Of a DNA stretch of 64,000 nucleotides, positions 1-64,000 are shown in pieces. Within the stretch, counting starts at the first letter, position 1; every line of letters starts with the position of its first letter. Made by a program: the position numbers and the translations under genes. The notes beneath the pieces were generated by a model. It made no database searches, was not told where the DNA came from, and was given only the letters and a program-made list of their open reading frames with translations. The DNA is taken from the IMG/VR virus record IMGVR_UViG_3300029267_004887, positions 1-64,000 of that record; one strand, given 5' to 3'. This DNA comes from a virus.

Positions 1-112
1 AGGGGGGGAACACTAGGGGGAAAATACCAGGGGGGGAACACTAGGGGGAAAATACCAGGGGGGGAACACTAGGGGGAAAATACCAGGGGGGGAACACTAG
101 GGGGAATATCAG
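1..112. repeat. G-rich 28-bp tandem repeat
   Basis: Three full 28-bp units (1-28, 29-56, 57-84) and a fourth that decays near position 110. Each unit has a run of seven G and a run of five G separated by AACACTA and AAAATACCA. There are no unique spacers, so it is not a CRISPR. The array starts at the window edge, so its real copy number is unknown. The plus-strand G runs could form G-quadruplexes; an origin, terminus or recombination role is only a guess. Confidence 0.9.
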
Positions 113-134
113 AAGGGGTACTGGATCCCACAAA

Positions 135-254
135 GGTGTTTGAAATATTTGAAGGGGAATACCAGAAGGGGAACACCAGGGGGTACGGGATCTCACAAAG
201 GTGTTTGAAAATATTTGAAGGGGAATACCAGAAGGGTGTTTGAAAATATTTGAA
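135..254. repeat. Degenerate AT/G repeat with GGTGTTTGAAA core
   Basis: Three copies of a core close to GGTGTTTGAAAATATTTGAA begin at 135, 200 and 235; the first lacks one A. The first two are followed by GGGGAATACCAGAAGGG, which relates this block to the G-rich array on its left. No gene is visible in 113-341. Confidence 0.8.
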
Positions 255-341
255 TGTGCTTTAAAAATGCTTTGCGAGGGGAAATCGAGCTAATATGTGA
301 AGACGTGTTAATTTCAAAAATGAAACGGATGGCAGGTGATA

Positions 342-584
342 ATGAGTGTTGCGGATATACCAGATCACAGGTTGACAGCGGGGGGTACGTGGAAACATAG
401 GTCGAGCAATAATCGGGTGAAGGTGTTGAAAGTTTTTGTTCCAAGCAGCGGTGTATTTAAGGGTTCGTTGTTGGTTCAGATCAGTATTGGTGAGGGCAGG
501 ATAAGCAGGTGTTTGGCAGACGATTTTTTACAGCGGTACGAGCCGGTGGTATCTGGCGTAAAAAATGAAATTGTGTGCATTTAA
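342..584 (+). CDS. Hypothetical protein, 80 aa
   Basis: First gene of the window. ATG at 342 follows GGCAGG closely; an in-frame GTG at 336 is the alternative. The N-terminal half is basic and polar (TWKHRSSNNRVKVLKVFV), followed by a predicted beta-rich stretch. No family recognised. It is separated from the next gene by 38 bp, which carries that gene's strong ribosome-binding site. Confidence 0.5.
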   Translation: MSVADIPDHRLTAGGTWKHRSSNNRVKVLKVFVPSSGVFKGSLLVQISIGEGRISRCLADDFLQRYEPVVSGVKNEIVCI

Positions 585-622
585 TGTTTGTGTTAGCTTT
601 CTAACAAGCAAGGAGGCGAACC

Positions 623-850
623 ATGGCTAAAATCCACTATTCCGGGGCGGTTAGAACGTCGAGGACGAAAATCCTACCGGGTTGGGCTGCGTGCTGCTCT
701 GGCCTGAAGGCCGACAAGATACGTGCCGACGGGAATAACACCGCAGATCCCGACAAGGTTACGTGTGCATCGTGCCTGCGTGTGATGGCCAAGGATAAGA
801 GCATTTTCAGCATAAAGCACGAGGACCCTTGTGCTTTGGGGCATGAGTGA
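623..850 (+). CDS. Small cysteine-containing protein, 75 aa
   Basis: ATG at 623 is preceded by AAGGAGG, a strong ribosome-binding site. Basic N-terminus, a CC pair near residue 24, a CASC motif near residue 48 and a further Cys near the C-terminus, so metal binding is possible. The stop overlaps the start of the next gene by one base, implying translational coupling. Function unknown. Confidence 0.65.
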   Translation: MAKIHYSGAVRTSRTKILPGWAACCSGLKADKIRADGNNTADPDKVTCASCLRVMAKDKSIFSIKHEDPCALGHE

Positions 851-1128
851 TGAAACCTCCGGTTTGCCGCATATGTCTGGCCGAGGATCTGGTGCGCGTT
901 GCCAAGACAATTGACATGCCTGATCGTGGGGTGCTCGTCACGGCGTCAGTGGATATGCGAAGGCGTCGGGGGTGTGTCCACCTTGCGGAAGATGGCGAGG
1001 GCAACCTCGCCGGTCTGTGGTGTTGGACCGCGTGCGGCAAACGGAGCGATTATCACTCTACATGCGCCAATCCAGATCACGTCAATTGCGACTTGTGTAG
1101 ATCACGCCGCAGGCTCGATGAGTTATGA
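850..1128 (+). CDS. Cysteine-rich (zinc-ribbon-like) small protein, 92 aa
   Basis: The start is ATG 850, overlapping the previous stop (a GTG at 847 is the alternative). It has a CRIC pair at the N-terminus, C/H clusters around residues 55-75 and a CDLC pair near the end, consistent with one or two zinc sites. It is the second of two adjacent small Cys-rich genes and overlaps the next start (ATG 1125). No family identified. Confidence 0.6.
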   Translation: MKPPVCRICLAEDLVRVAKTIDMPDRGVLVTASVDMRRRRGCVHLAEDGEGNLAGLWCWTACGKRSDYHSTCANPDHVNCDLCRSRRRLDEL

Positions 1129-1349
1129 CCATGACGCGATCAAAGTTGAACAGCAAAGAATGCGAGGTCAAAATGACCCGAGTAGAGGCGAGGAAGATGG
1201 CTCACAGGTGTGCGTTTCATTTACTGAACAATGGTCACAATAATGAGTTTTTGTACGAGGACGAAGATCTCGATGAGAAGGATCAGGAGAGGCTTCAGTT
1301 GGCGTGGGATGATTTGCTGGAGAGGTTGAGGAAGACAGGAGAAAGCTGA
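1125..1349 (+). CDS. Hypothetical charged protein, 74 aa
   Basis: The start overlaps the preceding stop; an internal ATG at 1173 is also possible. The C-terminal two thirds are strongly acidic then helical (LYEDEDLDEKDQERLQLAW). The last base of the stop codon is the A of the next ATG, so it is probably co-translated with the DUF5131 gene. Function unknown. Confidence 0.55.
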   Translation: MTMTRSKLNSKECEVKMTRVEARKMAHRCAFHLLNNGHNNEFLYEDEDLDEKDQERLQLAWDDLLERLRKTGES

Positions 1350-2236
1350 TGGGTAGAAGCAAGATTGAGTGGACGGACAAAACGTGGTCAGTAACGACGG
1401 GATGCACCTGGATGAGCGCTGGGTGTGACAATTGTTTCGCAGAGCGGATGGCAAAGAGACTCCAAACGATGGGTCACAAAAAGTACGAGCATGGGTTCGA
1501 CGTTGTTGAGCATATGGGATTACTTGAGCAGCCGTTCCACTGGAGGAAGCCGTGCAGGGTGTTTGTCAGCTCGATGGGGGATTTGTTTCACGCTGACATA
1601 TCGGATGAGTTTGTTGCAGCGGTATTTGGCACGATGGCTGCGAATCCACATTTGACATTTCAGATTTTGACCAAGCGTCCTCTCAGTATGATTAAGTGGT
1701 TTAATTGGTTAAAGAGTCGAATGTATTCTGAGAGTTCTTTAGCCATGGGATGTATTAAGGAGCTGGAGAAGATTGTTGGTTCTTCTGTGATAGTGGCATC
1801 TGATTTTGACATACCGATTCCTTGGCCTTTGCCTAATGTGTGGTTGGGCGTAACGGGTGAGGATCAAAGGGAGGTTGACTGGCGCGTACCGTCGTTATTG
1901 AAATGTCCAGCGGTGTTACATTTTATCAGCTGTGAGCCGATGTTGGGGCCGATAGAATTACAGCATGAGCGAGGTTGGTTAGAGCCGTTTTTTGAAACCG
2001 ATCCAATGCTTAACAAGACTCCAAGATTGAACTGGGTAATTTGCGGGTGTGAGAGTGGGCCGAGTCGAAGGTATACGCGAAAGGAGTGGGTGAAGTCGTT
2101 GCGGGATCAATGTGTAACGGCGGGGACACCGTTTTTCTTGAAACAGCTAGGGGGGGTACGGCCTAAAGATAAGATAATAAAGATGCCTGAGTTGGGTGGC
2201 AGCGTATGGGGTCAATTTCCGGAAGGTATTTGTTAA
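1349..2236 (+). CDS. DUF5131 (phage Gp37/Gp68 family) protein
   Basis: 295 aa. It shows the family's typical opening SKIEWTDKTWSVTTGCT followed by CDNCFAERMAKR, so a C...CxxC cluster lies around residues 19-30. It also has the conserved blocks VFVSSMGDLFH and FQILTKRP, and later WLGVTGEDQREVDWRVPSLL, HFISCEPMLGPI and VICGCESGPSRR. This family (Pfam Gp37_Gp68) is widespread in phages and has a radical-SAM-like cysteine arrangement; its reaction is not established. The length is near the family norm. It follows the small 1125-1349 gene without a gap. Confidence 0.88.
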   Translation: MGRSKIEWTDKTWSVTTGCTWMSAGCDNCFAERMAKRLQTMGHKKYEHGFDVVEHMGLLEQPFHWRKPCRVFVSSMGDLFHADISDEFVAAVFGTMAANPHLTFQILTKRPLSMIKWFNWLKSRMYSESSLAMGCIKELEKIVGSSVIVASDFDIPIPWPLPNVWLGVTGEDQREVDWRVPSLLKCPAVLHFISCEPMLGPIELQHERGWLEPFFETDPMLNKTPRLNWVICGCESGPSRRYTRKEWVKSLRDQCVTAGTPFFLKQLGGVRPKDKIIKMPELGGSVWGQFPEGIC

Positions 2237-2286
2237 GTGGTTATATAAGTTAACACATAGTTACCAGTTATCGAACGCACCGTAAA

Positions 2287-2317
2287 GCCCCGTTCTTCAG
2301 AGCGGGGAGGATGTCAA
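2287..2317 (+). mobile_element. IS200/IS605-type right-end hairpin remnant (omega-RNA-like)
   Basis: CCCCGTTC-TTCA-GAGCGGGG forms an 8-bp stem (one G-U pair) with a TTCA loop, followed directly by AGGATGTCAA. This arrangement closely matches, from memory, the hairpin at the right end of IS200/IS605-family TnpB elements, which is also the 3' part of the omega RNA. No tnpB or tnpA lies nearby, so it would be a remnant or a non-autonomous end. It lies in the 113-bp gap after the DUF5131 gene, which holds no gene. Confidence 0.45.
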
Positions 2318-2355
2318 TGGTTGGATGAGCAAACCAGTAAGATGAGTGAGTGAAA

Positions 2356-2550
2356 ATGTTCATAGTCGAGTTGGTACCTGGTGCTTGGTATGTTCCGTGG
2401 GCATATCCTCCAAGGGATTGTTTTCCAGGCTGTACGATGATTAGGGCGAATGCAAGGCGGTATTCTCGCAAGCAGGATGCCAAGGCAGCGCTGACGAGAG
2501 CGAGAAAACACAAGTCGTATTCGAAAGCCAAAATAGTAGAGGTGGATTGA
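2356..2550 (+). CDS. Hypothetical protein, 64 aa
   Basis: ATG 2356 is chosen; GTG 2350 is an equal alternative because neither has a clear ribosome-binding site. N-terminal beta-like segment with WYVPWAYPP and two Cys, then a basic helix (RANARRYSRKQDAKAALTRA). It sits directly after the IS605-like hairpin and before the first copy of a 30-bp repeat. Function unknown. Confidence 0.5.
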   Translation: MFIVELVPGAWYVPWAYPPRDCFPGCTMIRANARRYSRKQDAKAALTRARKHKSYSKAKIVEVD

Positions 2551-2561
2551 ACATCTTTGAG

Positions 2562-2591
2562 AGGTGAGTGGATGGTTGAGATAAGAAAAGA
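2562..2591. repeat. 30-bp direct repeat, left copy
   Basis: Identical over 30 bp to 2989-3018. It contains the leader, start codon and first codons of the MazG-like gene that really begins at 2999. The two copies flank the gene at 2607-3011. Confidence 0.95.
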
Positions 2592-2610
2592 TACAGGAGT
2601 GTGCAAGTGA
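2572..2610 (+). pseudogene. Duplicated start of the MazG-like gene (12-codon stub)
   Basis: ATG 2572 opens MVEIRK exactly as in the gene at 2999, but after the repeat ends the frame reads DTGVCK and stops at 2608. It looks like the scar of an insertion or duplication. It could still act as a short upstream reading frame coupled to the GTG start at 2607, which its stop overlaps. Confidence 0.6.
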
Positions 2611-3011
2611 TAAGTGAAACTATATCCGTAGATCATGTGATTGAAGTTTTGAATCGGGCTACAGAGAGTGACAAAAGTGCAATCCTTGCGTTGGTGAATA
2701 CGCGAGTATTTTGCAATCGGAAGTTGGCAGATGATCCTACCATCCAGGTGCGAGACACCCTTGATGGGACGTATCTTGTTGGCGTTCTCGGTATACTCAA
2801 TGGTTTGTTTGGTGTGGACAAGTCTGGATACGGGGCAATTGCAATCGAGTATGAAGTTGTTTGTCCAGAAGGTCATGTGGTTGAAAATGGTAAGGTTGTA
2901 GGTCACCAATGTACTGAGTGCGGGAGGTCTTTGGAGTTAGGTTCTTTTTTGGGGTTTAGGAGAATGAGAAGAGAGGATTTAAAAGGACAGGTGAGTGGAT
3001 GGTTGAGATAA
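2607..3011 (+). CDS. Hypothetical protein with C-terminal CxxC pair, 134 aa
   Basis: GTG 2607 lies 7 bases after AGGAG; GTG 2601 is too close to that site. The N-terminal half looks alpha-helical (VDHVIEVLNRATESDKSAI), and the C-terminal half has C-P-E-G-H and C-T-E-C, a possible zinc ribbon. The last codons (VSGWLR) are read from the right copy of the 30-bp repeat, so the gene's 3' end is made of the duplicated leader of the next gene. It is apparently an inserted cassette. Function unknown. Confidence 0.6.
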   Translation: MISETISVDHVIEVLNRATESDKSAILALVNTRVFCNRKLADDPTIQVRDTLDGTYLVGVLGILNGLFGVDKSGYGAIAIEYEVVCPEGHVVENGKVVGHQCTECGRSLELGSFLGFRRMRREDLKGQVSGWLR

Positions 3012-3018
3012 GAAAAGA
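2989..3018. repeat. 30-bp direct repeat, right copy
   Basis: Right copy of the 2562-2591 repeat. It overlaps the end of the inserted gene and the start of the MazG-like gene. Confidence 0.95.
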
Positions 3019-3268
3019 GATCATGGATTTTGCATTGGCTATGGAGAAGAAAATACAGAAGCATGATGGGGACAGGGGCGATGAGTGGAAAGAGGAGTCG
3101 GTATCGTGGCTCATTGGTCGTCTTGGAGATGAGGTAGACGAATTGTGTACGGCTTATTTCGAGGGGGAGTCTGACTCAGATATTTGTTTGGAGGCAGTAG
3201 ATGTGGGTGCGTTTGCGATGTTTGTTTATCACCGCATGATGGGTCGTCAGAAAGAAGGAGTGAGATGA
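2999..3268 (+). CDS. MazG-like nucleotide pyrophosphohydrolase
   Basis: 89 aa, all-alpha. The order is an FALAMEKKIQKHD helix, a WLIGRLGDEVDELCTAYF helix carrying the E-x-x-E/D-type pair, and LEAVDVGAFAMFVYHRM carrying the second E-x-x-D. This is the metal-binding layout of MazG-type NTP pyrophosphohydrolases, which hydrolyse (d)NTPs to NMP and PPi. The length fits single-domain phage members. The first eight codons are duplicated upstream at 2572. It overlaps the next gene by four bases. Confidence 0.6.
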   Translation: MVEIRKEIMDFALAMEKKIQKHDGDRGDEWKEESVSWLIGRLGDEVDELCTAYFEGESDSDICLEAVDVGAFAMFVYHRMMGRQKEGVR

Positions 3269-4011
3269 GCGAGTATCCGTTGTTGATCAGTGCTGGGTTG
3301 ATACCTCCTACTCTTAGTTGGGATAAGACTATGACGAGGAGGATACTTCGGTCACAGCCGCCGACTGGTGCTCCTGTTGTTGTTTCTCCGTGGGAGCCTG
3401 GAGTAACGGCGTACGAGCCCGGTGAATTTGGTATTTACAGAGAGGGTAAACCACCTGGTCAGTGGGGGCTGGAGAAGGTCATCAAATGTCCGTATGGAAC
3501 TCGGGGAGATATTTTGTGGGTGAGGGAGGAGTGGATAGCTAACCCTGCCTATAACCACATTGCTCCAAGGGATATTCTGGATATGTTGAAGGAGATAAGA
3601 TCTGCTGTACAGATAGAATATCGGGCAGGCAGGTACGATCCGTTACCAGAAGATCCCAATCATGGTCCGTGGGGGTCGACCGAGAATCGATGGCGACGTT
3701 CGATACACATGCCGAGGTGGGCGAGTCGGATAGATTTGTACGTCATGAATACGAGAGTGGAGCGGTTACAAGCGATCAGTCACGAGGATGCAATAGCAGA
3801 GGGTGCACCGCGTTGTCCAGAATTGAACAACTATGGGACTGGGAGTATTTACAGAGATTGGTTTGCAGAGAAGTGGGATTCGATTAACAAAAAAAGACCG
3901 GGATGTTTGTGGAAAGATAATCCGTTGGTGTGGGTCGTCGAGTTTTCGGTTGAGAAGGTTAGAGAGAGTTGGGAGATCGAAGAGGCGATTGAAGAAAGGT
4001 TGAGAGGATGA
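3265..4011 (+). CDS. ASCH/PUA-like phage protein
   Basis: 248 aa from ATG 3265, just after AAGGAG. Conserved landmarks: TMTRRI, CPYGTRGDILWVREEW, the YRAG block, HMPRWASRIDLYVMNTRVERLQ, ISHEDAIAEGAP, and a WDSIN...WKDNPLVWVVEF ending. This combination is typical of a widespread phage/prophage protein that is often assigned to the ASCH/PUA-like fold. It probably binds nucleic acid, but its role is not established. It is coupled by 4-base overlaps to both neighbours. Confidence 0.6.
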   Translation: MSEYPLLISAGLIPPTLSWDKTMTRRILRSQPPTGAPVVVSPWEPGVTAYEPGEFGIYREGKPPGQWGLEKVIKCPYGTRGDILWVREEWIANPAYNHIAPRDILDMLKEIRSAVQIEYRAGRYDPLPEDPNHGPWGSTENRWRRSIHMPRWASRIDLYVMNTRVERLQAISHEDAIAEGAPRCPELNNYGTGSIYRDWFAEKWDSINKKRPGCLWKDNPLVWVVEFSVEKVRESWEIEEAIEERLRG

Positions 4012-4511
4012 GTTTATATACGACTAGTGACATGAAGGATTTTTTATTGCGATGCGAGAAATTTTTCAATGTTGCCCGTCATGCATCAAAGAAATTATTG
4101 GTAGGGTATACGCGGGGACAGATAGGCAAAGAAAGTGAGTTTGATGATCTGATTGGGTTCTGCGAGAAGGGGGGAGAGAATAGTTTGAATCGATTAACAA
4201 TCGATATTGCGAAGTATTTAGAAGACGATGCTTTTTTCGTTATCGACTATGACAAAGAATCTGACACTGTTGTAGATATGCTGGCATCGCGTAACAGCGA
4301 GTTACAGGATCAGTTGAATCAAATGACGTCGGCTAGAGCGTTTGCTTTAGGTGATGTGGAGCGTAAAAGAACAGAGATTCAAAAGTTGAAAGAGATGCTG
4401 TTTGCGAGGGAGCATTTTAACAAGTTACAAGAGGAGGAACTCAGTAGGATAGTCAAGTGTTTGAAGGAGAATAATTTAGATCTGTCTTCTTTGAATCCAA
4501 AGGGGGATTGA
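4008..4511 (+). CDS. Hypothetical coiled-coil protein, 167 aa
   Basis: ATG 4008 overlaps the previous stop. Residues about 90-150 form a long charged helix (SELQDQLNQMTSARAF and a following KRTEIQKLKEML segment), probably a coiled coil. The N-terminal half is globular with no motif. Function unknown. Confidence 0.6.
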   Translation: MSLYTTSDMKDFLLRCEKFFNVARHASKKLLVGYTRGQIGKESEFDDLIGFCEKGGENSLNRLTIDIAKYLEDDAFFVIDYDKESDTVVDMLASRNSELQDQLNQMTSARAFALGDVERKRTEIQKLKEMLFAREHFNKLQEEELSRIVKCLKENNLDLSSLNPKGD

Positions 4512-4512
4512 G

Positions 4513-5064
4513 TTGATAACGATAGAGAAACTTGATGAATGGAAGGCGTGTGGGCGTCGTGATAGTGGCATGTATTCAGATGAAAAACTCGCGATAATAT
4601 TTAACGGACGTCAATCATTGACACCGTTGGAGGTTCTGCATTTGGATATTCGTATGGTGGATCGGTTGTGGGTAGTGTTACGTAGAGATGTTGTTGGGGT
4701 GGAAATTTGTGCGAGGCATAGAGGAGTTTGTGCTGATCGTGTTGTTGAAAAGTATGCTCTCTGTTGTGGTGAACGTAATATAGAGCAGTGGGCGAAGGAA
4801 TGGCTTAGTGGTGTTGATCGTTCTATGGAAAGATTGTTTTTGATGATGGGCTTGGAACGAGTTATGACAAATTCTGTGATTAAGTTGGCAATAGACGTGG
4901 CGATGTTTTCGATTAGTTCTGAGAAGCGATCATCGTGGGATACAACAGTAGTGGCACGGTCGGTGGAGTGGGCAGCCGCGAGGGAAAATACGATTTATGC
5001 ACGGGAAGCAGTAGAGGCCGAGGGGCAATGGCAACTTGATCGGTTGATTGAAATGTTGAGATAG
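4513..5064 (+). CDS. Hypothetical protein, 183 aa
   Basis: TTG start at 4513, one base after the previous stop. The opening KLDEWKACGRRDSGM resembles a recurrent N-terminal pattern of phage proteins of unknown role. The rest is largely alpha-helical, with Cys at about residues 73, 80, 89 and 90. No catalytic motif seen. Confidence 0.6.
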   Translation: MITIEKLDEWKACGRRDSGMYSDEKLAIIFNGRQSLTPLEVLHLDIRMVDRLWVVLRRDVVGVEICARHRGVCADRVVEKYALCCGERNIEQWAKEWLSGVDRSMERLFLMMGLERVMTNSVIKLAIDVAMFSISSEKRSSWDTTVVARSVEWAAARENTIYAREAVEAEGQWQLDRLIEMLR

Positions 5065-5073
5065 GGATACAGA

Positions 5074-6036
5074 ATGAAACTCAAAAAAACGTATACGTCG
5101 GGAAACTTGGTAAACAGGTTGCGAAAGAGATATGACGACAAGCAGAGGCATTCGTTGTTCGAGCAGGTAGCCAACGGCACGGGGTACAGGTGTAGGAGTT
5201 GGGTTGACGTCGTCGTGGTAGATTTGTGGCCTTCTGATGGTTTCACCAAGCGAGCGTTTGAGATAAAGATCTCCAGGGCGGATTTTTTGAACGAGCTGAA
5301 GAATCCTAAAAAAAATGCTTGGGCAAGGGAGTACTGCAACGAGTTTTGGTATGTGGCTCCATCGAATGTCGTCAAGGAGGAGGAGTTGCCGGAAGGGGCG
5401 GGTTGGATGTGTCCTCGTGGAGAAGAGCAGTTGATGGTCAAACGACATGCTGCTCGAAAGGCTGAACCGACGTTGGATAATATGTTTGTAGCCAGCTTAG
5501 CTCGTTCGATGCAGAAGGAGAGGGGCAAGGCTGTCCAGGAAGCAGCGGCGCGAGTGTTACAGGAGAGCCCGTTACATCTTGGGGCTGTGGCGGGTATGCG
5601 TGCGGTAGAGAGGTTCCTCAAAGAGCATGGACGGTCGACATGGCCGAATCAGAATCATAAGGATTTTGAAAACAATGTTTATTCGGAGTTGCATAAGGCG
5701 ACGGCTGATAATGGGGTGGAGAAGCAGAGAGCGCATATAGTTAGATGGTTGGATACTTTTCAGCAGCATTTATTTGGTATGTATGACGTCATGACAGTTT
5801 TGACATGTGCAAACTTACTTGAGACGGACGAGCTTGGTAATTTTCTGTATCGAGATTGGGACATCAATAGTAGTGCGATCTTGAGCAAAGAGAAGATGCT
5901 GAAAAAGAAGGGTGGGAAGAGATTGAATAGACGGTTGGAAGATCAGCACGAGTCGTTTGAGAAGATCCGGGAGCGTGTTACTTCTTTGTTGGCCGGGTAC
6001 GAAGATACGAGATCGTATCCAAGGAGGAAAAGGTGA
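5074..6036 (+). CDS. PD-(D/E)XK-like (MmcB-type) nuclease domain protein
   Basis: 320 aa. Residues about 10-110 contain RSWVDVVVVDLWPSDGF followed by AFEIKISRADFLNELK. The D...E-x-K arrangement and the following DF match MmcB/PD-(D/E)XK nuclease folds linked to DNA repair or processing. The C-terminal 200 residues are helical and unrecognised. It sits immediately upstream of a DNA methyltransferase with a 4-base overlap. A restriction-like pairing is conceivable, but a repair or DNA-processing role is equally possible. Confidence 0.55.
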   Translation: MKLKKTYTSGNLVNRLRKRYDDKQRHSLFEQVANGTGYRCRSWVDVVVVDLWPSDGFTKRAFEIKISRADFLNELKNPKKNAWAREYCNEFWYVAPSNVVKEEELPEGAGWMCPRGEEQLMVKRHAARKAEPTLDNMFVASLARSMQKERGKAVQEAAARVLQESPLHLGAVAGMRAVERFLKEHGRSTWPNQNHKDFENNVYSELHKATADNGVEKQRAHIVRWLDTFQQHLFGMYDVMTVLTCANLLETDELGNFLYRDWDINSSAILSKEKMLKKKGGKRLNRRLEDQHESFEKIRERVTSLLAGYEDTRSYPRRKR

Positions 6037-6734
6037 TTTATCCATATTATCAAGATGGAAGTTGCACCATTTATCATGCTGATTGCATGGCTGTGTTACC
6101 TCAACTTGAGGTGGTATTTGATACGGTAGATTTCATGTTGACTGATCCGCCTTATGGGCTTAACGGCGGACGTGGTAACGGAAATGCTAAGTGTGGGAAA
6201 ATGAAATATGAAATCCGGAGTGCAGGGTGGGAGGATACGGAGAAGTATGTATCTGAAGTTGTAGTGCCTATGATTAGGATGGGGATTAATATTTCAGAGC
6301 GAGCTATTGTTACTCCTGGTAATCGATGTCTATGGATGTATCCTGTTCCGGTTACAATGGGATGTTTTTTTTATCCATCATCGACAGGATGGACAGAGTG
6401 GGGACTTAACTCATTGTCTCCGATACTTTATTATGGGATAGATCCGAGACAAGGGAGGAGGGGGACGTCATCGACGGGTAGGATGGTAAACGAATTAGCT
6501 CCGAAGAATGGGCATCCTTGTCCGAAACCTTATAATTCTTGGAAGTGGTTGTTGAACAAAGGTTCGCTTGAAGGTGAGACAGTTTTGGATCCTTTTATGG
6601 GGTCTGGTACTACATTGAGAGTTGCTAAAGATCTAGGCCGCAAGGGAATTGGTATAGAGATTGAGGAGCGATATTGCGAGATAGCGGCGAAAATATTGAG
6701 TCAGGAAGTGCTCGATTTTGGACAAAGGGGATGA
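6033..6734 (+). CDS. DNA methyltransferase (N4-cytosine/N6-adenine type)
   Basis: 233 aa from GTG 6033. DPPYG at residues 38-42 is the catalytic motif IV. DPFMGSGTT from residue 186 is motif I and GIGIEIEERYCEIA the following strand, giving the circularly permuted (beta-type) order. The region between them is the short recognition part. It transfers methyl from SAM to an exocyclic amine in DNA. It is a single-subunit solitary type, smaller than most (250-300 aa). The overlap with the nuclease-like gene suggests co-translation. Confidence 0.85.
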   Translation: MIYPYYQDGSCTIYHADCMAVLPQLEVVFDTVDFMLTDPPYGLNGGRGNGNAKCGKMKYEIRSAGWEDTEKYVSEVVVPMIRMGINISERAIVTPGNRCLWMYPVPVTMGCFFYPSSTGWTEWGLNSLSPILYYGIDPRQGRRGTSSTGRMVNELAPKNGHPCPKPYNSWKWLLNKGSLEGETVLDPFMGSGTTLRVAKDLGRKGIGIEIEERYCEIAAKILSQEVLDFGQRG

Positions 6735-6738
6735 CGAG

Positions 6739-7143
6739 ATGTTAAAAAAACAAAATAAATGGGGACTCAATGATTTAACGGATGCACAGATGAACGTTGT
6801 AGAGCTTTTGTTGATGAAAGGTTTGGGGGGGAAGGTGGAAGACCTACTTCTTCATCATTTTCTAGAAAAAGCTATACAGGAGTTGAGTGTCAAAATTGTA
6901 GACCAAGGGATGATGTTGAAAGTTTTGTCGAAGATGTTGAAACCTGATGGTCCGTTTTTTGGCAAAGTTCAGCAAGGTGTGGGGGATGAAATCGGAAATA
7001 AAAATTTTGGCAGAGGGAAAGATGACTGGGGGAAAGGTGAGCGACGTAAGCGTAGGAATGGGCCGAAAAAAGATAGTTCAAAATCTTTGAAGGTTTCCAT
7101 TGGTGATATGATCAAGGCGAAGAAAGAAGAGGGTACAGGATGA
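6739..7143 (+). CDS. Hypothetical basic protein, 134 aa
   Basis: ATG 6739 follows a purine-rich GGGGATGACGAG stretch; TTG 6718 would add seven residues. N-terminal helices (LTDAQMNVVELLLMKGLGG), then a Gly/Lys-rich tail (KDDWGKGERRKRRNGPKKDS). Nucleic-acid binding is possible from charge only. Its last codons lie in the left copy of a 42-bp direct repeat. Confidence 0.55.
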   Translation: MLKKQNKWGLNDLTDAQMNVVELLLMKGLGGKVEDLLLHHFLEKAIQELSVKIVDQGMMLKVLSKMLKPDGPFFGKVQQGVGDEIGNKNFGRGKDDWGKGERRKRRNGPKKDSSKSLKVSIGDMIKAKKEEGTG

Positions 7144-7160
7144 AGATGGTGACGTTTGAG
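7119..7160. repeat. 42-bp direct repeat, left copy
   Basis: Identical to 7799-7840. It contains GAGGGTACAGG plus the ATG and first seven codons of the gene at 7820. The two copies bracket the tRNA and the gene at 7378-7752. Confidence 0.95.
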
Positions 7161-7163
7161 TAA
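7140..7163 (+). pseudogene. Duplicated 5' stub of the gene at 7820
   Basis: ATG 7140 reads MKMVTFE then TAA. The same seven codons open the full gene at 7820. This is the scar left when the tRNA cassette entered or when the region was duplicated. Confidence 0.6.
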
Positions 7164-7171
7164 TAAGAATA

Positions 7172-7244
7172 GCCTCTGTAGCTCAATTGGTAGAGCTGGG
7201 TGCTTTCAGTCCCCCGTGTCTGAGTTCGAGTCTCAGCGGAGGCG
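7172..7244 (+). tRNA. tRNA-Glu (UUC)
   Basis: 73-nt cloverleaf. The acceptor arm GCCTCTG pairs with CGGAGGC (7237-7243). The D arm is GCTC/GAGC with loop AATTGGTA, the anticodon loop is CTTTCAG with anticodon TTC, and the T arm is CTGAG-TTCGAGT-CTCAG. No CCA is encoded. The anticodon stem GGGTG/TCCCC has one T-C mismatch and one G-U pair, so it is weak. It lies inside a cassette bounded by 42-bp direct repeats. Confidence 0.88.
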
Positions 7245-7272
7245 TTGACAGTTATAGGCGATGTGCTATCAT
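7245..7272 (+). promoter_or_regulatory. Sigma70-like promoter after the tRNA
   Basis: TTGACA (7245-7250), a 16-bp spacer and TATCAT (7267-7272). It starts at the base after the tRNA discriminator and would drive the gene at 7378. Confidence 0.55.
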
Positions 7273-7377
7273 GGTTCCATGAATAGATTCACATGAATGC
7301 AAAAGATCTAGAGCCCCTCCAGTTAGTTTTTCCCCTAAGAAAGCAAGAAACCTATTATTTTGAAAAGGAGAAAGACG

Positions 7378-7752
7378 ATGAATGAACGTATAATACATCT
7401 AAGGGTTAAGATAAAATCATTAGCAGCAAGGTCTGTGATTATTCGCCAGGAAGCACGGAAGACAAAAGGGATGATGCGCTGGGGTCTCAATAGCCACAGG
7501 ACGACTGTTGTAAGGGAGCATTCCAGGAACAATCTATTGGCTTATGGATTGTTGAGAAATATCCCCTATGAGGTCATGGAAAAGAAATGTCGCATGAAGC
7601 CGGACTTTTCTAAAATTGCCAAAATTGCCAAAACGTTTGGTGGTGATAAGTTAGAGATTGATGCGTGGATTAGTAAGGCGAAAGAGTATTTGACGTCTGA
7701 TGTTGAAAGGTCGCCAGTTTACGCGTCTACTATGCAAATAGGATACATTTGA
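7378..7752 (+). CDS. Conserved phage protein of unknown function, 124 aa
   Basis: ATG 7378 follows AAGGAG; an upstream in-frame TTG at 7360 is less likely. Basic helical N-terminus (RVKIKSLAARSVIIRQEARK), then HRTTVVREHSRNNLLAYGLL and a YEVMEKKC segment. The pattern resembles a conserved phage protein I cannot name. It is carried with the tRNA-Glu inside the repeat-bounded cassette and has its own promoter at 7245. Confidence 0.65.
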   Translation: MNERIIHLRVKIKSLAARSVIIRQEARKTKGMMRWGLNSHRTTVVREHSRNNLLAYGLLRNIPYEVMEKKCRMKPDFSKIAKIAKTFGGDKLEIDAWISKAKEYLTSDVERSPVYASTMQIGYI

Positions 7753-7798
7753 GTTGTTAGATTCGAATGTGACAGATGTCAAAAAATATGATTGTGAA

Positions 7799-7840
7799 GA
7801 AGAAAGAAGAGGGTACAGGATGAAGATGGTGACGTTTGAG
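7799..7840. repeat. 42-bp direct repeat, right copy
   Basis: Right copy of 7119-7160. It supplies the ribosome-binding region and first codons of the gene at 7820. Confidence 0.95.
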
Positions 7841-8071
7841 ATAGATAATGATACTGATTCGTGCATTACGGTCTGGCCGGACAAGTTTTTTCTAGTTGGT
7901 CAAACTGATGGAACAAAGTGTGTATTGTGTGCTGTCGGTGATGCAGATTCGTATTGGCCATTGAGAGAGGGTATGGTGGAGGCGAAAAAGAAGTTAGAAG
8001 ATGGTTACGGGGGAGAGCTTGTAGAGTTCGAGTTTAGCCCACAGGTGAATCCTAAAAACCAGACAATATAG
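7820..8071 (+). CDS. Hypothetical protein, 83 aa
   Basis: The start is ATG 7820 inside the repeat; the reading frame extends upstream, but the duplicated stub at 7140 supports this ATG as the ancestral start. Beta-rich (VTFEIDNDTDSCITVW, FFLVGQTDGTKCVLCAVG), then a helix with Lys/Glu. No family recognised. It is followed by 124 bp without a gene. Confidence 0.6.
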   Translation: MKMVTFEIDNDTDSCITVWPDKFFLVGQTDGTKCVLCAVGDADSYWPLREGMVEAKKKLEDGYGGELVEFEFSPQVNPKNQTI

Positions 8072-8195
8072 CCTCGGAACCTACCGATTTTACACCTGGT
8101 ATTTGTACTGTAAAAATGAACTTGAGTTCGCAGGATTATTGCGATAGGGTGACTAACAGGGTGGCCTAGCGAGAGCTGGAAGGAAGTGAGAGGCG

Positions 8196-8531
8196 ATGGA
8201 AGATAGAGAAGAGCCGGACTATGGCGAGGGTGGGATCGAGCTAGTGAAGCATCGAATTAGACATGCTAGGGCTAGATGGAGACTTGAAGGATGGATTGTC
8301 GACGGTGATTTAGATCTTGAAGAAGTAGGATTGACTAGATTACCGTTGATTAAGAAAGTTGGTAGGGACTTTTATTGTTCTAATAATAGGTTGATAACTT
8401 TGGAGGGTGCTCCGAAAGAGGTTGGTTGGAATTTTAACTGTCAAGATAATGAGCTGATCTCTTTGGAAGGTGCTCCTAAAGAGCTTGGTGGGGAAATACG
8501 TTCTGACCTTAATCAAGAGGAAAAATCATGA
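8196..8531 (+). CDS. Short leucine-rich-type repeat protein, 111 aa
   Basis: Shorter paralogue of the next gene. It has the same opening (EPDYGEGGIELVKHRI), the same W-x-x-DGDLDLEEVGLTRLP cap and two repeats of the form FYCSNNRLITLEGAPKEVG, and it ends with the same LGGEIRSD sequence. The shared DNA at both ends suggests internal loss of repeats after a tandem duplication. GTGAGAGGCG lies before ATG 8196. It overlaps the next start by four bases. Role unknown. Confidence 0.75.
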   Translation: MEDREEPDYGEGGIELVKHRIRHARARWRLEGWIVDGDLDLEEVGLTRLPLIKKVGRDFYCSNNRLITLEGAPKEVGWNFNCQDNELISLEGAPKELGGEIRSDLNQEEKS

Positions 8532-9487
8532 AAGCAAAAGAGCCTGATTATGGCGAGGTTGGATTCGACAGAATAGGGAATCGGTTTGTGAATGCCGGAG
8601 CCACATGGACACCTAAAGGCTGGGTTGTTGATGGTGATCTGGATCTTGGAGGATTACGGTTAACCAGGTTGCCATTGATTAAAGAAATTCGTGAAAGTTT
8701 TGATTGTTCTCATAATGAGTTGACTTCCTTGGAGGGTCTTCCACAGAAGGTTGGTGGAGGTTTTGATTGTAGTAACAATCAGTTGGTTTCTCTCAAGGGT
8801 GTCCCACGGGAGGTTTTGGGGAATTTTGATTGTAGTAACAATCAATTGGTTTCTCTCAAGGGTATTCCGCAGGAGGTTGTGGGGAGTTTTGATTGCAGTA
8901 GTAATCGTTTGACAACTCTGGAGGGTGTCTCACAGTGGGTTGGTGGGAGCTTTGATTGTTCTGACAATCAGTTGACTTCTCTTAAGGGTGCACCAAAAGT
9001 GGTCGGCAAAGATTTTCATTGCTTTCATAACAAGCTGACAACTTTGGAGGGTGCCCCTGGTAAGGTTTATGGTAGTTTTTGTTGTAATGGTAATGAGCTT
9101 TTTTCTCTCAAGGGTGTTCCTGCTGGCCATTTTAAGGTTGGCGTGAATTTCAATTGTTCTGATAACAAGCTAATTTCTTTAGAGGGTGCACCAGAAACTA
9201 TTCATGGGGATTTTGATTGCAATGGCAATCGCTTGGTAACTTTAGAGGGTGCGCCTAGTGAGGTTCCTGGTTTTTTTGATTGCAGTAGTAATTATTTGGA
9301 AATTTTGAAGGGTGTTCCGCAAAAGGTTGGTAGGAATTTTTTTTGTGGCAACAATCGTTTGACAACCTTGGGGGGTGCGCCGAAAGAGGTTGGTGGAAGT
9401 TTTTATTGTAGCAATAATAGGCTGACCTCTTTGGAAGGTGCTCCTAAAGAGCTTGGTGGGGAAATACGTTCTGACTTTGATTTTTGA
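8528..9487 (+). CDS. Leucine-rich-type repeat protein, 319 aa
   Basis: About twelve 20-residue repeats with consensus close to G-x-FDCSNNQLTSLKGAP-x-x-V fill residues 55-315, after an N-terminal cap (residues 1-50) shared with the upstream paralogue. The 60-bp DNA period is visible in the sequence. Such solenoids usually bind proteins; they occur in several phages without known function. There is no signal peptide, so it is probably cytoplasmic or virion-borne. Copy number could vary by recombination. Confidence 0.8.
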   Translation: MKAKEPDYGEVGFDRIGNRFVNAGATWTPKGWVVDGDLDLGGLRLTRLPLIKEIRESFDCSHNELTSLEGLPQKVGGGFDCSNNQLVSLKGVPREVLGNFDCSNNQLVSLKGIPQEVVGSFDCSSNRLTTLEGVSQWVGGSFDCSDNQLTSLKGAPKVVGKDFHCFHNKLTTLEGAPGKVYGSFCCNGNELFSLKGVPAGHFKVGVNFNCSDNKLISLEGAPETIHGDFDCNGNRLVTLEGAPSEVPGFFDCSSNYLEILKGVPQKVGRNFFCGNNRLTTLGGAPKEVGGSFYCSNNRLTSLEGAPKELGGEIRSDFDF

Positions 9488-9578
9488 TTGAAGAAAGAGC
9501 CAGAAATTAGCGAGAGTTGGTTGGTGTGCAGATAGAAAACGTACGAGATAAAATAACAGGTTTTGAAGGAGGATTTTG

Positions 9579-9926
9579 ATGAGCTATCGAGGGGATATGC
9601 AAGAGGTGCACAAAGAGGCATGGTGGACTTTCAGGAAGTTCGCGTTGTTGTTTGTGGCGGTGGTTGTGTTTTTGAGCGTGGTTGGTTTTGGTTTGAAAAG
9701 TGTTGGCTTGATCGGGAGTACCGTGGTTGAGCGCGAGGTATTCGAGCGGTCATATCAAAGAACAGAATCGATAAAGGCTCAGATTGCGACAGATGAAGCA
9801 GTTTTGGTAGAGATTCAGAGGAAATTAACGAATGCAAATCTCGAACCATCGACAATAATCAACCTCGAAGCACAGGCTTCGGCAACGAGGGTTAGGATTG
9901 CAGCAGCAAAAGGGAGACTTCAATGA
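9579..9926 (+). CDS. Single-pass membrane protein with coiled coil, 115 aa
   Basis: ATG 9579 follows AAGGAGG. A membrane helix spans about residues 22-46 (FALLFVAVVVFLSVVGFGL), and the remainder is a predicted extracytoplasmic coiled coil (KAQIATDEAVLVEIQRKL). It overlaps the following lipoprotein gene by four bases. The pair probably acts at the inner or outer membrane, perhaps in superinfection exclusion or lysis timing; that is inference. Confidence 0.7.
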   Translation: MSYRGDMQEVHKEAWWTFRKFALLFVAVVVFLSVVGFGLKSVGLIGSTVVEREVFERSYQRTESIKAQIATDEAVLVEIQRKLTNANLEPSTIINLEAQASATRVRIAAAKGRLQ

Positions 9927-10492
9927 TTAAAGTGGTAATGGTAGTTATGTTTTTGATTTTTTTGGCGGTACTTGGGTGTGATATGTCGGCCACGGTGGAG
10001 AGCCGGGATGCCGAGCGAGTGTCCTTACAGCAATCGCAGTATGAGAAGGGTCAGCCGATGCCCTCTTTTGATTGGTCTCTAGAGCGGCACCTTGTGATAC
10101 AGCTGTACCAGGTGAGGAATAAAAACTCGGTAACTCATTCGGTGTGGCGCTCTGATCATGGTGTTGTTGAGGGGGATTGTCCTTCCTATGGCTACGGTAT
10201 TCCGTATGATACCAGTTTGACCAATCCTTTGGTGGCTACAGATGTTGATAACGAGGGAGAAGAGAATGGTCATGGTGCTCTTACCTCGATAGAGCAGGCA
10301 GAGCCGAACGGGATATTTGCCAGTAAAAATACTGCTGCTACTTGGGTTATGTGTCTGGGCGAAGGTGGGAATATTGAGCCGGTTTATGTGGAGACAAAAG
10401 TCACAGTGTATCCAGGCCCGGTGGTTGTTGATTACGAGAAGAATCGGGTGACTCGTAGTGGTGCGGCAACTGTTCTGATTCCAAAAAAATAG
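9923..10492 (+). CDS. Predicted lipoprotein, 189 aa
   Basis: Signal peptide with a hydrophobic core VVMVVMFLIFLAVLGC; the lipobox is LAVLGC with Cys at residue 19. The mature part contains YEKGQPMPSFDWSLERHLV, then TNPLVATD and an N-terminal-to-C-terminal beta-rich body. It resembles phage lipoproteins that I recall carrying the QP-x-P-x-FDWSLER block, of unknown function. Paired with the membrane protein at 9579. Confidence 0.7.
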   Translation: MIKVVMVVMFLIFLAVLGCDMSATVESRDAERVSLQQSQYEKGQPMPSFDWSLERHLVIQLYQVRNKNSVTHSVWRSDHGVVEGDCPSYGYGIPYDTSLTNPLVATDVDNEGEENGHGALTSIEQAEPNGIFASKNTAATWVMCLGEGGNIEPVYVETKVTVYPGPVVVDYEKNRVTRSGAATVLIPKK

Positions 10493-10518
10493 ATCATATA
10501 GTTCAACAGGGGTGAGTG

Positions 10519-10941
10519 ATGATACCAAGGAGTTTGAGTAACAAAAAGTTGTTTGAAAGATTGGCCAAGTTGCAGATGGGGATCTTTGAGGTGTTTCCTT
10601 TGGCAGAAATATCGTTATCGCTCAAGCCAGTGAGATTGGTACGGGATAATTGGGGTGTTGAGTGTCTGACTATTAAGGTGACTATTCTCAAATTAGAAGG
10701 AACGTTTGTCGTGAGTGAGGTAGTGGAGGGTGAGCGGTTGAGAGAACGCGGTGAGAACGTTGTTTTCTGGAGGGAACTCCAGCGGGATCTAGTGAGAAAG
10801 TTGGGCCGTGAGATAATGGATTGGCATAATAGTGATGAGGAAATGTGTCCCTGTGGGTGCACAGAGCTGCCTATCAAGGGGGAAGAGGTTCACGCAGGGT
10901 ATGATGGCCCTCCTGTCTGTCCGCAGTGTAAGAGGACCTGA
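10519..10941 (+). CDS. Hypothetical protein with C-terminal zinc ribbon, 140 aa
   Basis: ATG 10519 (GTG 10516 is the alternative) follows GGGGTGAGTG. The N-terminal 100 residues are mixed alpha/beta. The C-terminus has CPCGC and CPQC about 30 residues apart, a likely zinc site. No family recognised. Confidence 0.6.
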   Translation: MIPRSLSNKKLFERLAKLQMGIFEVFPLAEISLSLKPVRLVRDNWGVECLTIKVTILKLEGTFVVSEVVEGERLRERGENVVFWRELQRDLVRKLGREIMDWHNSDEEMCPCGCTELPIKGEEVHAGYDGPPVCPQCKRT

Positions 10942-10952
10942 GAGGGGTTAGG

Positions 10953-11381
10953 ATGGAATACACAGAGAATGATGGGCCGATTGTTGCGAGAGGTATGCGA
11001 GGAGTTTCGCTGTACATCGGAGATGGCGAGTATCACGAGATAAATCCTCCTCCTGGCTGGATGAGGGAGAAAATGATTGGCTTCAATGCTGCTGGGGTAT
11101 TTTGGTGGAATCAAAAGAGGAAGCTTAGGGTTGCGGCCAGTGTTGCGATGGAGCGAGACGACAAGCTGTGGCTTCATGTTTCTTGTTCGAATCCCAAACG
11201 AATGCCGACGTATGATGAGATGGCACTTGTGAAGAAGATTTTTGTCGGGGATGACAAGTATGCGATCAGTGTAATTCCTCCGAAAGACAAGCATGTGAAT
11301 ACTCACATTTTCTGTCTTCATTGGTGGTCGTGTATCGATGGTCATCCTTTGCCGGAGTTTTCTGTTTGTGGGGAGATTTGA
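10953..11381 (+). CDS. Conserved phage protein (DUF7694-like)
   Basis: 142 aa. The blocks WLHVSCSNPKRMPTYDEM, ALVKKIFVGDDKYAISV-x-PP and HIFCLHWWSCIDGHPLPEF match a phage family that I recall as DUF7694. Function is unknown for the family. An AGAGGGGTTAGG leader precedes the ATG. It is followed closely by a coiled-coil/zinc protein. Confidence 0.6.
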   Translation: MEYTENDGPIVARGMRGVSLYIGDGEYHEINPPPGWMREKMIGFNAAGVFWWNQKRKLRVAASVAMERDDKLWLHVSCSNPKRMPTYDEMALVKKIFVGDDKYAISVIPPKDKHVNTHIFCLHWWSCIDGHPLPEFSVCGEI

Positions 11382-11384
11382 AGG

Positions 11385-11888
11385 ATGAGTGATAGCAAGT
11401 ATTTGCATTTTCAGGAGCAGTTAGAGAAGGCTAATAAACGTATCAAGCAGCTGGAAGCGATGCGTGATGCTTTTGTCTTGTACTATGGTGTCCAAGAGGT
11501 GTTATGTCCGCATTGTGGAAGTCATTATGATGAGGAGAGTTTGGCAGAGATATTTGAGGTACAGGATTCCGAGGTTAGGGAGTGCTTCAATTGCTCGTGT
11601 TATTTCGGGGTTGAGCGATTGCCGAATATTGCGAGTTATTGGTTGAGAGTTTCGAAGGAAATCAGGGTAAAAATTGAGTTTGAACCTTGTCGTAAGAGAG
11701 TTGAATTGTCAGATCTGTCTCCTCGTCATTGTTTTTCAGTGATGACATTGAGGGGTGTGTTGATCAAGCAGTTTGAAGAAGAGGATGAAGCTGAAGAATT
11801 TTGCAGAGTGAATGGATGGGAATGGGTCAATTCTTACGAAGCAGATGAGAATGATTTGGATGTTTGGGGTTGGCCAAAAGAGAAATAG
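11385..11888 (+). CDS. Coiled-coil and zinc-ribbon protein, 167 aa
   Basis: Residues 5-30 form a helix (FQEQLEKANKRIKQLEAM), followed by CPHC near residue 43 and CFNC near residue 69, which can make a zinc ribbon. The C-terminal half is acidic (FEEEDEAEEFC). Function unknown. It is spaced three bases from the gene before and after. Confidence 0.6.
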   Translation: MSDSKYLHFQEQLEKANKRIKQLEAMRDAFVLYYGVQEVLCPHCGSHYDEESLAEIFEVQDSEVRECFNCSCYFGVERLPNIASYWLRVSKEIRVKIEFEPCRKRVELSDLSPRHCFSVMTLRGVLIKQFEEEDEAEEFCRVNGWEWVNSYEADENDLDVWGWPKEK

Positions 11889-11891
11889 AAG

Positions 11892-12194
11892 ATGAGTAAA
11901 CGAGTAAGAGATGTGGTGATTGTTTGTTTTGTTTGTCCACTTCTGGTTGTCCTGGTTTTTACGTATTTGTATGTAACCGTGGAGGAGAATGGGGCGATAA
12001 TATTTCTGAACGCTGCTGGGTATTCGGAGGTTGAAATAATTGACAGTCATTATTCGGAGTTTGAATTAGCTCTTTGTGGCAATCGAGCTGACGTTGTGTA
12101 CGAGTTTGAGGCGAGGGATGCACACGGTCAGGAACAGTGTGGGAAATTGTGTGCAAGACATCTTGTTACAATATTGTTTCAATACTTGAAATAG
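11892..12194 (+). CDS. Small membrane-anchored protein, 100 aa
   Basis: An N-terminal membrane helix (VVIVCFVCPLLVVLVFTYLYV, about residues 8-28) follows the KR-rich start, so the rest is probably outside the cytoplasm. Four Cys in the C-terminal part. Function unknown. It is followed by a second small membrane protein at 12213. Confidence 0.6.
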   Translation: MSKRVRDVVIVCFVCPLLVVLVFTYLYVTVEENGAIIFLNAAGYSEVEIIDSHYSEFELALCGNRADVVYEFEARDAHGQEQCGKLCARHLVTILFQYLK

Positions 12195-12212
12195 CAGTAG
12201 GGATAGAAAGTA

Positions 12213-12356
12213 ATGGATAATTTTTTCTATATTCTTTTTGCATCAATTCTGTTTATTGGATTGTATGTGGTTATTCTCATTTTGAATAATATCGAACAAA
12301 GACTTAGAGAGATACAAGACAGGATGGGCAAAGATAACAGAAAGGGAACGGATTGA
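12213..12356 (+). CDS. Small membrane protein, 47 aa
   Basis: ATG 12213 after AGTAGGGATAG. One membrane helix (FFYILFASILFIGLYVVILI) is followed by a charged helix (EQRLREIQDRMGKDNRKG). It is typical of small phage membrane effectors, but no homologue is named. Confidence 0.55.
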   Translation: MDNFFYILFASILFIGLYVVILILNNIEQRLREIQDRMGKDNRKGTD

Positions 12357-12397
12357 TTTCGTCAGAGTGAGGGGTGAGTGAGAAAGGATGATATTTG

Positions 12398-12649
12398 ATG
12401 GGACCTTTTGATTTTGTAAAAGGGGAAAGAGTTCGATACGTGCCACGTCATGCTGGTGGAATTGATGATCCAGAATGCCAGGATGGCGTGGTGTCTTCTG
12501 TTAACGATATATGGGTTTTCGTTAAGTACGATAATGCGATGTGTATTATGACGACTGGCTGTGAGAAAGATTTGAACATGATTGAGCTGTGGGATGATCG
12601 GGCAATTCAGCTTATCAAAAACACTGGTCAGAGAGCAGATGGCAAATAG
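12398..12649 (+). CDS. Conserved phage protein, SH3-like, 83 aa
   Basis: ATG 12398. The segments FDFVKGERVRYVPRHAGG, DPECQDGVVSSVNDIWVFV and KYDNAM look like a small beta-barrel (KOW/SH3-like) common in phage accessory regions. Function unknown. It lies in a row of small genes. Confidence 0.6.
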   Translation: MGPFDFVKGERVRYVPRHAGGIDDPECQDGVVSSVNDIWVFVKYDNAMCIMTTGCEKDLNMIELWDDRAIQLIKNTGQRADGK

Positions 12650-12699
12650 GGTTTTGACTAAAGGGTGTTAGGTAGATTTTTTAACAGGTGGGTGTAAGG

Positions 12700-12843
12700 A
12701 TGAAGAAGGTATATCAGGTTGAGTTCAATGATTGGCATGATAATTTTTGGGGGTCGTGTGTTTGTAATAGATGTACGGAGGAAATTCATCATAACAATCT
12801 TGGGCAATTGCTTGTGATTATCCGAGATAGAAAGACAAGGTGA
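12700..12843 (+). CDS. Small CxxC protein, 47 aa
   Basis: ATG 12700 preceded by GGTGTAAGG. Contains C-V-C-x-x-C and two His, so metal binding is possible. It ends with IIRDRKTR. It fits exactly between the genes at 12398 and 12851. Function unknown. Confidence 0.5.
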   Translation: MKKVYQVEFNDWHDNFWGSCVCNRCTEEIHHNNLGQLLVIIRDRKTR

Positions 12844-12850
12844 GAAGTAG

Positions 12851-13372
12851 ATGTCGGTAGGTGGATTAAAAACAGAATCGAGCAAGGGTTGGATAGTGCC
12901 CGCTTGGCGTTATGCGAAGATCACAGCAGCTCACAAATTCTATGTTGCTTTGGCAGGAGTTCGAATTGGATGTCCTTTTTGGCGACTACTTACTCATGAT
13001 CTTTCGAAGTTTGGCAGGTATGAGCTGGTGCATTACGGGCGTCAGTTCTTTGGGGAGGCGGATCAGCCTGGTAATTTTGAGCGTTGTTGGGTTCATCACC
13101 AAAACAATAATGACCATCACTGGGAGTACTGGATCTCCAGGGTCAAGTATGATCAGAATGGCGGTGTTGATAAGATATTGCCTATGCCGGAAAATGCGAT
13201 AAGAGAGATGGTGGCTGATTGGTTTGGGGCTTCTCGGGCCTATGAGGGGAAGTGGCCGGACAGAGAGAGCTGGACGTGGTTTGAGGAGAATTTTCGGAAA
13301 ATAAAGTTGCATCCAAAGACGAAAAAACGAGTGGAAGAAATCGTGGAAAAAGCGTTGGGGGGAAGCTGGTAA
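12851..13372 (+). CDS. DUF5662 family protein
   Basis: 173 aa. The family hallmark THDLSKFGRYEL is at about residues 55-66, followed by the WVHHQNNNDHHWEYW block. These His/Asp residues suggest a metal centre, loosely HD-like; the reaction is unknown. Family members occur in phages and bacteria at similar length. It is followed directly (one base) by a methyltransferase-like gene. Confidence 0.8.
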   Translation: MSVGGLKTESSKGWIVPAWRYAKITAAHKFYVALAGVRIGCPFWRLLTHDLSKFGRYELVHYGRQFFGEADQPGNFERCWVHHQNNNDHHWEYWISRVKYDQNGGVDKILPMPENAIREMVADWFGASRAYEGKWPDRESWTWFEENFRKIKLHPKTKKRVEEIVEKALGGSW

Positions 13373-13373
13373 A

Positions 13374-14045
13374 ATGTGTTATTTGGATTATTTGATACCG
13401 AAAATTACTGTTCCTGAAGGGGTCAAGGGTGACGTAGTCATAGGGAGGTTCAGTGTAGACGATCAGATGTCGGATATGTCGAGGATTATCGATGGTTCGC
13501 GTTATGTGAAGCCAGGTGATTACACGAGGTTGGAGATAGGCGATGCTGTGGTTATGAGCGATACGCAGGCGGAGAGAAGAGATCATATTGATCCTGTCCG
13601 GGAGGCTCGTGGGAGATGTCTTGTGGCTGGGTTGGGGCTCGGCGTTGTGGTTCAGGCGATGCTGTTAAAGTGGGAGGTGGATCACGTTACCATCGTGGAG
13701 AAAAATCAGGACGTTATAGACTTGGTTGCTCCTCATTATTACGAGATGTTTTGCAAGGACAAGATTGAAATAATACATGCAAATATTTTTAAATGGCGTC
13801 CACCTCGTGATGTGAAGTATGATGTTGCGTGGTTTGATATTTGGCCGACGATTGCGACTGATAATTTGGTCGAGATGCAGAAATTGGATCGGAAGTTTAA
13901 AAGAAAAGCAAAATGGCGGGGTAGTTGGTGTCGGGATTTGGCGGAGCAGATGAAGGTGGTTAGCGAGCGATTAGAACGGATGGTGCATGAAAAATCAATC
14001 AAAGATAGACATGGTGTTTGTGCAGAGGGTGAAGCAGTGGAATAA
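13374..14045 (+). CDS. SAM-dependent methyltransferase-like protein
   Basis: 223 aa. CLVAGLGLGVVVQAM (about residues 83-97) is a Rossmann motif I, VTIVEKNQDVIDLVAPHY is motif II with the acidic residue that binds the SAM ribose, and DVAWFDIWPT is motif IV. The fold resembles class I methyltransferases of spermidine-synthase type. The substrate is unknown. The C-terminal 59 bp overlap the next gene. Confidence 0.65.
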   Translation: MCYLDYLIPKITVPEGVKGDVVIGRFSVDDQMSDMSRIIDGSRYVKPGDYTRLEIGDAVVMSDTQAERRDHIDPVREARGRCLVAGLGLGVVVQAMLLKWEVDHVTIVEKNQDVIDLVAPHYYEMFCKDKIEIIHANIFKWRPPRDVKYDVAWFDIWPTIATDNLVEMQKLDRKFKRKAKWRGSWCRDLAEQMKVVSERLERMVHEKSIKDRHGVCAEGEAVE

Positions 14046-14391
14046 GTTTGAGTATTTCAGATCTTGTTCTTTTCCACGTTGTACAGAGCGAGCGAAGCGT
14101 ACTGATGTGGGGTTGTACTGTTTTTTTCATTATCTAAATTTACAAAGTTGCGAGGTTGAGGGGTGTTGTAATCCGGTAGCGTTTCGGAGCCCTCCTGAGA
14201 GGCTGTGTCGTCATCATTTTGTTGTGGGGGATGGTAAGGCAGAGGCTGAGTACTTGGAGCTAAGCAGGCAGCGTGCTGTGTCGTCTGGGCAGTCATTGAT
14301 GTCGAGGGGTGAGATTGACGCGCCAGGGAGAGATTTGACGATACCGAGGAAGCGTCCTAAGAAAAAAGCGATAAGAGAAATATCCAAATAG
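13987..14391 (+). CDS. Cys/His-rich protein, 134 aa
   Basis: The start is uncertain: ATG 13987, ATG 14011 or GTG 14029, all inside the preceding gene. A repeated C-x(4)-C...C-x-x-H pattern (SFPRCTERAKRTDVGLYC then FFHYL, and CEVEGCCNPVA then CRHHF) indicates two zinc-binding knuckles. The C-terminal tail is basic (RKRPKKKAIREISK). It may bind nucleic acid. Function unknown. Confidence 0.55.
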   Translation: MKNQSKIDMVFVQRVKQWNKFEYFRSCSFPRCTERAKRTDVGLYCFFHYLNLQSCEVEGCCNPVAFRSPPERLCRHHFVVGDGKAEAEYLELSRQRAVSSGQSLMSRGEIDAPGRDLTIPRKRPKKKAIREISK

Positions 14392-14418
14392 TAAGATTTA
14401 AACAAGGAGGAGAAACCC

Positions 14419-15522
14419 ATGAAGATGATTGACCCGTCTGTAGACGTGACGTTTTTTGTGCCGGAAGATGGTAGCACGCCAGAAGAGGCGATAGAGAAAG
14501 CTGCGAGGAATTGCTACAAGAGTGAAGGGAAGATAAAAAAGGGCTCGGCTGCGAAGCTTATCAAGAAGCTAGTTAAGCGAGGGCATCATGCCATGTTGGA
14601 GTTCGGTTTTGCGATGGCACATGTCGTGGGAGATCGTGGAAATTGTTATGATGATCAGACAGAGGTATATACCAGAAGTGGCTGGAAGTTGTTCAAGTAT
14701 ACTTCTGACGAGGATGAGTTTTTTACGTTGAATATTGAGAAGGATCATTTTGTAGAGTTTCAGAAGAGGACGGCATATGTAGAGAAAGAATGGGATGGGG
14801 AATTGATATATGGTTTGTCTTCGAAGGTAGATTTTGCGGTTACTCCAGATCATCGCATGTTGTTATGTGATCATAACAGTTTGACAATTGATGATTGGGG
14901 TGTGGACAAGGCTGCAGAGATTGAGAATCGTGTGGTTAGATTTCAGTGTGGTGTCTTGCCGAACACAGATTGTCATGTTTTTCATAAAGAAAATTGGAGC
15001 AGACGTCATTACAAAGGCAAGGTTTACTGTGTGACAGTGCCTAATGGTTTGCTCTATGTGCGTCGTAATGGGAAGGCTTTGTGGTCGGGTAATTCGCACG
15101 AACAGGTACGCCATAGGCTGGCTTCTTACGCGCAGGAAAGTACACGGTACTGTAATTATAGTAAGGACAAATTTGGCACGGAGATTACTTTGATAAATCA
15201 GCCGTTCAAAAAAGAAACTAGCCACGCTAAATACAGAAAAATAGGTGAGCAGTGTGAGGCAGCATATTTGGAGTTGCTTGTCGACGGGGAAGATCCACAG
15301 CTTGCGCGGGCTTGTTTGCCGATTGGTTTGAAAGCGGAGATAGTTGTTGGGGCAAATCTCCGTGAATGGCGTCATATATTCAAGATGAGATGTGATAGTG
15401 CTGCGCATCCGATTATCCGGGGTATAATGACAGAGTTGTTTGGTAAATTTTACAAGAAGATGCCATCTGTTTATGAAGATCAGGCTGAACGGTTTTTGGA
15501 AGGAGAAGGAAGCAATGGATGA
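14419..15522 (+). CDS. thyX: Flavin-dependent thymidylate synthase ThyX with intein
   Basis: 367 aa precursor; removing a 150-aa intein (residues 76-225) leaves 217 aa, a normal ThyX length. The ThyX motif RHRLASYAQESTR is present just after the intein. The joined sequence reads DRGN-SHEQVRHR, as in ThyX. The enzyme converts dUMP to dTMP using methylene-tetrahydrofolate, FAD and NADPH, supplying phage DNA synthesis. A GGAGGAG site precedes ATG 14419. The end overlaps the next gene by eight bases. Confidence 0.9.
   Translation: MKMIDPSVDVTFFVPEDGSTPEEAIEKAARNCYKSEGKIKKGSAAKLIKKLVKRGHHAMLEFGFAMAHVVGDRGNCYDDQTEVYTRSGWKLFKYTSDEDEFFTLNIEKDHFVEFQKRTAYVEKEWDGELIYGLSSKVDFAVTPDHRMLLCDHNSLTIDDWGVDKAAEIENRVVRFQCGVLPNTDCHVFHKENWSRRHYKGKVYCVTVPNGLLYVRRNGKALWSGNSHEQVRHRLASYAQESTRYCNYSKDKFGTEITLINQPFKKETSHAKYRKIGEQCEAAYLELLVDGEDPQLARACLPIGLKAEIVVGANLREWRHIFKMRCDSAAHPIIRGIMTELFGKFYKKMPSVYEDQAERFLEGEGSNG
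14644..15093 (+). other. Mini-intein in ThyX (150 aa)
   Basis: Begins with Cys (CYDDQTEVYTRSGWK) and ends ALWSGN before Ser+1. Block B is present as TPDHRMLL, and block F as GKVYCVTVPNGLLYVRRNG. No homing-endonuclease motif is visible. The penultimate residue is Gly rather than His, as I recall in a subset of phage inteins ending in GN. The insertion point is six residues before the RHR substrate-binding motif. Confidence 0.85.
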
Positions 15523-15709
15523 GGATAAGAGAGCGTCTGAAGCGTTGTATGTGTTTGCTGCTTGGTTGACAGCGAGGGAAAAGCCTGTGACGTTTAGTGC
15601 CAAGCATGAGTCGAGCATCGCAGCAGAGCTGGTCAATGAGTTTTGTGAGGTGAACAAGCTGGAAAAACCTCGTGGTAATTTCACAGATCATTGGGAGATG
15701 CCCAAGTAG
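15515..15709 (+). CDS. Hypothetical protein, 64 aa
   Basis: ATG 15515 lies within the end of thyX, right after AAGGAGAAGGA. Helical and acidic at the N-terminus (MDEDKRASEALYVFAAWLTA). It is probably co-translated with thyX. Function unknown. Confidence 0.6.
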   Translation: MDEDKRASEALYVFAAWLTAREKPVTFSAKHESSIAAELVNEFCEVNKLEKPRGNFTDHWEMPK

Positions 15710-15722
15710 AAAGGGGACAATC

Positions 15723-16037
15723 GTGAAACAATTGATGGTAGTGGTGATGGTGAGTTTGTTTATCGCTGGATGTCCGGCAAAGGATCCAGTATTCCCCACT
15801 CCCGACGTCAAGGACACAGATCTTTGTGGAGAGGCTGAGGTGAACATTGTCAAGTTACAGTGTCGGGACAGGCGAGGAGATCCTTTGTGGGTAAATCGGA
15901 ATGGCGAGGAGTTCGAGGATACATGTCGTATTGTCCAGGACCAGGGTGGTGTTTATTTAAATCCGGAATGCATTCGAGATGCCACGTCTTGTGCTGAAGT
16001 TTTGGCTTGCCCAACTGTTTTTGTCATAAAGGATTGA
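15723..16037 (+). CDS. Predicted lipoprotein, 104 aa
   Basis: GTG 15723 after AAAGGGGAC. Signal peptide KQLMVVVMVSLFIAGC with lipobox FIAGC (Cys about residue 17). The mature part has six further Cys, probably disulfide-bonded in the periplasm. It lies directly upstream of a papain-like protease gene. Function unknown. Confidence 0.65.
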   Translation: MKQLMVVVMVSLFIAGCPAKDPVFPTPDVKDTDLCGEAEVNIVKLQCRDRRGDPLWVNRNGEEFEDTCRIVQDQGGVYLNPECIRDATSCAEVLACPTVFVIKD

Positions 16038-16047
16038 GGAGGTTTCC

Positions 16048-16863
16048 GTGGATAAAGGAAAAGTATGTAAAGCACTGCGTGATGACGACATGCCTGATTC
16101 GGGCGGTAAAAAGAGAGATTGGGGAGCAAAGGACAGGGTGTTTGATAGCACACACAGTAAGTTGATGGAGAGAGCTACGGCGGAGACGGATACCTACATC
16201 ATTCCTGAGTACACACCTGTTAGCAACCAGGGGAGTTTTGGTACGTGTGCTGCTAATGCGGGTGTGGATTTGTTTGAGATGCTGTTGGGACTGGAGCAGG
16301 GGCCAGAGGCTGTTGTACAGTTTAGCCGGATGTTTGCTTACAGGTTGGCGAGGGTGTTGCACAAAGCCACTGACGTTGACGAGGGTACGTACTTACGTGC
16401 CATTTTTACTCAGTTGCGAAAGATTGGCATAATCGAAGAGAAGTATTTTCCTTACAAGAAGGAGAATTTGTTTAAGCTACCTCCTTTGGATTTGTATACG
16501 ATGGCGAGTAACAATAGGATCCACAGCTTTTATCGAATCAAAGACAAGGGGGATAAGAAGCTTGAGCAGATACGGTTTGCGATAAGGTTGGATCATCCAG
16601 TAGCGTTTGCTATCCCAGTGTCCAAAGATTTTTGCCGGTACAAGGGTGGAAACTATACGTGGCGAGATATGGACGACAGTGTGGGGAATCACGCTATGAT
16701 TATTACTGGTATGTCTACGGTGGGGGATCAGGAGAGATTTTTGATTAGAAATTCGTGGGGTGAGCGGTGGGGAGACAAAGGACATTGCTGGATGGATGCT
16801 GGTTTGGTTGAGCAATTAGCGTACGACATGTGGGTTGGAACTCGGATGAGGGAATTTATTTAA
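16048..16863 (+). CDS. Papain-like (C1A) cysteine protease
   Basis: 271 aa from GTG 16048, preceded by GAGGAGG. The catalytic set is complete: Gln61 (oxyanion) and Cys67 in VSNQGSFGTCAANA, His215 in VGNHAMIITG, and Asn235 in LIRNSWGERWGDKGHCW. Length and order match a C1A catalytic domain. No signal peptide or long inhibitory propeptide is visible, so it should be cytoplasmic or packaged. Substrates could be host proteins or phage proteins; the sequence does not decide. Papain-type enzymes are uncommon in phages. Confidence 0.88.
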   Translation: MDKGKVCKALRDDDMPDSGGKKRDWGAKDRVFDSTHSKLMERATAETDTYIIPEYTPVSNQGSFGTCAANAGVDLFEMLLGLEQGPEAVVQFSRMFAYRLARVLHKATDVDEGTYLRAIFTQLRKIGIIEEKYFPYKKENLFKLPPLDLYTMASNNRIHSFYRIKDKGDKKLEQIRFAIRLDHPVAFAIPVSKDFCRYKGGNYTWRDMDDSVGNHAMIITGMSTVGDQERFLIRNSWGERWGDKGHCWMDAGLVEQLAYDMWVGTRMREFI

Positions 16864-17092
16864 TTGACGAGATCTTGACGTCCTGTCTTCTGCATACTAA
16901 AAAAAAGAATGTTGTTCTTGTGTTCAATCAGGGATCTTGATGGATGCCACGGGAGGCAAAAGGGAGGGCACCCTCAACGCCAAATGAGATGGAGGAAGTA
17001 AGTCAATGGGGTTAATCTTCTTGACGTCGAAACCTCTTGTTATCATTGTTCCTGCCAATCAAGATTTCTGATTGAGCGCGAGAAGGAGTGGG

Positions 17093-17308
17093 ATGTTTAC
17101 GATTCAATATCAGAAGGACAGGAAAGCCGAATGGTTGATTCTACCGAAGCAGCTTCCGAGTTTTTATGACGTCTGGAAGGCGTTGTACGATATTCGAGAG
17201 GCGGAAACTTTGTGCATTCGACGGGTGTTGTCGGAAGACGTCACCCAGACTATATTTACGGGTGGGTACATGGAGGGGGTTTACTTTGTCATTTTCTCGG
17301 CGCAGTGA
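17093..17308 (+). CDS. Hypothetical protein, 71 aa
   Basis: ATG 17093 follows AGAAGGAG; the frame is open upstream to 17072, but without a ribosome-binding site. Contains WLILPKQLPSFYDVWKALYD and ends in a beta-like stretch. The preceding 229 bp (16864-17092) hold no gene; two TTGACG hexamers at about 16877 and 17020 could be -35 elements, but no good -10 is at standard spacing. Its stop abuts the convergent gene at 17309. Confidence 0.5.
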   Translation: MFTIQYQKDRKAEWLILPKQLPSFYDVWKALYDIREAETLCIRRVLSEDVTQTIFTGGYMEGVYFVIFSAQ

Positions 17309-17530
17309 TCAGGAGTAAGGGCAGGGTCCGGCAACGATTGATAGATTGTATTCTTCCGGAGAGAGGTCCTGGGTCTTGAGTTTCTCGATACATTTTTTTA
17401 TGGCGGATTCGGCTTCAGGGAGGGAGAGTTGGCTGCAATATGGGTAGCCAAGCTCTTTAAGTGTGAAGATGTTTATTCGGCACATTGGTGTGTCATTTGA
17501 TGTGAGATGATAGATTTGTTTATCTGTCAT
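17309..17530 (-). CDS. Hypothetical protein, 73 aa (minus strand)
   Basis: Start ATG at 17530-17528, with AGGAGG at 17541-17536 just before it. An upstream in-frame extension to 17620 has no such site. Contains two Cys and a C-terminal AESAIKKCIEKL helix. A GC-rich hairpin (17544-17560) stands two bases upstream of the ribosome-binding site. Last gene of the minus-strand trio. Function unknown. Confidence 0.65.
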   Translation of the reverse strand: MTDKQIYHLTSNDTPMCRINIFTLKELGYPYCSQLSLPEAESAIKKCIEKLKTQDLSPEEYNLSIVAGPCPYS

Positions 17531-17543
17531 GGATTCCTCCTGT

Positions 17544-17560
17544 GGGGCCTTAGCCGCCCC
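17544..17560 (-). promoter_or_regulatory. Hairpin against the ribosome-binding site
   Basis: On the minus strand GGGGC, a 7-base loop and GCCCC, ending two bases before AGGAGG. Sequence unrelated to the hairpins of the other two minus genes, but in the same position. Confidence 0.5.
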
Positions 17561-17630
17561 CTGTTGGCTGTTAGCCTCGGCGTAGGGTAACGGGCGGGTA
17601 TTGGTGAGAAATGGTAACATGGAGCGTGTA

Positions 17631-18293
17631 TTAGAGCATCTTTTGGAGCCAGCTAGGAAGCTGTCTCATGATACCCATAAGGCGAGCGAGATCATTGGCA
17701 GAGCATCCTTCACACTCGGTGATGGTGTCATTGAGTTGTTCTACGATCCACTCGGTGGCTGTGGGATTCTCGGTTGACTCGATTTTATAGTTCTGTGTCT
17801 CCATATTCTGTGCAACTAGCTGGTTGAAATTTTCGGCTGATTTGCAGCTGGACAGAGTTTCAACAGCCATGGGCCAGCCGTCAACGAACCACTCTTCCCA
17901 GTCGCAAATCATGGAGAACTTCTGTTTGCGGAAGCATCGTATTGATTGCTTGACTTGTTCGATGGCTTTTTCGGCTTCATCTGTGAATTTGCCGACCCAG
18001 TTGCTACCGTCATGGACAGATTCGTATCCGTTTACGATCTCCTGTGCGAGTGGCTTGATCTCTTCGAGGAGTTCGTTGATTGAGTCTACTCTGAGATAGA
18101 TGTTGATGTTCCATCGGAGTTCTTGTCTGTGATGGATGGTGAACGGAGTAGCGGCACCGATTTCTCCGTTGTATTCAGAGAAAAGGAGTCCCTCCTCACA
18201 GTCGAGCTGGATGTATGCAGGCTGAGGTTGGGCTTGCATGGGGTAGCGGAAATAATTGTGATTGGTCGATTGGTTGATTTTGATTGTTGTCAT
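17631..18293 (-). CDS. Hypothetical protein, 220 aa (minus strand)
   Basis: ATG at 18293, after GGAAGGAAAGAG. The N-terminal domain is beta-rich (AYIQLDCEEGLLFSEYNG), then helical (EEIKPLAQEIVNGY, EAEKAIEQVKQSIRCF), and the C-terminus contains CEGCSANDLARLMGIM. No family recognised. Its leader contains the second copy of a CCAGTC-TCT-GACTGG hairpin. Middle gene of the trio. Confidence 0.7.
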   Translation of the reverse strand: MTTIKINQSTNHNYFRYPMQAQPQPAYIQLDCEEGLLFSEYNGEIGAATPFTIHHRQELRWNINIYLRVDSINELLEEIKPLAQEIVNGYESVHDGSNWVGKFTDEAEKAIEQVKQSIRCFRKQKFSMICDWEEWFVDGWPMAVETLSSCKSAENFNQLVAQNMETQNYKIESTENPTATEWIVEQLNDTITECEGCSANDLARLMGIMRQLPSWLQKML

Positions 18294-18304
18294 TTTTGTC
18301 TCTC

Positions 18305-18327
18305 TTTCCTTCCAGTCTCTGACTGGG
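18305..18327 (-). promoter_or_regulatory. Repeated leader hairpin, copy 2
   Basis: Same 23-bp sequence as 18607-18629. On the minus strand CCAGTC-AGA-GACTGG forms a 6-bp stem, immediately followed by the AAGGA ribosome-binding site of the gene at 18293. Confidence 0.7.
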
Positions 18328-18330
18328 CAT

Positions 18331-18600
18331 TTATGTTTTGAGTGGACCTTCCTTGTCTTCCGGGAAAGTCCAAACTACTGGTTCGAAGCATTCGAGACAT
18401 ATGAGACCGTGTTCTTCGGTCTGTAAACCAAATTCTGAAACATGGTCATTGATGCATCGCATCAAGGGTTGTCCATTGCCTGTTGCGGCAAACCATCGGC
18501 AAGGAATTCGAAGATCTTCAAATGCAGTTTTTCCGTTAGTCCTTTTGAGTTCTTTTTCTGCGATTGCTTCCATTGTGTTTTTCAATGTAGTGAAATCCAT
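18331..18600 (-). CDS. Hypothetical protein, 89 aa (minus strand)
   Basis: ATG at 18600 after GGAAGGAAAAAG. Contains RWFAATGNGQPLMRCINDH and a CLECFEPVVW segment, so at least one CxxC pair. First gene of the minus trio and the one nearest the promoter at 18666-18638. Function unknown. Confidence 0.65.
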   Translation of the reverse strand: MDFTTLKNTMEAIAEKELKRTNGKTAFEDLRIPCRWFAATGNGQPLMRCINDHVSEFGLQTEEHGLICLECFEPVVWTFPEDKEGPLKT

Positions 18601-18606
18601 TCACTT

Positions 18607-18629
18607 TTTCCTTCCAGTCTCTGACTGGG
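18607..18629 (-). promoter_or_regulatory. Repeated leader hairpin, copy 1 (5'-terminal)
   Basis: 23-bp repeat with a 6-bp stem that abuts the AAGGA ribosome-binding site of the gene at 18600. Given the promoter just upstream, the transcript would begin within a few bases of the stem, making this a 5'-terminal stem-loop. Confidence 0.7.
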
Positions 18630-18637
18630 TATTTGTC

Positions 18638-18666
18638 TATATATATAATACCATTTTTTGGGTCAA
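18638..18666 (-). promoter_or_regulatory. Sigma70-like promoter for the minus-strand genes
   Basis: On the minus strand TTGACC (18666-18661), a 17-bp spacer and TATATA (18643-18638). It points into the trio of minus genes, the only minus-strand transcription unit seen in the window. Confidence 0.6.
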
Positions 18667-18798
18667 AAAGTGTAATAAAATGAAATCAAGTGCGTTTGTT
18701 GTTAAAAAACCAATGATTTCGACAAATTGGGGACTAAGTGTCAAAAGGATTGCAAAGTGTTGTAATCTCGGGCTAAGGTGGTCAAAACGGAGGGAAAA

Positions 18799-19143
18799 AT
18801 GGACATACAGACAGAGAAGATTGAGAAGAAAAATTGGAAGAAAACATCCAGTGATCCGGAAGCGTATGCTTACAAGCAGTGGGGGATGGTACGTCAGGGT
18901 GGTAAGTGGCTTTTGTTCTTGATCATCAATAAGCATGTGATGCATGAGATGGGGAGCATAAAAGACGATCATGAGTCTCCATTTCTATGGGCCAAAGACA
19001 TTATGTCAAGGTGGAGTGAGCAGCGGGCTTCTGCCAAGTGGGAGGAGCGTACGATAAACGGTCGTCCTGGTGAAGAGGGGCGGTTTGGTGGAAAGCCTAT
19101 ACCGAAACAGACGTCAGTGAAAAAGCAAGGGAGAGCGGTGTAA
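18799..19143 (+). CDS. Hypothetical protein, 114 aa
   Basis: ATG 18799 after CGGAGGG. Lys-rich start, then YKQWGMVRQGGKWLLFLIIN and a basic, Gly/Arg-rich tail (NGRPGEEGRFGGKPIPKQ). First plus-strand gene after the minus island; the 132 bp between it and the minus promoter probably contain its own promoter, which I could not pin down. Function unknown. Confidence 0.6.
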   Translation: MDIQTEKIEKKNWKKTSSDPEAYAYKQWGMVRQGGKWLLFLIINKHVMHEMGSIKDDHESPFLWAKDIMSRWSEQRASAKWEERTINGRPGEEGRFGGKPIPKQTSVKKQGRAV

Positions 19144-19410
19144 ATGCCCAAGATGAAAGTGAACATGAGAGACAAGGTGATGGCAGCAGCTACGAGCACG
19201 GTAAATGTTGTCAGATGTTCTGTGTGCAACAAAATGCATGAGGTTGATAGTGAGGAGTACATTGTTGTGTATGGCAACATTACTGTGGGGTTGAAGAAAC
19301 ATCTCATCAGTGACAATATTGACGACAAGGGGAAGATTTCTGGCTCGAATATTTTTTGTCGTACAGCACGATGTTTTGATGATATTTTCAACATACCAAG
19401 ATCTGATTGA
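19144..19410 (+). CDS. Hypothetical CxxC protein, 88 aa
   Basis: The start codon directly follows the previous stop. Contains CSVCNKMHEVDSEEYIVV (CxxC), then CRTARC near the end; these pairs could make one zinc site. Function unknown. Confidence 0.55.
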   Translation: MPKMKVNMRDKVMAAATSTVNVVRCSVCNKMHEVDSEEYIVVYGNITVGLKKHLISDNIDDKGKISGSNIFCRTARCFDDIFNIPRSD

Positions 19411-19424
19411 GTAGTTGATGGCAT

Positions 19425-19538
19425 GAGGGCGTGATGCACCGATTTGCAAGGTGGTTGAGTAATGTTGCTTCCGGAATCCCCCCGTTTCGTTGAGACATTA
19501 TTCCTGTCTGCGATGACGTGCATCACGCGCTCTTTTTT
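19425..19538 (+). ncRNA. Candidate structured RNA or leader with terminal stem
   Basis: The arms GAGGGCGTGATGCAC (19425-19439) and GTGCATCACGCGCTC (19518-19532) pair over 15 bp with one mismatch. They are followed by TTTTTT (19533-19538). Inside, AGTAATGT (19458-19465) pairs with ACATTATT (19495-19502). No gene covers this gap. It could be a small RNA with an intrinsic-terminator-like end or a folded leader, because the ribosome-binding site of the gene at 19554 follows at once. Confidence 0.45.
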
Positions 19539-19553
19539 CGAGGAGGTGGGATT

Positions 19554-20039
19554 GTGAAGCATCTGAAAATATTGGAGCCGTTGAAGGGGTTGGAGCGTCC
19601 GGCAATATATATTGCAGGCGATCAATTAGAAGACGAAAATTGGCGACAGGTTGTAGTGGATGCATTGTTCAACCTTGAGGTCAAGGGCACAGTGATAGAT
19701 CCGAGTATCCCCAAGGGGGAGATTGTTTCCATACGGGAGAGAGTTGACTGGTCACAAGAGGCGTTGTGGTTGTCAGATGTTTTGGCCTTTTATTTTGATT
19801 ATGGGCACTTTTTGGAGCAATCAAACACGATGTTTGAGCTTGGTTGCCAAATGGGACGGTATTGTGTTGGTGGTGGACCGCATAAGTTGTTAGTTGGTGT
19901 TGATGGCAACTATGTGATGAAGGACAATTTGTTTCATCAGGTGAAGGCTCATAACAGGGGGTTAGAGGGCTCGTGGAAGATTAACGTCAGTACATCTTTA
20001 CCTCAATATATTGAGAGAATCAAAGCAGCGGTATCTTAA
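19554..20039 (+). CDS. Nucleoside 2-deoxyribosyltransferase-like protein
   Basis: 161 aa from GTG 19554, preceded by GAGGAGG. AIYIAGDQLEDENWRQ resembles the nucleotide-binding opening of this fold. ERVDWSQEALWLSDVLAFYF and FELGCQMGRY carry the expected Asp and Glu positions. Related enzymes swap bases on deoxynucleosides or hydrolyse deoxynucleotides; here a nucleotide-salvage role is inferred. The leader is the structured region 19425-19538. Confidence 0.65.
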   Translation: MKHLKILEPLKGLERPAIYIAGDQLEDENWRQVVVDALFNLEVKGTVIDPSIPKGEIVSIRERVDWSQEALWLSDVLAFYFDYGHFLEQSNTMFELGCQMGRYCVGGGPHKLLVGVDGNYVMKDNLFHQVKAHNRGLEGSWKINVSTSLPQYIERIKAAVS

Positions 20040-20097
20040 CTAGAAATTGATCGAAACTCTTTTCTTCGTTTAGATTTGTGGTGGGAAGAGAGGCGTT

Positions 20098-20256
20098 TTG
20101 AAAAGCGATCTGTTGTTTGTTGCTATTGTGTTGTCCTACCTTTTTCTAATCTTTGTGATGAGTTGGTTGATTTCTACCTTATTTTTGAGCTGTGTTGGCT
20201 TCGGAGATGAGAGAGATCAGTGGGTTTTAATTGATCGTAGTACGCAAAATCGTTGA
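20098..20256 (+). CDS. Small membrane protein, 52 aa
   Basis: TTG 20098 shortly after AGAGAGGCG. One long hydrophobic segment (LLFVAIVLSYLFLIFVMSWL) and a short charged tail. It fills most of the otherwise empty 20040-20324 gap. A TTGACA at 20253 has no convincing -10. Reality rests on the ribosome-binding site and composition only. Confidence 0.4.
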   Translation: MKSDLLFVAIVLSYLFLIFVMSWLISTLFLSCVGFGDERDQWVLIDRSTQNR

Positions 20257-20324
20257 CAGCTATTTTGAGAATAGTTAGAACTGTTCACACACGAATTTGG
20301 ACATAACCGGACAGGAGAAAATGG

Positions 20325-20786
20325 ATGTTGGTAAAGCTTTTTAGTGGTAATGTTCAGGCGGTAGAAGATGAGATAAACGCTTGGATAACAGTCTACAAAC
20401 CGACAGTAGTGAGAGAGAATTTAAGTTCACTCAGTATCGGTATCTGCGTGGCTGTCTGGTATCAGGACACTGCTGATACTACGTCATCTTCACGGGCAAA
20501 GGTTAGGGTGAGGGGTGCTGAGAAACCGGGGGAGCCGCCTATTTGTGAATGTGGCAGTGTGATGGTGAAGCGTAGACGTCACTCTGACGGTCATCCGTTT
20601 TGGGGGTGCACGTCATTTCCAAATTGCAAAGGGCTTGTGCCTTTTGACGATTATGACGAGGAGGCGGAACGAGAAAGTGTGGCTTCACGTAGTAAATCTG
20701 GAGAGGTTGGTTATACGGATGGACAGGTTGAGTTCGGTGGTTGGTCGGGTGATGACGAAGGTGGAGACGACGATATACCATTTTAG
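20325..20786 (+). CDS. Zinc-ribbon protein with SSB-like acidic tail, 153 aa
   Basis: ATG 20325, seven bases after AGGAG. The N-terminal 50 residues are mixed alpha/beta and unrecognised. CECGSVMVKRRRHSDGHPFW then GCTSFPNCKG (about residues 70-104) is a topoisomerase-type C4 zinc ribbon that binds single-stranded DNA. The last residues are acidic and end DDDIPF, the signature tip of bacterial SSB that recruits replication and repair partners. I infer an ssDNA-binding or SSB-mimicking role. Confidence 0.6.
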   Translation: MLVKLFSGNVQAVEDEINAWITVYKPTVVRENLSSLSIGICVAVWYQDTADTTSSSRAKVRVRGAEKPGEPPICECGSVMVKRRRHSDGHPFWGCTSFPNCKGLVPFDDYDEEAERESVASRSKSGEVGYTDGQVEFGGWSGDDEGGDDDIPF

Positions 20787-20800
20787 CAAGGAGGGATTGG

Positions 20801-21016
20801 ATGAAGATCAAGGAAATCAAATCACAGTGTCGTAGGGATTTCGTAGCGATATACGAGTGCGAAAGTTGCGGTTTTACTAATGAGGGAGTGGGGTATGACG
20901 ACAAGTATTTCCACAACATAGTAATTCCGGACATGAAGTGTCCACAGTGTGGAGAGAAAGCACCAGAGTCTTATCGACCTTTGGCTCCGAAGTATAACGC
21001 GAACACAGTAGTGTGA
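20801..21016 (+). CDS. Zinc-ribbon protein, 71 aa
   Basis: AAGGAGG precedes ATG 20801. YECESCGFTNEG then MKCPQCGEKAP make a four-Cys zinc ribbon. Such single-ribbon proteins are common in phages and often have no known role. It is followed by an excisionase-type regulator. Confidence 0.65.
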   Translation: MKIKEIKSQCRRDFVAIYECESCGFTNEGVGYDDKYFHNIVIPDMKCPQCGEKAPESYRPLAPKYNANTVV

Positions 21017-21026
21017 GGAGTAGTTC

Positions 21027-21233
21027 ATGGATATTGAGAAGGTCAAGGACAGGTTGTTGACGGTGGAGGACGCGGCAAAGCTGTTACACGTAGGTCGTAG
21101 TACCATGTGGCGGTTGTTCAAGGAGGAAGGTTTACCGTCTATCAAGGTGGCCAAGAGACGTCTGGTGCCGGTCGAGGCGTTAGACGAATGGATTGCGGCA
21201 AGAGTAAAGAAGGGAGAGTCGGATGGAGTTTGA
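21027..21233 (+). CDS. Excisionase/HTH_17-type DNA-binding protein
   Basis: 68 aa. LLTVEDAAKLLHVGRSTMWR is the winged-helix recognition part, followed by LPSIKVAKRRLVPVEALDEW, the classic HTH_17 layout. It could act as a transcription regulator; there is no integrase in the window to suggest excision. Overlaps the next start by 11 bp. Confidence 0.75.
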   Translation: MDIEKVKDRLLTVEDAAKLLHVGRSTMWRLFKEEGLPSIKVAKRRLVPVEALDEWIAARVKKGESDGV

Positions 21234-21480
21234 AGAGAAGTTGAATATTTGCAGGTTGATGTCGGAGTGTTATCCGGGCGAGTTTACGGATAATGAGCAT
21301 ATCTATATTCTACAGGCGTCATCTAATCGTTTACCGCCAGATAAAAAACGAGTTGAAAGCATTTACGATAACAAAGCAGAGAGGCTTTGGGCTTACGATC
21401 AGGAAGGAGGTGAGAAGAAGGGTAGTGGGTTAAACCTTGCTTCGACCTTTTTCCGTATGTATCGTGAAGAGAAGAGGTGA
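21223..21480 (+). CDS. Hypothetical protein, 85 aa
   Basis: ATG 21223 overlaps the end of the HTH gene; GGGAGAG lies upstream. Charged and mixed alpha/beta, with LMSECYPGEFTDNEHIYIL at the N-terminus and an FFRMYREEKR end. Function unknown. Confidence 0.55.
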   Translation: MEFEEKLNICRLMSECYPGEFTDNEHIYILQASSNRLPPDKKRVESIYDNKAERLWAYDQEGGEKKGSGLNLASTFFRMYREEKR

Positions 21481-21482
21481 CG

Positions 21483-21698
21483 ATGGTTACGTGCTGCCAG
21501 ACAAACCGTGCTCTGTTGTTGAAAATTGGTTTGTCTGTTTTTTACGTGGCGTTTTGGTTGTTTTGGCTGTTTTGGTTTGCGTTTCTTTGTTTCGTGTTTT
21601 TGCCTAAATCATGTACCATACACCTCTTTGATAAAGATTATTCTGTTGACCGAATTGAGATGAAGAAAACAGAAATTGAGGACATCTATGTATATTAG
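21483..21698 (+). CDS. Aromatic-rich membrane protein, 71 aa
   Basis: ATG 21483 (GTG 21477 alternative). The hydrophobic segment VFYVAFWLFWLFWFAFLCFV (about residues 20-39) is unusually rich in Trp and Phe. Short N-terminal tail with CC, C-terminal tail with KKTEIEDIYVY. Function unknown. Confidence 0.55.
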   Translation: MVTCCQTNRALLLKIGLSVFYVAFWLFWLFWFAFLCFVFLPKSCTIHLFDKDYSVDRIEMKKTEIEDIYVY

Positions 21699-21717
21699 TC
21701 TTTGACGCAGAGGGTAC

Positions 21718-21987
21718 TTGATCGAGGGTGGAAAAACTGGGCTCCAGAAGTTTTTCGAAAAGCATAGCATTGTTGGTCGAGGGACTGGTTTGGGTTTTTC
21801 TGAAAAAGAGCAAAAGTGGTATGGATGGAGTCATCGTGCGATAGTTGGGTTTGGCGTTGGGGACAAGATCTTTGAACCCAATTTTGGTGATGACAAAACT
21901 CCGTTTGTTAAGCACGGTAAAAAGACCATCAGGAATATGGGCGATGCTAAAAAATCGGCAAAAGCTTTTTCGGATTATGTCTCCTAG
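21718..21987 (+). CDS. Conserved-looking phage protein, 89 aa
   Basis: TTG 21718 after GCAGAGGG. The segments LQKFFEKHSIVGRGTGLGFS and WYGWSHRAIVGFGVGDKI form a compact Gly/aromatic-rich domain, with a basic helix at the end (GDAKKSAKAFSDYVS). It heads the small group of candidate head-packaged proteins (22003, 22335) but lacks their leader. Function unknown. Confidence 0.55.
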   Translation: MIEGGKTGLQKFFEKHSIVGRGTGLGFSEKEQKWYGWSHRAIVGFGVGDKIFEPNFGDDKTPFVKHGKKTIRNMGDAKKSAKAFSDYVS

Positions 21988-22002
21988 AAAGGTGGGTTTA
22001 CG

Positions 22003-22323
22003 ATGTTGAGATACAGGACGTATTTGGCGGAGAAAAAAGAGACGTTTGCTTCAGCGCAAGTGAAGTTACTGTCGTGGCTGGAGAGTGCGGGGTGGGCGGT
22101 AAAAAAAGGATTGAAGATCCCTCATGCTACCAAGGGTGACGTCAAACTTTGGTTCAAGAAGCAGGCGGTGTACGCTTCCAAGCCCAGTCTTCAATTTGGT
22201 TCTGCAAGGTCTTTGCATATTGATCCCAGAAAGTATGTTGATCCAAAGTTTTCGCCGGAGAAGGTTGTGAACTTTCTGTACAAGCAGGGGAAAGATCTGG
22301 TCGATCATTTGGATAACTATTGA
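22003..22323 (+). CDS. Candidate internal head protein with leader MLRYRTYLAE
   Basis: 106 aa. The first ten residues match the capsid-targeting-like motif seen repeatedly in this window; L-x-E then K is a predicted prohead-protease site at residue 10. The mature part is basic, with two helices (FASAQVKLLSWLESAG and FSPEKVVNFLYKQGKDLVDH). Packaging is inferred from the leader. Function in the host unknown. Confidence 0.6.
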   Translation: MLRYRTYLAEKKETFASAQVKLLSWLESAGWAVKKGLKIPHATKGDVKLWFKKQAVYASKPSLQFGSARSLHIDPRKYVDPKFSPEKVVNFLYKQGKDLVDHLDNY

Positions 22324-22334
22324 TAGGGGGGATC

Positions 22335-22784
22335 ATGTCACTCAGACGTCGTGAGTATTTGGATGAACTAAAAGGCGAAGCTGATTTTTACAAGTTTCTA
22401 CACAAGCGTAACAGAGGTGTTTTCTATCGAGGTTCGGACAAGGGGGGCAAAGGTATTGGTATGGGTGCCATTGGTGCAGGGGTGTATCTCACATGGGACA
22501 AGAGGGTGGCTAAGGCGTTTGCTCAACACCATGGGCAAGGTGGCAAGGTGGAGGCATACAAACTCAAGCCAGGGCTTAAAATATTGGATTCCAGAAGTCA
22601 GTTGGTTATAGATTTGAAGGCAGAGATGGGTTTTGATCCGTATGGCTATACGGACGATCCGATGTTTGCTAATTTCATTACATACCATGCAAAAAAGGCG
22701 GGGTTTGATGGTGTGATCAGTGACAAGCTAGCAGAAGGGTTAGTGATTTTTGATTTTAAAAAGATGAAAAAAGTAAAAGAGTAA
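22335..22784 (+). CDS. ADP-ribosyltransferase-like protein with capsid-targeting-like leader
   Basis: 149 aa from ATG 22335 (GGGGG upstream). Leader MSLRRREYLDE with a predicted cut after Glu11. The body shows the ADP-ribosyltransferase pattern: VFYRGSDKGG with the NAD-binding Arg, GVYLTWDKRVAKAFAQHHG, then VEAYKLKPGLKILD and FDGVISDKLAEG. T4 packages an ADP-ribosyltransferase (Alt) behind a cleaved leader and injects it to modify host RNA polymerase, a close functional parallel. Target and activity are inferred; the catalytic Glu is not certain. Confidence 0.6.
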   Translation: MSLRRREYLDELKGEADFYKFLHKRNRGVFYRGSDKGGKGIGMGAIGAGVYLTWDKRVAKAFAQHHGQGGKVEAYKLKPGLKILDSRSQLVIDLKAEMGFDPYGYTDDPMFANFITYHAKKAGFDGVISDKLAEGLVIFDFKKMKKVKE

Positions 22785-22843
22785 TATCCAGGTGTGGTGA
22801 GCGTTTTTTTTGAAATAATATTTTTGGATTTGGTGGTGAAATT

Positions 22844-23122
22844 GTGAGCAAGGATTTTTTGAAACCGTCTGATTGTACGTACGAGCTGTTCTGGAAAAAA
22901 ATAGATAACGAGAAGGGGGAAAAGAAGTACCAAGGGCACTTGAACAAGAGAGACAGTGAAGAGGCTGAAGAGTTGACAGACGAGCAGAGTAAGATGTTTG
23001 CAAAGGCTTTTGAAGCTGGGTTTGAGACGAACATCGCTTTCTTGGTGGCTTATTCGGTTGGTGGTAATCGGATTTCGAGAGGCGAGGTGTACGATCTCGC
23101 GGTGGGAAGATTGGTGAAATGA
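22844..23122 (+). CDS. Hypothetical protein, 92 aa
   Basis: GTG 22844. Strongly charged, with an acidic central helix (SEEAEELTDEQSKMFAKAFE). Overlaps the start of the methyltransferase by four bases, so probably co-translated. Function unknown. Confidence 0.55.
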   Translation: MSKDFLKPSDCTYELFWKKIDNEKGEKKYQGHLNKRDSEEAEELTDEQSKMFAKAFEAGFETNIAFLVAYSVGGNRISRGEVYDLAVGRLVK

Positions 23123-24411
23123 TGGCTTTGGGTAAAAAATTGGATGTAGAGTATCGGTTGATAGAAGGTGATTGTATAGACGTCATGGGGGAGATGGATG
23201 AATGTTCGATAGATTCGATTGTTACGGATCCTCCATATGGCTTGTTGTTCATGGGTAAAAAATGGGATCATGCTGTTCCTGGGGTTGAGTATTGGACTGA
23301 GTGCTTGAGGGTATTGAAGCCGGGTGGCAACATGGTGGCTTTTGGTGGAACGCGTCTTTATCATAGGTTGACGTGTGCTATCGAGGATGCAGGTTTTGAG
23401 ATCAAAGATTGTTTGATGTGGATTCATGGCTCAGGAATGCCAAAAAGTCATAACGTCGGAAAAGCTATAGACAAAGCAGCAGGGGTAGAGAGAAAAAAGC
23501 TGGGCACGGTTGAGACAGCTCCTGTTACTCCGGAAGCTATTAAGTGGGAAGGGTGGGGGACATCAATCAAGCCTGCATATGAGCCAATTGTGCTTGCTTA
23601 CAAGCCTTTTAAGGGGACTGTGGTCAAAAATGTTTTAAAGCATGGTACGGGAGCACTCAATATTAATGGATGTAGGGTTTATAGCAGAGAAGGAATTTCA
23701 GAGCGCAGTGATTTTACTGAGAGCAAAGGTCGTTGGCCAGCCAATGTGATTTTGTCACATCATCCAGAGTGTGAGTTTTTGGGTTACAAAAAAGTGAAGG
23801 CTATCAGCGGTGGGAATAATCCGGTCAGAAAAGGTGGTGTTCATGCTGAGGAGAAAGGACATCAAACTCCAGATAGAGAACAAACATATTGTCAATATGG
23901 TGACGATAACGGAGAAGAAACAGTTGAAGATTGGAAGTGTCATTCTGATTGTCCAATGACAATGTTTCCGTACACCAAGAGTGGTTCGATGAAATCGCAT
24001 CATATCTGTAGAGAATCTGAAAACAACTGTATGTCAGGGAAGAATTACAACAGAGTAGGTAGGATTATACAAGGCGATCAAGGTTCTGCTGCTCGGTTTT
24101 TTTATTGTGCTAGAGCTTCGAAAAGTGAGCGAGGGAAAAACAATAAACATCCTACGGTCAAGCCGCTTGCTTTGATGAAGTGGTTATGTCGTTTGATAAC
24201 TCCGCCTGGGGGTATTGTATTGGATCCTTTTTGTGGCTCTGGGTCGACGTTGGTTGCTGCAATTGAAGAAGGGTTCGAGGCGGTGGGGATAGATTTTAAT
24301 GAGAAATATGTGAAGATTAGTGAAGACAGGATTTCAAACATCAAGCCTATTCAGACAGATTTTTTTTCTACAAAGAATTTGTTGAAAATGATGGATGACA
24401 TCGATTTTTGA
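23119..24411 (+). CDS. DNA methyltransferase (N4/N6 type), 430 aa
   Basis: VTDPPYGLLFMGKKWD carries the catalytic DPPYG (residues 37-41), preceded by an LIEGDCIDVM strand. LDPFCGSGSTLVAAIEEGFE from residue 369 is the SAM-binding motif I, giving the beta-class order. The 300-residue middle part contains several Cys/His and is probably the target-recognition domain. Longer than the other methyltransferase at 6033 and not closely similar, so probably a different site. Likely protects phage DNA from host restriction or regulates it. Confidence 0.85.
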   Translation: MMALGKKLDVEYRLIEGDCIDVMGEMDECSIDSIVTDPPYGLLFMGKKWDHAVPGVEYWTECLRVLKPGGNMVAFGGTRLYHRLTCAIEDAGFEIKDCLMWIHGSGMPKSHNVGKAIDKAAGVERKKLGTVETAPVTPEAIKWEGWGTSIKPAYEPIVLAYKPFKGTVVKNVLKHGTGALNINGCRVYSREGISERSDFTESKGRWPANVILSHHPECEFLGYKKVKAISGGNNPVRKGGVHAEEKGHQTPDREQTYCQYGDDNGEETVEDWKCHSDCPMTMFPYTKSGSMKSHHICRESENNCMSGKNYNRVGRIIQGDQGSAARFFYCARASKSERGKNNKHPTVKPLALMKWLCRLITPPGGIVLDPFCGSGSTLVAAIEEGFEAVGIDFNEKYVKISEDRISNIKPIQTDFFSTKNLLKMMDDIDF

Positions 24412-24426
24412 ACACTGGAGGAAGCG

Positions 24427-24867
24427 ATGCCTCGTAATAAAAAATTGGAGTTAGACAATATTGCTCCTGGTAAGTGGTTAACGGCGGATGGTCGCTTTGG
24501 GGTGTTTCGTCGATTCAAGGCAATCAATCCGATGGAGGTCACGTCCGATTTCAAGGTTGGCAAGGAGTATTCGATACACAGTTTTGAAGAGTATAATGGG
24601 CCGAGAGAGTATTTGGAGTTAGCGCCGGAAGTAGGACGTGTTGAAAATTACCGGGAGATATTCCCGTGGTTGGGACAGCACACAGGAGAGGGGTCGTTCG
24701 AGCTGGGAGACCCTGATCGTGTTACGGCAAAGCCGATGGGAGCGCGACGTGTAGAAGAGGCGATGATAGTGTTGACAGATGTGTTCGATGGCAGGAATAC
24801 TGAAAAAAGTAAACAGGTAGAAGAGAGAGTGAAGGAAGTGTTCAAACTGAGGAAAAGATTGCTTTGA
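24427..24867 (+). CDS. Hypothetical protein, 146 aa
   Basis: ATG 24427 after TGGAGGAAG. N-terminal mixed domain (WLTADGRFGVFRRFKAI), C-terminal charged helix (EKSKQVEERVKEVFKLRKRL). Overlaps the TTG start of the small gene at 24864. Function unknown. Confidence 0.6.
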   Translation: MPRNKKLELDNIAPGKWLTADGRFGVFRRFKAINPMEVTSDFKVGKEYSIHSFEEYNGPREYLELAPEVGRVENYREIFPWLGQHTGEGSFELGDPDRVTAKPMGARRVEEAMIVLTDVFDGRNTEKSKQVEERVKEVFKLRKRLL

Positions 24868-25040
24868 CGTGGGTGATAGACAGTTTGATTTTCTTGGCTT
24901 TCTGCTTGATGTGCGTTGGGTGGCGACGAGATAAAAACAAGATGAAACGTCGTGGGGTTGAGATGAGTAACGGATTTGTCAGCAGTGAGAGGCTATCGGA
25001 TGTCGTTGACTTTCAAAGAATTATGGGACGGTTCAAGTAA
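24864..25040 (+). CDS. Small membrane protein, 58 aa
   Basis: TTG 24864 overlaps the preceding stop by four bases. Hydrophobic N-terminus (WVIDSLIFLAFCLMCVGW) then a basic stretch and a polar tail. Its 3' end overlaps the next gene in another frame (ATG 25000). An internal ATG at 24963 is an alternative. Reality is supported by exact coupling, not by homology. Confidence 0.4.
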   Translation: MTWVIDSLIFLAFCLMCVGWRRDKNKMKRRGVEMSNGFVSSERLSDVVDFQRIMGRFK

Positions 25041-25707
25041 GTTTCGTCGTCTGTTTCTTTACAACAGGATCTTGAGAACAGTAAACGAAACAGACTTGGG
25101 GCGAGCTGAAATTTTCTGGAGTGATAGGTCTCCGTGGTTAGATTGGGCTCTTTGTGGATATGAGGGGTGTTCGGCATTGGCTATCGCCGGTCAGCGATGT
25201 CAAAGACATAAAGAGGATGCAAAGATGCTACCGTGGAAGTGGCACAAAGGCATATTGTATCGATACATGCGTTCGACTCGGTTGCCTGGACATCGGAGTC
25301 GGGGTGACGAGTATAGACAGTTTCATCTCCATCGAGCCAGGTTGATGTGGGGAGATCTTCCGGCTGGATACATAGTGCATTACAAAGATGAGAATCCGTT
25401 TAATTTGCGTAAAGACAACCTCTTGATAATGTCCAAGGTTATGAGAGCAGCAGTGAGAGAGGGAGTTATTTCCATACCTGATGCAGTAGTTTTGGATGAA
25501 ATCATGGAGCAGTATATCAGTGTTAGGTTGAAGCAAGGTCGACCTAAAAGGCAGTGGGTGTATACTTGGCAGACGATTGCAGGGGCGGCTCAAATCAAGA
25601 TAGAGCGGGCCAGACAGGCGGCGTCACGAGGCAACCTTGATCCATCAGATCTTGCATCGGTGGTGGAATTTTGCCATAAAATCAAGGGGGTAGGCGGTGG
25701 AACTTAG
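25000..25707 (+). CDS. HNH-endonuclease-like protein, probably inactive site
   Basis: 235 aa from ATG 25000 (GTG 24976 possible). FHLHRARLMWGDLPAGYIVH followed by YKDENPFNLRKDNLLIMSK matches the HNH_3 core of phage homing endonucleases, but the second His of the usual HH pair is Tyr (VHY), so the general base may be lost. The C-terminus (WQTIAGAAQIKIERARQAAS) resembles a DNA-binding HTH. It lies just before the packaging genes, a typical place for a free-standing homing gene. Confidence 0.6.
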   Translation: MSLTFKELWDGSSKFRRLFLYNRILRTVNETDLGRAEIFWSDRSPWLDWALCGYEGCSALAIAGQRCQRHKEDAKMLPWKWHKGILYRYMRSTRLPGHRSRGDEYRQFHLHRARLMWGDLPAGYIVHYKDENPFNLRKDNLLIMSKVMRAAVREGVISIPDAVVLDEIMEQYISVRLKQGRPKRQWVYTWQTIAGAAQIKIERARQAASRGNLDPSDLASVVEFCHKIKGVGGGT

Positions 25708-25740
25708 TAAAATGAGGTAGTATCGGATAGTATGTAAAGA

Positions 25741-26508
25741 ATGGACAGGATTGATATGGATAAAGGCATAACGGAATTAAAAGAGCACAGACCGTCAAAA
25801 GATGCGGAGACAGAGACGACGATGCCTAAGCGGTCTCCAAATAAAAGACATCATATTTTGGGGCGAGATCCCGGCAAAATCAGGAGGTTGAAGTGTTTTG
25901 CTGAGGTAGACAGGATGATTCGTGAAGGGGTTTTTTTGCGGGATGTCGAGGATTATATTCGTAGCCAAGGGGAGATGGAAGGTGTGTCCAGGGCTGCGAT
26001 CAGGAGTATGATTCGGCGGCACAAGAAGTATGTTTTCTCTGACGACAGTGTGTTGGATGGTGATTTAAACACCAACGAGGTAGACGAGGATGATCCATTT
26101 TATGCTTTGTATTCGCTGGAGCGTAAGCTCAGACAAATGGAGCGTCGTATAGATATGGAGGTGCAGACGGAAGAGAACTTGTCTAAATTGTTTTCGACAA
26201 CACACAAGGAGTTTCTTACACATTTTCGTTTGGCCAAAGGTATTTTGGATCGTCGAGACAAGCTTGGATTGCTGAAGAAGGAGAGAGGGGGGACAAGACA
26301 GCGGGTAGGGAGTGGTACATCTGGGCGAGTGGATGTTCAAGACGTCATATCCAAGCCGGAGTCGCGTCACAAGGTATTGGGTTTGGTAGAGGCATTGATG
26401 CGCGATCCAGAGTTACTAGATCATATAGGGGATGATAAAAAGGATGTTCAGAAGGTAAAAACACCACGGCCAAAGAGACGAAAGCGTCGTAAGAAAAATG
26501 ATAATTGA
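25741..26508 (+). CDS. Probable small terminase subunit
   Basis: 255 aa. Basic N-terminus, a possible HTH around FLRDVEDYIRSQGEMEGVSR, a long central coiled coil (LERKLRQMERRIDMEVQTEE) and a strongly basic tail (RPKRRKRRKKNDN). Position directly upstream of the large terminase, with an 11-bp overlap, and the DNA-binding plus oligomerising layout fit TerS, which selects viral DNA for packaging. There is no sequence motif to prove it. Confidence 0.55.
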   Translation: MDRIDMDKGITELKEHRPSKDAETETTMPKRSPNKRHHILGRDPGKIRRLKCFAEVDRMIREGVFLRDVEDYIRSQGEMEGVSRAAIRSMIRRHKKYVFSDDSVLDGDLNTNEVDEDDPFYALYSLERKLRQMERRIDMEVQTEENLSKLFSTTHKEFLTHFRLAKGILDRRDKLGLLKKERGGTRQRVGSGTSGRVDVQDVISKPESRHKVLGLVEALMRDPELLDHIGDDKKDVQKVKTPRPKRRKRRKKNDN

Positions 26509-29500
26509 AACCACGGATGGTAGGCATCGTTCGCAAATAACCAAAGACGAGAAGATCAAGAACATTAAAGATCGTTGGAATACTCTATCTGAAGAAGAGA
26601 AGAGTAGCTTTCGTGTGGTCATGGATGAGTTGAGTTATTTGTCTGAGGAGAGCGAGTTTGGGTACGAGAATTTGGAGGAGATACGTTCGTGTTCGAGTTA
26701 TTTCCATGGGTTGTCAGATGCTCATTATGTTGAGCGGATAGTCAGTGTTGACGAGTTTATTCTGGACAAGCATTACCTTGGTCATGTTGGCAGTTATTTT
26801 TACGATAAATGGCGAGAAGATTTGAACGAGCTGTTTAGCGGGGAGTATACTGAAGCGATTATCACAGGTAGCTTGGGCTCGGGAAAATGCTTGGATGGAA
26901 AGACTGAGTTTTACGATCCGTCTAAGGGGTGTCGGTTCGTGCTTGAGGAAGTGTGTGGAGAGGATGATGTTTATGTAGTTGCTTTTGATAAAGAACAGAA
27001 CAAGACGGTGTCCAAAAAGGCCGAGGTGAGACTATCTGGAGAGAAACGTCTGGGTACATTGATATTGTCCAGTGGCAAGAAGATTCGGTTGAGCCAGGAT
27101 CATCCCATTTTGACGGCAGATGGTTGGACGCCAGTGGGTGAATTGGGTGTTGGGGATCTTGTGGCGACAGCCAGATCAGTTCCTGAACCAGAAGTTTGTT
27201 ATGACATATCGGATGAAGAGGTTGAGTTTGTTGCGTTTATGTTGACAGACGGGGCTTGTTCGTCTGGAAATTGGTCTTTCACCAAGGGATCAGATTCTTG
27301 TTTGAGACGATTTGTTGATGTGACATCTTCGTTGTGGTGGCGTCAGAACACCATGTCACCAAAAAAACGGGGGGTTAGTGTCAAGGAAAAGGATGCAGGT
27401 AAGATGACCTTGTATCCACGAGGAACAAGATGGATACAGCGTAAATATGGACTTTATCAGACATCTCATGGAAAACGTGTTCCACCTGAATTTTTCGGTT
27501 TGTCGGATCGCAAATTGGGGCTGTTTCTTAATAGGGTTTGGTCGTGTGATGGAAATATAAATTACAGAGATCGTAATACTTTTGAGATTTCGTTAGCAAG
27601 CGAGATGTTTGTACGGGATATTCAACAGCTTTTACTTAGGTTTGGCATTCATTCAAGGATGAAAAAGAGACGGGTTTCCTATCAATACAAAGGGGAAAAG
27701 AGGTGGAGTTGGTCTTGGCGATTGACAGTATCTGGTGTGGATAATCTGGAGCCTTTCTGCAATGCGATTGGTTCTCACCTTGGAAAAGAAGAAGCATGGG
27801 AAGAGGTTAATGAGTGGGTAAAGGCAAACAAGGGGAGAGGCAATACGAATGTTGATGTTACTCCTGTCACCACAGAGGAGTCGAAACAGTTACGTTCGGA
27901 TTTGGGTGTTTCTGTTAAGGATTGGACATCGAATCGGGTAACCAAAGGGCAACGTATGGGTCATGCCAAATTGGTGTCTATTGAAGAAATGGCTTCTTTG
28001 CCCGAGTGGTGTGATTGGTGGACGGGAGTGTTTTGGGACAAGGTAGTGTTTTTCAAATTGGATGATGAGGTGAGTCCTGTTTATGACGTAGAGGTGCCTG
28101 GTCCAAAGAATTTTGCGCCGGGTGGAATCATTGTTCACAACACCACATTCTGTGACATGGGCTTGGCTTACATGTTTTACGAGTTGTGCATGTTGAAGGA
28201 TCCGCAGGCTACTTTTGGTTTGATGCCTGGATCTGAGATTGTTCTGGTGTGTTTCAATCGTGATAAAAAGTTGGCAAGGGATGTGACGTTTGGTGGGTTG
28301 AAGCGGAAGTTGGAGGTCAGTCCGTTTTTCAAAGAGCTTGGGGTGAAGTTTGGCAACTCTGAGATGGTGTACGAGAAGAAGAACATTCGGGTCATTGCGG
28401 TATCGGTAAGGTCCGCAGATGCGATGGGTCGAGATGTTTTTGGTGGTATCATTGATGAGACGGATTTCATGGAGGGGAGCATTCTGAAAAAAAGTGTTGG
28501 CACGGGCACGCCGGGGAATCGTCCGTTTGCAGAGTTGTTGCATGAGTCGATAACGAGGAGAATGAAATCCAGGTATGATCGAGCTGGTGTGTTACCTGGT
28601 AAGCTGTTTTTGTCATCTTCAGCGAGGCACAAGACGAGTTTTACGAACAAAAGGATTGGTGAAGCATCGAATGAGTCTCATGTTTTTTGTCGAGATTACG
28701 CTATTTACGACGTAGCGCCACCTGAGCGCTTCTCCAAGCGGCGTTTTTGGGTTTTGGTAGGTACAGAGCGTATTCGTCACAGAATCCTCACAAAGACCCA
28801 GTATCGAGCGATAAAGAAGCCTGAGAGAGATAAGCTGATCGAGCAGGGGTGTAAATTCATCCGTGTACCTCAGAATTTTCGGCCAGATTTTGAGAGTAAT
28901 ATCGAAGATGCCATCAGGGACATTGCGGGGGTGGTAACGGTAGCGTTATCACCGTTTATCCAGATGCGTGATAAAATTTATGAATCAATAGATCCTACTT
29001 TGTTCCATCCGTTGTCAGAGCTTACATGGTCGACAGATGAGATGCCGTACATCGATTGGAACAAGTTGGTGCGGCGATATGAGAGGCGGGTAGGGCCGGG
29101 TAGAAAGGTAGAAGAGATCCGCCCCAGACGTCATCCGTTTGCCCCAAGGCATGTGCATTTTGATCTGAGTTTGGGTGCTCAAGATCCGGCTGGTATGTGT
29201 ATCGCTCATGTGGTGGATACGATAAAGGTGGAGCGGCGGACAGATCAGGGTGATCCAATCCTGGATGAAGCTCCGTTGATTGAGGTCGATCTTATCTTGC
29301 GTATCGATCCGCCAAGGAATGGTGAGATTAATTTTGCCGCAGTGCGCGGTATTGTTTATGATTTCATGCGGCATGGATATATTATCAGCTTTGCTTCGGC
29401 TGATTCCTTTCAAAGTCATGATACTATTCAGCAAATGGAGGCACAGGGGGTCGACGGGGAGATAGTGTCAGTGGACAAGACGATGGAGCCATACACTGTG

Positions 29501-30247
29501 TTGAAAACTGCGTTTTACGAGGGACGTATCAGCGTGTATGAGTATCCGATTTTATTAGAGGAATTGGTCCAGTTGCAGCGTGATGAGGTTAAGCGAAAAG
29601 TTGACCACCCACAGAATGGATGTTTTGTTGGCAATACTAGGGTTTCGTTGATAAATGGAATGACGCCAATGATTTCAGAGATGACAGAAAAAGAGAGTTT
29701 AGTCTACTCTTGTGACTCTGCTGGAGTTGTTGTCGTTGGCAAAGCTAGGGGGAGATGGACAAAGGACGTTACGAAATTGGTAGAGGTATTTCTTGCCAAT
29801 GGAGAAATCGAGAGATGCACACCGGAGCACAGGTGGATGTTGAGCGATGGAACTTACAAACAAGCTCAAGATTTGGAGCCAGGCAGAGATGTTTTGATGT
29901 CTATGTTTGGTCCTTATTGTCGAGTAGTAGATGTCGAGTTGTTGGAGTTTGATTTGCCTGTACCTGTGTACGACTTGGAGGTCGATCAGTTTCACAATTT
30001 CGCATTGCAATCTGGGGTGTTTGTACATAACAGTAAGGATTGTTCCGATTCGTTGGCTGGAGTGACCTATACGTTGTCCAAGCATGTTTCGTATCAGGCT
30101 CCGTTGATGATGGGTGAAAGTGAGACGATCAAACCGGATGCTGATTCTGAGTGGATACGTCAGACAATGTCAAAATCAGGAGATAAATCTCCTGTAAAAG
30201 TTGGTTCGGTTGATTCACGAGGTAAGCCGATAGTTTTTTCAGGGTAG
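26498..30247 (+). CDS. terL: Large terminase subunit with two inteins
   Basis: 1249 aa precursor; removing inteins at residues 131-548 and 1042-1178 leaves 694 aa, a normal T4 gp17-type length. Spliced, the ATPase shows ITGSLGSGK-TTF (Walker A) and GGIIDETDF (Walker B, Asp653 of the precursor). The nuclease shows HVHFDLSLGAQD (about residue 889) and DHPQNG-SKDCSDSLAG, the last metal-binding motif. It cuts concatemeric DNA and drives it into the prohead. Both inteins interrupt catalytic motifs, so splicing is essential. Confidence 0.93.
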   Translation: MIIETTDGRHRSQITKDEKIKNIKDRWNTLSEEEKSSFRVVMDELSYLSEESEFGYENLEEIRSCSSYFHGLSDAHYVERIVSVDEFILDKHYLGHVGSYFYDKWREDLNELFSGEYTEAIITGSLGSGKCLDGKTEFYDPSKGCRFVLEEVCGEDDVYVVAFDKEQNKTVSKKAEVRLSGEKRLGTLILSSGKKIRLSQDHPILTADGWTPVGELGVGDLVATARSVPEPEVCYDISDEEVEFVAFMLTDGACSSGNWSFTKGSDSCLRRFVDVTSSLWWRQNTMSPKKRGVSVKEKDAGKMTLYPRGTRWIQRKYGLYQTSHGKRVPPEFFGLSDRKLGLFLNRVWSCDGNINYRDRNTFEISLASEMFVRDIQQLLLRFGIHSRMKKRRVSYQYKGEKRWSWSWRLTVSGVDNLEPFCNAIGSHLGKEEAWEEVNEWVKANKGRGNTNVDVTPVTTEESKQLRSDLGVSVKDWTSNRVTKGQRMGHAKLVSIEEMASLPEWCDWWTGVFWDKVVFFKLDDEVSPVYDVEVPGPKNFAPGGIIVHNTTFCDMGLAYMFYELCMLKDPQATFGLMPGSEIVLVCFNRDKKLARDVTFGGLKRKLEVSPFFKELGVKFGNSEMVYEKKNIRVIAVSVRSADAMGRDVFGGIIDETDFMEGSILKKSVGTGTPGNRPFAELLHESITRRMKSRYDRAGVLPGKLFLSSSARHKTSFTNKRIGEASNESHVFCRDYAIYDVAPPERFSKRRFWVLVGTERIRHRILTKTQYRAIKKPERDKLIEQGCKFIRVPQNFRPDFESNIEDAIRDIAGVVTVALSPFIQMRDKIYESIDPTLFHPLSELTWSTDEMPYIDWNKLVRRYERRVGPGRKVEEIRPRRHPFAPRHVHFDLSLGAQDPAGMCIAHVVDTIKVERRTDQGDPILDEAPLIEVDLILRIDPPRNGEINFAAVRGIVYDFMRHGYIISFASADSFQSHDTIQQMEAQGVDGEIVSVDKTMEPYTVLKTAFYEGRISVYEYPILLEELVQLQRDEVKRKVDHPQNGCFVGNTRVSLINGMTPMISEMTEKESLVYSCDSAGVVVVGKARGRWTKDVTKLVEVFLANGEIERCTPEHRWMLSDGTYKQAQDLEPGRDVLMSMFGPYCRVVDVELLEFDLPVPVYDLEVDQFHNFALQSGVFVHNSKDCSDSLAGVTYTLSKHVSYQAPLMMGESETIKPDADSEWIRQTMSKSGDKSPVKVGSVDSRGKPIVFSG
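26888..28141 (+). mobile_element. Intein 1 of TerL, LAGLIDADG endonuclease type (418 aa)
   Basis: Inserted inside Walker A between GSGK and TTF. Begins CLDGKTEFYDPSKG; block B is LSQDHPILTADGW; ends GGIIVHN before Thr+1. The endonuclease has two LAGLIDADG-type helices, FVAFMLTDGACSSG and LFLNRVWSCDGNIN, both with the acidic residue, so it may be active and mobile. Confidence 0.92.
29621..30031 (+). other. Intein 2 of TerL, mini-intein (137 aa)
   Basis: Begins CFVGNTRVSLINGMTP, block B is CTPEHRWML, block F VPVYDLEVDQFHNFAL, and it ends GVFVHN before Ser+1. No endonuclease. It interrupts the C-terminal nuclease motif with the metal-binding Asp. Confidence 0.92.
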
Positions 30248-30256
30248 GAGATAGAG

Positions 30257-31333
30257 ATGTCGCAATTACTGGATAGTATTCGAGCGTTGAGAGAAACGGT
30301 TGTGGTCAGGGCAGAGGATATTGAGCGGTCGTGTCAAAAGAAAAAGCCAAAACGACGCAAGAAGAAGGCGAAGGGAGCGGGGTTTGCGGAGTGGCGGATG
30401 GCGGTAGAAGAGAAGATGGAAGATCTGTGTGGAATGGGCACCGATATATTGGGAGGGGGTGTCGATTGGCGGATGATGTATCGTCAGGGGTGGGAGCCTC
30501 ATGAGGCAGTGGTTACCTTGCTTGAAATAGCCGAGGGGGAAGACGAAGAGGAGGATGAGGCAAGTGTAGGTAAAGCAGTAGATATGTTGGCTCTCATGAC
30601 ACAACAGGAAGATGACAGCTACGGGGAACTGGAGGAGTTCTCCATGGGGAAGCTGACGTATAATAAGTGGATCAAGAAACTGGATAAGATCTTTCGAAAA
30701 CAGGGGACGACATTCATGGCGGTGAAGACAGCTGCTAGGATAACGAATCCCATGTTGCATTCGATATACATGAGCCAGGTAAGTGTGGACAAGGCGGCAC
30801 AGATGTTGGCTTACGCGGTGCAAGAGGGTGTAGAAGAGAAGCCATCCTTGCGTCGACGTCGTTTCAGGGTTGATATAAAAAAGGCTGATCCATTGGCGAG
30901 TTTGGAGAAGGAATACGAGGGGGTACTGAAGAAGAAATCGTCTGGTAACGATATGTACGAACAGATAATGAGGTATATGGACGAGGTGAGTGAAAAAACT
31001 CCAGCAGCCAAGAAAGTATTACCGCCAAAACAATCAGCACCGAAACAAAAGAGTAGTGGCACGATAACAACACAGTCCGAGGATATGGCGGCAGCGATGT
31101 CGTCTGTGCAGGAAGTTATTGTACAGGAGAGGGCGGACAAGGCGGCGTTTATAGCCGAGCAAAAGAGACGTCAACAGCAAGACGAGGATAATCGGGCGTT
31201 GTTGAAGCAGGAGGAGGATAATCGGGCGTCGTTGAAGCAGGAGGATCAGTCGGATGTTGGTCAAGAAAATGTCGACCAGGGTACTCAAGAAACTGAGAAT
31301 AACTCGGTAGTTCCAAAAAACACAGCGGGGTAA
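30257..31333 (+). CDS. Unknown protein between terminase and portal, 358 aa
   Basis: ATG 30257 after AGGAGATAGAG. A Lys/Arg-rich patch at residues 28-40, an acidic patch near residues 95-105, helical middle, and a Gln/Glu/Lys-rich tail with a short internal duplication (EDNRALLKQE then EDNRASLKQE). Probably a head or packaging accessory because of position. No family recognised. Confidence 0.65.
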   Translation: MSQLLDSIRALRETVVVRAEDIERSCQKKKPKRRKKKAKGAGFAEWRMAVEEKMEDLCGMGTDILGGGVDWRMMYRQGWEPHEAVVTLLEIAEGEDEEEDEASVGKAVDMLALMTQQEDDSYGELEEFSMGKLTYNKWIKKLDKIFRKQGTTFMAVKTAARITNPMLHSIYMSQVSVDKAAQMLAYAVQEGVEEKPSLRRRRFRVDIKKADPLASLEKEYEGVLKKKSSGNDMYEQIMRYMDEVSEKTPAAKKVLPPKQSAPKQKSSGTITTQSEDMAAAMSSVQEVIVQERADKAAFIAEQKRRQQQDEDNRALLKQEEDNRASLKQEDQSDVGQENVDQGTQETENNSVVPKNTAG

Positions 31334-31336
31334 AGT

Positions 31337-34300
31337 ATGTCGAAGCTTTCGAATTCTGCTTTCAATTTTGTACGCAAAGTTTTTGCTCGTGAGCAGCAGA
31401 AAAACGAATTGGCTGTACCGTCGAGAGAGTTGGCAGCATCGTCTCTGTCTGGACTGGGTGATGCACAAATTAACGTAGATGGAATAGGGGGAGTAGGGGA
31501 GTTTCTTGGCCTTGACAGGCGTATGATGCATCGATTTAGCGATTACGAGCAGATGGACGAATATGGAGACATATCCTGTCTTGCGGGTGACTCATTGGTT
31601 TTCACATTGAAAGATGGATGGAAGACGATAGCGTCGTTGGCAGAAACTGGTAAACCGTTTTTTGTTTTGGCCTATGATTCAGAGAGACGATCTTTGGTTC
31701 CGGCAGAATGTTTAGGTGCCAAAAAGACAGGGGGAAAAGGTCATAAAAAACCTATGGTTCGTGTTGTCTTTGATAACGGTACTAGTATTCGTTGTACCGA
31801 AGATCATCTTTTTTTAACGAAAGGTGAAAAGTGGATAGAAGCTGGTAAATTAGAGACTGGTGAACGTCTCATGCCAGCATCGGTGCGATTGCGACACTTG
31901 AATAGTGAGAAGATGTCAAGTTTGTATTGGCAAGTGTATCAACCTTGTGTTGATTCACAGATCACGGCAAGGCCGAAGATTTCAAAGAGAAACGATAGGT
32001 GGACATGGATTCATCGCTTGGTTGCACATGAATATATTGGGGATATTAGGGGGAAAATTGCTCATCATATAGATGAAAATTCCTTGAATAATGAGCCACA
32101 TAATATTCAGTGTCTTTGTCAGAAGGACCATGCTTCAATTCATTTGAAAGATGTTGATAACACTAGGTTTTTACCTGAGTGGACGGATGAGAAAAGACGT
32201 CAAATGTCTGAGAAAATGAAAGGAAATACTTTCTCGCAAGGACGGAAGCTTTCTTCAGATACAAAAAAGAAGATGTCTATAGCTGGAAGAGGTAAACGGA
32301 AGAATGAAGAGTGGAGAAGGAAGATAGGCAAGAGTCAGCCAAACCGGATTGAGTTTGCACAGGATGTTTTGGAAGGTGCGTTGTTCAAGCAGGGGACAAT
32401 CGCTGGAGCAGCGAGGATGCTTGGTGTTAGTTGGTCAACAGTGAAGAGGAATGTTCAGAAATATGATTTAGTTGTTAATGAGGGAAACCATAGAGTTGCA
32501 TTTATTGAGAGGTTGGATACCTCAGAGGACGTCTACGATCTGAGTGTTCCGGAGTATAAGAATTTTGTTTGTAACGGGGTGATTGTTCATAATTCAGCTT
32601 TGGATATTTATGCCGACGATGCGACACAGGTGGATACTACAACAGGACGTTCTGTGTGGGTGGAGTCGCAAGACAAGGTGGTCAAAGAAGAGTTGGAGGA
32701 TATGTTTTGGAAACGCTTGCGGATTGAGGAACATGTCTGGCCCATGATGAGGACGTTATGTAAGTACGGATCCGACGTGGAAGAAATTATTGTGGGGAGT
32801 GGAGGGGTGCAAGATTTGCGGTATATGCCGCCTGCAACAGTGAGGAGAGTTGAAAACAACAAATCAGATCTGTTGGGTTTTGTACAGTCGTACGGAGGTG
32901 ATGTCACAATATCTCCCAAAGAGTTTGAGAAGATGAGAACTCGTACGGGAGCTGAGGTAAACAAGGACAAAAACCTCGCTGTGTATGAGCCGTGGCGGGT
33001 TGCTCATATGCGGTTGTTATCCAAACACAGAGATTCTTTGTACGGGTGGAGTATTACCGAGCCCGCTCGGTGGGTTTGGAAAAGATTGATGCTTCTCGAA
33101 GATGCAGTGCTTGTATATAAGCTTTGTTTGCATGGGGATACGAATATTTGGACGAGTGATGGGTACAAGAAGATTCGAGACATAGAGAAAGGTGACGAGG
33201 TTTATTCGTATACCACTGAGGACGAGCTGAAGAAGACGAAAGTCGTTTACAAGAAGCATAATGGCCAGGATGTACTATATCGTGTCAAGAGCGCACACAG
33301 GGAGCTGTATGCCAATGCGACTCACCCCATATTGGTGGAAACGATCATTCATAATGGCAGTGGTAGTGAGAACGGGAGAAGGCTTGATTATGTAGAAGTG
33401 AAGGATTTGGATCCGAATATTCACAGGCTGGTAACTCCTTCAAAAGAAGATGAGTTGACCGAGGTTGTGAGGTTGGTTTTTCCGGATGACTGGGAAGGAT
33501 CACAAGGGATTTCGTCATTGGCTTCGGTGACAGCTGAGTTTGCTAGATGGTTTGGTTTTGTGGTTGGGAGAGGTTTTGTGTCCATTCATCCTTCCACTGA
33601 CGAAGATGGTAAGACTTGTTTGGTTCATGAACTGGGTTTCAGAACATGCAACCAAGAGGATATAAATCAACGGTACAGAAGTGTGTTTGAGTCATTTTTT
33701 GGGGAGTCGACGTTTGGGCACAATAAAACAACTGAGTGCGAACATGTGGGAAAACATTGTGTTTCTGCCAAACATAATTATGTGAAAAAATATTCCATTG
33801 ATTCTAAAACGGCATGTGAATTTATGCTTTTGAACGGTTTTGTTTCAGGCTCACAGGAGAAGAGGATACCTGGTTGGGTATTCAAATCTCCGGCTGTGAT
33901 TCGAGTAGCGTTTTTGGAAGGGTTAGTGGATGCATGTGGTTTTCGTAAGGAAGGCAGAGTTGGGACAAAGAGCAGAAGAGAATGTTATGCAAAGGTGATG
34001 ATGACTTTGTTTAACGATTATTTGGCAGAAGATGTTCGAGAGTTGGCAATGCAGACGGGGTACACCGTTGAAAAGATATATCATTGTCAAACCGAGTGGT
34101 CTTATAAGCGACAGCCGATGACAGAGTCTTTGTGGGAAGTGGAAGAGGTTGAGACGGATGATATTTGGGACATCGGAGTAGAGGCGGAGGAGCACAATTT
34201 TGTAGCCAATGGCATTGTTGTTCACAATACTCGTAGCCCAAGCAGATATGCCTTCTATGTAGATGTCGGAAAGTTACCAAGGCAAGAAGCAGAGCGAACA

Positions 34301-35734
34301 GTTCAAGATGTCATGCAGCGAATCAAGAAAAAGAAATTCATTGATTCTAAAACTGGCAAGTTGAATCTCAAATTTAATCCTTTGCCGGTGGCTTATGATA
34401 CGTTGATACCGCTAGGGGATGGCAGGACTATTACGATTTCGGAGATGGCTAAAGAGCATGGAGAAGGCAAGGCTCATTGGGTATATTCGATAGATCAGCG
34501 CACTGGCAACCTTGCACCTGGGGAGGTTGAGTGGGTTGGGCAAACGAGAGAGAATGCTCCTGCTGTGAAGATAACTTTTGGCGATGGTGGCTGGGCAAAA
34601 ATGGCTCCGGATCATCCTGTTATGAAGCAGGATTGTACTTACGTGATGGCCGAGCATTTGAAACCTAACGATTTGGTCATGCCGTTTGACAGGCGAATGT
34701 CGGAAGAAGGATATGGTGACGTATTGCCGGGGTTGGAGATGGTTTATGATCCAGGGGATAAACGTTATAGATATACTTATATTTCTAAAAAAACAGGCTT
34801 GAATTTTTCTAACCAAGTTGTTCAGCCAGATAGTTCAGATCATAGGACGTGGAAATCCTGTCGTGTTGTATCGGTAGAGGAGGTCGAGTCTTGTGATCAT
34901 TACTGTATGACAGTGAAGCATTGGCATAACTTTGCTTTAGTGATGCAAGGCAGTGGGGCAACCTCGGGTTGGTCTTCTGGTGTGTTTGTGAAAAACAGTA
35001 TGGACGAAGATTTCTTCCTGGCGATGCGAGAGGGCAGGGAGAGTACTCGTGTAGAGTCGTTGATGGGGCCGAGCTATCAACAGGTGGAAGACGTCCAGTA
35101 TTTTCTTCATAAGCTTCATGCAGCTCTCAAGGTTCCACGGGCGTACTTGGGGTACGAGGAATCTTTACCGAGTAAAGCGACATTGAGTGCTGAAGACGTC
35201 CGGTTTGCGCGTACGGTGTTGAGATGTCAGCGTGAATTGATAAATGGCTTGAAAAAGGTCAGCAAGGTGAATTTGGCGGTAAGGAATATCGATCCAGCGG
35301 CTGTGGATTTTGAAGTACGGATGGCGGTTCCGAGTTCTATTTTTGAGCTGGGTCAGATGGAAGTTCGTAGGGCCAGAGCTGACTTGGCGTCTATGATGGA
35401 GAGGCACGTATCGCTCAACTGGATATTGAGTAAAGTTTACGGGCTATCCGATTCTGAAATAGAGGAGATAGCGGGTCAGAAAAAGAATGAGCAGAAGGCT
35501 GCTAATGCGATGGGAGGTGGGTTTGAAGACAGAGATACAGGTGGAAGGGTATTGACCGGAAATAATTCTTACATTCCCGAGAGAGAGTTGTTTGATGGGA
35601 AGAGAGAGGACGAAAAAAGGATGGAGGGAATGTTATTGAAAGCAATGAAAGATCCAAGCAATCCTGTAGGGCAACAACTGAAGGAAACAGGGATGTTGCT
35701 AAGAGAAATTTTGCACTCAGTGAGGTCATCCTAG
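31337..35734 (+). CDS. Portal protein (T4 gp20-like) with three inteins
   Basis: 1465 aa precursor; removing inteins at residues 81-419, 597-964 and about 1017/1019-1220 leaves about 555 aa, a normal gp20 length. Exteins show gp20 landmarks: ALDIYADDATQVD, WKRLMLLEDAVLVYKL-TRSPSRYAFYVDVG, SMDEDFFLAMREG, then SKATLSAEDVRFARTVLRCQ. The portal is the dodecameric ring through which DNA enters, the motor's dock and the connector to the neck. Three splicing events are needed for a functional protein. Confidence 0.92.
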   Translation: MSKLSNSAFNFVRKVFAREQQKNELAVPSRELAASSLSGLGDAQINVDGIGGVGEFLGLDRRMMHRFSDYEQMDEYGDISCLAGDSLVFTLKDGWKTIASLAETGKPFFVLAYDSERRSLVPAECLGAKKTGGKGHKKPMVRVVFDNGTSIRCTEDHLFLTKGEKWIEAGKLETGERLMPASVRLRHLNSEKMSSLYWQVYQPCVDSQITARPKISKRNDRWTWIHRLVAHEYIGDIRGKIAHHIDENSLNNEPHNIQCLCQKDHASIHLKDVDNTRFLPEWTDEKRRQMSEKMKGNTFSQGRKLSSDTKKKMSIAGRGKRKNEEWRRKIGKSQPNRIEFAQDVLEGALFKQGTIAGAARMLGVSWSTVKRNVQKYDLVVNEGNHRVAFIERLDTSEDVYDLSVPEYKNFVCNGVIVHNSALDIYADDATQVDTTTGRSVWVESQDKVVKEELEDMFWKRLRIEEHVWPMMRTLCKYGSDVEEIIVGSGGVQDLRYMPPATVRRVENNKSDLLGFVQSYGGDVTISPKEFEKMRTRTGAEVNKDKNLAVYEPWRVAHMRLLSKHRDSLYGWSITEPARWVWKRLMLLEDAVLVYKLCLHGDTNIWTSDGYKKIRDIEKGDEVYSYTTEDELKKTKVVYKKHNGQDVLYRVKSAHRELYANATHPILVETIIHNGSGSENGRRLDYVEVKDLDPNIHRLVTPSKEDELTEVVRLVFPDDWEGSQGISSLASVTAEFARWFGFVVGRGFVSIHPSTDEDGKTCLVHELGFRTCNQEDINQRYRSVFESFFGESTFGHNKTTECEHVGKHCVSAKHNYVKKYSIDSKTACEFMLLNGFVSGSQEKRIPGWVFKSPAVIRVAFLEGLVDACGFRKEGRVGTKSRRECYAKVMMTLFNDYLAEDVRELAMQTGYTVEKIYHCQTEWSYKRQPMTESLWEVEEVETDDIWDIGVEAEEHNFVANGIVVHNTRSPSRYAFYVDVGKLPRQEAERTVQDVMQRIKKKKFIDSKTGKLNLKFNPLPVAYDTLIPLGDGRTITISEMAKEHGEGKAHWVYSIDQRTGNLAPGEVEWVGQTRENAPAVKITFGDGGWAKMAPDHPVMKQDCTYVMAEHLKPNDLVMPFDRRMSEEGYGDVLPGLEMVYDPGDKRYRYTYISKKTGLNFSNQVVQPDSSDHRTWKSCRVVSVEEVESCDHYCMTVKHWHNFALVMQGSGATSGWSSGVFVKNSMDEDFFLAMREGRESTRVESLMGPSYQQVEDVQYFLHKLHAALKVPRAYLGYEESLPSKATLSAEDVRFARTVLRCQRELINGLKKVSKVNLAVRNIDPAAVDFEVRMAVPSSIFELGQMEVRRARADLASMMERHVSLNWILSKVYGLSDSEIEEIAGQKKNEQKAANAMGGGFEDRDTGGRVLTGNNSYIPERELFDGKREDEKRMEGMLLKAMKDPSNPVGQQLKETGMLLREILHSVRSS
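31577..32593 (+). mobile_element. Portal intein A with HNH endonuclease (339 aa)
   Basis: Begins CLAGDSLVFTLKDGW, block B CTEDHLFLTKGEKW, ends NGVIVHN before Ser+1. It contains an HNH domain (WIHRLVAHEYIG, then KIAHHIDENSLNNEPHNIQC) and an HTH-like piece (GTIAGAARMLGVSWSTVKRN), as in intron- and intein-borne HNH enzymes. Confidence 0.92.
33125..34228 (+). mobile_element. Portal intein B with degenerate LAGLIDADG domain (368 aa)
   Basis: Begins CLHGDTNIWTSDGYK, block B NATHPILVE, ends NGIVVHN before Thr+1. The endonuclease helices are FARWFGFVVGRGF, lacking the acidic residue, and RVAFLEGLVDACGF. The first site looks dead, so homing is probably lost while splicing residues remain. Confidence 0.88.
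34391..34996 (+). other. Portal intein C, non-canonical mini-intein (about 202-204 aa)
   Basis: Intein blocks are clear: YDTLIPLGDGRTI (A), MAPDHPVM (B), YCMTVKHWHNFAL (F), GVFVKN before Ser+1 (G). But no Cys or Ser stands at the N-terminal junction. The first residue is Ala (residue 1019) or Pro (1017), depending on the extein boundary, and the penultimate residue is Lys instead of His. It may splice by an alternative route or be decaying. Confidence 0.75.
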
Positions 35735-35809
35735 TTGCACAGTGTGTACATCTTAGACGCTTATCTAGCACACATATCTAAAAAAAACGAAATACAAGGG
35801 TATGGTTTA

Positions 35810-35838
35810 TTGACATGTGGTTGAATTCACTGGGTAAT
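35810..35838 (+). promoter_or_regulatory. Candidate promoter upstream of the head-assembly genes
   Basis: TTGACA (35810-35815), 17-bp spacer, GGTAAT (35833-35838). It lies in the 153-bp gap between the portal and the gene at 35888, the first of the scaffold-protease-capsid set. The gap also holds a TGTGT...ACACA imperfect hairpin followed by an A run. Confidence 0.5.
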
Positions 35839-35887
35839 AGAATACAGGGTGGTTCTGTTTTTTTATAAATCATGGGAGGAATGAGGG

Positions 35888-36787
35888 ATGAGCCACGATA
35901 GAAAGTCAGTAATTGTTGAAGCGAAAGTTTTGGATCGATTACAGCGAGGTTCTTACGAGGAGCTATTGCAAAACCTTGACAGAGTTGTTTCGGAAAATCA
36001 GGAGCTGTTTGGGGTGAGTGATTCGGTATTGTTCGCCTCTTATTCAGATCACATAATTGTCATGAACGAAGGGGGTCGTTTTTTCAAAGTTGGTTTTACC
36101 AACAAGGACGGCTTGGTTGAGCTGAAGCATCCGGAGCCTTTGGACGTCGAGGTGTTGAGCGAGTCTGATGTTGTGACCAAGGGGGTCGAGGGATTTTTTC
36201 AAGGTGGTTCTCTGTCTGAAGGGTTGCGTGGTGTTATCAATTTGCGCAAGTCTCATAAGGAATCATTGCTTGAGAAGACGCAACAGGCTCTTTCTGTATT
36301 GTTGTCAGGTGGCAAGGTTTGGAGAGATCGTCTAGCACAAAACAAAGAGAATATCAGCTCGTTTGCTTGGGATGCAGAGTTTGGGGATCTCAAGATTGAC
36401 ATGCCTGTATTTGGGGAAATGCTTGAGGCAGACGATGTTGGGGATGATATTCTGAAGCAGGTAATAGAGGGTTTGATGGTTTTGGAGCAACGTTTGTTCC
36501 GGAGATTAAACCAAGTAAAGATCGCTTACGAAGATTACCAGCAACAGACCTTGGACATGAGAGATGATGAGCGAGATGAGGTGATGTCTCAGTTTGAGTC
36601 GTTTACTTCAGATTATATTGACCATTTATCCGAGATTGCTAATTTTGTTTCAGAGGCAGTGCTGGAGAGTCATGGAAACTGTGTTGATTGTTCGGTTTTG
36701 GTTCATGACGAAGTAGCAAAGGTATACAAAGAGTTGGAATTGGGCGGTCGTTTTGTTCGTAAAATAGCAGCTCAATTTAAACAGTAA
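35888..36787 (+). CDS. Unknown protein upstream of scaffold candidate, 299 aa
   Basis: ATG 35888 after GGAGG. Helical N-terminus (VLDRLQRGSYEELLQNLDRV), a beta domain (ASYSDHIIVMNEGGRFFKVG) and a long helical C-terminal half (LEQRLFRRLNQVKIAYEDYQ). Located first in the head-assembly unit, so a prohead core or assembly factor is likely. No family recognised. Confidence 0.65.
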   Translation: MSHDRKSVIVEAKVLDRLQRGSYEELLQNLDRVVSENQELFGVSDSVLFASYSDHIIVMNEGGRFFKVGFTNKDGLVELKHPEPLDVEVLSESDVVTKGVEGFFQGGSLSEGLRGVINLRKSHKESLLEKTQQALSVLLSGGKVWRDRLAQNKENISSFAWDAEFGDLKIDMPVFGEMLEADDVGDDILKQVIEGLMVLEQRLFRRLNQVKIAYEDYQQQTLDMRDDERDEVMSQFESFTSDYIDHLSEIANFVSEAVLESHGNCVDCSVLVHDEVAKVYKELELGGRFVRKIAAQFKQ

Positions 36788-36808
36788 ACAAATTCAGAGG
36801 AGGACGAA

Positions 36809-37954
36809 ATGAGAGTACGACGACTCGAAGAAGACTTCCAAAGCATGGGTCTTTCTTCCAAGGAAATCCGTGAGTCACTGGACGTGGTATGTGAACAGGA
36901 AGAGGCGGGTTTTGAGGAGGAGGAATCGGAAGATGACTTCGAGGGAGATGTCTACCTGAGCGACATGGTAGACGACGAGGATTCTGAAGAGCTGGACGAG
37001 CGGGTTGTTCGGCTCAAGAAGGGGACTGCGAAGTCGAGACAGAAGGCCAGACAGGCTTACAAACGGAATAAGCAAAAAATCAAGAGGGCGATGAAGCAGA
37101 AGCGCAAGACAGGTGCTTACAAACGTCGTCAGAAAAAACTGGCCAGTATGTCCAAGGGTGGTGCGAGAACTCGTCGTGTGGTGTCTGATGTGGACGTCGA
37201 CGGGTTTTCTTCGATGCACGAGGGGCTGATGGACGAGCTGGGTGTGCTGGCAGAATCCATCGAGCGAGATCCTGTATCTCGTTTTGACGAGTTCGTGGAA
37301 GCTTTCAACCATATTGCTGACCTGGGTGAGATGGCAGCGATAAAGGTGATGGATGAGGACAATGAAGCGGCTTCTAAGATTCTTGAACTCTCTTTGAATG
37401 CAGAAGCGATTCTCAAGCAGATGGAAGACATGGGCGGAGTGCTCGATATGGACGAAGACGAAATGTTGGAAGCCACATTGGCTGACGCCATGGAGCATGT
37501 CGGAGATCTGTGGGAGGAGTATGGTCTGCTCGAAGAGGACGACGAAGAGGAAGAAGAGGACGACTTCGAGGATGAAGACGACTTCGAGGATGAAGAGGAA
37601 GAGGAAGACTTCGAGGAAGGTGTAGGCAATCCTTTTCACGAGGCGGCTGAGGGGATACGGGAAAACATGTATCTTCAAGAGCGTCGACCACCTTTGAAAA
37701 AGCGTAAGATGCTGAATCCAAAGGGTACGGTCACCAAAGCTGGCAAGTCAGCTTGGGCAATGGCGCATGGCAAAGGTGCTGCAAAGAAGCAGATAGCGAT
37801 GCGAAAAGATGTAAAGAATAAGGAAGCTCTTCTTGGGTATTTGGCTCAAGTCAAGGGTGGCAAGGTAGCACCTGGTCAGGCTCTGAAGTATGCCAAGGGC
37901 AAAGCGAAGAGGAAGAGTACTGGCAAGCGGGCTGGCAAGCGGGCAGCTGGCTAG
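36809..37954 (+). CDS. Probable prohead core/scaffold protein, 381 aa
   Basis: Strongly segmented charge: an acidic N-terminus (EEAGFEEEESEDDFEGDV), a basic block at residues 70-115, an almost pure Asp/Glu block near residues 242-270, then a Lys/Arg/Ala-rich tail. Such extreme composition, together with its place just upstream of the protease and capsid genes, fits prohead core proteins that are digested during maturation. It contains several L-x-E or H-E sites that the protease could cut. Function by context only. Confidence 0.6.
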   Translation: MRVRRLEEDFQSMGLSSKEIRESLDVVCEQEEAGFEEEESEDDFEGDVYLSDMVDDEDSEELDERVVRLKKGTAKSRQKARQAYKRNKQKIKRAMKQKRKTGAYKRRQKKLASMSKGGARTRRVVSDVDVDGFSSMHEGLMDELGVLAESIERDPVSRFDEFVEAFNHIADLGEMAAIKVMDEDNEAASKILELSLNAEAILKQMEDMGGVLDMDEDEMLEATLADAMEHVGDLWEEYGLLEEDDEEEEEDDFEDEDDFEDEEEEEDFEEGVGNPFHEAAEGIRENMYLQERRPPLKKRKMLNPKGTVTKAGKSAWAMAHGKGAAKKQIAMRKDVKNKEALLGYLAQVKGGKVAPGQALKYAKGKAKRKSTGKRAGKRAAG

Positions 37955-37979
37955 AGGGTAGCTGGGAACCAAAAAGTAA

Positions 37980-39524
37980 ATGAAGAGAAAAGTACTCCAG
38001 ATCCAAGAAGTTGAAATCCCCGAGGGGAAGGATCTCCTTGAAGACGTTGTTGTGTTGGAGTTTTCACCCGAAGATTTGCATGAAGGTGAAGGCGAAGGCA
38101 AGCGTCCATACCTCAAGGGCAGGTTAGGGCTAACGGATCAGGCTACAGCGAATAAACGTCTTTATCCTCGTAAACTCATGGTGAGAGAAATCAATCGTTT
38201 GAGTGAGGATATGCAAGGTCGCAAGGTGTTTGGTGAGTTGGATCATCCCGGAGACGGGAAGACAAAACTTGCTCGTGTGAGTCATTTTGTGACCGAGGCG
38301 GCTATCGCAGAGGACGGTGAAATAAAAGGTGTGATTGAGTTCATCCCTGGCACCGTCAACGGAGATCAGGCCCTTGCGATTGCGAAAGCAGGTGGCAAAT
38401 TGGGTGTGAGTAGTCGAGGTTTTGGAACAACGGCTACTGACAACAAAGGGAATGATGTCGTCCAGGAGGACTACAAGTTGGTCACCTGGGACATCGTAGC
38501 TGATCCGGCAAACGCTGGTGCCCACCCTGATTTTGTGGTGGAGCATAAGGAGAATACAGAGATGATGGATCTGGGAAAATTAAAAGAAGAACACCCCGAG
38601 CTGGTAGAGGAACTGACGAAAGAGATTGAGTCAGATGCACGGACCCATGCGCGGGAGGCATTGCGCGAGGAATTTGAAGAACGGCTTCGGTCAGAGGGAG
38701 AATCCATCCGGGAGGAAGCTGTTGAAGTGGCTCGTGGCCAATTGCTAGAGGATCCCGAAGTGGCAGGCTCATCCCTTGCCTTGGAGGAGATCAAGAGGAT
38801 CGTGACTCCCTTCATTTTGTCGGAAGACACGAATCACGAAGTGACAAAACTCAAGGCTCACAATCAGGAATTAGAGCGCAAGATTGCCGAGCAGGACGAG
38901 GAGATAGCTGAGGTAAGGCAGGAAGCTGAGGAGCTGTCTGTTATTGCCAAGGAATTTGGCTATCATCTGCACCTGGAGCGAGAGCTTAGGGACAATGAGC
39001 GAGCTGATCAGATTATCGAGATGTTGGGTGATGTCACAGACTTTGAGACACTTGACGATCTTGCAGGCAGGGTAGAAGAAATATCTACTGCTCTTGCCGA
39101 GGGAGACGATGTCAAAGAGGAGTTTGAAGACAGGATTGCTCAGTTGGAGAAGAAGGTTAATCTCGTTACGGAACAACGAGATAAAGCTTTGGCCATTAGC
39201 AAGCAATTTGGTATTCGGGCTTACATTGAGCGGAAAATATCAGGTAGTCCACAGGCTTCGAGGTTGCGCGAGCACATTGATTCGGTGCAACCGAGCAACA
39301 AAGAGGGTGTGGACAAGCTGGTCGAATCGTTCAAGGCTGACAACCCTCCATCGAGAGAGTTCGAGGAAATTCGAAGTCAGATAATCAGTAGCAGGCCAAG
39401 GCATTTGGATAGTGACGATGATCTAAGGGTGTCGATAGAAGAAGACGTCACGGTCATGGGCGTTCCGATGTCGGAGTTGCAGAAACGGTCAGGAATTTCT
39501 GCTGAGAGGAAAACTGGGAATTAA
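37980..39524 (+). CDS. Prohead protease (T4 gp21-like) with long coiled-coil extension
   Basis: 514 aa. The N-terminal 200 residues hold the protease: YPRKLMVREINRL, VFGELDHPGDG (catalytic His89), VIEFIPGTVNGDQALAIAKA and KLGVSSRGFGT (Ser144/145), then LVTWDIVADPANAGAHP. Residues 200-500 are acidic coiled coil, unlike the 212-residue T4 enzyme, so protease and scaffold may be one chain. An L-x-E site (Glu35 in EDLHEGEGEG) could be self-processed. It should cleave head proteins at L/I-x-E. Confidence 0.88.
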   Translation: MKRKVLQIQEVEIPEGKDLLEDVVVLEFSPEDLHEGEGEGKRPYLKGRLGLTDQATANKRLYPRKLMVREINRLSEDMQGRKVFGELDHPGDGKTKLARVSHFVTEAAIAEDGEIKGVIEFIPGTVNGDQALAIAKAGGKLGVSSRGFGTTATDNKGNDVVQEDYKLVTWDIVADPANAGAHPDFVVEHKENTEMMDLGKLKEEHPELVEELTKEIESDARTHAREALREEFEERLRSEGESIREEAVEVARGQLLEDPEVAGSSLALEEIKRIVTPFILSEDTNHEVTKLKAHNQELERKIAEQDEEIAEVRQEAEELSVIAKEFGYHLHLERELRDNERADQIIEMLGDVTDFETLDDLAGRVEEISTALAEGDDVKEEFEDRIAQLEKKVNLVTEQRDKALAISKQFGIRAYIERKISGSPQASRLREHIDSVQPSNKEGVDKLVESFKADNPPSREFEEIRSQIISSRPRHLDSDDDLRVSIEEDVTVMGVPMSELQKRSGISAERKTGN

Positions 39525-39581
39525 CAGGGGCTTCTGAATAAGAGGTATCTGTGAACTAAAATTCTGGAAGGACGAAGAAAA

Positions 39582-41075
39582 ATGAATGAAGCAAGAGATT
39601 TTTTGAACAGCGATGCAAAAGAGAACAGCGTGGGAACGATCCTGGACGAAGATGTCAACGTGGCGCTCCAGGCCAAATGGGCTGGAATGTTGGAGGAGAT
39701 TGACGACAGCTGGACCCGTCGATGCATGGCGTGTTTGTACGAGAACCAGATGAATCATCTGGGGACGTTGAAGCAGAAGTATCTCTCTGAGAGCACACTC
39801 GCTTCGAACATCCCCGATCTCGTCAAGTTTGTATTCCCCGTCATCCGCAAGGTGTGGTCGAACTTGATTGCAAACGGTCTGTTCTCGATTCAGCCGATGA
39901 ATTCTCCCATTGGAGGTATCTTCTATTGGGATTACAAGTATGGCACCACCAAGGGTACCATCACCGCTGGCGACGACATGATCGACAACTTCGATCCGAA
40001 CTACTCCTCGGAGTACGTCGCAGCTGAGACGATTGGTGCTGGCCCTGGGGACAACTTCACTGGCACCACGGATTGGAGCGCGGTCAAGGCGTACGGTCTG
40101 GGTCAGGTAGGGATAGAATTCCTGGCGACAGCTGTGAGCGATGGATCTGAGAAGAGGATCTACGACGCAGACGGTTCTGGCACGTTGGCTGGTGACATCG
40201 GGGCACCTTCGACGATCACTTTGGCAACTGGTGTTTATGACATCACCTTTGACGAGGATGTAACCACCGTGATCGCCAACTACTACTACTCGATGGAGGG
40301 AGTGGCTGCGAACGTACCTCAAGTCAACATCGACATCCAACTGGAAGCCATCAAAGCTTACAGCCGTAAGCTCAAGGTGATGTGGAGTAGTGAAGCTGCT
40401 GACGACATGCGGGCAGTGCTCAATATGGATATTGAGCCCGAGCTGACCCAAGGAGTGGCGTCTGAGATCGCGCTGGGGATTGATCGCGAGCTGATCAACC
40501 GGGCGTATGCTTCTGGGACTACCAACACCGACACCTTCGATGCAGCGGTACCCCCTGGTCGCAATCAGGCGGATCATTTCCGCAACATCATGACCGTGAT
40601 CGAGAAGGTTTCCGGAGGCATCAACACAGCGACCCACAGAGGGCCAGGAAACTTCCTGGTTATTGGACCCAGTGTCCAACCCATCTTTGGTGCGTTGGCA
40701 ACCCATGGCGACCTCGTGAGGGTGTTTGACCAGCTTCCAAATATCCCGCAGGGTAAGGGCGTGACAGGACGTCAAGCATTTGCTCTCCCGCAGGCTCCAA
40801 CTGGGTACGGTGTGTATCCCATGGGCTACTTGCAGAACAAGTGGACTGTGATCATCGATCCTTACTTCCCGTCTGGGAAAATCCTGGTTGGATTGAAGGG
40901 ATCACTCTTCACCGATTCGGGTCTGGTATATGCGCCGTACGTGCCACTGGAGATGACGGCTGCTTTCCTCGACCCAGCAGACTTCACGATTCGTAAGGGC
41001 ATGAGGACGAGGTATGCGAAGAAGCTTGTGAACAACAAGTTCTTCGGTATCATCACGGTAACCAACTTGCCATAG
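39582..41075 (+). CDS. Major capsid protein (T4 gp23-like)
   Basis: 497 aa. Near-N-terminal WAGMLEEIDDSWTRRCMACLYENQ and LIANGLFSIQPMNSPIGGIF are gp23 signatures; RKLKVMWSSEAADDMRA and NIDIQLEAIKAYSRKLK lie in the HK97-fold core. The C-terminal part has VGLKGSLFTDSGLVYAPYVP. It forms the icosahedral shell. Codon use is more C-rich than in its neighbours, typical of a highly expressed gene. A possible maturation site is L-D-E at Glu23 (VGTILDE-D). Confidence 0.93.
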   Translation: MNEARDFLNSDAKENSVGTILDEDVNVALQAKWAGMLEEIDDSWTRRCMACLYENQMNHLGTLKQKYLSESTLASNIPDLVKFVFPVIRKVWSNLIANGLFSIQPMNSPIGGIFYWDYKYGTTKGTITAGDDMIDNFDPNYSSEYVAAETIGAGPGDNFTGTTDWSAVKAYGLGQVGIEFLATAVSDGSEKRIYDADGSGTLAGDIGAPSTITLATGVYDITFDEDVTTVIANYYYSMEGVAANVPQVNIDIQLEAIKAYSRKLKVMWSSEAADDMRAVLNMDIEPELTQGVASEIALGIDRELINRAYASGTTNTDTFDAAVPPGRNQADHFRNIMTVIEKVSGGINTATHRGPGNFLVIGPSVQPIFGALATHGDLVRVFDQLPNIPQGKGVTGRQAFALPQAPTGYGVYPMGYLQNKWTVIIDPYFPSGKILVGLKGSLFTDSGLVYAPYVPLEMTAAFLDPADFTIRKGMRTRYAKKLVNNKFFGIITVTNLP

Positions 41076-41093
41076 CAGCGAGGATCTTGAGAC

Positions 41094-41127
41094 AGAGATC
41101 ATGAGGTAGAAATATTTCATGGTCTCT
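41094..41127 (+). promoter_or_regulatory. Intergenic hairpin after the capsid gene
   Basis: AGAGATCATGA and TCATGGTCTCT pair over 11 bp (one G-U), with a 12-base loop and no T run. It may slow transcription or protect the capsid mRNA 3' end while allowing read-through into the gene at 41166. Confidence 0.5.
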
Positions 41128-41165
41128 TGTTTCAGGTTTTGATTGAGTCGAAACAGGAGTGAGAT

Positions 41166-41726
41166 ATGAAAATAACAGTCATCAACAAAAGACCAACCAC
41201 TGGCGAGAGAGTGTCCTGTGTAGATGGGACGACGGTTGAGCCAGGGTCACAACACGAGATGCTTGGTCGTTCTGTGACGGAAGCTGTTTTTCAGTTAGGC
41301 GTACAGGATGACGATGTGGCAGTGAACGTCGAGATTGAGGGAGATGATCGTGCACCGGTAGTGTGTGTAATGAAGTCTCCTGCTGATCCCGCTGGTGGTG
41401 CTGCAACGTTGGCAGCGGTAGGATTCGACATTTTGACCGAGGCTGGGGCGGCTGCGAATGTAGCACCTCAGATGTACATGGGTGTGTTTGACGATGAAGA
41501 TTGTCAGACACCAGCTGTGACTGGTCAGTTGAGCACAGCGGTCACTGGCACGATTGATTCGGGAACTGGGACGAATCTCGTCAAATGTACTCCGGATGCA
41601 GCTGGGGAATTTTCATGTTCCGTGGATGACGCGGAGGATGAGACGGTTTATCTCAAGGCGTGGATTGTCGGCACAGGATATATCGTCGATTCAAGCTCAA
41701 TACACGATGTGACATTTACCGCGTAA
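41166..41726 (+). CDS. Probable head decoration or Ig-like protein, 186 aa
   Basis: ATG 41166 after AGGAGTGAG. Rich in Ala, Gly, Thr, Val; the N-terminal part resembles a small beta barrel, and the C-terminal half (TAVTGTIDSGTGTNLVKCTP, FSCSVDDAEDETVYL) an Ig-like strand pattern. Placed between the capsid gene and a strong terminator, so a surface decoration protein is plausible. No family recognised. Confidence 0.6.
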   Translation: MKITVINKRPTTGERVSCVDGTTVEPGSQHEMLGRSVTEAVFQLGVQDDDVAVNVEIEGDDRAPVVCVMKSPADPAGGAATLAAVGFDILTEAGAAANVAPQMYMGVFDDEDCQTPAVTGQLSTAVTGTIDSGTGTNLVKCTPDAAGEFSCSVDDAEDETVYLKAWIVGTGYIVDSSSIHDVTFTA

Positions 41727-41763
41727 TATTTGTCGCACAGGAGTTCCTAGTATGTGGATACGT

Positions 41764-41832
41764 GCGGAGAAACATTCTGCGAAAGATACTCACCCCGGAC
41801 ATCTTTTAAGGAATGTTTCTCCGCTTTTTTTT
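41764..41832 (+). terminator. Strong intrinsic terminator with two-tier stem
   Basis: GCGGAGAAACATTC (41764-41777) pairs perfectly with GAATGTTTCTCCGC (41811-41824), followed by eight T. An inner AAAGAT/ATCTTT stem (41782-41787 with 41801-41806) extends the hairpin above a small internal loop. It closes the capsid transcription unit. Confidence 0.9.
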
Positions 41833-41899
41833 GTCTTTCTTTTGTTTTTTTTTACAGGCTTTGTTTTCAGATTTAGAGCAGTAACGTAAGGAGAGGACT

Positions 41900-42379
41900 A
41901 TGTTACAGAGGGAAATTCGTGAAGTTCTGAGAGAAGTTGTACTGGGTAGAAAAGAGAGTCTTGCTGAGTCCAAGAGTGTGACGTCATGGTGGGATAACTT
42001 ACCGGGCAAAAGAAGAAGAAAAGTGGTGGACATTCTTGGGATGAGCAAGGGGAAAGACAATAAGTTATTTGGAAAGCTTGATTCGGACGAGCAGTCGGAA
42101 ATCCGGGCGTATTTCGAGAAGCATAAGGGGAAGGTTGAGGCGATTGAGTTGGCAGATAACATGATGGAGGGGAAGACAGATTGGTGGACGGCGGGAAACC
42201 AGTGGTTGATAAAAAAGGCGACAGAGATGTACAGAGTTCAGCTTGCTGGACATTTGAAAAAACGGCGAAGTCCAAGGACTTTTCGATATTCTCCTCCTGA
42301 TTGGCAGATAGATGCGATGGAGGCGTTGGGGAAAAATGATGAGGAATGGTTCAAGGCGATCAAGCTAAAAAATCTGTAG
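41900..42379 (+). CDS. Candidate internal head protein with L-A-E leader, 159 aa
   Basis: ATG 41900 after AAGGAGAGG, first gene after the terminator. The leader MLQREIREVLREVVLGRKES then LAE gives a predicted protease site at about residue 23. The LRxxxLG element recurs in the polyprotein at 48492. The mature part is basic and helical (SWWDNLPGKRRRKVVDILGM). Function unknown; packaging inferred. Confidence 0.55.
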   Translation: MLQREIREVLREVVLGRKESLAESKSVTSWWDNLPGKRRRKVVDILGMSKGKDNKLFGKLDSDEQSEIRAYFEKHKGKVEAIELADNMMEGKTDWWTAGNQWLIKKATEMYRVQLAGHLKKRRSPRTFRYSPPDWQIDAMEALGKNDEEWFKAIKLKNL

Positions 42380-42387
42380 GAGGGAAC

Positions 42388-42990
42388 ATGGAGTTCTATA
42401 AGAAAAATCCAGAGATCAAGGGCAACATCACCATTCAGGGCAAGCTGCTCGATGATACGACGGTAGTATGCGGGGAGGAGTTCGATATATTTGCCGATCC
42501 TACCACTTTCCCTGGGAAGCCCGTAAAGCTTGTCAAGGTGGAGTTCAATAAGCTCAAGGGTGAAGAGAAGGGGCAGGTAGAGGAGTTTTCCAAGGAACGT
42601 CATAGCAAGCCACCGAAGCATCTTGGTGTTGTGATGTCGAGTCAGTTTGATGTGACCAACGAAGGTGACATGAAGCCACGTCCGGAGATGATCAAGAAGG
42701 AGAAACCTAAACCGCCAGCTCCGTTGCCGTTGGAAGAGGAAGTCAAAAAGAGCTTGAAGAAGGAGTCACCTCCGATTGGAGAGGCATATTCTATCCAGGA
42801 ATTGATAGATGTTTTTCCGGGAATAACGGAGGTGAATGCGGGTAGCGTGATCGAAAAAAAGATGACGCTGAAGGGTTTATCTGAAGCAAGCAATTCGAGT
42901 TTGAGGAGAATGGGCATAGCGCCATCCTTCTTTGGACGGCTTCGAACTAAGGCCATAGATTTATTGAAATCGGTGGACGAGGAGGAATAG
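42388..42990 (+). CDS. Unknown virion-type protein, 200 aa
   Basis: ATG 42388 after TAGGAGGG; an upstream in-frame GTG-type extension inside the previous gene is less likely. N-terminal beta domain (GNITIQGKLLDDTTVVCGEE), a Pro/Lys-rich linker and a C-terminal helical domain resembling a helix-hairpin-helix (VFPGITEVNAGSVIEKKMTL). Probably a head-neck accessory. No family recognised. Confidence 0.6.
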   Translation: MEFYKKNPEIKGNITIQGKLLDDTTVVCGEEFDIFADPTTFPGKPVKLVKVEFNKLKGEEKGQVEEFSKERHSKPPKHLGVVMSSQFDVTNEGDMKPRPEMIKKEKPKPPAPLPLEEEVKKSLKKESPPIGEAYSIQELIDVFPGITEVNAGSVIEKKMTLKGLSEASNSSLRRMGIAPSFFGRLRTKAIDLLKSVDEEE

Positions 42991-43623
42991 ATGCCACGGC
43001 TGGGAGATTTGGGAGGCAGTGTCAAGATACTCAAGGATATGCGAGATCAGTTGGTGGAGAATGATCGCAGGGTGAAGATAGAGGAGGAGAGGTGGAGTAG
43101 TTTCGGTACGGCTGTTTCCAAGATTTCCCTTGCGTGTGAGAGCCGAGATCTCGAACAACTTGTAGCGGCAGCGAGGGAGCTGAAAAACAGGTTGAGACGT
43201 CCTTCTGTGCGTAAAGAGCTGGCCAAGTTGGAGGCTACCAAGTCGTCAGGTGATGAAGCGCAAAAGAAGAAAAAGGTTGCTCCGAAAGAGAAGGAGTCTG
43301 TTCCGAAAGAGAAGGTGTCTGCTCCGAAGAGTGACAATTTTAAAGAGAAGGACAAGGTTGTTGTTCCCAAGGAGAAAAACCCAGTTGGTCAATGTAAGTG
43401 TGACCAGTGTGGGAAGGTCATAGATGGTTCGAAGGAGCCGTGTATCGATGGCGCACTGTGCACACACTGCGCTCTGAAGAACAAGGTGATACCCAAGCAT
43501 AAGCAGAAGAAAAAGAAGGCTGTGGTGCCAGCCCTTGCGCCTGATGTGGGTATGGAGCCAGGTGGTGATGTAGAAAGGCAAGAGTCTTTTGGTCACTTGA
43601 GACAGAGGGGCTACTTGAGATGA
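42991..43623 (+). CDS. Coiled-coil and zinc-ribbon protein, 210 aa
   Basis: Starts immediately after the previous stop. Helical N-terminus (VKILKDMRDQLVENDRRVKI), then Lys/Pro repeats of the form KEKESVPKEKVSAPK, then CKCDQCGKVIDGSKEPCIDG and CTHC as a zinc ribbon. It ends HLRQRGYLR, close to the leader motif of the candidate internal proteins but without the Glu. Overlaps the next start by four bases. Function unknown. Confidence 0.6.
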   Translation: MPRLGDLGGSVKILKDMRDQLVENDRRVKIEEERWSSFGTAVSKISLACESRDLEQLVAAARELKNRLRRPSVRKELAKLEATKSSGDEAQKKKKVAPKEKESVPKEKVSAPKSDNFKEKDKVVVPKEKNPVGQCKCDQCGKVIDGSKEPCIDGALCTHCALKNKVIPKHKQKKKKAVVPALAPDVGMEPGGDVERQESFGHLRQRGYLR

Positions 43624-44384
43624 AGATTCAGGAATTTCGAGTATGGGCACGGAGAAAGCTGGGACAGGATGACGATTGTGGTGTCAAGGTTGAATTAACG
43701 GATCGTCAACTATCACAATGTATGGACGATGCAAAGGAGTGGTACAACGCTTTCGTCGGTCTTCACAAAGAGGCAACGCTTACACTGATTGCTGATCAAA
43801 CCGAGTATGATTTGTCGGCTGTTACGCCGGGGATAGACAAGGTGGTGAAGGTGTGGTTTCCCAGTCGGGTGGCTGGGATTGATTTTGGTGTTTTGTATCC
43901 TGGTTTTTTGGACATACAGGGAATTCCTTATGGTGGTGGCATGATGTGGGGATCTCAATATCCACAGACGACGATAGTGCAGACGCTTCAAACGCTGGAG
44001 TCAGATGCGAGGTATTTATCGGCTGAGTGTGATTGGGAGTTTTATTACGACAACTTGGCAGAGCCAGATATTCGATTACTTAGGGTGATGCCACCTCCGA
44101 GGGAGGCTGGTACAGCGGTGTATTTGTATCGAGTAGATCCCAAGGACATCAAATTGGAGCATTACGATCCTCGACATCTATGGTTGATTAGAGAGTGGGC
44201 GTTGGCAGAAGCCAAGTATACATTGGGCCGAATCAGGGGGAAGTATACTAGTGGATTACCATCTGCTGGTGGGGATAGGACGTTGGATGGCGAGGCGTTA
44301 ATCCAGGAATCCAGAGACGACAAAGAGAAGTTGGAAGAGAAGATTCTCGACTTTCAAGGACCTGTGTTGCCGTTGGTTTCGTAG
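43620..44384 (+). CDS. Probable head-tail connector (neck) protein, 254 aa
   Basis: MKIQEFRVWARRKLG, then LTDRQLSQCMDDAKEWYNAF, TEYDLSAVTPGIDKVVKVWF and later ALAEAKYTLGRIRGKY. This helix-plus-beta order, and a C-terminal helix with LGRIRGKY, is typical of adaptor or neck proteins of T4-like phages that recognise the portal. The assignment rests on pattern and location, not a definitive motif. Confidence 0.55.
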   Translation: MKIQEFRVWARRKLGQDDDCGVKVELTDRQLSQCMDDAKEWYNAFVGLHKEATLTLIADQTEYDLSAVTPGIDKVVKVWFPSRVAGIDFGVLYPGFLDIQGIPYGGGMMWGSQYPQTTIVQTLQTLESDARYLSAECDWEFYYDNLAEPDIRLLRVMPPPREAGTAVYLYRVDPKDIKLEHYDPRHLWLIREWALAEAKYTLGRIRGKYTSGLPSAGGDRTLDGEALIQESRDDKEKLEEKILDFQGPVLPLVS

Positions 44385-44392
44385 GGGAGAAT

Positions 44393-44635
44393 ATGAAGGA
44401 TTTAAGAAGACGAAGTTACACAGAATTGTCAGAGGCTATCACGGTGATGGGCGTTGAATATTCTGCGGATGTGTTGTTGAAGAGGGTCAAGAAATTGGTA
44501 CCTAAATTGATAAATGCTCCCGACAAAAAGGTAGAGCTTAAGAGGATGTTGAAAAAGTTTGGAGAAGATATTCTCAAGGTGTCTAATTCCATCGATACCA
44601 AGGAGACTTTTTGGCAGAAGGTTCGAGGGTATTGA
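44393..44635 (+). CDS. Small candidate internal protein, leader LRRRSYTELSE
   Basis: 80 aa. N-terminus MKDLRRRSYTELSEAITVMG contains the basic tract and an L-S-E site at residue 14. The rest is a basic helical domain (VLLKRVKKLVPKLINAPDKK). It fits the series of small leader-bearing genes. Function unknown. Confidence 0.55.
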   Translation: MKDLRRRSYTELSEAITVMGVEYSADVLLKRVKKLVPKLINAPDKKVELKRMLKKFGEDILKVSNSIDTKETFWQKVRGY

Positions 44636-44665
44636 TAGTGAGAACAACCGATCAAGAGGGATGAT

Positions 44666-45091
44666 ATGCGTTTAGAAGAATGGCAATTGTGGATGCATCC
44701 ATATCCAACGTTGATTAAAACTAAGGGGAGACGTTTGAATCCGGCGATGCATCGAATGGGGCGTTTGTATAACGACAATAAAGGGTTTGTGCGGCTGTCA
44801 GATATTTTTGAGGAACGCAAGCAGACGCCACCTCAACTAAAGAGGTGTGTACGTGCTGTGGTGAAGCGGGAACTCAAGGGGGATTCGTCTGATCAGGGCA
44901 AAGTGAGGGCAGCACTTTCCAAGGGTTTTGCTGTGTGTACTGCTCAACTTCAGAAGCACGGTTTTCTTCGATTGAAATCACAAGTGCCTACGAAAAAAGG
45001 CAAGACGTCTGGCAAGTCGAAGGCTGCTCAGAAGGGGCATAGCGACAAGGTCAGTGATTACGAGCGAATGCTGGCAAAGGCCAGGGGATAA
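44666..45091 (+). CDS. Unknown basic protein, 141 aa
   Basis: ATG 44666. A compact domain at residues 15-95 (RLNPAMHRMGRLYNDNKGFV, PPQLKRCVRAVVKREL), then a Lys/Ser-rich tail (KKGKTSGKSKAAQKGHSDK). No leader motif. Possibly a packaged basic protein or a neck component. No family recognised. Confidence 0.55.
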   Translation: MRLEEWQLWMHPYPTLIKTKGRRLNPAMHRMGRLYNDNKGFVRLSDIFEERKQTPPQLKRCVRAVVKRELKGDSSDQGKVRAALSKGFAVCTAQLQKHGFLRLKSQVPTKKGKTSGKSKAAQKGHSDKVSDYERMLAKARG

Positions 45092-45107
45092 AAGAGGAGT
45101 TCGGGTT

Positions 45108-45524
45108 ATGAAACTTTGTGAAGTCAATGAATATTTGGGACACATTGCTGAGAGAATGATGCTTCCTGGCAGGATGGTTCTTGGAGGTCATCGGCAGTAT
45201 GAGACGCCTGCTGTGAGAATCAACATGTACAAGGATGACTTTCTTGTGACGGATATATCTAACAAACAACCAGGAGAAACGGTGGGAAGATTTCTGGTTT
45301 ACAATTTGTCATATGCTGACGATCCAGAGATCAGTAAACATCTAGACAAATTTCTTTCTCGTGCAAAGAAGTCGAGTAGTTATCGCGATGTGTTGAGTAT
45401 GGCCAAGGGGCTTGTGTCGACAACTGAGAAGATAGCTCGCAAGAGAGAGGGTGGGGATCCTGATGGTTGGGTAGAGCCTTTGAAACTGAGGATAACAAAG
45501 TTCAAGAATCCCAAGGCGAAATAA
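45108..45524 (+). CDS. Candidate internal protein, paralogue 1 (EVNEYLG leader)
   Basis: 138 aa from ATG 45108. Leader MKLCEVNEYLGHIAE, with a predicted L/I-x-E cut at Glu15. The body (KDDFLVTDISNKQPGE, LSRAKKSSSYRDVLSMAKGL) is clearly paralogous to the next gene (SIRVTDLANAGKRGK, VHRAKSYKMALKMAEGIV). Function unknown. A tandem duplication within the putative cargo series. Confidence 0.6.
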   Translation: MKLCEVNEYLGHIAERMMLPGRMVLGGHRQYETPAVRINMYKDDFLVTDISNKQPGETVGRFLVYNLSYADDPEISKHLDKFLSRAKKSSSYRDVLSMAKGLVSTTEKIARKREGGDPDGWVEPLKLRITKFKNPKAK

Positions 45525-45544
45525 AAAGAGTCAGGAGAGGTGAT

Positions 45545-46192
45545 ATGAGGCTGTCTGAAATTAACGAGTATTTGGGTTCTGTTGTCGGATTGTTTTCAAT
45601 TGAAGAAGGGTTGGCGATAGGTCAAACAATCGAGACAGATCGTTTTCGTATTCATCGATTTGGTGGGTCGATTCGTGTGACCGATCTTGCCAACGCTGGC
45701 AAGCGGGGGAAAATGGTTGATGAATTTGCCTTGTATGACATTGATTACGTAAGGGATTCGAAGATTCTGAGGTTGATAGAGCAGTTTGCCAAAGTGGTTC
45801 ACCGAGCCAAGAGTTACAAGATGGCTCTGAAGATGGCTGAGGGCATCGTGAGCGAGGCGGACAGGCTGGGGGTGCTCGGGTCACCAAAGATAGAGAAACA
45901 TCAGTACAAAGGCGTCAGGGTGGCCGCTCCTGGGTTTAAACCTATCGTTATCAACACTCCGTATATCAGTGTGAATGCGGACAGTGATCATTTTTCGGTA
46001 AGAGATAATGTTGACAGGAATAATGAGCCGACTCTTATTGCTCCAACCCGAGGAAAGGTTACAGCGATCAAGAAATTTCATGAGTGGGCAAGGAAGAATC
46101 GAAGGAAATTGGAGCGCATGACGTTTTCTGAAGTCAGTGGAGCGTTGCGAAAAGCGGGTATCGATACTCACTATTTTTGTGCGATGGATTGA
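45545..46192 (+). CDS. Candidate internal protein, paralogue 2
   Basis: 215 aa from ATG 45545 after AGGAGAGG. Leader MRLSEINEYLGSVVGLFSIE. The first 110 residues are homologous to the preceding gene, and the C-terminal 100 residues (FKPIVINTPYISVNADSDHF, KKFHEWARKNRRKLERMTF) form an extra domain. Function unknown. Confidence 0.6.
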   Translation: MRLSEINEYLGSVVGLFSIEEGLAIGQTIETDRFRIHRFGGSIRVTDLANAGKRGKMVDEFALYDIDYVRDSKILRLIEQFAKVVHRAKSYKMALKMAEGIVSEADRLGVLGSPKIEKHQYKGVRVAAPGFKPIVINTPYISVNADSDHFSVRDNVDRNNEPTLIAPTRGKVTAIKKFHEWARKNRRKLERMTFSEVSGALRKAGIDTHYFCAMD

Positions 46193-46195
46193 GTC

Positions 46196-47314
46196 ATGAT
46201 CGACGAATCGATAGTTGAGTTGGTAGAGCAGTTAGCTGGTGATGACAACGATGTTGATTCGTTTGGAATGGATCCTTTGACGAAGAAAAGATTGAAGGTC
46301 AGCCGGTTGATGCAGCGAAAAAAAATCAAACCTCGTAAGCCCATGAGATCGAAGTTACCCTACTCCATGGCCAAGGTTCCAAAATTACCAGAAAGCGAGG
46401 GATTTGGAATGAGTAAGCTGAGAAGAAGAGAATACTTGGGCGAGCGTCAGAAGGTAGCAGCTGGCTTGGCGATGGGTGGCGAGGATAGGACGTCTCGACC
46501 TGGAGCTTTCAAGATAAGCTCCAATATTTTGAACTGGTTCAAGCAGGAGACAGGTATAGAAAATCCTGAGCAATTTTTATTCAAGAGTCAGAGGGAGATT
46601 ATTAATAAAATTCCGAGGGATAAGTTGCCGATAATTTGGGGCAAGGACAACATGGCTGATGCACAGGACGTAATAGCCAAGAATCCCAAAAAAGCATTTC
46701 AGATGTGGCTTCGAAATGTTGGCAAAGTAGAACCTCGTTTAGCGAAGGGTATTCGTCGGATTCCAGAGAATGCTCCGTTGTGGTTTTACGCCATATTGCT
46801 GAGGGTAAGTGGCCGAGATATGGCGGACATTATATTGAAACAGTATTTCATGACGAAGCCATCTCAAGCGTGGAGGGGGAAGCTTAAGAAAGAAGAAGTT
46901 GACATGAGTAAATTGAGACAGCGTAGGTATTTTGAAGAGGGAAAATCCTGGACGACGCATGGAGGCGGTGGGGCAAAGGGTTCTTTGTTGGAGAAGGCGA
47001 TTGCGCCTTATAATAAGAGCATTGCGGAAGAGTTTATCAGGTTGATACCCAAGAAGGCATATGCTGATGTGCTTGGGAAAAACTATATGGGGCATGGTCA
47101 TGTTCTTGTAGTAGGGGAAGGAACAAACTCGTCTGACTTGTCAATATCGTGGCAATTTCATGTGGATCATTATGGTGATGAGATTCGTTTTGTTCTCAAA
47201 ATGAGAGTTCCAAATGCAAAAGGGGAGATTGTGGTACGAGAGTCGATTACGGGTAGTGCAAGTCCAAAGCTTGCCATTGGTAAGATGGTGAAAGAATTGT
47301 CGAGCAGAATGTAA
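46196..47314 (+). CDS. Putative multi-module internal protein with two embedded leaders, 372 aa
   Basis: Two copies of the leader motif lie inside one chain: MSKLRRREYLGE at residues 72-83 and MSKLRQRRYFEE at 237-248. The chain thus reads as a basic 71-residue piece, a 153-residue helical module (WFKQETGIENPEQFLFKSQR) and a 124-residue module (SISWQFHVDHYGDEIRFVLK). Each embedded leader still starts with Met, as if separate genes had fused. Cleavage would release at least three products. Functions unknown. Confidence 0.65.
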   Translation: MIDESIVELVEQLAGDDNDVDSFGMDPLTKKRLKVSRLMQRKKIKPRKPMRSKLPYSMAKVPKLPESEGFGMSKLRRREYLGERQKVAAGLAMGGEDRTSRPGAFKISSNILNWFKQETGIENPEQFLFKSQREIINKIPRDKLPIIWGKDNMADAQDVIAKNPKKAFQMWLRNVGKVEPRLAKGIRRIPENAPLWFYAILLRVSGRDMADIILKQYFMTKPSQAWRGKLKKEEVDMSKLRQRRYFEEGKSWTTHGGGGAKGSLLEKAIAPYNKSIAEEFIRLIPKKAYADVLGKNYMGHGHVLVVGEGTNSSDLSISWQFHVDHYGDEIRFVLKMRVPNAKGEIVVRESITGSASPKLAIGKMVKELSSRM

Positions 47315-47315
47315 A

Positions 47316-47735
47316 GTGACGTTTTCACTCACCAGTTCTATTTGCGTACTTCGAGAGGCCAGGAGATCTTTTATCACCCCTGGCAAAGATGGCCGAGGTA
47401 AGCATGACAGGGTGGGGCTCGTGCTGGAGAAGTTTTTCCATTCTACTCCAGAGTTTGAGCGGTCTCTTGTCAGCCAGGATAAGAGGCCGAACGGGTGGAC
47501 GTTGACTGGATCTTGGCCGAGTTCTGGTAGGCAGATGTTTGACTGGGAGATGGAAGTTTGGGGACAGGGTGGTGGAGAGGTGGTTGTCAAGACGAATCTG
47601 TGGAGCCGAGATGGCTATACAGATGGGCAGTCGTGGAAAGTGACGTTGGCGAACGTTGACAAGACGGTGCTCAAATGGTTGCGAAAGTTTTTCTATCCAT
47701 TGAAGGCTGAGATGAAAAGGAGATCGGAAAAATGA
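47316..47735 (+). CDS. Unknown small protein, 139 aa
   Basis: GTG 47316 is one base after the previous stop. Contains KHDRVGLVLEKFFHSTPEFE and a Trp-rich beta part (FDWEMEVWGQGGGEVVVKTN), ending in a basic helix (VLKWLRKFFYPLKAEMKRR). It resembles the neighbouring small beta-plus-helix modules but has no clear leader. Function unknown. Confidence 0.55.
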   Translation: MTFSLTSSICVLREARRSFITPGKDGRGKHDRVGLVLEKFFHSTPEFERSLVSQDKRPNGWTLTGSWPSSGRQMFDWEMEVWGQGGGEVVVKTNLWSRDGYTDGQSWKVTLANVDKTVLKWLRKFFYPLKAEMKRRSEK

Positions 47736-48445
47736 ACTTGAGACGACGTAGGTATCTGACCGAGGAGAAGGCAACCGGTAAGGTTTTGCCTAAGTTTTTG
47801 CCAAAAACCGAGGTGTCAGATCCGAGTGGTCTTAGATTTTCTTTTTGGGATGGGAAAGTAGCACTTGTAACGACAAGCTGGTTGGATGAATCAGATCCTC
47901 GTAATTGGTTTGATCCTCAACTTGTTGCTCGTAAACATTTGGTACGATATGCACTGGATCCTAACAGTCTTAAACCGTTCAAGGCGGAGAAGATTTTCTT
48001 ACGGGCTGAACCTGCTGTTTCTAATCCTAGTATTCCCTACGAAAAAACATCTTTTAGTATTTATGGTGGTCGTGGTTTAGGGTCGGTTATTAAGGGTAGA
48101 TTTGGACCGTCTGTTGAGGTTTGGGTTAAGTTGAAGTGGGGCCAACTGGGGAAGGGTGAGTTGTCTATTCTTGAGAGATACTGGCTTACACTTGGTTATT
48201 ATGATTCGGGCTATCACAAACTGACCGGGGCTGATTGGAAGAAGGCATTTAGTATGCGTTCGTACCGAGATGTTCAGGATAAATTTGGATATGAGAAAGC
48301 GAACATGTTTGAGGAAGTTTTAAAAAGACTTAATGGTCACAGGTATCCTGATGAAAATCAGGAGGAGGGTCTGTGGAAGTCTATCAAGGGAGTGTTTGCG
48401 TTAACTAGAAAAAATGACAAGGTTCGGTATTTCATAAAGAGATAG
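47732..48445 (+). CDS. Candidate internal protein, leader MNLRRRRYLTE, 237 aa
   Basis: The leader shows the full motif, with a predicted cut after Glu11. The body begins ATGKVLPKFLPKTEVSDPSG; later SIYGGRGLGSVIKGRFG and WLTLGYYDSGYHKLTGADWK. Basic overall. Overlaps the previous stop by four bases. Function unknown. Confidence 0.6.
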   Translation: MNLRRRRYLTEEKATGKVLPKFLPKTEVSDPSGLRFSFWDGKVALVTTSWLDESDPRNWFDPQLVARKHLVRYALDPNSLKPFKAEKIFLRAEPAVSNPSIPYEKTSFSIYGGRGLGSVIKGRFGPSVEVWVKLKWGQLGKGELSILERYWLTLGYYDSGYHKLTGADWKKAFSMRSYRDVQDKFGYEKANMFEEVLKRLNGHRYPDENQEEGLWKSIKGVFALTRKNDKVRYFIKR

Positions 48446-48491
48446 GAATCAATCGGATAGTGCTGATGTCCGAACAAAGGAGATTTGAAAA

Positions 48492-51400
48492 ATGAGGTTG
48501 ATGCAGTCCACTGAATTATCACAAATGCGCGATGTCATTTTGGGCAAAGATATGCAGGCACTTACCGAGGGGGTTGATCCTAACAAAACTGCGACAGAAG
48601 ATGTCGAGTTGGACGAGGCGAAAAAGCGGTACGTGAAGTACGAAATAGAGAAGACAGATCTCCCCGGAAGAGGGCCGTGGATGGCCAAGGTGTACAGAAA
48701 AGATGGGACATGGGAGACGACATTCGGTCGTACGAAAAAGGCTGTGGAGAAGGATGTCAAGGCTCTCATGGGCTTTGATGAGGATGTGGAGATCACCGAA
48801 GGCAAAAGGTATTACGTGCTGGCTGGCAAGGCATCCAAGACGTCTCCTTGGGAAGTTGTGTTTGGGGACTATGACAAGGAGAATGTAAGGGACGAGAAAG
48901 ACAGCGAATCGGGTAGTTGGAAAAAGCTGAAGATTATTTCTCTTGGCACAGATAAGCAGAGTGCGATTGATGCAGCTATTAAAAAACTGAGAGAAGACGT
49001 CGAGCTGGATGAGGGGAAACAAAAACCTTGTCATTGTAAGTCTATCCAAGGATGGAAAGCAGAGGCAGGTGGTTTTGGTCAGGGAACTTGGGTGACATGT
49101 GAAAAGTGTGGTGGTCACGCAATGAACAGGCTTAATGAGATAGGTGCTACTGCTCATTATGCGTTGCCAGTTTTGAAATCAGCATTGGCAAAAGCAAAGA
49201 AGTTGAGAGAAGACGTCGAGCTGGATGAGGGGAAACCTTTGGGGCATGAGCACATTGGTATGAGTCGTCCACAGCTTGTAAACTTGTTGAAGCAAATTCC
49301 TTGGATAGACAAGTTGGGACCAAAGATGTTGGCATCGCTGATCACCTTTGGGCAGTCCGATGGTCTTGTTATGATGTTGATACGTTCTGAAAATGAAGCG
49401 GAGTACAAAGAGAGATTGAATACTTTGCGGAGTGTCCGAGGCAGCATGACTGCGAACAAAGCGAATACTATTATCAGTAAACTGAAAACAGGTAAGTATC
49501 TGGAGGATGTTGACAAAAAGGAGACAGGCATGGGGACGTCCAGTTTGATACGAGAGATGCGGAATGAATTACTAGGTGGCCAAGCTGGCGATAACATCGA
49601 GCTGGACGACAAGAGCGAGGGTTGTGATACCCCTGGAAAGAAAACAAAGTCAAAGGGCAAAGGTAAAGGGCTCGCTCGTGGAAGAGGCAAGGGACCTCTT
49701 GGTATCCCGGTTGGTGAAAAAGCTGATGAAGATGTCGAGCTAGATGAGGCTGGTGTGTACAACATACTGGGTCATTCGAAGTCAAGTAATCCATCTGGAG
49801 AAGCGCAGAAGCTGGCCAAGCGAATCAAGACAGAGATTGAAAAGAGTATGCCGCCTGGGTATGTGTTGGTGTGTGAGGTGAGATCAAGTTTGGGTCGTAA
49901 GCATATCTACCTTGTTACGGCATTAGAGAAAGACAAAAGCAAATGGTCGAACGGGATCATGATGAACGATCCTGCGTTACATAAGATTATAATTTACGGG
50001 GTAAACGAAGACGACACATTGGCTGATAAATTGGAGGCAAATATTGCGACGGGGGGCAAGCTGATGGTGAAGCCCGATCCTGGATCGCACTATGCTTTTG
50101 GTAGTGTGAAGTTTGGTTGGAGGAAAAAGAAGGGTACTCCCGATCAGATCGTCAAGCATTTTGGGAATTATTTCAAAAAGGTGAAAAAGGTTATTCAAGA
50201 CAACAAAGGAAGGTTGCCGAAAGTGTTTAAATCAACTGAAGACATCGAGATGCACGAGGGTGGCATAGAACGTCCTGTTTTCCCAAAGAAGTTCAAAATA
50301 AAAGGGACAGGCAGTGCCAAGGATATAGTGGTCACGGGGACTGTGGGCAGACAGATGTTCAAGACAGTGACTTACGATGTGAAAGTTGACAGTTTGAAAA
50401 CCAAAGAGCAACTGGCTACTGGCAAAGTTATTTATGACACTGTTCATGATGTCGTAGCTTTCAATATGAAATCCGACAATGCTCCTTCAGGTGCTGAAAA
50501 AGTGGTTAAGGGCATGATCAAAAAAGAGCTTCTGGCATATGCCAAGGCCCATGCTTATGAAGACGTCGAGCTGGATGAGATTAAATTAAGTGATAACGAA
50601 AGAGAAATTTTAGGTCTGGGCAAAGCTGCTTTTTTAAGTGGTAAGAAAAGGATACCAGCGAGAGACAAAACCTTGATGGGGATGATCAAGGGTATGAAGC
50701 CTGGTGCTGGAGCCAAAGCTCTGTTGTCAGTATGGCTTCGAGGTTGGGATCAGGCTAACCTGGCAAAACGTGAAGAAAGCGTCGAGTTGGATGAGGGGAA
50801 ACTTACTTCAAGTCAGGTTGTTGAGTTGCGAAAAGAAACTGTTAAAAACGGGATTCCTGTACGGTTTCTGGTAGGTGGACGTGCTATTGATATTATGACT
50901 GGTGAGTTATCTAAAAAAGGTAGCAACGTTATGCATCATCCTGTTTATTGGAATTTTACAAAAGAGACAGCTAAGAAGGTTGCCAAGATGGTTGGTGCTA
51001 AGGCTGTTTTTTCCGAGGATATAGAAGACGTTGAGCTGGAGGAATCGATTTCTCCTGTTTCTGATAAAGAGTTAAAAACTGGGCTTGAGAGCGGGAAGTA
51101 TGAGTATGTTGGAACCAGTGATGGTTTGGATGGAAAGGTTTATTATCGAGTGAGGGATCATCGTCGGAATGGGGAGATGCAATATATTGCAGGGACAAAA
51201 TATAAAAAGTCAAAATATAAATGGATAGAGAAGTATGAGAAACATGAAGACGTCGAGCTGAAAGAAGTGAATGTGATTAAAAAGCTTCGAGACAGTTTGT
51301 TAGGGGATTCTTGTGATGCAGAAATGGAAGAGTCGGATGGGTCCAGGTTTCGACAGCGTGAGTATCTGACAGAGGCTCCGGCTGACATCATCTTGCAACA

Positions 51401-51674
51401 GTTGGGTGGTGGTAATCGTTTGAGAATGATGATCGGTGCGAAGCATATTTACTCTGACGACAATGGAAAGTCTTTGGTTTTTCAATTCCCCAACAGGTTG
51501 AGGAGTAAACCGAACTACGTAAAAATTACTCTCACTTCCATGGACTTGTACGATGTGCAGTTTGGTCGAGTTGGCAAAAAGGGTTTCAAGAAGTTGAAGA
51601 GATACACCATGGTGTATGCTGACATGCTCAAGGATATGTTTGAAAAAGAGACGGGGTTGTATATCAGGCTCTGA
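48492..51674 (+). CDS. Putative injected polyprotein cut by the prohead protease, 1060 aa
   Basis: ATG 48492 after AAGGAG. Leader MRLMQSTELSQMRDVILGKD then QALTE. Then at least ten near-identical linkers of the form EDVELDE, each ending in L/I/M-x-E, separate small unrelated modules. Predicted P1 Glu residues are 26, 42, 103, 174, 246, 419, 589, 696, 768, 851, 925 and 961. Modules are about 60-175 aa. 175-246 has CHCK/CEKC pairs; 247-419 ends in a Lys/Gly-rich stretch; 697-768 has a W-x-x-GW pattern seen in Rmf/CrpP-like proteins; 962-1060 (NRLRMMIGAKHIYSDD) follows the REYLTE leader and resembles small stand-alone phage proteins. L-x-E is the T4-type protease rule. Processing and packaging are inferred. 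Confidence 0.75.
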   Translation: MRLMQSTELSQMRDVILGKDMQALTEGVDPNKTATEDVELDEAKKRYVKYEIEKTDLPGRGPWMAKVYRKDGTWETTFGRTKKAVEKDVKALMGFDEDVEITEGKRYYVLAGKASKTSPWEVVFGDYDKENVRDEKDSESGSWKKLKIISLGTDKQSAIDAAIKKLREDVELDEGKQKPCHCKSIQGWKAEAGGFGQGTWVTCEKCGGHAMNRLNEIGATAHYALPVLKSALAKAKKLREDVELDEGKPLGHEHIGMSRPQLVNLLKQIPWIDKLGPKMLASLITFGQSDGLVMMLIRSENEAEYKERLNTLRSVRGSMTANKANTIISKLKTGKYLEDVDKKETGMGTSSLIREMRNELLGGQAGDNIELDDKSEGCDTPGKKTKSKGKGKGLARGRGKGPLGIPVGEKADEDVELDEAGVYNILGHSKSSNPSGEAQKLAKRIKTEIEKSMPPGYVLVCEVRSSLGRKHIYLVTALEKDKSKWSNGIMMNDPALHKIIIYGVNEDDTLADKLEANIATGGKLMVKPDPGSHYAFGSVKFGWRKKKGTPDQIVKHFGNYFKKVKKVIQDNKGRLPKVFKSTEDIEMHEGGIERPVFPKKFKIKGTGSAKDIVVTGTVGRQMFKTVTYDVKVDSLKTKEQLATGKVIYDTVHDVVAFNMKSDNAPSGAEKVVKGMIKKELLAYAKAHAYEDVELDEIKLSDNEREILGLGKAAFLSGKKRIPARDKTLMGMIKGMKPGAGAKALLSVWLRGWDQANLAKREESVELDEGKLTSSQVVELRKETVKNGIPVRFLVGGRAIDIMTGELSKKGSNVMHHPVYWNFTKETAKKVAKMVGAKAVFSEDIEDVELEESISPVSDKELKTGLESGKYEYVGTSDGLDGKVYYRVRDHRRNGEMQYIAGTKYKKSKYKWIEKYEKHEDVELKEVNVIKKLRDSLLGDSCDAEMEESDGSRFRQREYLTEAPADIILQQLGGGNRLRMMIGAKHIYSDDNGKSLVFQFPNRLRSKPNYVKITLTSMDLYDVQFGRVGKKGFKKLKRYTMVYADMLKDMFEKETGLYIRL

Positions 51675-51689
51675 TTAAAAAGAGGTCAC

Positions 51690-52127
51690 ATGAGACTCAG
51701 GAAACGTGGTTACTTGGTCGAGGGCGGGAAGCCGATAATTGTTGGCAGTTTTGATTCTGGAGTGGCCAGGAAGACAAAAGGAGCTTGGGTATCAGACGTA
51801 GAGAGGGCCATATCAAAGGCATTGGTGTGGAGTTCTTACGGAGATGCTTTTTTTAATTTGACAGCGGCTATTCATTGGGAGCGAGAGGGCCGAAAAGGCC
51901 CACGGGATTATAATAGTGTGGATTATATTCTTCAGATCAGAGAGAAGGATATTGAGCCTGTTGCCAATAAGCCAAATTTTGTAATAGATGTTTACAACCC
52001 TGGTGTTCCAAATTCTGGTGAAGACCTTGGTATATTTCACACTGAGAGACAGGCGAAGGCAGTTGCTAAAAAGTGGTTGCTCAAGAAAGCTATAAAATTT
52101 AAACCAACGAGAATCAGTAAGATATAG
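51690..52127 (+). CDS. Candidate internal protein, leader MRLRKRGYLVE, 145 aa
   Basis: Predicted cut after Glu11 before GGKP. The mature part (VERAISKALVWSSYGDAFF, KAVAKKWLLKKAIKFKPTR) is a paralogue of the gene at 54307 (SAVSKILTWTKGKN, VARDWLSKYVADHY), with both ending in TRIS. A beta-sheet core between two helices is likely. Function unknown. Confidence 0.62.
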   Translation: MRLRKRGYLVEGGKPIIVGSFDSGVARKTKGAWVSDVERAISKALVWSSYGDAFFNLTAAIHWEREGRKGPRDYNSVDYILQIREKDIEPVANKPNFVIDVYNPGVPNSGEDLGIFHTERQAKAVAKKWLLKKAIKFKPTRISKI

Positions 52128-52136
52128 GAGGCAATT

Positions 52137-52742
52137 ATGACACTCAGGCATCGAGGATACATCACAGAATCGAAGGAGATTCATGTTGGGCTCAATGAGT
52201 TGCCCAGTGCCTTGCAGAAGGCGTTGAAAAAAGTTGGCTACAGACGAAGAGATGTGCGTGTTTACTCTGCAACAGAGACGACTATTGGTCCACCATCGTT
52301 CGAAGGAAGTCGTGGGTTTGCGATGGCTGTAAATCTAAAAACGGGTCAGATGTCGGATATTCAGTATGGTTCATGGGGAGGGCCGAATCCGTTTGAGAAA
52401 AAGCCGGTAGATCACCAGCGTAAGCCTGTGAGAATTGCTGCCAATGGTGCAATCATCACAGGGGAGGTAGGTGGCAGGGGGGTGTTTGCATCTATCTACG
52501 TTCATCCTGATTCGTTAGCTCCTTTGTTGCCAGGTGGGAATGACGTCACAGAGCGAGAGAGGGAGATCCTTGCGATGGCTTGTTACAAGTCTTTCTACAA
52601 GAAGGAACTTTTCGAGCGTCATCGAGTTACAAAGGATGAGATCTTGAATTTGGTTAAAAGGGGATACATGAAGATGAACAAAGCTGGGGCTACTTCAGTA
52701 ACTCCCAAAGGTAAGAACGAAAGATCTAATAAGTATTACTAG
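52137..52742 (+). CDS. Candidate internal protein, leader MTLRHRGYITE, 201 aa
   Basis: ATG 52137 after TAGGAGG. Predicted cut after Glu11 before SKE. The body is one alpha/beta domain (LPSALQKALKKVGYRRRDVR, GGRGVFASIYVHPDSL, ERHRVTKDEILNLVKRGYMK). No recognised family. Lies between two other leader-bearing genes. Confidence 0.62.
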   Translation: MTLRHRGYITESKEIHVGLNELPSALQKALKKVGYRRRDVRVYSATETTIGPPSFEGSRGFAMAVNLKTGQMSDIQYGSWGGPNPFEKKPVDHQRKPVRIAANGAIITGEVGGRGVFASIYVHPDSLAPLLPGGNDVTEREREILAMACYKSFYKKELFERHRVTKDEILNLVKRGYMKMNKAGATSVTPKGKNERSNKYY

Positions 52743-52750
52743 AGGGAGAG

Positions 52751-53503
52751 GTGAAGCCGATGAGGATGCCAAGGAAAATCAATGTCGACATCAAAACAGA
52801 TGCCATGGGAAATATTATCGCTTCTCCAGTGAGTAAGAAATATGCAAAGGCATTTTCTGATGTACGCAGGGAGAATGGTGGTGGCAGTGATTTGAATGTG
52901 TTTTTCCAAGAGGGTGGACCTGCTACTCAGTTCCTGAACGATCTTACACCCAGACAACGGCGTGAGATAAACAAGGGTTGGGATGTACGTATAAAGGTAG
53001 ATCCTTGGATAGTTGGGCATTGGTATGGTTACGATGCTCATACGGTTGCTGAGAGTGTCTCCTTGCGTGATCGTGGATATGTGGTGGAAACAGGGAGTGA
53101 TATTGATGATGTTTCTTTTGGGGAGAAGAGTTTGTTCGAGTTGAACATGTCTACATGGAAGCACGAGATGGAGTGGGGAGCGGATCGTTGGAAGTATGCG
53201 AAGGAGATGTTTGACTACATCGAGGGTCGGATGGCTAAGAAGGTGTATTCGGTATTGTCCAAGGTTTTGAAAAAAGACGGTAGTATCGAGATGGCTGGAG
53301 AGATGAAAGGGGTGGGTCCTTTTGTTATAAAAATGGATCACAAGGTTAAGCCTAATTCTAGAACTGGCGCTACACGAGAGCATGTCCAGATTATAATTGG
53401 CAAAGATGGGAAAAACGACAAAGTAGAAAAGCTGTTTGGTGCCACGGCGGGTGACAGGCTTATAACCAAATGGGTCATGCGTGAGTTGAATGATCGGAGG
53501 TAG
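52751..53503 (+). CDS. Candidate two-part internal protein with embedded leader, 250 aa
   Basis: GTG 52751 or ATG 52760; the purine-rich GAGGGAGAG site is close to both. The first 100 residues (ATQFLNDLTPRQRREINKGW) precede an embedded SVSLRDRGYVVE motif, with a predicted cut at about residue 113. The second part (ELNMSTWKHEMEWGADRWKY, GPFVIKMDHKVKPNSRTG) would then be released. Function unknown. Confidence 0.58.
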   Translation: MKPMRMPRKINVDIKTDAMGNIIASPVSKKYAKAFSDVRRENGGGSDLNVFFQEGGPATQFLNDLTPRQRREINKGWDVRIKVDPWIVGHWYGYDAHTVAESVSLRDRGYVVETGSDIDDVSFGEKSLFELNMSTWKHEMEWGADRWKYAKEMFDYIEGRMAKKVYSVLSKVLKKDGSIEMAGEMKGVGPFVIKMDHKVKPNSRTGATREHVQIIIGKDGKNDKVEKLFGATAGDRLITKWVMRELNDRR

Positions 53504-53510
53504 TAGTGGG

Positions 53511-53996
53511 ATGAGATTTTCGCTTACTGAATCGCTGGCCATGTTGGAGTTCTTGACGAACGAGCTGGTTGAGGTGGAGTATCTGGAAGAAGCGCGAAAG
53601 TCGAAGTTGACTCCTTACCAGAAGGCACAGCGTAACAGACGTCAGACGGTGGCCGCTCATACACCTCGTCCTTCCAAGCAGAGTGTGTTTTACAAACATG
53701 CAGTCAGGGCTATTTTTCAAAAATTGAGGAAGGATGGGTCGAGTTTTCGTGGTGCTGCAAAGGGCGGTCAGTTGATTGCTCAGTATATGTTGAAGAAGCA
53801 CAAGTATGCTCAAGGTCAGCCCAGTGGTGGTTTCAGCTTGACCGGCAAGGGCAAGAAGCGAAACAGGAAGCATACAAGTGAGCCTAACAGTGTTCTCAAA
53901 AAGAAGGAGAAGGCTTACAATTACATTATGGGCATCCAGAAGAGACAGGCACAACGTCAGCAGCAGCTCAAAAACAAGGCTATGGGAGCCGGTTAG
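53511..53996 (+). CDS. Candidate internal protein with EYLEE leader, 161 aa
   Basis: ATG 53511, ten bases after GGAGG. Leader MRFSLTESLAMLEFLTNELV then EVEYLEE, with a predicted cut before ARKSK. The mature part is very basic (YQKAQRNRRQTVAAHTPRPS, KGKKRNRKHTSEPNSVLKKK), suitable for condensing DNA inside a head. Function otherwise unknown. Confidence 0.58.
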   Translation: MRFSLTESLAMLEFLTNELVEVEYLEEARKSKLTPYQKAQRNRRQTVAAHTPRPSKQSVFYKHAVRAIFQKLRKDGSSFRGAAKGGQLIAQYMLKKHKYAQGQPSGGFSLTGKGKKRNRKHTSEPNSVLKKKEKAYNYIMGIQKRQAQRQQQLKNKAMGAG

Positions 53997-54004
53997 GAGA
54001 TACT

Positions 54005-54283
54005 ATGAGTAAATCGATTTGGGGAAATAAACTGGAAGAATCTGGCGGGATCAAACAGTATCAAGTTAATTTATCTCCGGATGCTGATACAGAGGATCGT
54101 GTTGAAGCTGTTGCTAATATGCTTCTTGTTGCTGCGAGAGGTGGAATGCGTAGAGCATTATTGGCCAACAATGTAAATATGAGCACGAGTAGTTTGGTTT
54201 TGGCTAATATTGAAAGACTCATGAATACCGAAGCTTTTTCTGGGAAAATTGTAGATTTGATTATGAAATACAGGGCGTATTAG
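54005..54283 (+). CDS. Unknown helical protein, 92 aa
   Basis: ATG 54005 after AGGAGATACT. Helical (DRVEAVANMLLVAARGGMRR, LVLANIERLMNTEAFSGKIV). There is no leader of the basic type, but NKLEESGG contains a weak L-x-E. Located within the cargo series. Function unknown. Confidence 0.5.
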   Translation: MSKSIWGNKLEESGGIKQYQVNLSPDADTEDRVEAVANMLLVAARGGMRRALLANNVNMSTSSLVLANIERLMNTEAFSGKIVDLIMKYRAY

Positions 54284-54306
54284 TCGTTGTTGATAAGGGA
54301 GGTGTG

Positions 54307-54801
54307 ATGGTTAACTTGAGGAAACGCGAGTATTTATCCGAAGCTGGAAAATCGATGGATATTGATATACCGCTGTTGTCCAAAGCTGTTGGGCGTACGT
54401 TTCATTCCAGACGTCAAGATTACAGAGATAGGAAAACACACCATATATCTGATGTAAAATCAGCTGTTTCAAAAATTTTAACTTGGACCAAAGGAAAAAA
54501 TGCTGGCGAGCAGTGGAGTGTTATCCGGTTAGTTCATCGTGATGGAAAAGAACAAGATATTTTCATCAATTTTTATTCTCACTTTGGTAGTGCTTTTGCG
54601 CCAAAGGGAAGTCCAATATCGTTGGTAGTTTTTGATCGTCAGAATTCACAGAAAAACATGTTTAGTGCTTATGCCAAGACGGTGCGCGAGGTGAAGAAGG
54701 TTGCGAGGGATTGGTTGTCGAAATATGTTGCTGATCATTATGTAACGAAGATCACGCGTATTTCGACAAAAACAAAACGTCCGGCAAGGAAGTTGGGGTA
54801 G
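54307..54801 (+). CDS. Candidate internal protein, leader MVNLRKREYLSE, 164 aa
   Basis: ATG 54307 after GGGAGG (GTG 54304 alternative). Predicted cut after Glu12 before AGKS. The body is a paralogue of 51690 (shared WTKGKN/WSSYG, VARDWLSKYV, TRIS ends). Function unknown. Confidence 0.62.
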   Translation: MVNLRKREYLSEAGKSMDIDIPLLSKAVGRTFHSRRQDYRDRKTHHISDVKSAVSKILTWTKGKNAGEQWSVIRLVHRDGKEQDIFINFYSHFGSAFAPKGSPISLVVFDRQNSQKNMFSAYAKTVREVKKVARDWLSKYVADHYVTKITRISTKTKRPARKLG

Positions 54802-54810
54802 GGAGCCGAC

Positions 54811-55281
54811 ATGGGAACTTTGATAGGTGATTGCGACAAGTGCCTGTTTGATAGTGTGGCTCAAGAAGTCAACAAGTTGGCGGGCACTACTGCGGTCATC
54901 TATCAGTTTGAGTCAATGGAGAGCACGAGAGATGTGCTGTGGGATGAGGAGATTACTACGGTTTATAAGAAGAATGCACAGGGGGTAGAGGGAATAGAAT
55001 GTCCTGTGTTTTTCAAGGCTCCAGATCGGTCTTCGTTGACAGGGGAGGAAGGTTTCCGGGTAGACAGGTTGTCTGAGATTTCCATAGCACGAGCAGATCT
55101 GGCGAGCAGAGATCTTCGTATTTTGCGACCTGGAGACATCATAAAGGTATGGACGGACCAGTATTACGACGTAACGGAAGCTCACAAGGAGGAGGGTTAC
55201 ATTAGTGACTCTACGGAAAATTCTTTGGTCAAATTTGATGTAACACGTCGAACCAAGGGGCCACCTGAAGGATTGTGGTAA
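54811..55281 (+). CDS. Probable neck/head-completion protein, 156 aa
   Basis: Unlike its neighbours it is acidic and structured: CDKCLFDSVAQEVNKLAG, ISIARADLASRDLRILRPGD, IIKVWTDQYYDV. The RPGDIIKVW beta motif and the coupling TAATG to the next gene suggest a virion joining protein rather than cargo. No family named. Confidence 0.5.
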   Translation: MGTLIGDCDKCLFDSVAQEVNKLAGTTAVIYQFESMESTRDVLWDEEITTVYKKNAQGVEGIECPVFFKAPDRSSLTGEEGFRVDRLSEISIARADLASRDLRILRPGDIIKVWTDQYYDVTEAHKEEGYISDSTENSLVKFDVTRRTKGPPEGLW

Positions 55282-55739
55282 TGGAAAAACGCGAAAAAGC
55301 TTTGGATATGCTTGGGTCTGTGTTTACGGAGAGGAAGAAACCCGTAATCAGGGGTCGCCAGGAAGGCCCACGTAGGCCGAAGAGGGCTGACAAGTCCGGG
55401 TACAAAGGGAGAGGGTATTCGGGCGTTGACGGGGCGATGAAGGGGCGTGACGATGGCACAGAACAACCAGTCCCAGCTCTGCCAGGTGAAGATAAGAAGG
55501 TTATCACGGAATTTGACAACATGGACGACTGGATTTTGTCGATGATCTTAGTGTCTTTGATGCATGCCAATCCAGATTTAACTCCGAGGGAAGCTGTGAA
55601 GCTTGGCAAAAAGTGGGTGAAGAAGTTGTACATGCCGAGGAACGAGCATGTTTGGCAACGGCAGACATCGAGAATCAAACGATATGGAATCAGGGCAGAA
55701 GCGTCGAAAATTCGGCGTGAGATGTTCAAGCTGATTTAG
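55281..55739 (+). CDS. Unknown basic protein, 152 aa
   Basis: ATG 55281 overlaps the previous stop (TAATG). An N-terminal disordered, basic and Gly-rich segment (RGRQEGPRRPKRADKSGYKG) is followed by a helical domain (WILSMILVSLMHANPDLTPR, WQRQTSRIKRYGIRAEASKI). Possibly a partner of the preceding neck protein. No family recognised. Confidence 0.55.
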   Translation: MEKREKALDMLGSVFTERKKPVIRGRQEGPRRPKRADKSGYKGRGYSGVDGAMKGRDDGTEQPVPALPGEDKKVITEFDNMDDWILSMILVSLMHANPDLTPREAVKLGKKWVKKLYMPRNEHVWQRQTSRIKRYGIRAEASKIRREMFKLI

Positions 55740-55748
55740 GAGAATTGC

Positions 55749-56513
55749 ATGAATTTGTCTAAAGTGAATAGTCGGTTGTCAGCGCTTTCGGAGGAGTACG
55801 CCAAGAAGGTTTCTGGCAAGGATCCTGTGGGTGCCAGTAAACGTATGGCTGGTTTGATGGTGAAGCAATTCAAGAAGGACAATATCAAGGTCAGTGACGT
55901 TTTACCGACAAATGCGTGGGGTTTGACTCCGATGATTTTGACTATCGGTGGAAAGCGCTATCCATTTCATGTATCGGTTCAAGAATTTCCCAATGGTAAA
56001 AGCAATTTTTCTGTGCAGTTACAAACTCCTATCTCAGATCGTGATTACTCGATATATGTGATGGATGGTGCCTATGAAGGGATGGGAAAGGTTGAGGGGA
56101 AGTTTGGCAAATACGGAAAAGCCAAAGTGTCCATGCTTAAGTCAGATTGGCCTCAACTGTGGGTTGATCTGAAAGACGATGTGCAATTTGAGAGGTTGTT
56201 GCCGTTGGCAAGTGTGTTGGCGAAGAGTATTGCCAAGGGGATAAAATCCATGAGTGAATCGACAAACGATCTTCATGAGTCGAAGCCTAAGTCCAAGGGC
56301 AAAATTATTTCATTTGCTGAGTTAGATGGTCCTTTTTCCACGGGACCAGGGGGGCGGGGTGATTTTGAGCGGGGTGAGTATGTTGTTGGATATTATGACA
56401 GTCAGGATAATGAAATTGGTGGAAAGAGTTTTCGAAATTACCGGCAAGCGCTGGCTCATTTGAACAAGTTGGCCAAGGCGGGTGTAGAAACTAGTTCGTT
56501 GACAGGTGGTTGA
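55749..56513 (+). CDS. Candidate two-module internal protein, 254 aa
   Basis: Leader-like MNLSKVNSRLSALSE with L-S-E at residue 15. Module 1 (WGLTPMILTIGGKRYPFHVS) extends to about residue 175. Then NDLHE precedes SKPKSKGK, a second predicted L-x-E cut releasing a small module (GEYVVGYYDSQDNEIGGKSF). The same logic as the polyprotein at 48492. Function unknown. Confidence 0.55.
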   Translation: MNLSKVNSRLSALSEEYAKKVSGKDPVGASKRMAGLMVKQFKKDNIKVSDVLPTNAWGLTPMILTIGGKRYPFHVSVQEFPNGKSNFSVQLQTPISDRDYSIYVMDGAYEGMGKVEGKFGKYGKAKVSMLKSDWPQLWVDLKDDVQFERLLPLASVLAKSIAKGIKSMSESTNDLHESKPKSKGKIISFAELDGPFSTGPGGRGDFERGEYVVGYYDSQDNEIGGKSFRNYRQALAHLNKLAKAGVETSSLTGG

Positions 56514-56544
56514 GGTGTCAAATTTCAGATAGGACAGGGGATAA

Positions 56545-56949
56545 TTGATGTTGGATCCAAAGAGAATGATAGAGGCAGAGATTAAGAACGTCGCATTTAT
56601 TTGTAGGATGTGTGAGAGGTGGTATCGAGGTGAGGATATGGGCTTGGTGGATGTTGAGGGGGATCAAGTTTGCGATGCTACAGGGACGTGTGGGAGTCCG
56701 GTGAGTGGAGACGATTTCGATGAGTATGAAGGACCACTGAAAGGGTATTTGGATAAGTACTGCTACATCTGTGGGAAGTCGAAGCCTGAAAAGGTTTTGG
56801 TGGCCAAGGTGGGTGGAGCGCAGAAGATAGGTTGTTGTAACCATTGTTTTGAAAACGAGGTGAAGCAGCTTGCTGTGCGCGAGGCTGGAGAGAAGATTGT
56901 ATTCCTTCCTGGCAAGGGGTTGGAATCGAGAAAGTATGAGGCGAGATAG
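56545..56949 (+). CDS. Cys-rich (zinc) protein, 134 aa
   Basis: ATG 56545. CRMCERWYRGEDMG, then CDATGTCGSP, CYICGKSKPEKVLV and CCNHC make probably two zinc sites. The C-terminus is a short basic helix region. No leader. Function unknown. The stop overlaps the GTG of the next gene. Confidence 0.6.
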   Translation: MMLDPKRMIEAEIKNVAFICRMCERWYRGEDMGLVDVEGDQVCDATGTCGSPVSGDDFDEYEGPLKGYLDKYCYICGKSKPEKVLVAKVGGAQKIGCCNHCFENEVKQLAVREAGEKIVFLPGKGLESRKYEAR

Positions 56950-57359
56950 TGACGATCTATATGACCAGACAAGTTCGATTACAAGCTGCTCAAGATGCGA
57001 GCGGACAGATTTTGGTGTTTCGCAGAGGTGATCGGGAAACCAAATTTAACGCGGTGGCGGCGTTGAACGAAGCGGGGTTGTCGAAATTGGTCATTCCTAT
57101 TCCGACAACAGACAAGGATTTGATGTCGAATCAGGAGATAGCTGCTGGGCGGGTGTTGTATATTGAGACGGACACAGAAATATTGGTCAAGCTGGCATTG
57201 ACGGGGGACACGGGGATAACTGTCAAGCCTATATCCGATGCTGATGCAGAGGAAAAACCGGGGGTGTTGTATCTGGAGGGTGACTTTGATCATGTGTACG
57301 TCACTCCGGCTGGAGCATCTGGTAATGCCAACATCATATTTGGTATAATGGGAGCGTAG
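56949..57359 (+). CDS. Unknown beta-rich virion-type protein, 136 aa
   Basis: GTG 56949 (ATG 56961 possible). The sequence alternates hydrophobic/polar strands (ILVFRRGDRETKFNAVAALN, ILVKLALTGDTGITVKPIS), ending DHVYVTPAGASGNANIIFG. It resembles small phage structural beta sandwiches. Probably a head or neck decoration. No family recognised. Confidence 0.55.
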   Translation: MTIYMTRQVRLQAAQDASGQILVFRRGDRETKFNAVAALNEAGLSKLVIPIPTTDKDLMSNQEIAAGRVLYIETDTEILVKLALTGDTGITVKPISDADAEEKPGVLYLEGDFDHVYVTPAGASGNANIIFGIMGA

Positions 57360-57360
57360 T

Positions 57361-58179
57361 TTGTTTAAGGTTAAAACGTCTGGCCCGTGGAAGCAGTTGA
57401 TTCATTTATTGGGGGGCTATGATCGGCGTGTGCAATACGTCAGAAGGCGAATTAGCAGAGATCTTGCAGAGGCGTTTTTGGAGAGGTTGAAAGAGACCGC
57501 TCCTACAGATGATGAGTTTGTTCAGTATTTGAAAACTTTAAAAGTTGTTGAATTGATAGGTACCAAGGATGTGAATGTTTTTGCCGTGGTATCTGACAGG
57601 ACCAAGATCAAGCTTGGAGAAGCACGAGAGGGTCTTGAGAGTAAGACGGTAGTCTACTTTCATCCAAGCCAGGGGGAGATGACATCTGATGTTGTGGCTT
57701 TGTTGTCCCACGGTAATCCTTGGCCGTTGAGTATGGTGCCTCATGGTGTACCTAAAAACGATGTGAGTATTGTACATCGCATAGTGACGGAGGATGAGGT
57801 TGCTTGGGCGAAAAGGAACGTACTGAATTTAATCAGTAGAAATCGACATATATTCAGACGTTATGGGATCAGTTGGGGTACCGTGATTGACGAGGAGACT
57901 TCTGCGGATCAGTTGGAGTCGATGCCAGATTTCATGTCCTTGGCTATACGAGCTGAGTTTGGAATAAACATGGAGTCGAAAGCACATTGGAAACCAGCGG
58001 CCAAATGGGTTCATGCGAATGTTATCCGTGTTATCGAGAAAGACGATACAATACGGAAGGCGTTGCATGATGATTTGTTCCGAGATCATACTTTTGCAAA
58101 GGATGCAGACAACGATAAAATGAAGGTAAAGGATTTCATGGCAGAGGCTGGAGAATTTCAAAAACGGGTAGGTGGCTAA
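57361..58179 (+). CDS. Probable neck/tail-completion protein, 272 aa
   Basis: TTG 57361 directly after the previous stop. Helical start (VRRRISRDLAEAFLERLKET), then SHGNPWPLSMVPHG and NVLNLISRNRHIFRRYGI. Its place two genes upstream of the sheath and its general HK97-gp10-like opening (RRISRDLAEAFLERL) suggest a tail-completion/neck role. Not proven. Confidence 0.5.
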   Translation: MFKVKTSGPWKQLIHLLGGYDRRVQYVRRRISRDLAEAFLERLKETAPTDDEFVQYLKTLKVVELIGTKDVNVFAVVSDRTKIKLGEAREGLESKTVVYFHPSQGEMTSDVVALLSHGNPWPLSMVPHGVPKNDVSIVHRIVTEDEVAWAKRNVLNLISRNRHIFRRYGISWGTVIDEETSADQLESMPDFMSLAIRAEFGINMESKAHWKPAAKWVHANVIRVIEKDDTIRKALHDDLFRDHTFAKDADNDKMKVKDFMAEAGEFQKRVGG

Positions 58180-58922
58180 TGTCGATGATCCGGAACAAGC
58201 AGATTGGTGACGTCTTCCTTCGAGAGTTTGATATGGGTATGGTGAGGACGCTGGGTTGTGTTGATATAGGTCAACGTTTTTATTTGCCTTTGACGAAGGT
58301 TCCTGGGGTGAATCCTCCGTTGTTTACAGAGTTTTACGGGGATGCCAGTGAGGTAGGTCAGCCAATGCCTGGCATTCCGTTGATATACGGCAATCCATCG
58401 AGTGCTGTACAGCGATATACTTTACCTTGTATTCGGTTGCGACGTGAAGATCCGAGCCCAGCGTTAGAACGTTGGATGAGCAAGCATTACAAATATCGCA
58501 GACCAGCTCCGGGGTATAGTCCAATCAATGTGCAGTACAGAAATCGGACGTTAACTGGGTATGCGAAGTATGAGTCGCAAGAGGGCAGTACGCCTTACGA
58601 CATACCATATACTCTGACGGCAGAAGCGGCTGGTAAAGGAGCGCGAACGAAGGCTCACATATTGTTGCATCATTGCATGAAGATTTTCATTCCTCATGGG
58701 AAATTGAGGGTAGATGATTCTTTGGGGAGAGAGCGGAAATATTGGGTATTTGGAGAGGGGCCGAGCGACGTTAGTGTCGCAGCAGATATTAGAGATAGGA
58801 TTATTATTTTTGCGTTATCATTGAGGGTACAGGCGGAATTAGACTTGGAAGATCCAGCAGTTACGCAGGCGGTGACATCTGAGCCTGACTTGTCTGTACA
58901 TGATAAAGAAGATCTATCATGA
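58179..58922 (+). CDS. Unknown neck/sheath-stabiliser candidate, 247 aa
   Basis: ATG 58179 overlaps the previous stop. Contains RFYLPLTKVPGVNPPLFTEF, RYTLPCIRLRREDPSPALER and DRIIIFALSLRVQAELD. The alternation of beta strands and a final strand-rich segment resembles tail terminator or sheath stabiliser proteins by position only. No family recognised. Confidence 0.5.
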   Translation: MSMIRNKQIGDVFLREFDMGMVRTLGCVDIGQRFYLPLTKVPGVNPPLFTEFYGDASEVGQPMPGIPLIYGNPSSAVQRYTLPCIRLRREDPSPALERWMSKHYKYRRPAPGYSPINVQYRNRTLTGYAKYESQEGSTPYDIPYTLTAEAAGKGARTKAHILLHHCMKIFIPHGKLRVDDSLGRERKYWVFGEGPSDVSVAADIRDRIIIFALSLRVQAELDLEDPAVTQAVTSEPDLSVHDKEDLS

Positions 58923-58935
58923 GAGAGGTGGAGTC

Positions 58936-59379
58936 ATGAAACGGTACAGGAACAAAATCAAAGGGCCTTTGTCTGTTGGTCTGAAATCCGGGAGTATTTC
59001 AGTTGGGGCAAAAGGTTACTTCAATGTTGATGGGGACGATCTGAATTCTCCTGATTTGTTGACGAAGGTGAGGATGGGTCAGCTGGAATTTATCGAGGAG
59101 GTTATTGTTATCCCAGTGGAAGACAAGGCACCTCCGAAAGATAAGTTGGAGTCAAAGGTTGAACCTATTGTTCAACCAAAAGATGAGCCGAAAGTTGAAC
59201 TTGAAGCAGACATGTCCAAAGTTGAAAAAGTAGACGATACATTGACAAGTTCGTCTAAAATGGTGGAATCAAAAGATATTGATTCCAAGGACGATAAAGA
59301 GTCTGCCAAAGGGAAAGATAAGAAAAAACGTTCTATCGGAAGTAAGACGAAGAACAAAAAAGGCATTACGGGAGAATAA
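58936..59379 (+). CDS. Unknown protein with charged tail, 147 aa
   Basis: ATG 58936 after GAGAGGTGG. Residues 1-60 form a small beta domain (GPLSVGLKSGSISVGAKGYF). The remaining 90 residues are a Lys/Glu/Asp/Ser-rich, probably disordered tail (KESAKGKDKKKRSIGSKTK). It precedes the sheath gene by 30 bp. Function unknown. Confidence 0.55.
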   Translation: MKRYRNKIKGPLSVGLKSGSISVGAKGYFNVDGDDLNSPDLLTKVRMGQLEFIEEVIVIPVEDKAPPKDKLESKVEPIVQPKDEPKVELEADMSKVEKVDDTLTSSSKMVESKDIDSKDDKESAKGKDKKKRSIGSKTKNKKGITGE

Positions 59380-59409
59380 CCCGGAGCTTGAGAAAGGGAG
59401 GACGAACAA

Positions 59410-61554
59410 ATGGGTGAGTACCTAAGTCCTGGACTATTTAGGCAGGAGAGGTCAGCGAGCGCCGGGGCTATTGCTGGTGTGTCGACATCGACTTATGCAA
59501 CATGCGGATGGCTTCGAAAGGGTCCGGAGAACGAGCCGATTCTCATTTCGGGTTTTGACGCGTTTGTTGAGAAGTTCGGCACATATTGGCGGAATAGTTA
59601 TATTCCGTTCGTGATGGCTGCGTTTTTTCAGAACCAGGGAGCGAGAGCATATGTGTCGAGGGTTGTTCCCTCTGACGCTGTTGTTGGCTCCAATGCTGCA
59701 CCTTTCAGTAGTGCTGCTGTTGCAGCGGCATTCTACGGTCGTACGTTGGCTGCGACGGTGGATCTCAGTACTGTTACCGACATCGCCATAAAGATCGATG
59801 GAGGGGCGGCAGTGCAGGTAGATTGTGTTGGTGCTACTCCATCAGCGACGACCCCCACGGAGATAGCAGCGGCTATCGATGCGGTGGCAGGAATATCATG
59901 TTCGGTCGGTGCCAATAACCGCATGGAAATAACTCACGACACTCCGGGGACTGGCACGATCTTGTTTGAAGAAGCAACGTCGGACGATGCCACTGCGGAG
60001 ATACTTGGGTTGGATGTTTCTGCCAGCAAGACGTACTCGTACGCGGGTAAGGCGGCTGTTGAGTGGACATTGGCTTCCCCTTGGAAGGGTGCTTACTACA
60101 ATCAGCTCAGGATGTGCATCGCTGGTAACAACGATTATCAGGATACATACGGTGGGTTCACGAAGTTTGACGTCACGACACAGGAGGAGTCAGCGGTAGG
60201 AGCGGCTGATTGGGAAGATCTGGAATCCTTCGAAGCGGTTGTGATGGACGACGACACAGATGAGCATTTCATATCTGATGTCGTGAACGAGGATACTGAT
60301 TTCTGCGAGGTTACAGCGGGAGCAGCGTACGGAATTCCTCATGGTCTGGTTGCCAATCAAAAGCTGGCCGAATGGCTGGGAGAAGGCGATGCAGCAGAGG
60401 TGACTTTTTCAGGTACGCTGAGAGATCCTGTTGTTCATTTCAGTACGTTGTCGATAGTTGCGGCTGCGATAACTGCCACGGATGACGGAAGTGGGAATCT
60501 CACAGGAACAGGCGTGACGTCTGGTACCATCAACTACACAACCGGTGCTTACACGATCACCTACGCTGTTGCTCCAGCGGATGGAGTTCAAGTCCTGGCG
60601 ACGTATTACCAAGAGGCAGTCAGCTCTGAGGTGTGCAGCCAGCTTACCAGTGGTGCAGATGGGACTGGCCCTCTGACTCGTGGCGACGTCTCGGATCCAG
60701 CGTTGCAGGCGGACAAAGAAGGAATCTATGCGTTTGACGACATAGAGGAGATCTTGAATCTTTCGATGCCTGATTTCGCCGGAGATTTGACGGTTAGTAA
60801 TGACTGCATCTCGTATGCTGAAAACAGGATGAACGTTTTTGTTCTGTTGACTTCATCGATTGGCGTGGCTCCAGCTGATGCGATCAAGTATGTCCGTAAC
60901 ACGGCTGCTTTCAATACGTCATACGCTGGGTTCTATTACCCTTGGGTCAAGATTTACGATCCAATCACCAACGATGGTCGGAGTGTTACCGTTCCACCGG
61001 ATGGTTTTGTTGCGGGCGTCTTTTCGAGAACGGATACCAATCGCAATGTGGGCAAGGCTCCAGCTGGGCTCGTGGATGGGAAAATCAACGGCGCAGTGGG
61101 TATCGAGAGGGTTCTGAACAAGGGAGATCGAGACTTGCTGTATCCAGCGAGGATCAATCCGTTGGCGTCATCTCCACAAACAGGACGGGCGGTATGGGGT
61201 ACGAGAACGCTGTCCAGGGATGCCGAGTGGGTTTACGTTCCTGTGCGTAGGTTGTTCATGTTCTGCGAGCAGAGCATTTACAATGCATCGTTTTGGATTC
61301 CGTTTGAGAACAACGGGCCAGGGCTGTGGAAGAGGATCATTACTCAAGGAAATGGCTTCTTTAACAACATTTTTGAAGACAATTACCTGGCTGGTGCGAC
61401 CCCTTCTGAGGCGTGGTTTATCAAATGTGATAGTGACAACAATCCACAGAGCGCGATAGATGCTGGGTTGATCACAGCTGATTACTACATTGCTCCAAAT
61501 AAGCCTGGAGAATTCGTTCGTTTGAGATTCCAACAAAAAATCAACAATAGTTAA
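59410..61554 (+). CDS. Tail sheath protein
   Basis: 714 aa, long for the family. N-terminus YLSPGLFRQERSASAGAIAG and WLRKGPENEPILISGFDAFV are sheath-typical. The middle (residues 80-400) is a variable beta-rich insert. The C-terminal third has NVGKAPAGLVDGKINGAVGI, WGTRTLSRDAEWVYVPVRRL, FWIPFENNGPGLWKRI and DNNPQSAIDAGLITADYYIA, the contractile sheath core. It forms the contracting outer tube of a myovirus tail. GGGAGG precedes the ATG. Confidence 0.93.
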   Translation: MGEYLSPGLFRQERSASAGAIAGVSTSTYATCGWLRKGPENEPILISGFDAFVEKFGTYWRNSYIPFVMAAFFQNQGARAYVSRVVPSDAVVGSNAAPFSSAAVAAAFYGRTLAATVDLSTVTDIAIKIDGGAAVQVDCVGATPSATTPTEIAAAIDAVAGISCSVGANNRMEITHDTPGTGTILFEEATSDDATAEILGLDVSASKTYSYAGKAAVEWTLASPWKGAYYNQLRMCIAGNNDYQDTYGGFTKFDVTTQEESAVGAADWEDLESFEAVVMDDDTDEHFISDVVNEDTDFCEVTAGAAYGIPHGLVANQKLAEWLGEGDAAEVTFSGTLRDPVVHFSTLSIVAAAITATDDGSGNLTGTGVTSGTINYTTGAYTITYAVAPADGVQVLATYYQEAVSSEVCSQLTSGADGTGPLTRGDVSDPALQADKEGIYAFDDIEEILNLSMPDFAGDLTVSNDCISYAENRMNVFVLLTSSIGVAPADAIKYVRNTAAFNTSYAGFYYPWVKIYDPITNDGRSVTVPPDGFVAGVFSRTDTNRNVGKAPAGLVDGKINGAVGIERVLNKGDRDLLYPARINPLASSPQTGRAVWGTRTLSRDAEWVYVPVRRLFMFCEQSIYNASFWIPFENNGPGLWKRIITQGNGFFNNIFEDNYLAGATPSEAWFIKCDSDNNPQSAIDAGLITADYYIAPNKPGEFVRLRFQQKINNS

Positions 61555-61601
61555 GCATAGTTACGTGATTTATTGTTGATTTAACATTTGAGGTTTCGGG
61601 T

Positions 61602-61787
61602 ATGAAAAAGGCACTTACAGTCTTGCAGAACGAGGAGCTGGTCAAGCTCTATTGCGACGGTGTTCCGACGCGTGAATTGGTCAAACAGTTTGATGTGTCG
61701 GATACGACTGTACGCAATGTTCTGCGAGCCTGTGGTGTTGTTCCTTGTGAATGGCAGGGAAAGTCATTGAGTTTAAAAAGCGTGTAG
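61602..61787 (+). CDS. Small HTH DNA-binding protein, 61 aa
   Basis: LVKLYCDGVPTRELVKQFDV then SDTTVRNVLRACG is a clear helix-turn-helix. It is alone between sheath and tube genes, where a regulator is unexpected; it may tune late gene expression or be a remnant of a homing gene's HTH. Upstream GAGG at 61590. Confidence 0.65.
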   Translation: MKKALTVLQNEELVKLYCDGVPTRELVKQFDVSDTTVRNVLRACGVVPCEWQGKSLSLKSV

Positions 61788-61821
61788 CTATGCGTGACGT
61801 AGCGCAGGGAGGATAGATAAG

Positions 61822-62331
61822 ATGCCACCAAGAGCAGTTGCAGAAGACCAACTTCAGAGTTTTAGGTTTCGGGTTTTCGAAGCCAACGATGGCGCTGGGG
61901 TGTTCGAGAATGAGGAGCCGGTAGCTGGTTTCAATACCATCACGACACCGAATCTGACATTCGAGCAAGCCGAACATCGGGTTGGGAACAAAAAGTACAC
62001 AAAGAAATTCATCGGTGTGCCAACGTGGGAAGATTGCACCATGACCAGGGGGATACTCCTTGGGGACACAACGTTCTATGATTGGGCGGTGAACAAGTAT
62101 CTGAACAAAAAGCCGTTCAGGACTGATTTCACGGTCAGTTTGTACAATCAAGAGGGCGATGGATGGGGCGATGCTGATAGTGAGGAACCAGCAAGGTCGA
62201 TCATTATGAGGAACTGTATCCCGCAGAGTGTCAAGCTGATGGGTGACTTGGATGCCAGTGCTTCGGACATAAACGTCCAAGAGATCACATGTGCGGTTGA
62301 GTCTGTAGAACTGGATGCTCCTAATCCCTAG
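61822..62331 (+). CDS. Tail tube protein (T4 gp19-like)
   Basis: 169 aa. FRFRVFEANDGAGVFENEEP, FNTITTPNLTFEQAEHRVGN, KFIGVPTWEDCTMTRGILLG and the C-terminal CIPQSVKLMGDLDASASDIN follow the T4_gp19/tail-tube family order. It polymerises as the inner tube through which DNA passes. It lies 267 bp after the sheath, as usual for myoviruses. Confidence 0.88.
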   Translation: MPPRAVAEDQLQSFRFRVFEANDGAGVFENEEPVAGFNTITTPNLTFEQAEHRVGNKKYTKKFIGVPTWEDCTMTRGILLGDTTFYDWAVNKYLNKKPFRTDFTVSLYNQEGDGWGDADSEEPARSIIMRNCIPQSVKLMGDLDASASDINVQEITCAVESVELDAPNP

Positions 62332-62345
62332 CAGATAGGTAATTC

Positions 62346-63056
62346 ATGCCACGAGGTATGCTCAGTGACGAGCTGCGAGTTCACGAATTCCATTTACTTG
62401 ACGTAGATTGGTCGTTCTCGGTACCTCCTTTTGTATTGTTTCCCACAGCTGGATTTTCTTCGATCACGATGCCCGAGATGTCGATAGAGAGTGAAGAGAT
62501 TCGTGAGGGGACGAGTAATTTTATTCATCATGTATTGGGCAAGGCCAGTATGAATAGCATTACGTTGCAAAAGGGGGTTACTCCGTTCAATAGCGATTTT
62601 TGGCGATGGACGGTGGCTTGTCTCAATGGGAACAATACAGATTCTTCTTATGGTGTGACGAGTTTTTTGGCAGATCTTGCTGGTGCGGTAGCGTTGCAGG
62701 GGCTTCCTCCTGTGCCTGGTAAGCGCCGGAACATGCTGATCATGCATGGTACAGGGATCTCTCCAGAAGGCTTGGTAGAGAGCATGAACAAGGGCTCAGG
62801 GGTGGATGCAGTGAAGGGTGCTGCGTTGCTTCCAGCGGCTGGTGTGGCAGCTCTTACTGATCAGTTAGCTGCTTGGACAAACGGCATGGTCGATGTGGGC
62901 ATCACGTCGATTCCTGGCAAGGTGTATATGCTGTTTGATTGTTTACCAACTCGGTACAAGCCGGGGAGTGATTTTGACGCGAGTGCGACAGCAGTGAGCA
63001 TCGAAGAGTTGGAGATTGTGTTCAGTCATTTTGAGGAATTTTCCTTAGCTGGATAG
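62346..63056 (+). CDS. Second tail-tube-family protein, 236 aa
   Basis: Same family as the preceding gene: the SVPPFVLFPTAGFSSITMPE opening, IREGTSNFIHHVLGKASMNS, and a GITSIPGKVYMLFDCLPTRY-type ending with DFDASATAVSIEELEIVFSH. About 65 residues longer because of an insert near residues 115-185. It may be a tube initiator/terminator subunit (T4 gp48/gp54-like) or a second tube subunit. Confidence 0.75.
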   Translation: MPRGMLSDELRVHEFHLLDVDWSFSVPPFVLFPTAGFSSITMPEMSIESEEIREGTSNFIHHVLGKASMNSITLQKGVTPFNSDFWRWTVACLNGNNTDSSYGVTSFLADLAGAVALQGLPPVPGKRRNMLIMHGTGISPEGLVESMNKGSGVDAVKGAALLPAAGVAALTDQLAAWTNGMVDVGITSIPGKVYMLFDCLPTRYKPGSDFDASATAVSIEELEIVFSHFEEFSLAG

Positions 63057-63066
63057 AGGTGTCGTC

Positions 63067-63261
63067 ATGGAAGATCATGAGCGGTTTGATGAAATCACGA
63101 CGAGTGCGGCTGTGCCACCTATTGTAAAACCTTTTGCGGTAGTTCGTAAGCGGTTTCCAGCAACGTTGTCTGGTGTGGTTGACATGTTGAGAAAGAAAAA
63201 GAAGCGGATAGCCAAGCGTTTTTCCAAAGAGTTCAGTCCTCCAAATCCTCCAAGAGTTTAA
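63067..63261 (+). CDS. Small basic protein, 64 aa
   Basis: ATG 63067 after AGAGGTG. A Pro/Val-rich first half and a Lys/Arg-rich helix (VVDMLRKKKKRIAKRFSKEF). Function unknown. It could be a tail-assembly accessory by position. Confidence 0.55.
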   Translation: MEDHERFDEITTSAAVPPIVKPFAVVRKRFPATLSGVVDMLRKKKKRIAKRFSKEFSPPNPPRV

Positions 63262-63340
63262 TCGAAAAAAAAACGAGTGATTCCTTGATTTGCCCATTGT
63301 GTGGCTAATATACTCCTATCATACGTCAGGGAGGTGTACG

Positions 63341-63544
63341 ATGGGACAAGATGGATCGGATGAGGAAAAAGGATTTTCGTCGACTGGAAAGGTGCGTTTA
63401 AGCATGTGGTTGACGAAACGTCAGCATTCGGAGTTGAAGGAATTGGCTATGTATGATGGACGGACAGTGAGTGATATTATTCGACAACTTGTAGGTATGC
63501 ATCTAAGGGATGAACAAACGAGAAAGGTAGAAGAACATGGATAG
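63341..63544 (+). CDS. Ribbon-helix-helix-like protein, 67 aa
   Basis: ATG 63341 after GGGAGGTG. KVRLSMWLTKRQHSELKELA then YDGRTVSDIIRQLVGMHL reads as beta strand-helix-helix, the MetJ/Arc-type DNA-binding fold. It overlaps the next gene by eight bases. A weak -35/-10-like TTGATT...TAATAT lies upstream (15-bp spacing). It may regulate late genes. Confidence 0.6.
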   Translation: MGQDGSDEEKGFSSTGKVRLSMWLTKRQHSELKELAMYDGRTVSDIIRQLVGMHLRDEQTRKVEEHG

Positions 63545-64000
63545 GACGAATATTGAGGATGCGAAAGTTCCTGTTAAAGAGTTTACGTTGCCTCGTGGTT
63601 TTTTGTTAGCCGACGAAGGGGAGACTTTCGTGTTGAATCGTGCGGAAGTTAGAGAGATGACAGGCTACGAGGAGGATATTATTGCCAACGATAATGTGTC
63701 GTTCAGTAAACGGATGCATGATTTGGTGGGAAATTGCTTGGTGTCGTTATCTGATGGAGATGGTCATTCCATCATAGATTCAAAACGGTTGAAAAGAATA
63801 TCTGGGCAATTGCTTATGTCGGATTTGATGGTGGCAATTTTCCGGATCAGGGAAGCAACGGTAGGTAGTGAGATTAGGCAAAGAGTCAGATGTCCAGAGT
63901 GCACTAATGATGAGGGAAAACCGTATACCTGGACTGCCATTTTGAATCTCAGTGATTTTGTTGGATTGCCGGTAAAGGGTGATCCGCTTGCAAACGTGAG
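63537..64000 (+). CDS. Probable tail/baseplate-hub assembly chaperone (3' end beyond window)
   Basis: 154 codons to the window edge, from ATG 63537. FTLPRGFLLADEGETFVLNR, then LLMSDLMVAIFRIREATVGS and EIRQRVRCPECTNDEGKPY. The LRI/FRI-x-x-x-G then V-x-CPxC pattern resembles T4 gp26-type hub assembly proteins and related tail chaperones. Its place after the tube genes and before the expected tape measure supports this. Confidence 0.55.
   Translation, partial: MDRTNIEDAKVPVKEFTLPRGFLLADEGETFVLNRAEVREMTGYEEDIIANDNVSFSKRMHDLVGNCLVSLSDGDGHSIIDSKRLKRISGQLLMSDLMVAIFRIREATVGSEIRQRVRCPECTNDEGKPYTWTAILNLSDFVGLPVKGDPLANV

Follow-up and report, generated by a model that had tools for sequence, protein, structure and literature searches.

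A probable cargo polyprotein in a phage with T4-type head genes: small modules joined by repeated prohead-protease-type sites

Main finding

In this study, we found that a 1060-residue open reading frame (ORF) of a phage with T4-type head genes is a string of small modules joined by non-random, repeated sites, that related phages carry some of these modules in another order, and that the same genome encodes a prohead protease and a capsid site of matching type. We believe that this chain is probably a cargo polyprotein, which would be targeted to the prohead and processed there by the prohead protease to about ten small proteins; these would be retained in the head and ejected with the DNA. 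The window analyzed here covers the first 64 kb of a viral contig of 142,254 bp (IMG/VR record IMGVR_UViG_3300029267_004887), and every feature given below with a start and an end lies on its plus strand.

The polyprotein ORF and its repeated linkers

The ORF (48492-51674, ATG start) encodes a full-length protein of about 118 kDa. Its ATG is preceded by AAGGAGAT, and it is co-directional with tightly packed neighbours within a long same-strand gene run. The T4-type head and tail genes of the window include an S77 prohead protease (37980), gp23 (39582) and a tail sheath gene (59410), and the ORF lies in the head-gene region, with the protease and capsid genes about 9 kb upstream of it. At E 0.001 the ORF matched no Pfam family, the per-module search gave no match above the cut-off, and the chain showed no peptidase domain.

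The 7-mer [ED][DS][VI]E[LIM]xE occurs 10 times in the ORF, whereas in 5000 shuffles of this protein it averaged 0.00 copies and never exceeded 1; it is absent from all other selected ORFs of the 142-kb genome. These linkers (EDVELDE or close variants) end at residues 42, 103, 174, 246, 419, 589, 696, 768, 851 and 925. Related sites are QALTE (26), EMEE (947), FRQREYLTE (961) and IELDD (373), the last of which is linker-like but ends in Asp instead of Glu. With the linkers removed, no significant similarity was found among the window modules (best E = 0.26). The preliminary description, which was made from the sequence before this analysis and reported a 1060-residue chain with EDVELDE-type linkers between dissimilar modules, was thus borne out; the twelve residues that it listed as site ends are all Glu in an L/I/M-x-E context (12/12), and EMEE at 947 is a further candidate site. 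Hydrophobic-x-Glu alone shows no enrichment in the polyprotein (26 observed against 25.7 expected from shuffles) and is therefore no evidence by itself; the signal lies in the longer 7-mer.

The near-identity of several linkers in DNA, which had also been noticed earlier, exceeds what codon usage predicts. The five exact EDVELDE linkers have 91% pairwise DNA identity against 80.5% (sd 2.5) expected from the codon usage of the ORF, a value reached in 0 of 2000 simulations, and the 21-mers that flank them have 21-34% DNA identity. Because the likeness of the linkers is above the codon expectation and their flanks are unrelated, recent duplication or exchange of linker DNA is suggested. At several joints the linkers differ in DNA (GAGGATGTGGAGATCACCGAA, GAAGACATCGAGATGCACGAG) yet retain the E-[LIM]-x-E core.

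Parts of the chain

Relatives were found through the capsid protein in IMG/VR and through the linker DNA pattern. Only a few close relatives have the polyprotein: two contigs (G003 and G005) share modules with the window and one more is similar in style. The search of viral contigs with the full-length polyprotein gave no relative, and module d and the polyproteins of G003 and G005, used as queries, gave no contigs beyond those already found.

The chain starts with a capsid-targeting-like leader (residues 1-26, 48492-48569), which contains an MRDVILG unit and a QALTE/G site (the slash marks the predicted cut); leaders resembling it occur at 30257, 41900 and 42991. After the first linker, EDVELDE ending at residue 42 (48597-48617), comes a module for which no relatives were found (43-103, 48618-48800, EDVEITE site at its end). 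Module a (104-174, 48801-49013) ends in EDVELDE and has an end-to-end homologue in G003 (E 3.7e-12, linkers removed). The module of residues 175-246 (49014-49229) has a zinc-ribbon-like CxC...CxxC arrangement, no family match and an EDVELDE site at its end. Module b (247-373, 49230-49610) contains an MRNELLG unit at 356 and IELDD at 373, and its G003 homologue gave E 1.8e-9. Module c (374-419, 49611-49748), a Lys/Gly-rich basic peptide that ends in EDVELDE, has two copies in G005 (E 1e-16 and 1e-14). In T4, an Asp in the IPIII tag allows targeting and blocks cutting (PMC9026906). The Asp at 373 may block cutting in the same way, and modules b and c may therefore remain one 173-residue piece (residues 247-419) with a basic tail.

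Module d (420-589, 49749-50258, EDIEMHE site at its end) has a homologue in G003 (E 1.1e-79, linkers removed) and is followed by a module for which no relatives were found (590-696, 50259-50579, EDVELDE site). Module e (697-768, 50580-50795) ends in ESVELDE and has an end-to-end homologue in G003 (E 2.9e-14). Two further modules follow, namely 769-851 (50796-51044, EDVELEE site) and 852-925 (51045-51266, EDVELKE site). An internal targeting-like tag (926-961, 51267-51374) then combines an LRDSLLG unit, EMEE (947) and FRQREYLTE/A (961), and it leads into the C-terminal module (962-1060, 51375-51671), which matches phrog_9437 (E 2.5e-23). The predicted fragments are mostly basic, as would be expected of internal proteins mixed with DNA.

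Module order, free-standing homologues and structure

The strings between the linkers are separable modules, and their order differs between phages. A 1113-aa ORF of G003 in the same style contains four of the window modules in the order e-d-a-b, against a-b-d-e here, and a 1678-aa ORF of G005 contains many other modules with module c twice. When the linkers were removed, three of the four shared modules (a, d and e) paired with their G003 counterparts over essentially the whole length of the window module. Alignment blocks ended near sites in 6 of 8 cases (P 0.009 against random shifts), which is weak evidence, since an alignment may stop at a conserved linker for that reason alone.

Three modules belong to families that exist elsewhere as separate proteins, and no relatives outside the clade are known for the others. 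The family of the C-terminal module, phrog_9437, is a protein of about 100 aa with its own gene in KVP40, phiN3, phiM12, pT24, Tunturi_5 and other phages, and the start methionine of most of these free-standing proteins aligns within a few residues of the YLTE/A site. Module d matches phrog_21515 (151 aa), and module e matches phrog_19203 (61 aa) and has weak matches among mycobacteriophage genes.

Structure prediction covered two segments of the polyprotein, 948-1060 and module d. Modelling of separate modules, as had been proposed, gave a usable model for the first segment only. In the AF2 model of 948-1060, residues 948-959 have pLDDT < 50 and are followed by a compact helix-helix-five-strand-helix domain behind the site; the fold search with this module gave no significant PDB match. 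The model of module d was poor (mean pLDDT 39.7).

Prohead protease and capsid site

The T4-type prohead protease that had been read at 37980 was confirmed. The Peptidase_S77 protein (37980-39524) matches PF03420 (E 6e-12), and its GELDHP and GVSSRG stretches align with T4 gp21, whose catalytic His and Ser are kept. The specificity that had been stated for T4-type prohead proteases agrees with the literature: T4 gp21 cleaves behind L/I-X-E, and IPIII has a capsid targeting sequence made up of its first 10 residues (PMC9026906).

The major capsid protein gp23 (39582-41075; PF07068, E 2e-60) contains a predicted prohead-protease site, KYLSE/S (L68, E70; 39783-39791), in which L and E are conserved in nine relatives and the middle residue varies. 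It aligns with FLTE/A of T4 gp23, the known gp21 site of that protein, and polyprotein site 961 (YLTE/A) is nearly the same as that site. The linkers end in L/I/M-x-E, which matches both L/I-x-E and the specificity suggested by the capsid protein of this phage. The polyprotein sites therefore appear to suit the phage's own prohead protease, although L-x-E is a short motif and the specificity of this protease is deduced from the major capsid protein alone.

A related tag on other genes

Nine to ten other ORFs have a related tag, which the preliminary description had not noted on the neighbouring genes. In the form LRxRxY[LIV]xE it occurs in 9 selected ORFs (0.07 expected), and most copies are N-terminal, as T4 capsid-targeting sequences are, and lie no more than ten residues from the start. 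It stands near the start of ORFs 22003, 22320, 47732, 51690, 52137, 54304 and 102526, and internal copies occur in ORF 46196 (two) and ORF 52751. The tags of these proteins include MLRYRTYLAE (22003-22323), SLRRREYLDE (22320-22784), MNLRRRRYLTE (47732-48445), MRLRKRGYLVE (51690-52127), MTLRHRGYITE (52137-52742) and VNLRKREYLSE (54304-54801). A second multi-module ORF (46196-47314) has the two internal tags LRRREYLGE and LRQRRYFEE, and the ORF at 52751-53503 has the internal tag SLRDRGYVVE.

Polyvalent-type domains appear weakly, and in separate tagged proteins. The protein at 22320 is ADP-ribosyltransferase-like (ART-PolyVal E 0.026, below the cut-off), and one tagged protein is ParB-like (phrog_3147, E 1e-7; phrog_723, ParB-like); judged by these matches, both would be of types known among delivered phage proteins.

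Two tagged proteins that are free in this phage are parts of longer chains in its relatives. The homologue of the 22003 protein is the C-terminal module of an 816-aa G003 ORF, where it stands behind MGLRRRSYIEE with two HExxH metallopeptidase-like stretches upstream in the chain, and the 47732 protein is fused in G005 behind another module at SSLRRRGYLAE. On sequence grounds, the LRxRxYLxE tag is a joint where fusions happen. Since the free-standing tagged proteins have no second domain to hinge, their motif is better read as a signal for targeting and cutting than as a linker.

A second unit, (L/M)R(D/N)xLLG-like and followed by a site, is present in 6 copies against 0.8 expected. Three are in the polyprotein (residues 12, 356 and 932, that is, at its start and at two internal positions), and the others are near the starts of the head-region genes 30257, 41900 and 42991. 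In G003 and G005, several sites beside an LRDxLLG unit end in Asp or Ala.

Proposed mechanism

The earlier reading of the chain as a cargo precursor was upheld in its anatomy, namely the separable modules, the sites that fit the phage's own protease, the position in the head-gene region and the neighbours with capsid-targeting-like N-termini. For the later steps, we propose that the leader and the internal leader-type copies would dock the chain in the prohead core, and that the S77 prohead protease would cut at YLTE and at each E-[LIM]-x-E linker, in every case behind the Glu, during head maturation. This would release about ten small, mostly basic proteins. Like the internal proteins of T4, they would remain beside the DNA in the head and would most likely pass into the host at infection. 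No module has a known function, so the case for delivery is one of analogy. A search of bacterial genomes with the capsid protein, aimed at the host, returned nothing. Other proteins of the same phage would be delivered singly, as their related N-terminal tag LRxRxYLxE suggests. The linker would act as a standard joint, at which recombination in near-identical linker DNA could add, remove or reorder modules while packaging and release are kept.

Alternative explanations

The same chain might instead be a polyvalent protein that enters both the head and the host uncut; its acidic linkers would then be no more than flexible hinges or docking motifs. Multi-domain phage proteins packaged whole are known, such as the N4 virion RNAP (PMC5512222), and the ART-like and ParB-like domains among the tagged neighbours are typical of polyvalent proteins. 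We consider this unlikely, because free-standing proteins carry the same L-x-E at the very N-terminus, the P1 Glu and the P3 L/I/M are retained at homologous linker joints, and the modules are small, several of them matching single-domain phage proteins. A chain that is cut can also be a prohead core or scaffold protein with fragments that leave the head, as for T4 gp22, gp67 and gp68. In T4, cutting of the core proteins does give several fragments, most of which are lost from the head (PMC9026906), and the distance of about 9 kb to the protease and capsid genes would suit such a protein. A conserved scaffold would hardly have module content that is shuffled and largely different between relatives, however, and some of the modules are homologous to free-standing proteins in unrelated phages. 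Most modules are basic, as expected of DNA-associated internal proteins, and separate scaffold or core candidates (35888, 36809) lie just upstream of the protease gene, so that we regard this role as quite improbable.

Finally, ordinary gene fusion or repeat-driven duplication could have produced the chain, with the linkers as recombination-prone DNA and no functional cleavage. The linker DNA, more alike than codon usage predicts, speaks for it, but E-[LIM]-x-E is kept where the DNA of the joints differs and unrelated phages show the same style with other DNA, which makes fusion alone very improbable. We therefore retain the reading of a cargo polyprotein cut by the prohead protease.

Spread and significance

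The scan of IMG/VR for the linker DNA gave at least 118 stretches, at least 16 of them with an ORF of two or more spaced linkers. Contig L124 has seven linkers of the EEVELDE/EDVELDE type; the match L038 was discarded because its translation is of low complexity. The S77 protease was not detected in the six linker contigs checked outside the clade, which are fragments. Among cultured Kyanoviridae phages, Melnitz has a similar hypothetical protein together with an annotated prohead serine protease. In the cultured cyanophage S-SCSM1, ORF92 has an EEVELDE linker and was identified as a virion protein by mass spectrometry, and the adjoining ORF91, a virion enzyme, starts MKSFLQFLKEA. The linker-joined ORFs of Kyanoviridae and marine contigs are annotated as hypothetical or "virion protein".

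In the usual description, tailed phages make one protein per gene. It had been stated that no cargo polyprotein of this kind was known, and we likewise found no description of one cut by the prohead protease in the open-access literature, subscription papers being mostly outside the search. The claim of novelty has to be softened, because many marine phage contigs, and cultured Kyanoviridae too, have ORFs joined by linkers in this style.

A wider proposal, which we make tentatively and with confidence a little short of even, is that water phages of the T4 superfamily generally use cargo polyproteins released by the prohead protease, as a delivery format so far unrecognised. The linker would serve as targeting and cutting signal and as recombination joint, and injected host-takeover sets would evolve as exchangeable cassettes. 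A cargo chain cut within the capsid would supply ten or more proteins per head in equal amounts after one targeting event, and would account for the transport of diverse small proteins for host takeover or anti-defence. It would further yield a sequence rule (E-[LIM]-x-E linkers, LRxRxYLxE tags) with which injected phage proteins could be recognised among unannotated genes, and would offer a natural model for packing several foreign proteins into phage heads. The module order that differs among relatives suggests an interchangeable protein cartridge loaded into the virus head.

Comparison with known systems

Each step of the proposed route has a precedent, while the combination, in which unrelated cargo modules are released from one chain by the prohead protease, has none in the open-access literature searched. 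A likeness in style is seen in the Kyanoviridae (S-SCSM1 ORF92, Melnitz gene 20) and the marine contigs L124 and L120, which have EEVELDE-type linkers between unrelated modules; no sequence homology to the present modules was found in these ORFs, and no cleavage of them has been described. The polyvalent proteins of Iyer et al. 2017, who likened them to RNA-virus polyproteins, also combine many unrelated domains in one protein and are thought to be delivered with the DNA (PMC5512222). Their release is predicted from an embedded peptidase domain (PMC5512222), whereas the sites here fit a separate prohead protease, and none of the known polyvalent domains (peptidase, ART, ParB, PBECR, LPD and others) was found in ORF 48492-51674. 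The Dar proteins of P1 act against restriction and are carried in the head; an N-terminal signal brings DarB in, and DarA is believed to undergo processing (PMC9024508). They come from separate genes for which repeated linkers are not described, in contrast to the single linker-joined chain here.

In phiKZ and SPN3US, a diverged T4-type protease (gp175/gp245) cuts after Glu, in some proteins at more than one site (PMC10052503), but these cuts remove propeptides and do not release several cargo proteins per chain. Similarly, T4 gp22, gp67 and gp68 are precursors that gp21 cuts at several sites in the prohead (PMC9026906); they serve as scaffold or core, and most of their fragments leave the head, whereas the modules here are unrelated and shuffled between phages. 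The T4 internal proteins IPI-III and Alt have diverse cargo behind a conserved short N-terminal tag that ends in L/I-x-E and is cut by an S77-type prohead protease (PMC9026906, PMC3012670). The tag of this phage resembles the IPIII tag in position and in its L-x-E ending; T4 internal proteins have one cargo and one tag per gene, whereas the present chain carries about ten modules with repeated internal sites.

The tag, an LRxRxYLxE-type motif that is predicted to be a capsid-targeting signal and a prohead-protease site, is usually N-terminal. A tag-like motif also occurs at a C-terminus: a head-region protein (42991-43623 of the window) terminates with it, its C-terminal end reading HLRQRGYLR, and its counterpart in the related phage G007 (L149, 1120-1701) likewise ends with SLRSRGYLRER. 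Three small genes in tandem in G007 (L149, 5342-6352) carry nearly identical N-terminal tags, MTLRRR(G/S)YLxE, and diverge beyond them. In the 816-aa ORF of the related phage G003 (L148, reverse complement 1-2448), an internal tag comes after two metallopeptidase-like HExxH stretches and precedes a module that is a gene of its own in the window phage (22003-22323, plus strand).

In the polyprotein of a third relative, G005 (L146, 3531-8513), the sequence LKKGEIWS[IM]QIRDDSGGATKWM is directly repeated within the module at residues 924-1031.

The window also has a 1249-aa ORF (26498-30247) that harbours a LAGLIDADG-containing intein; residues 1099-1179 of this ORF give a second Hint-like match. 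The prohead protease gene of G005 has 944 codons (L138, 7135-9966) and is interrupted by an intein-like insert immediately 3' of the catalytic-histidine motif GELDHP, and the match to the Pfam protease model is split into two pieces.
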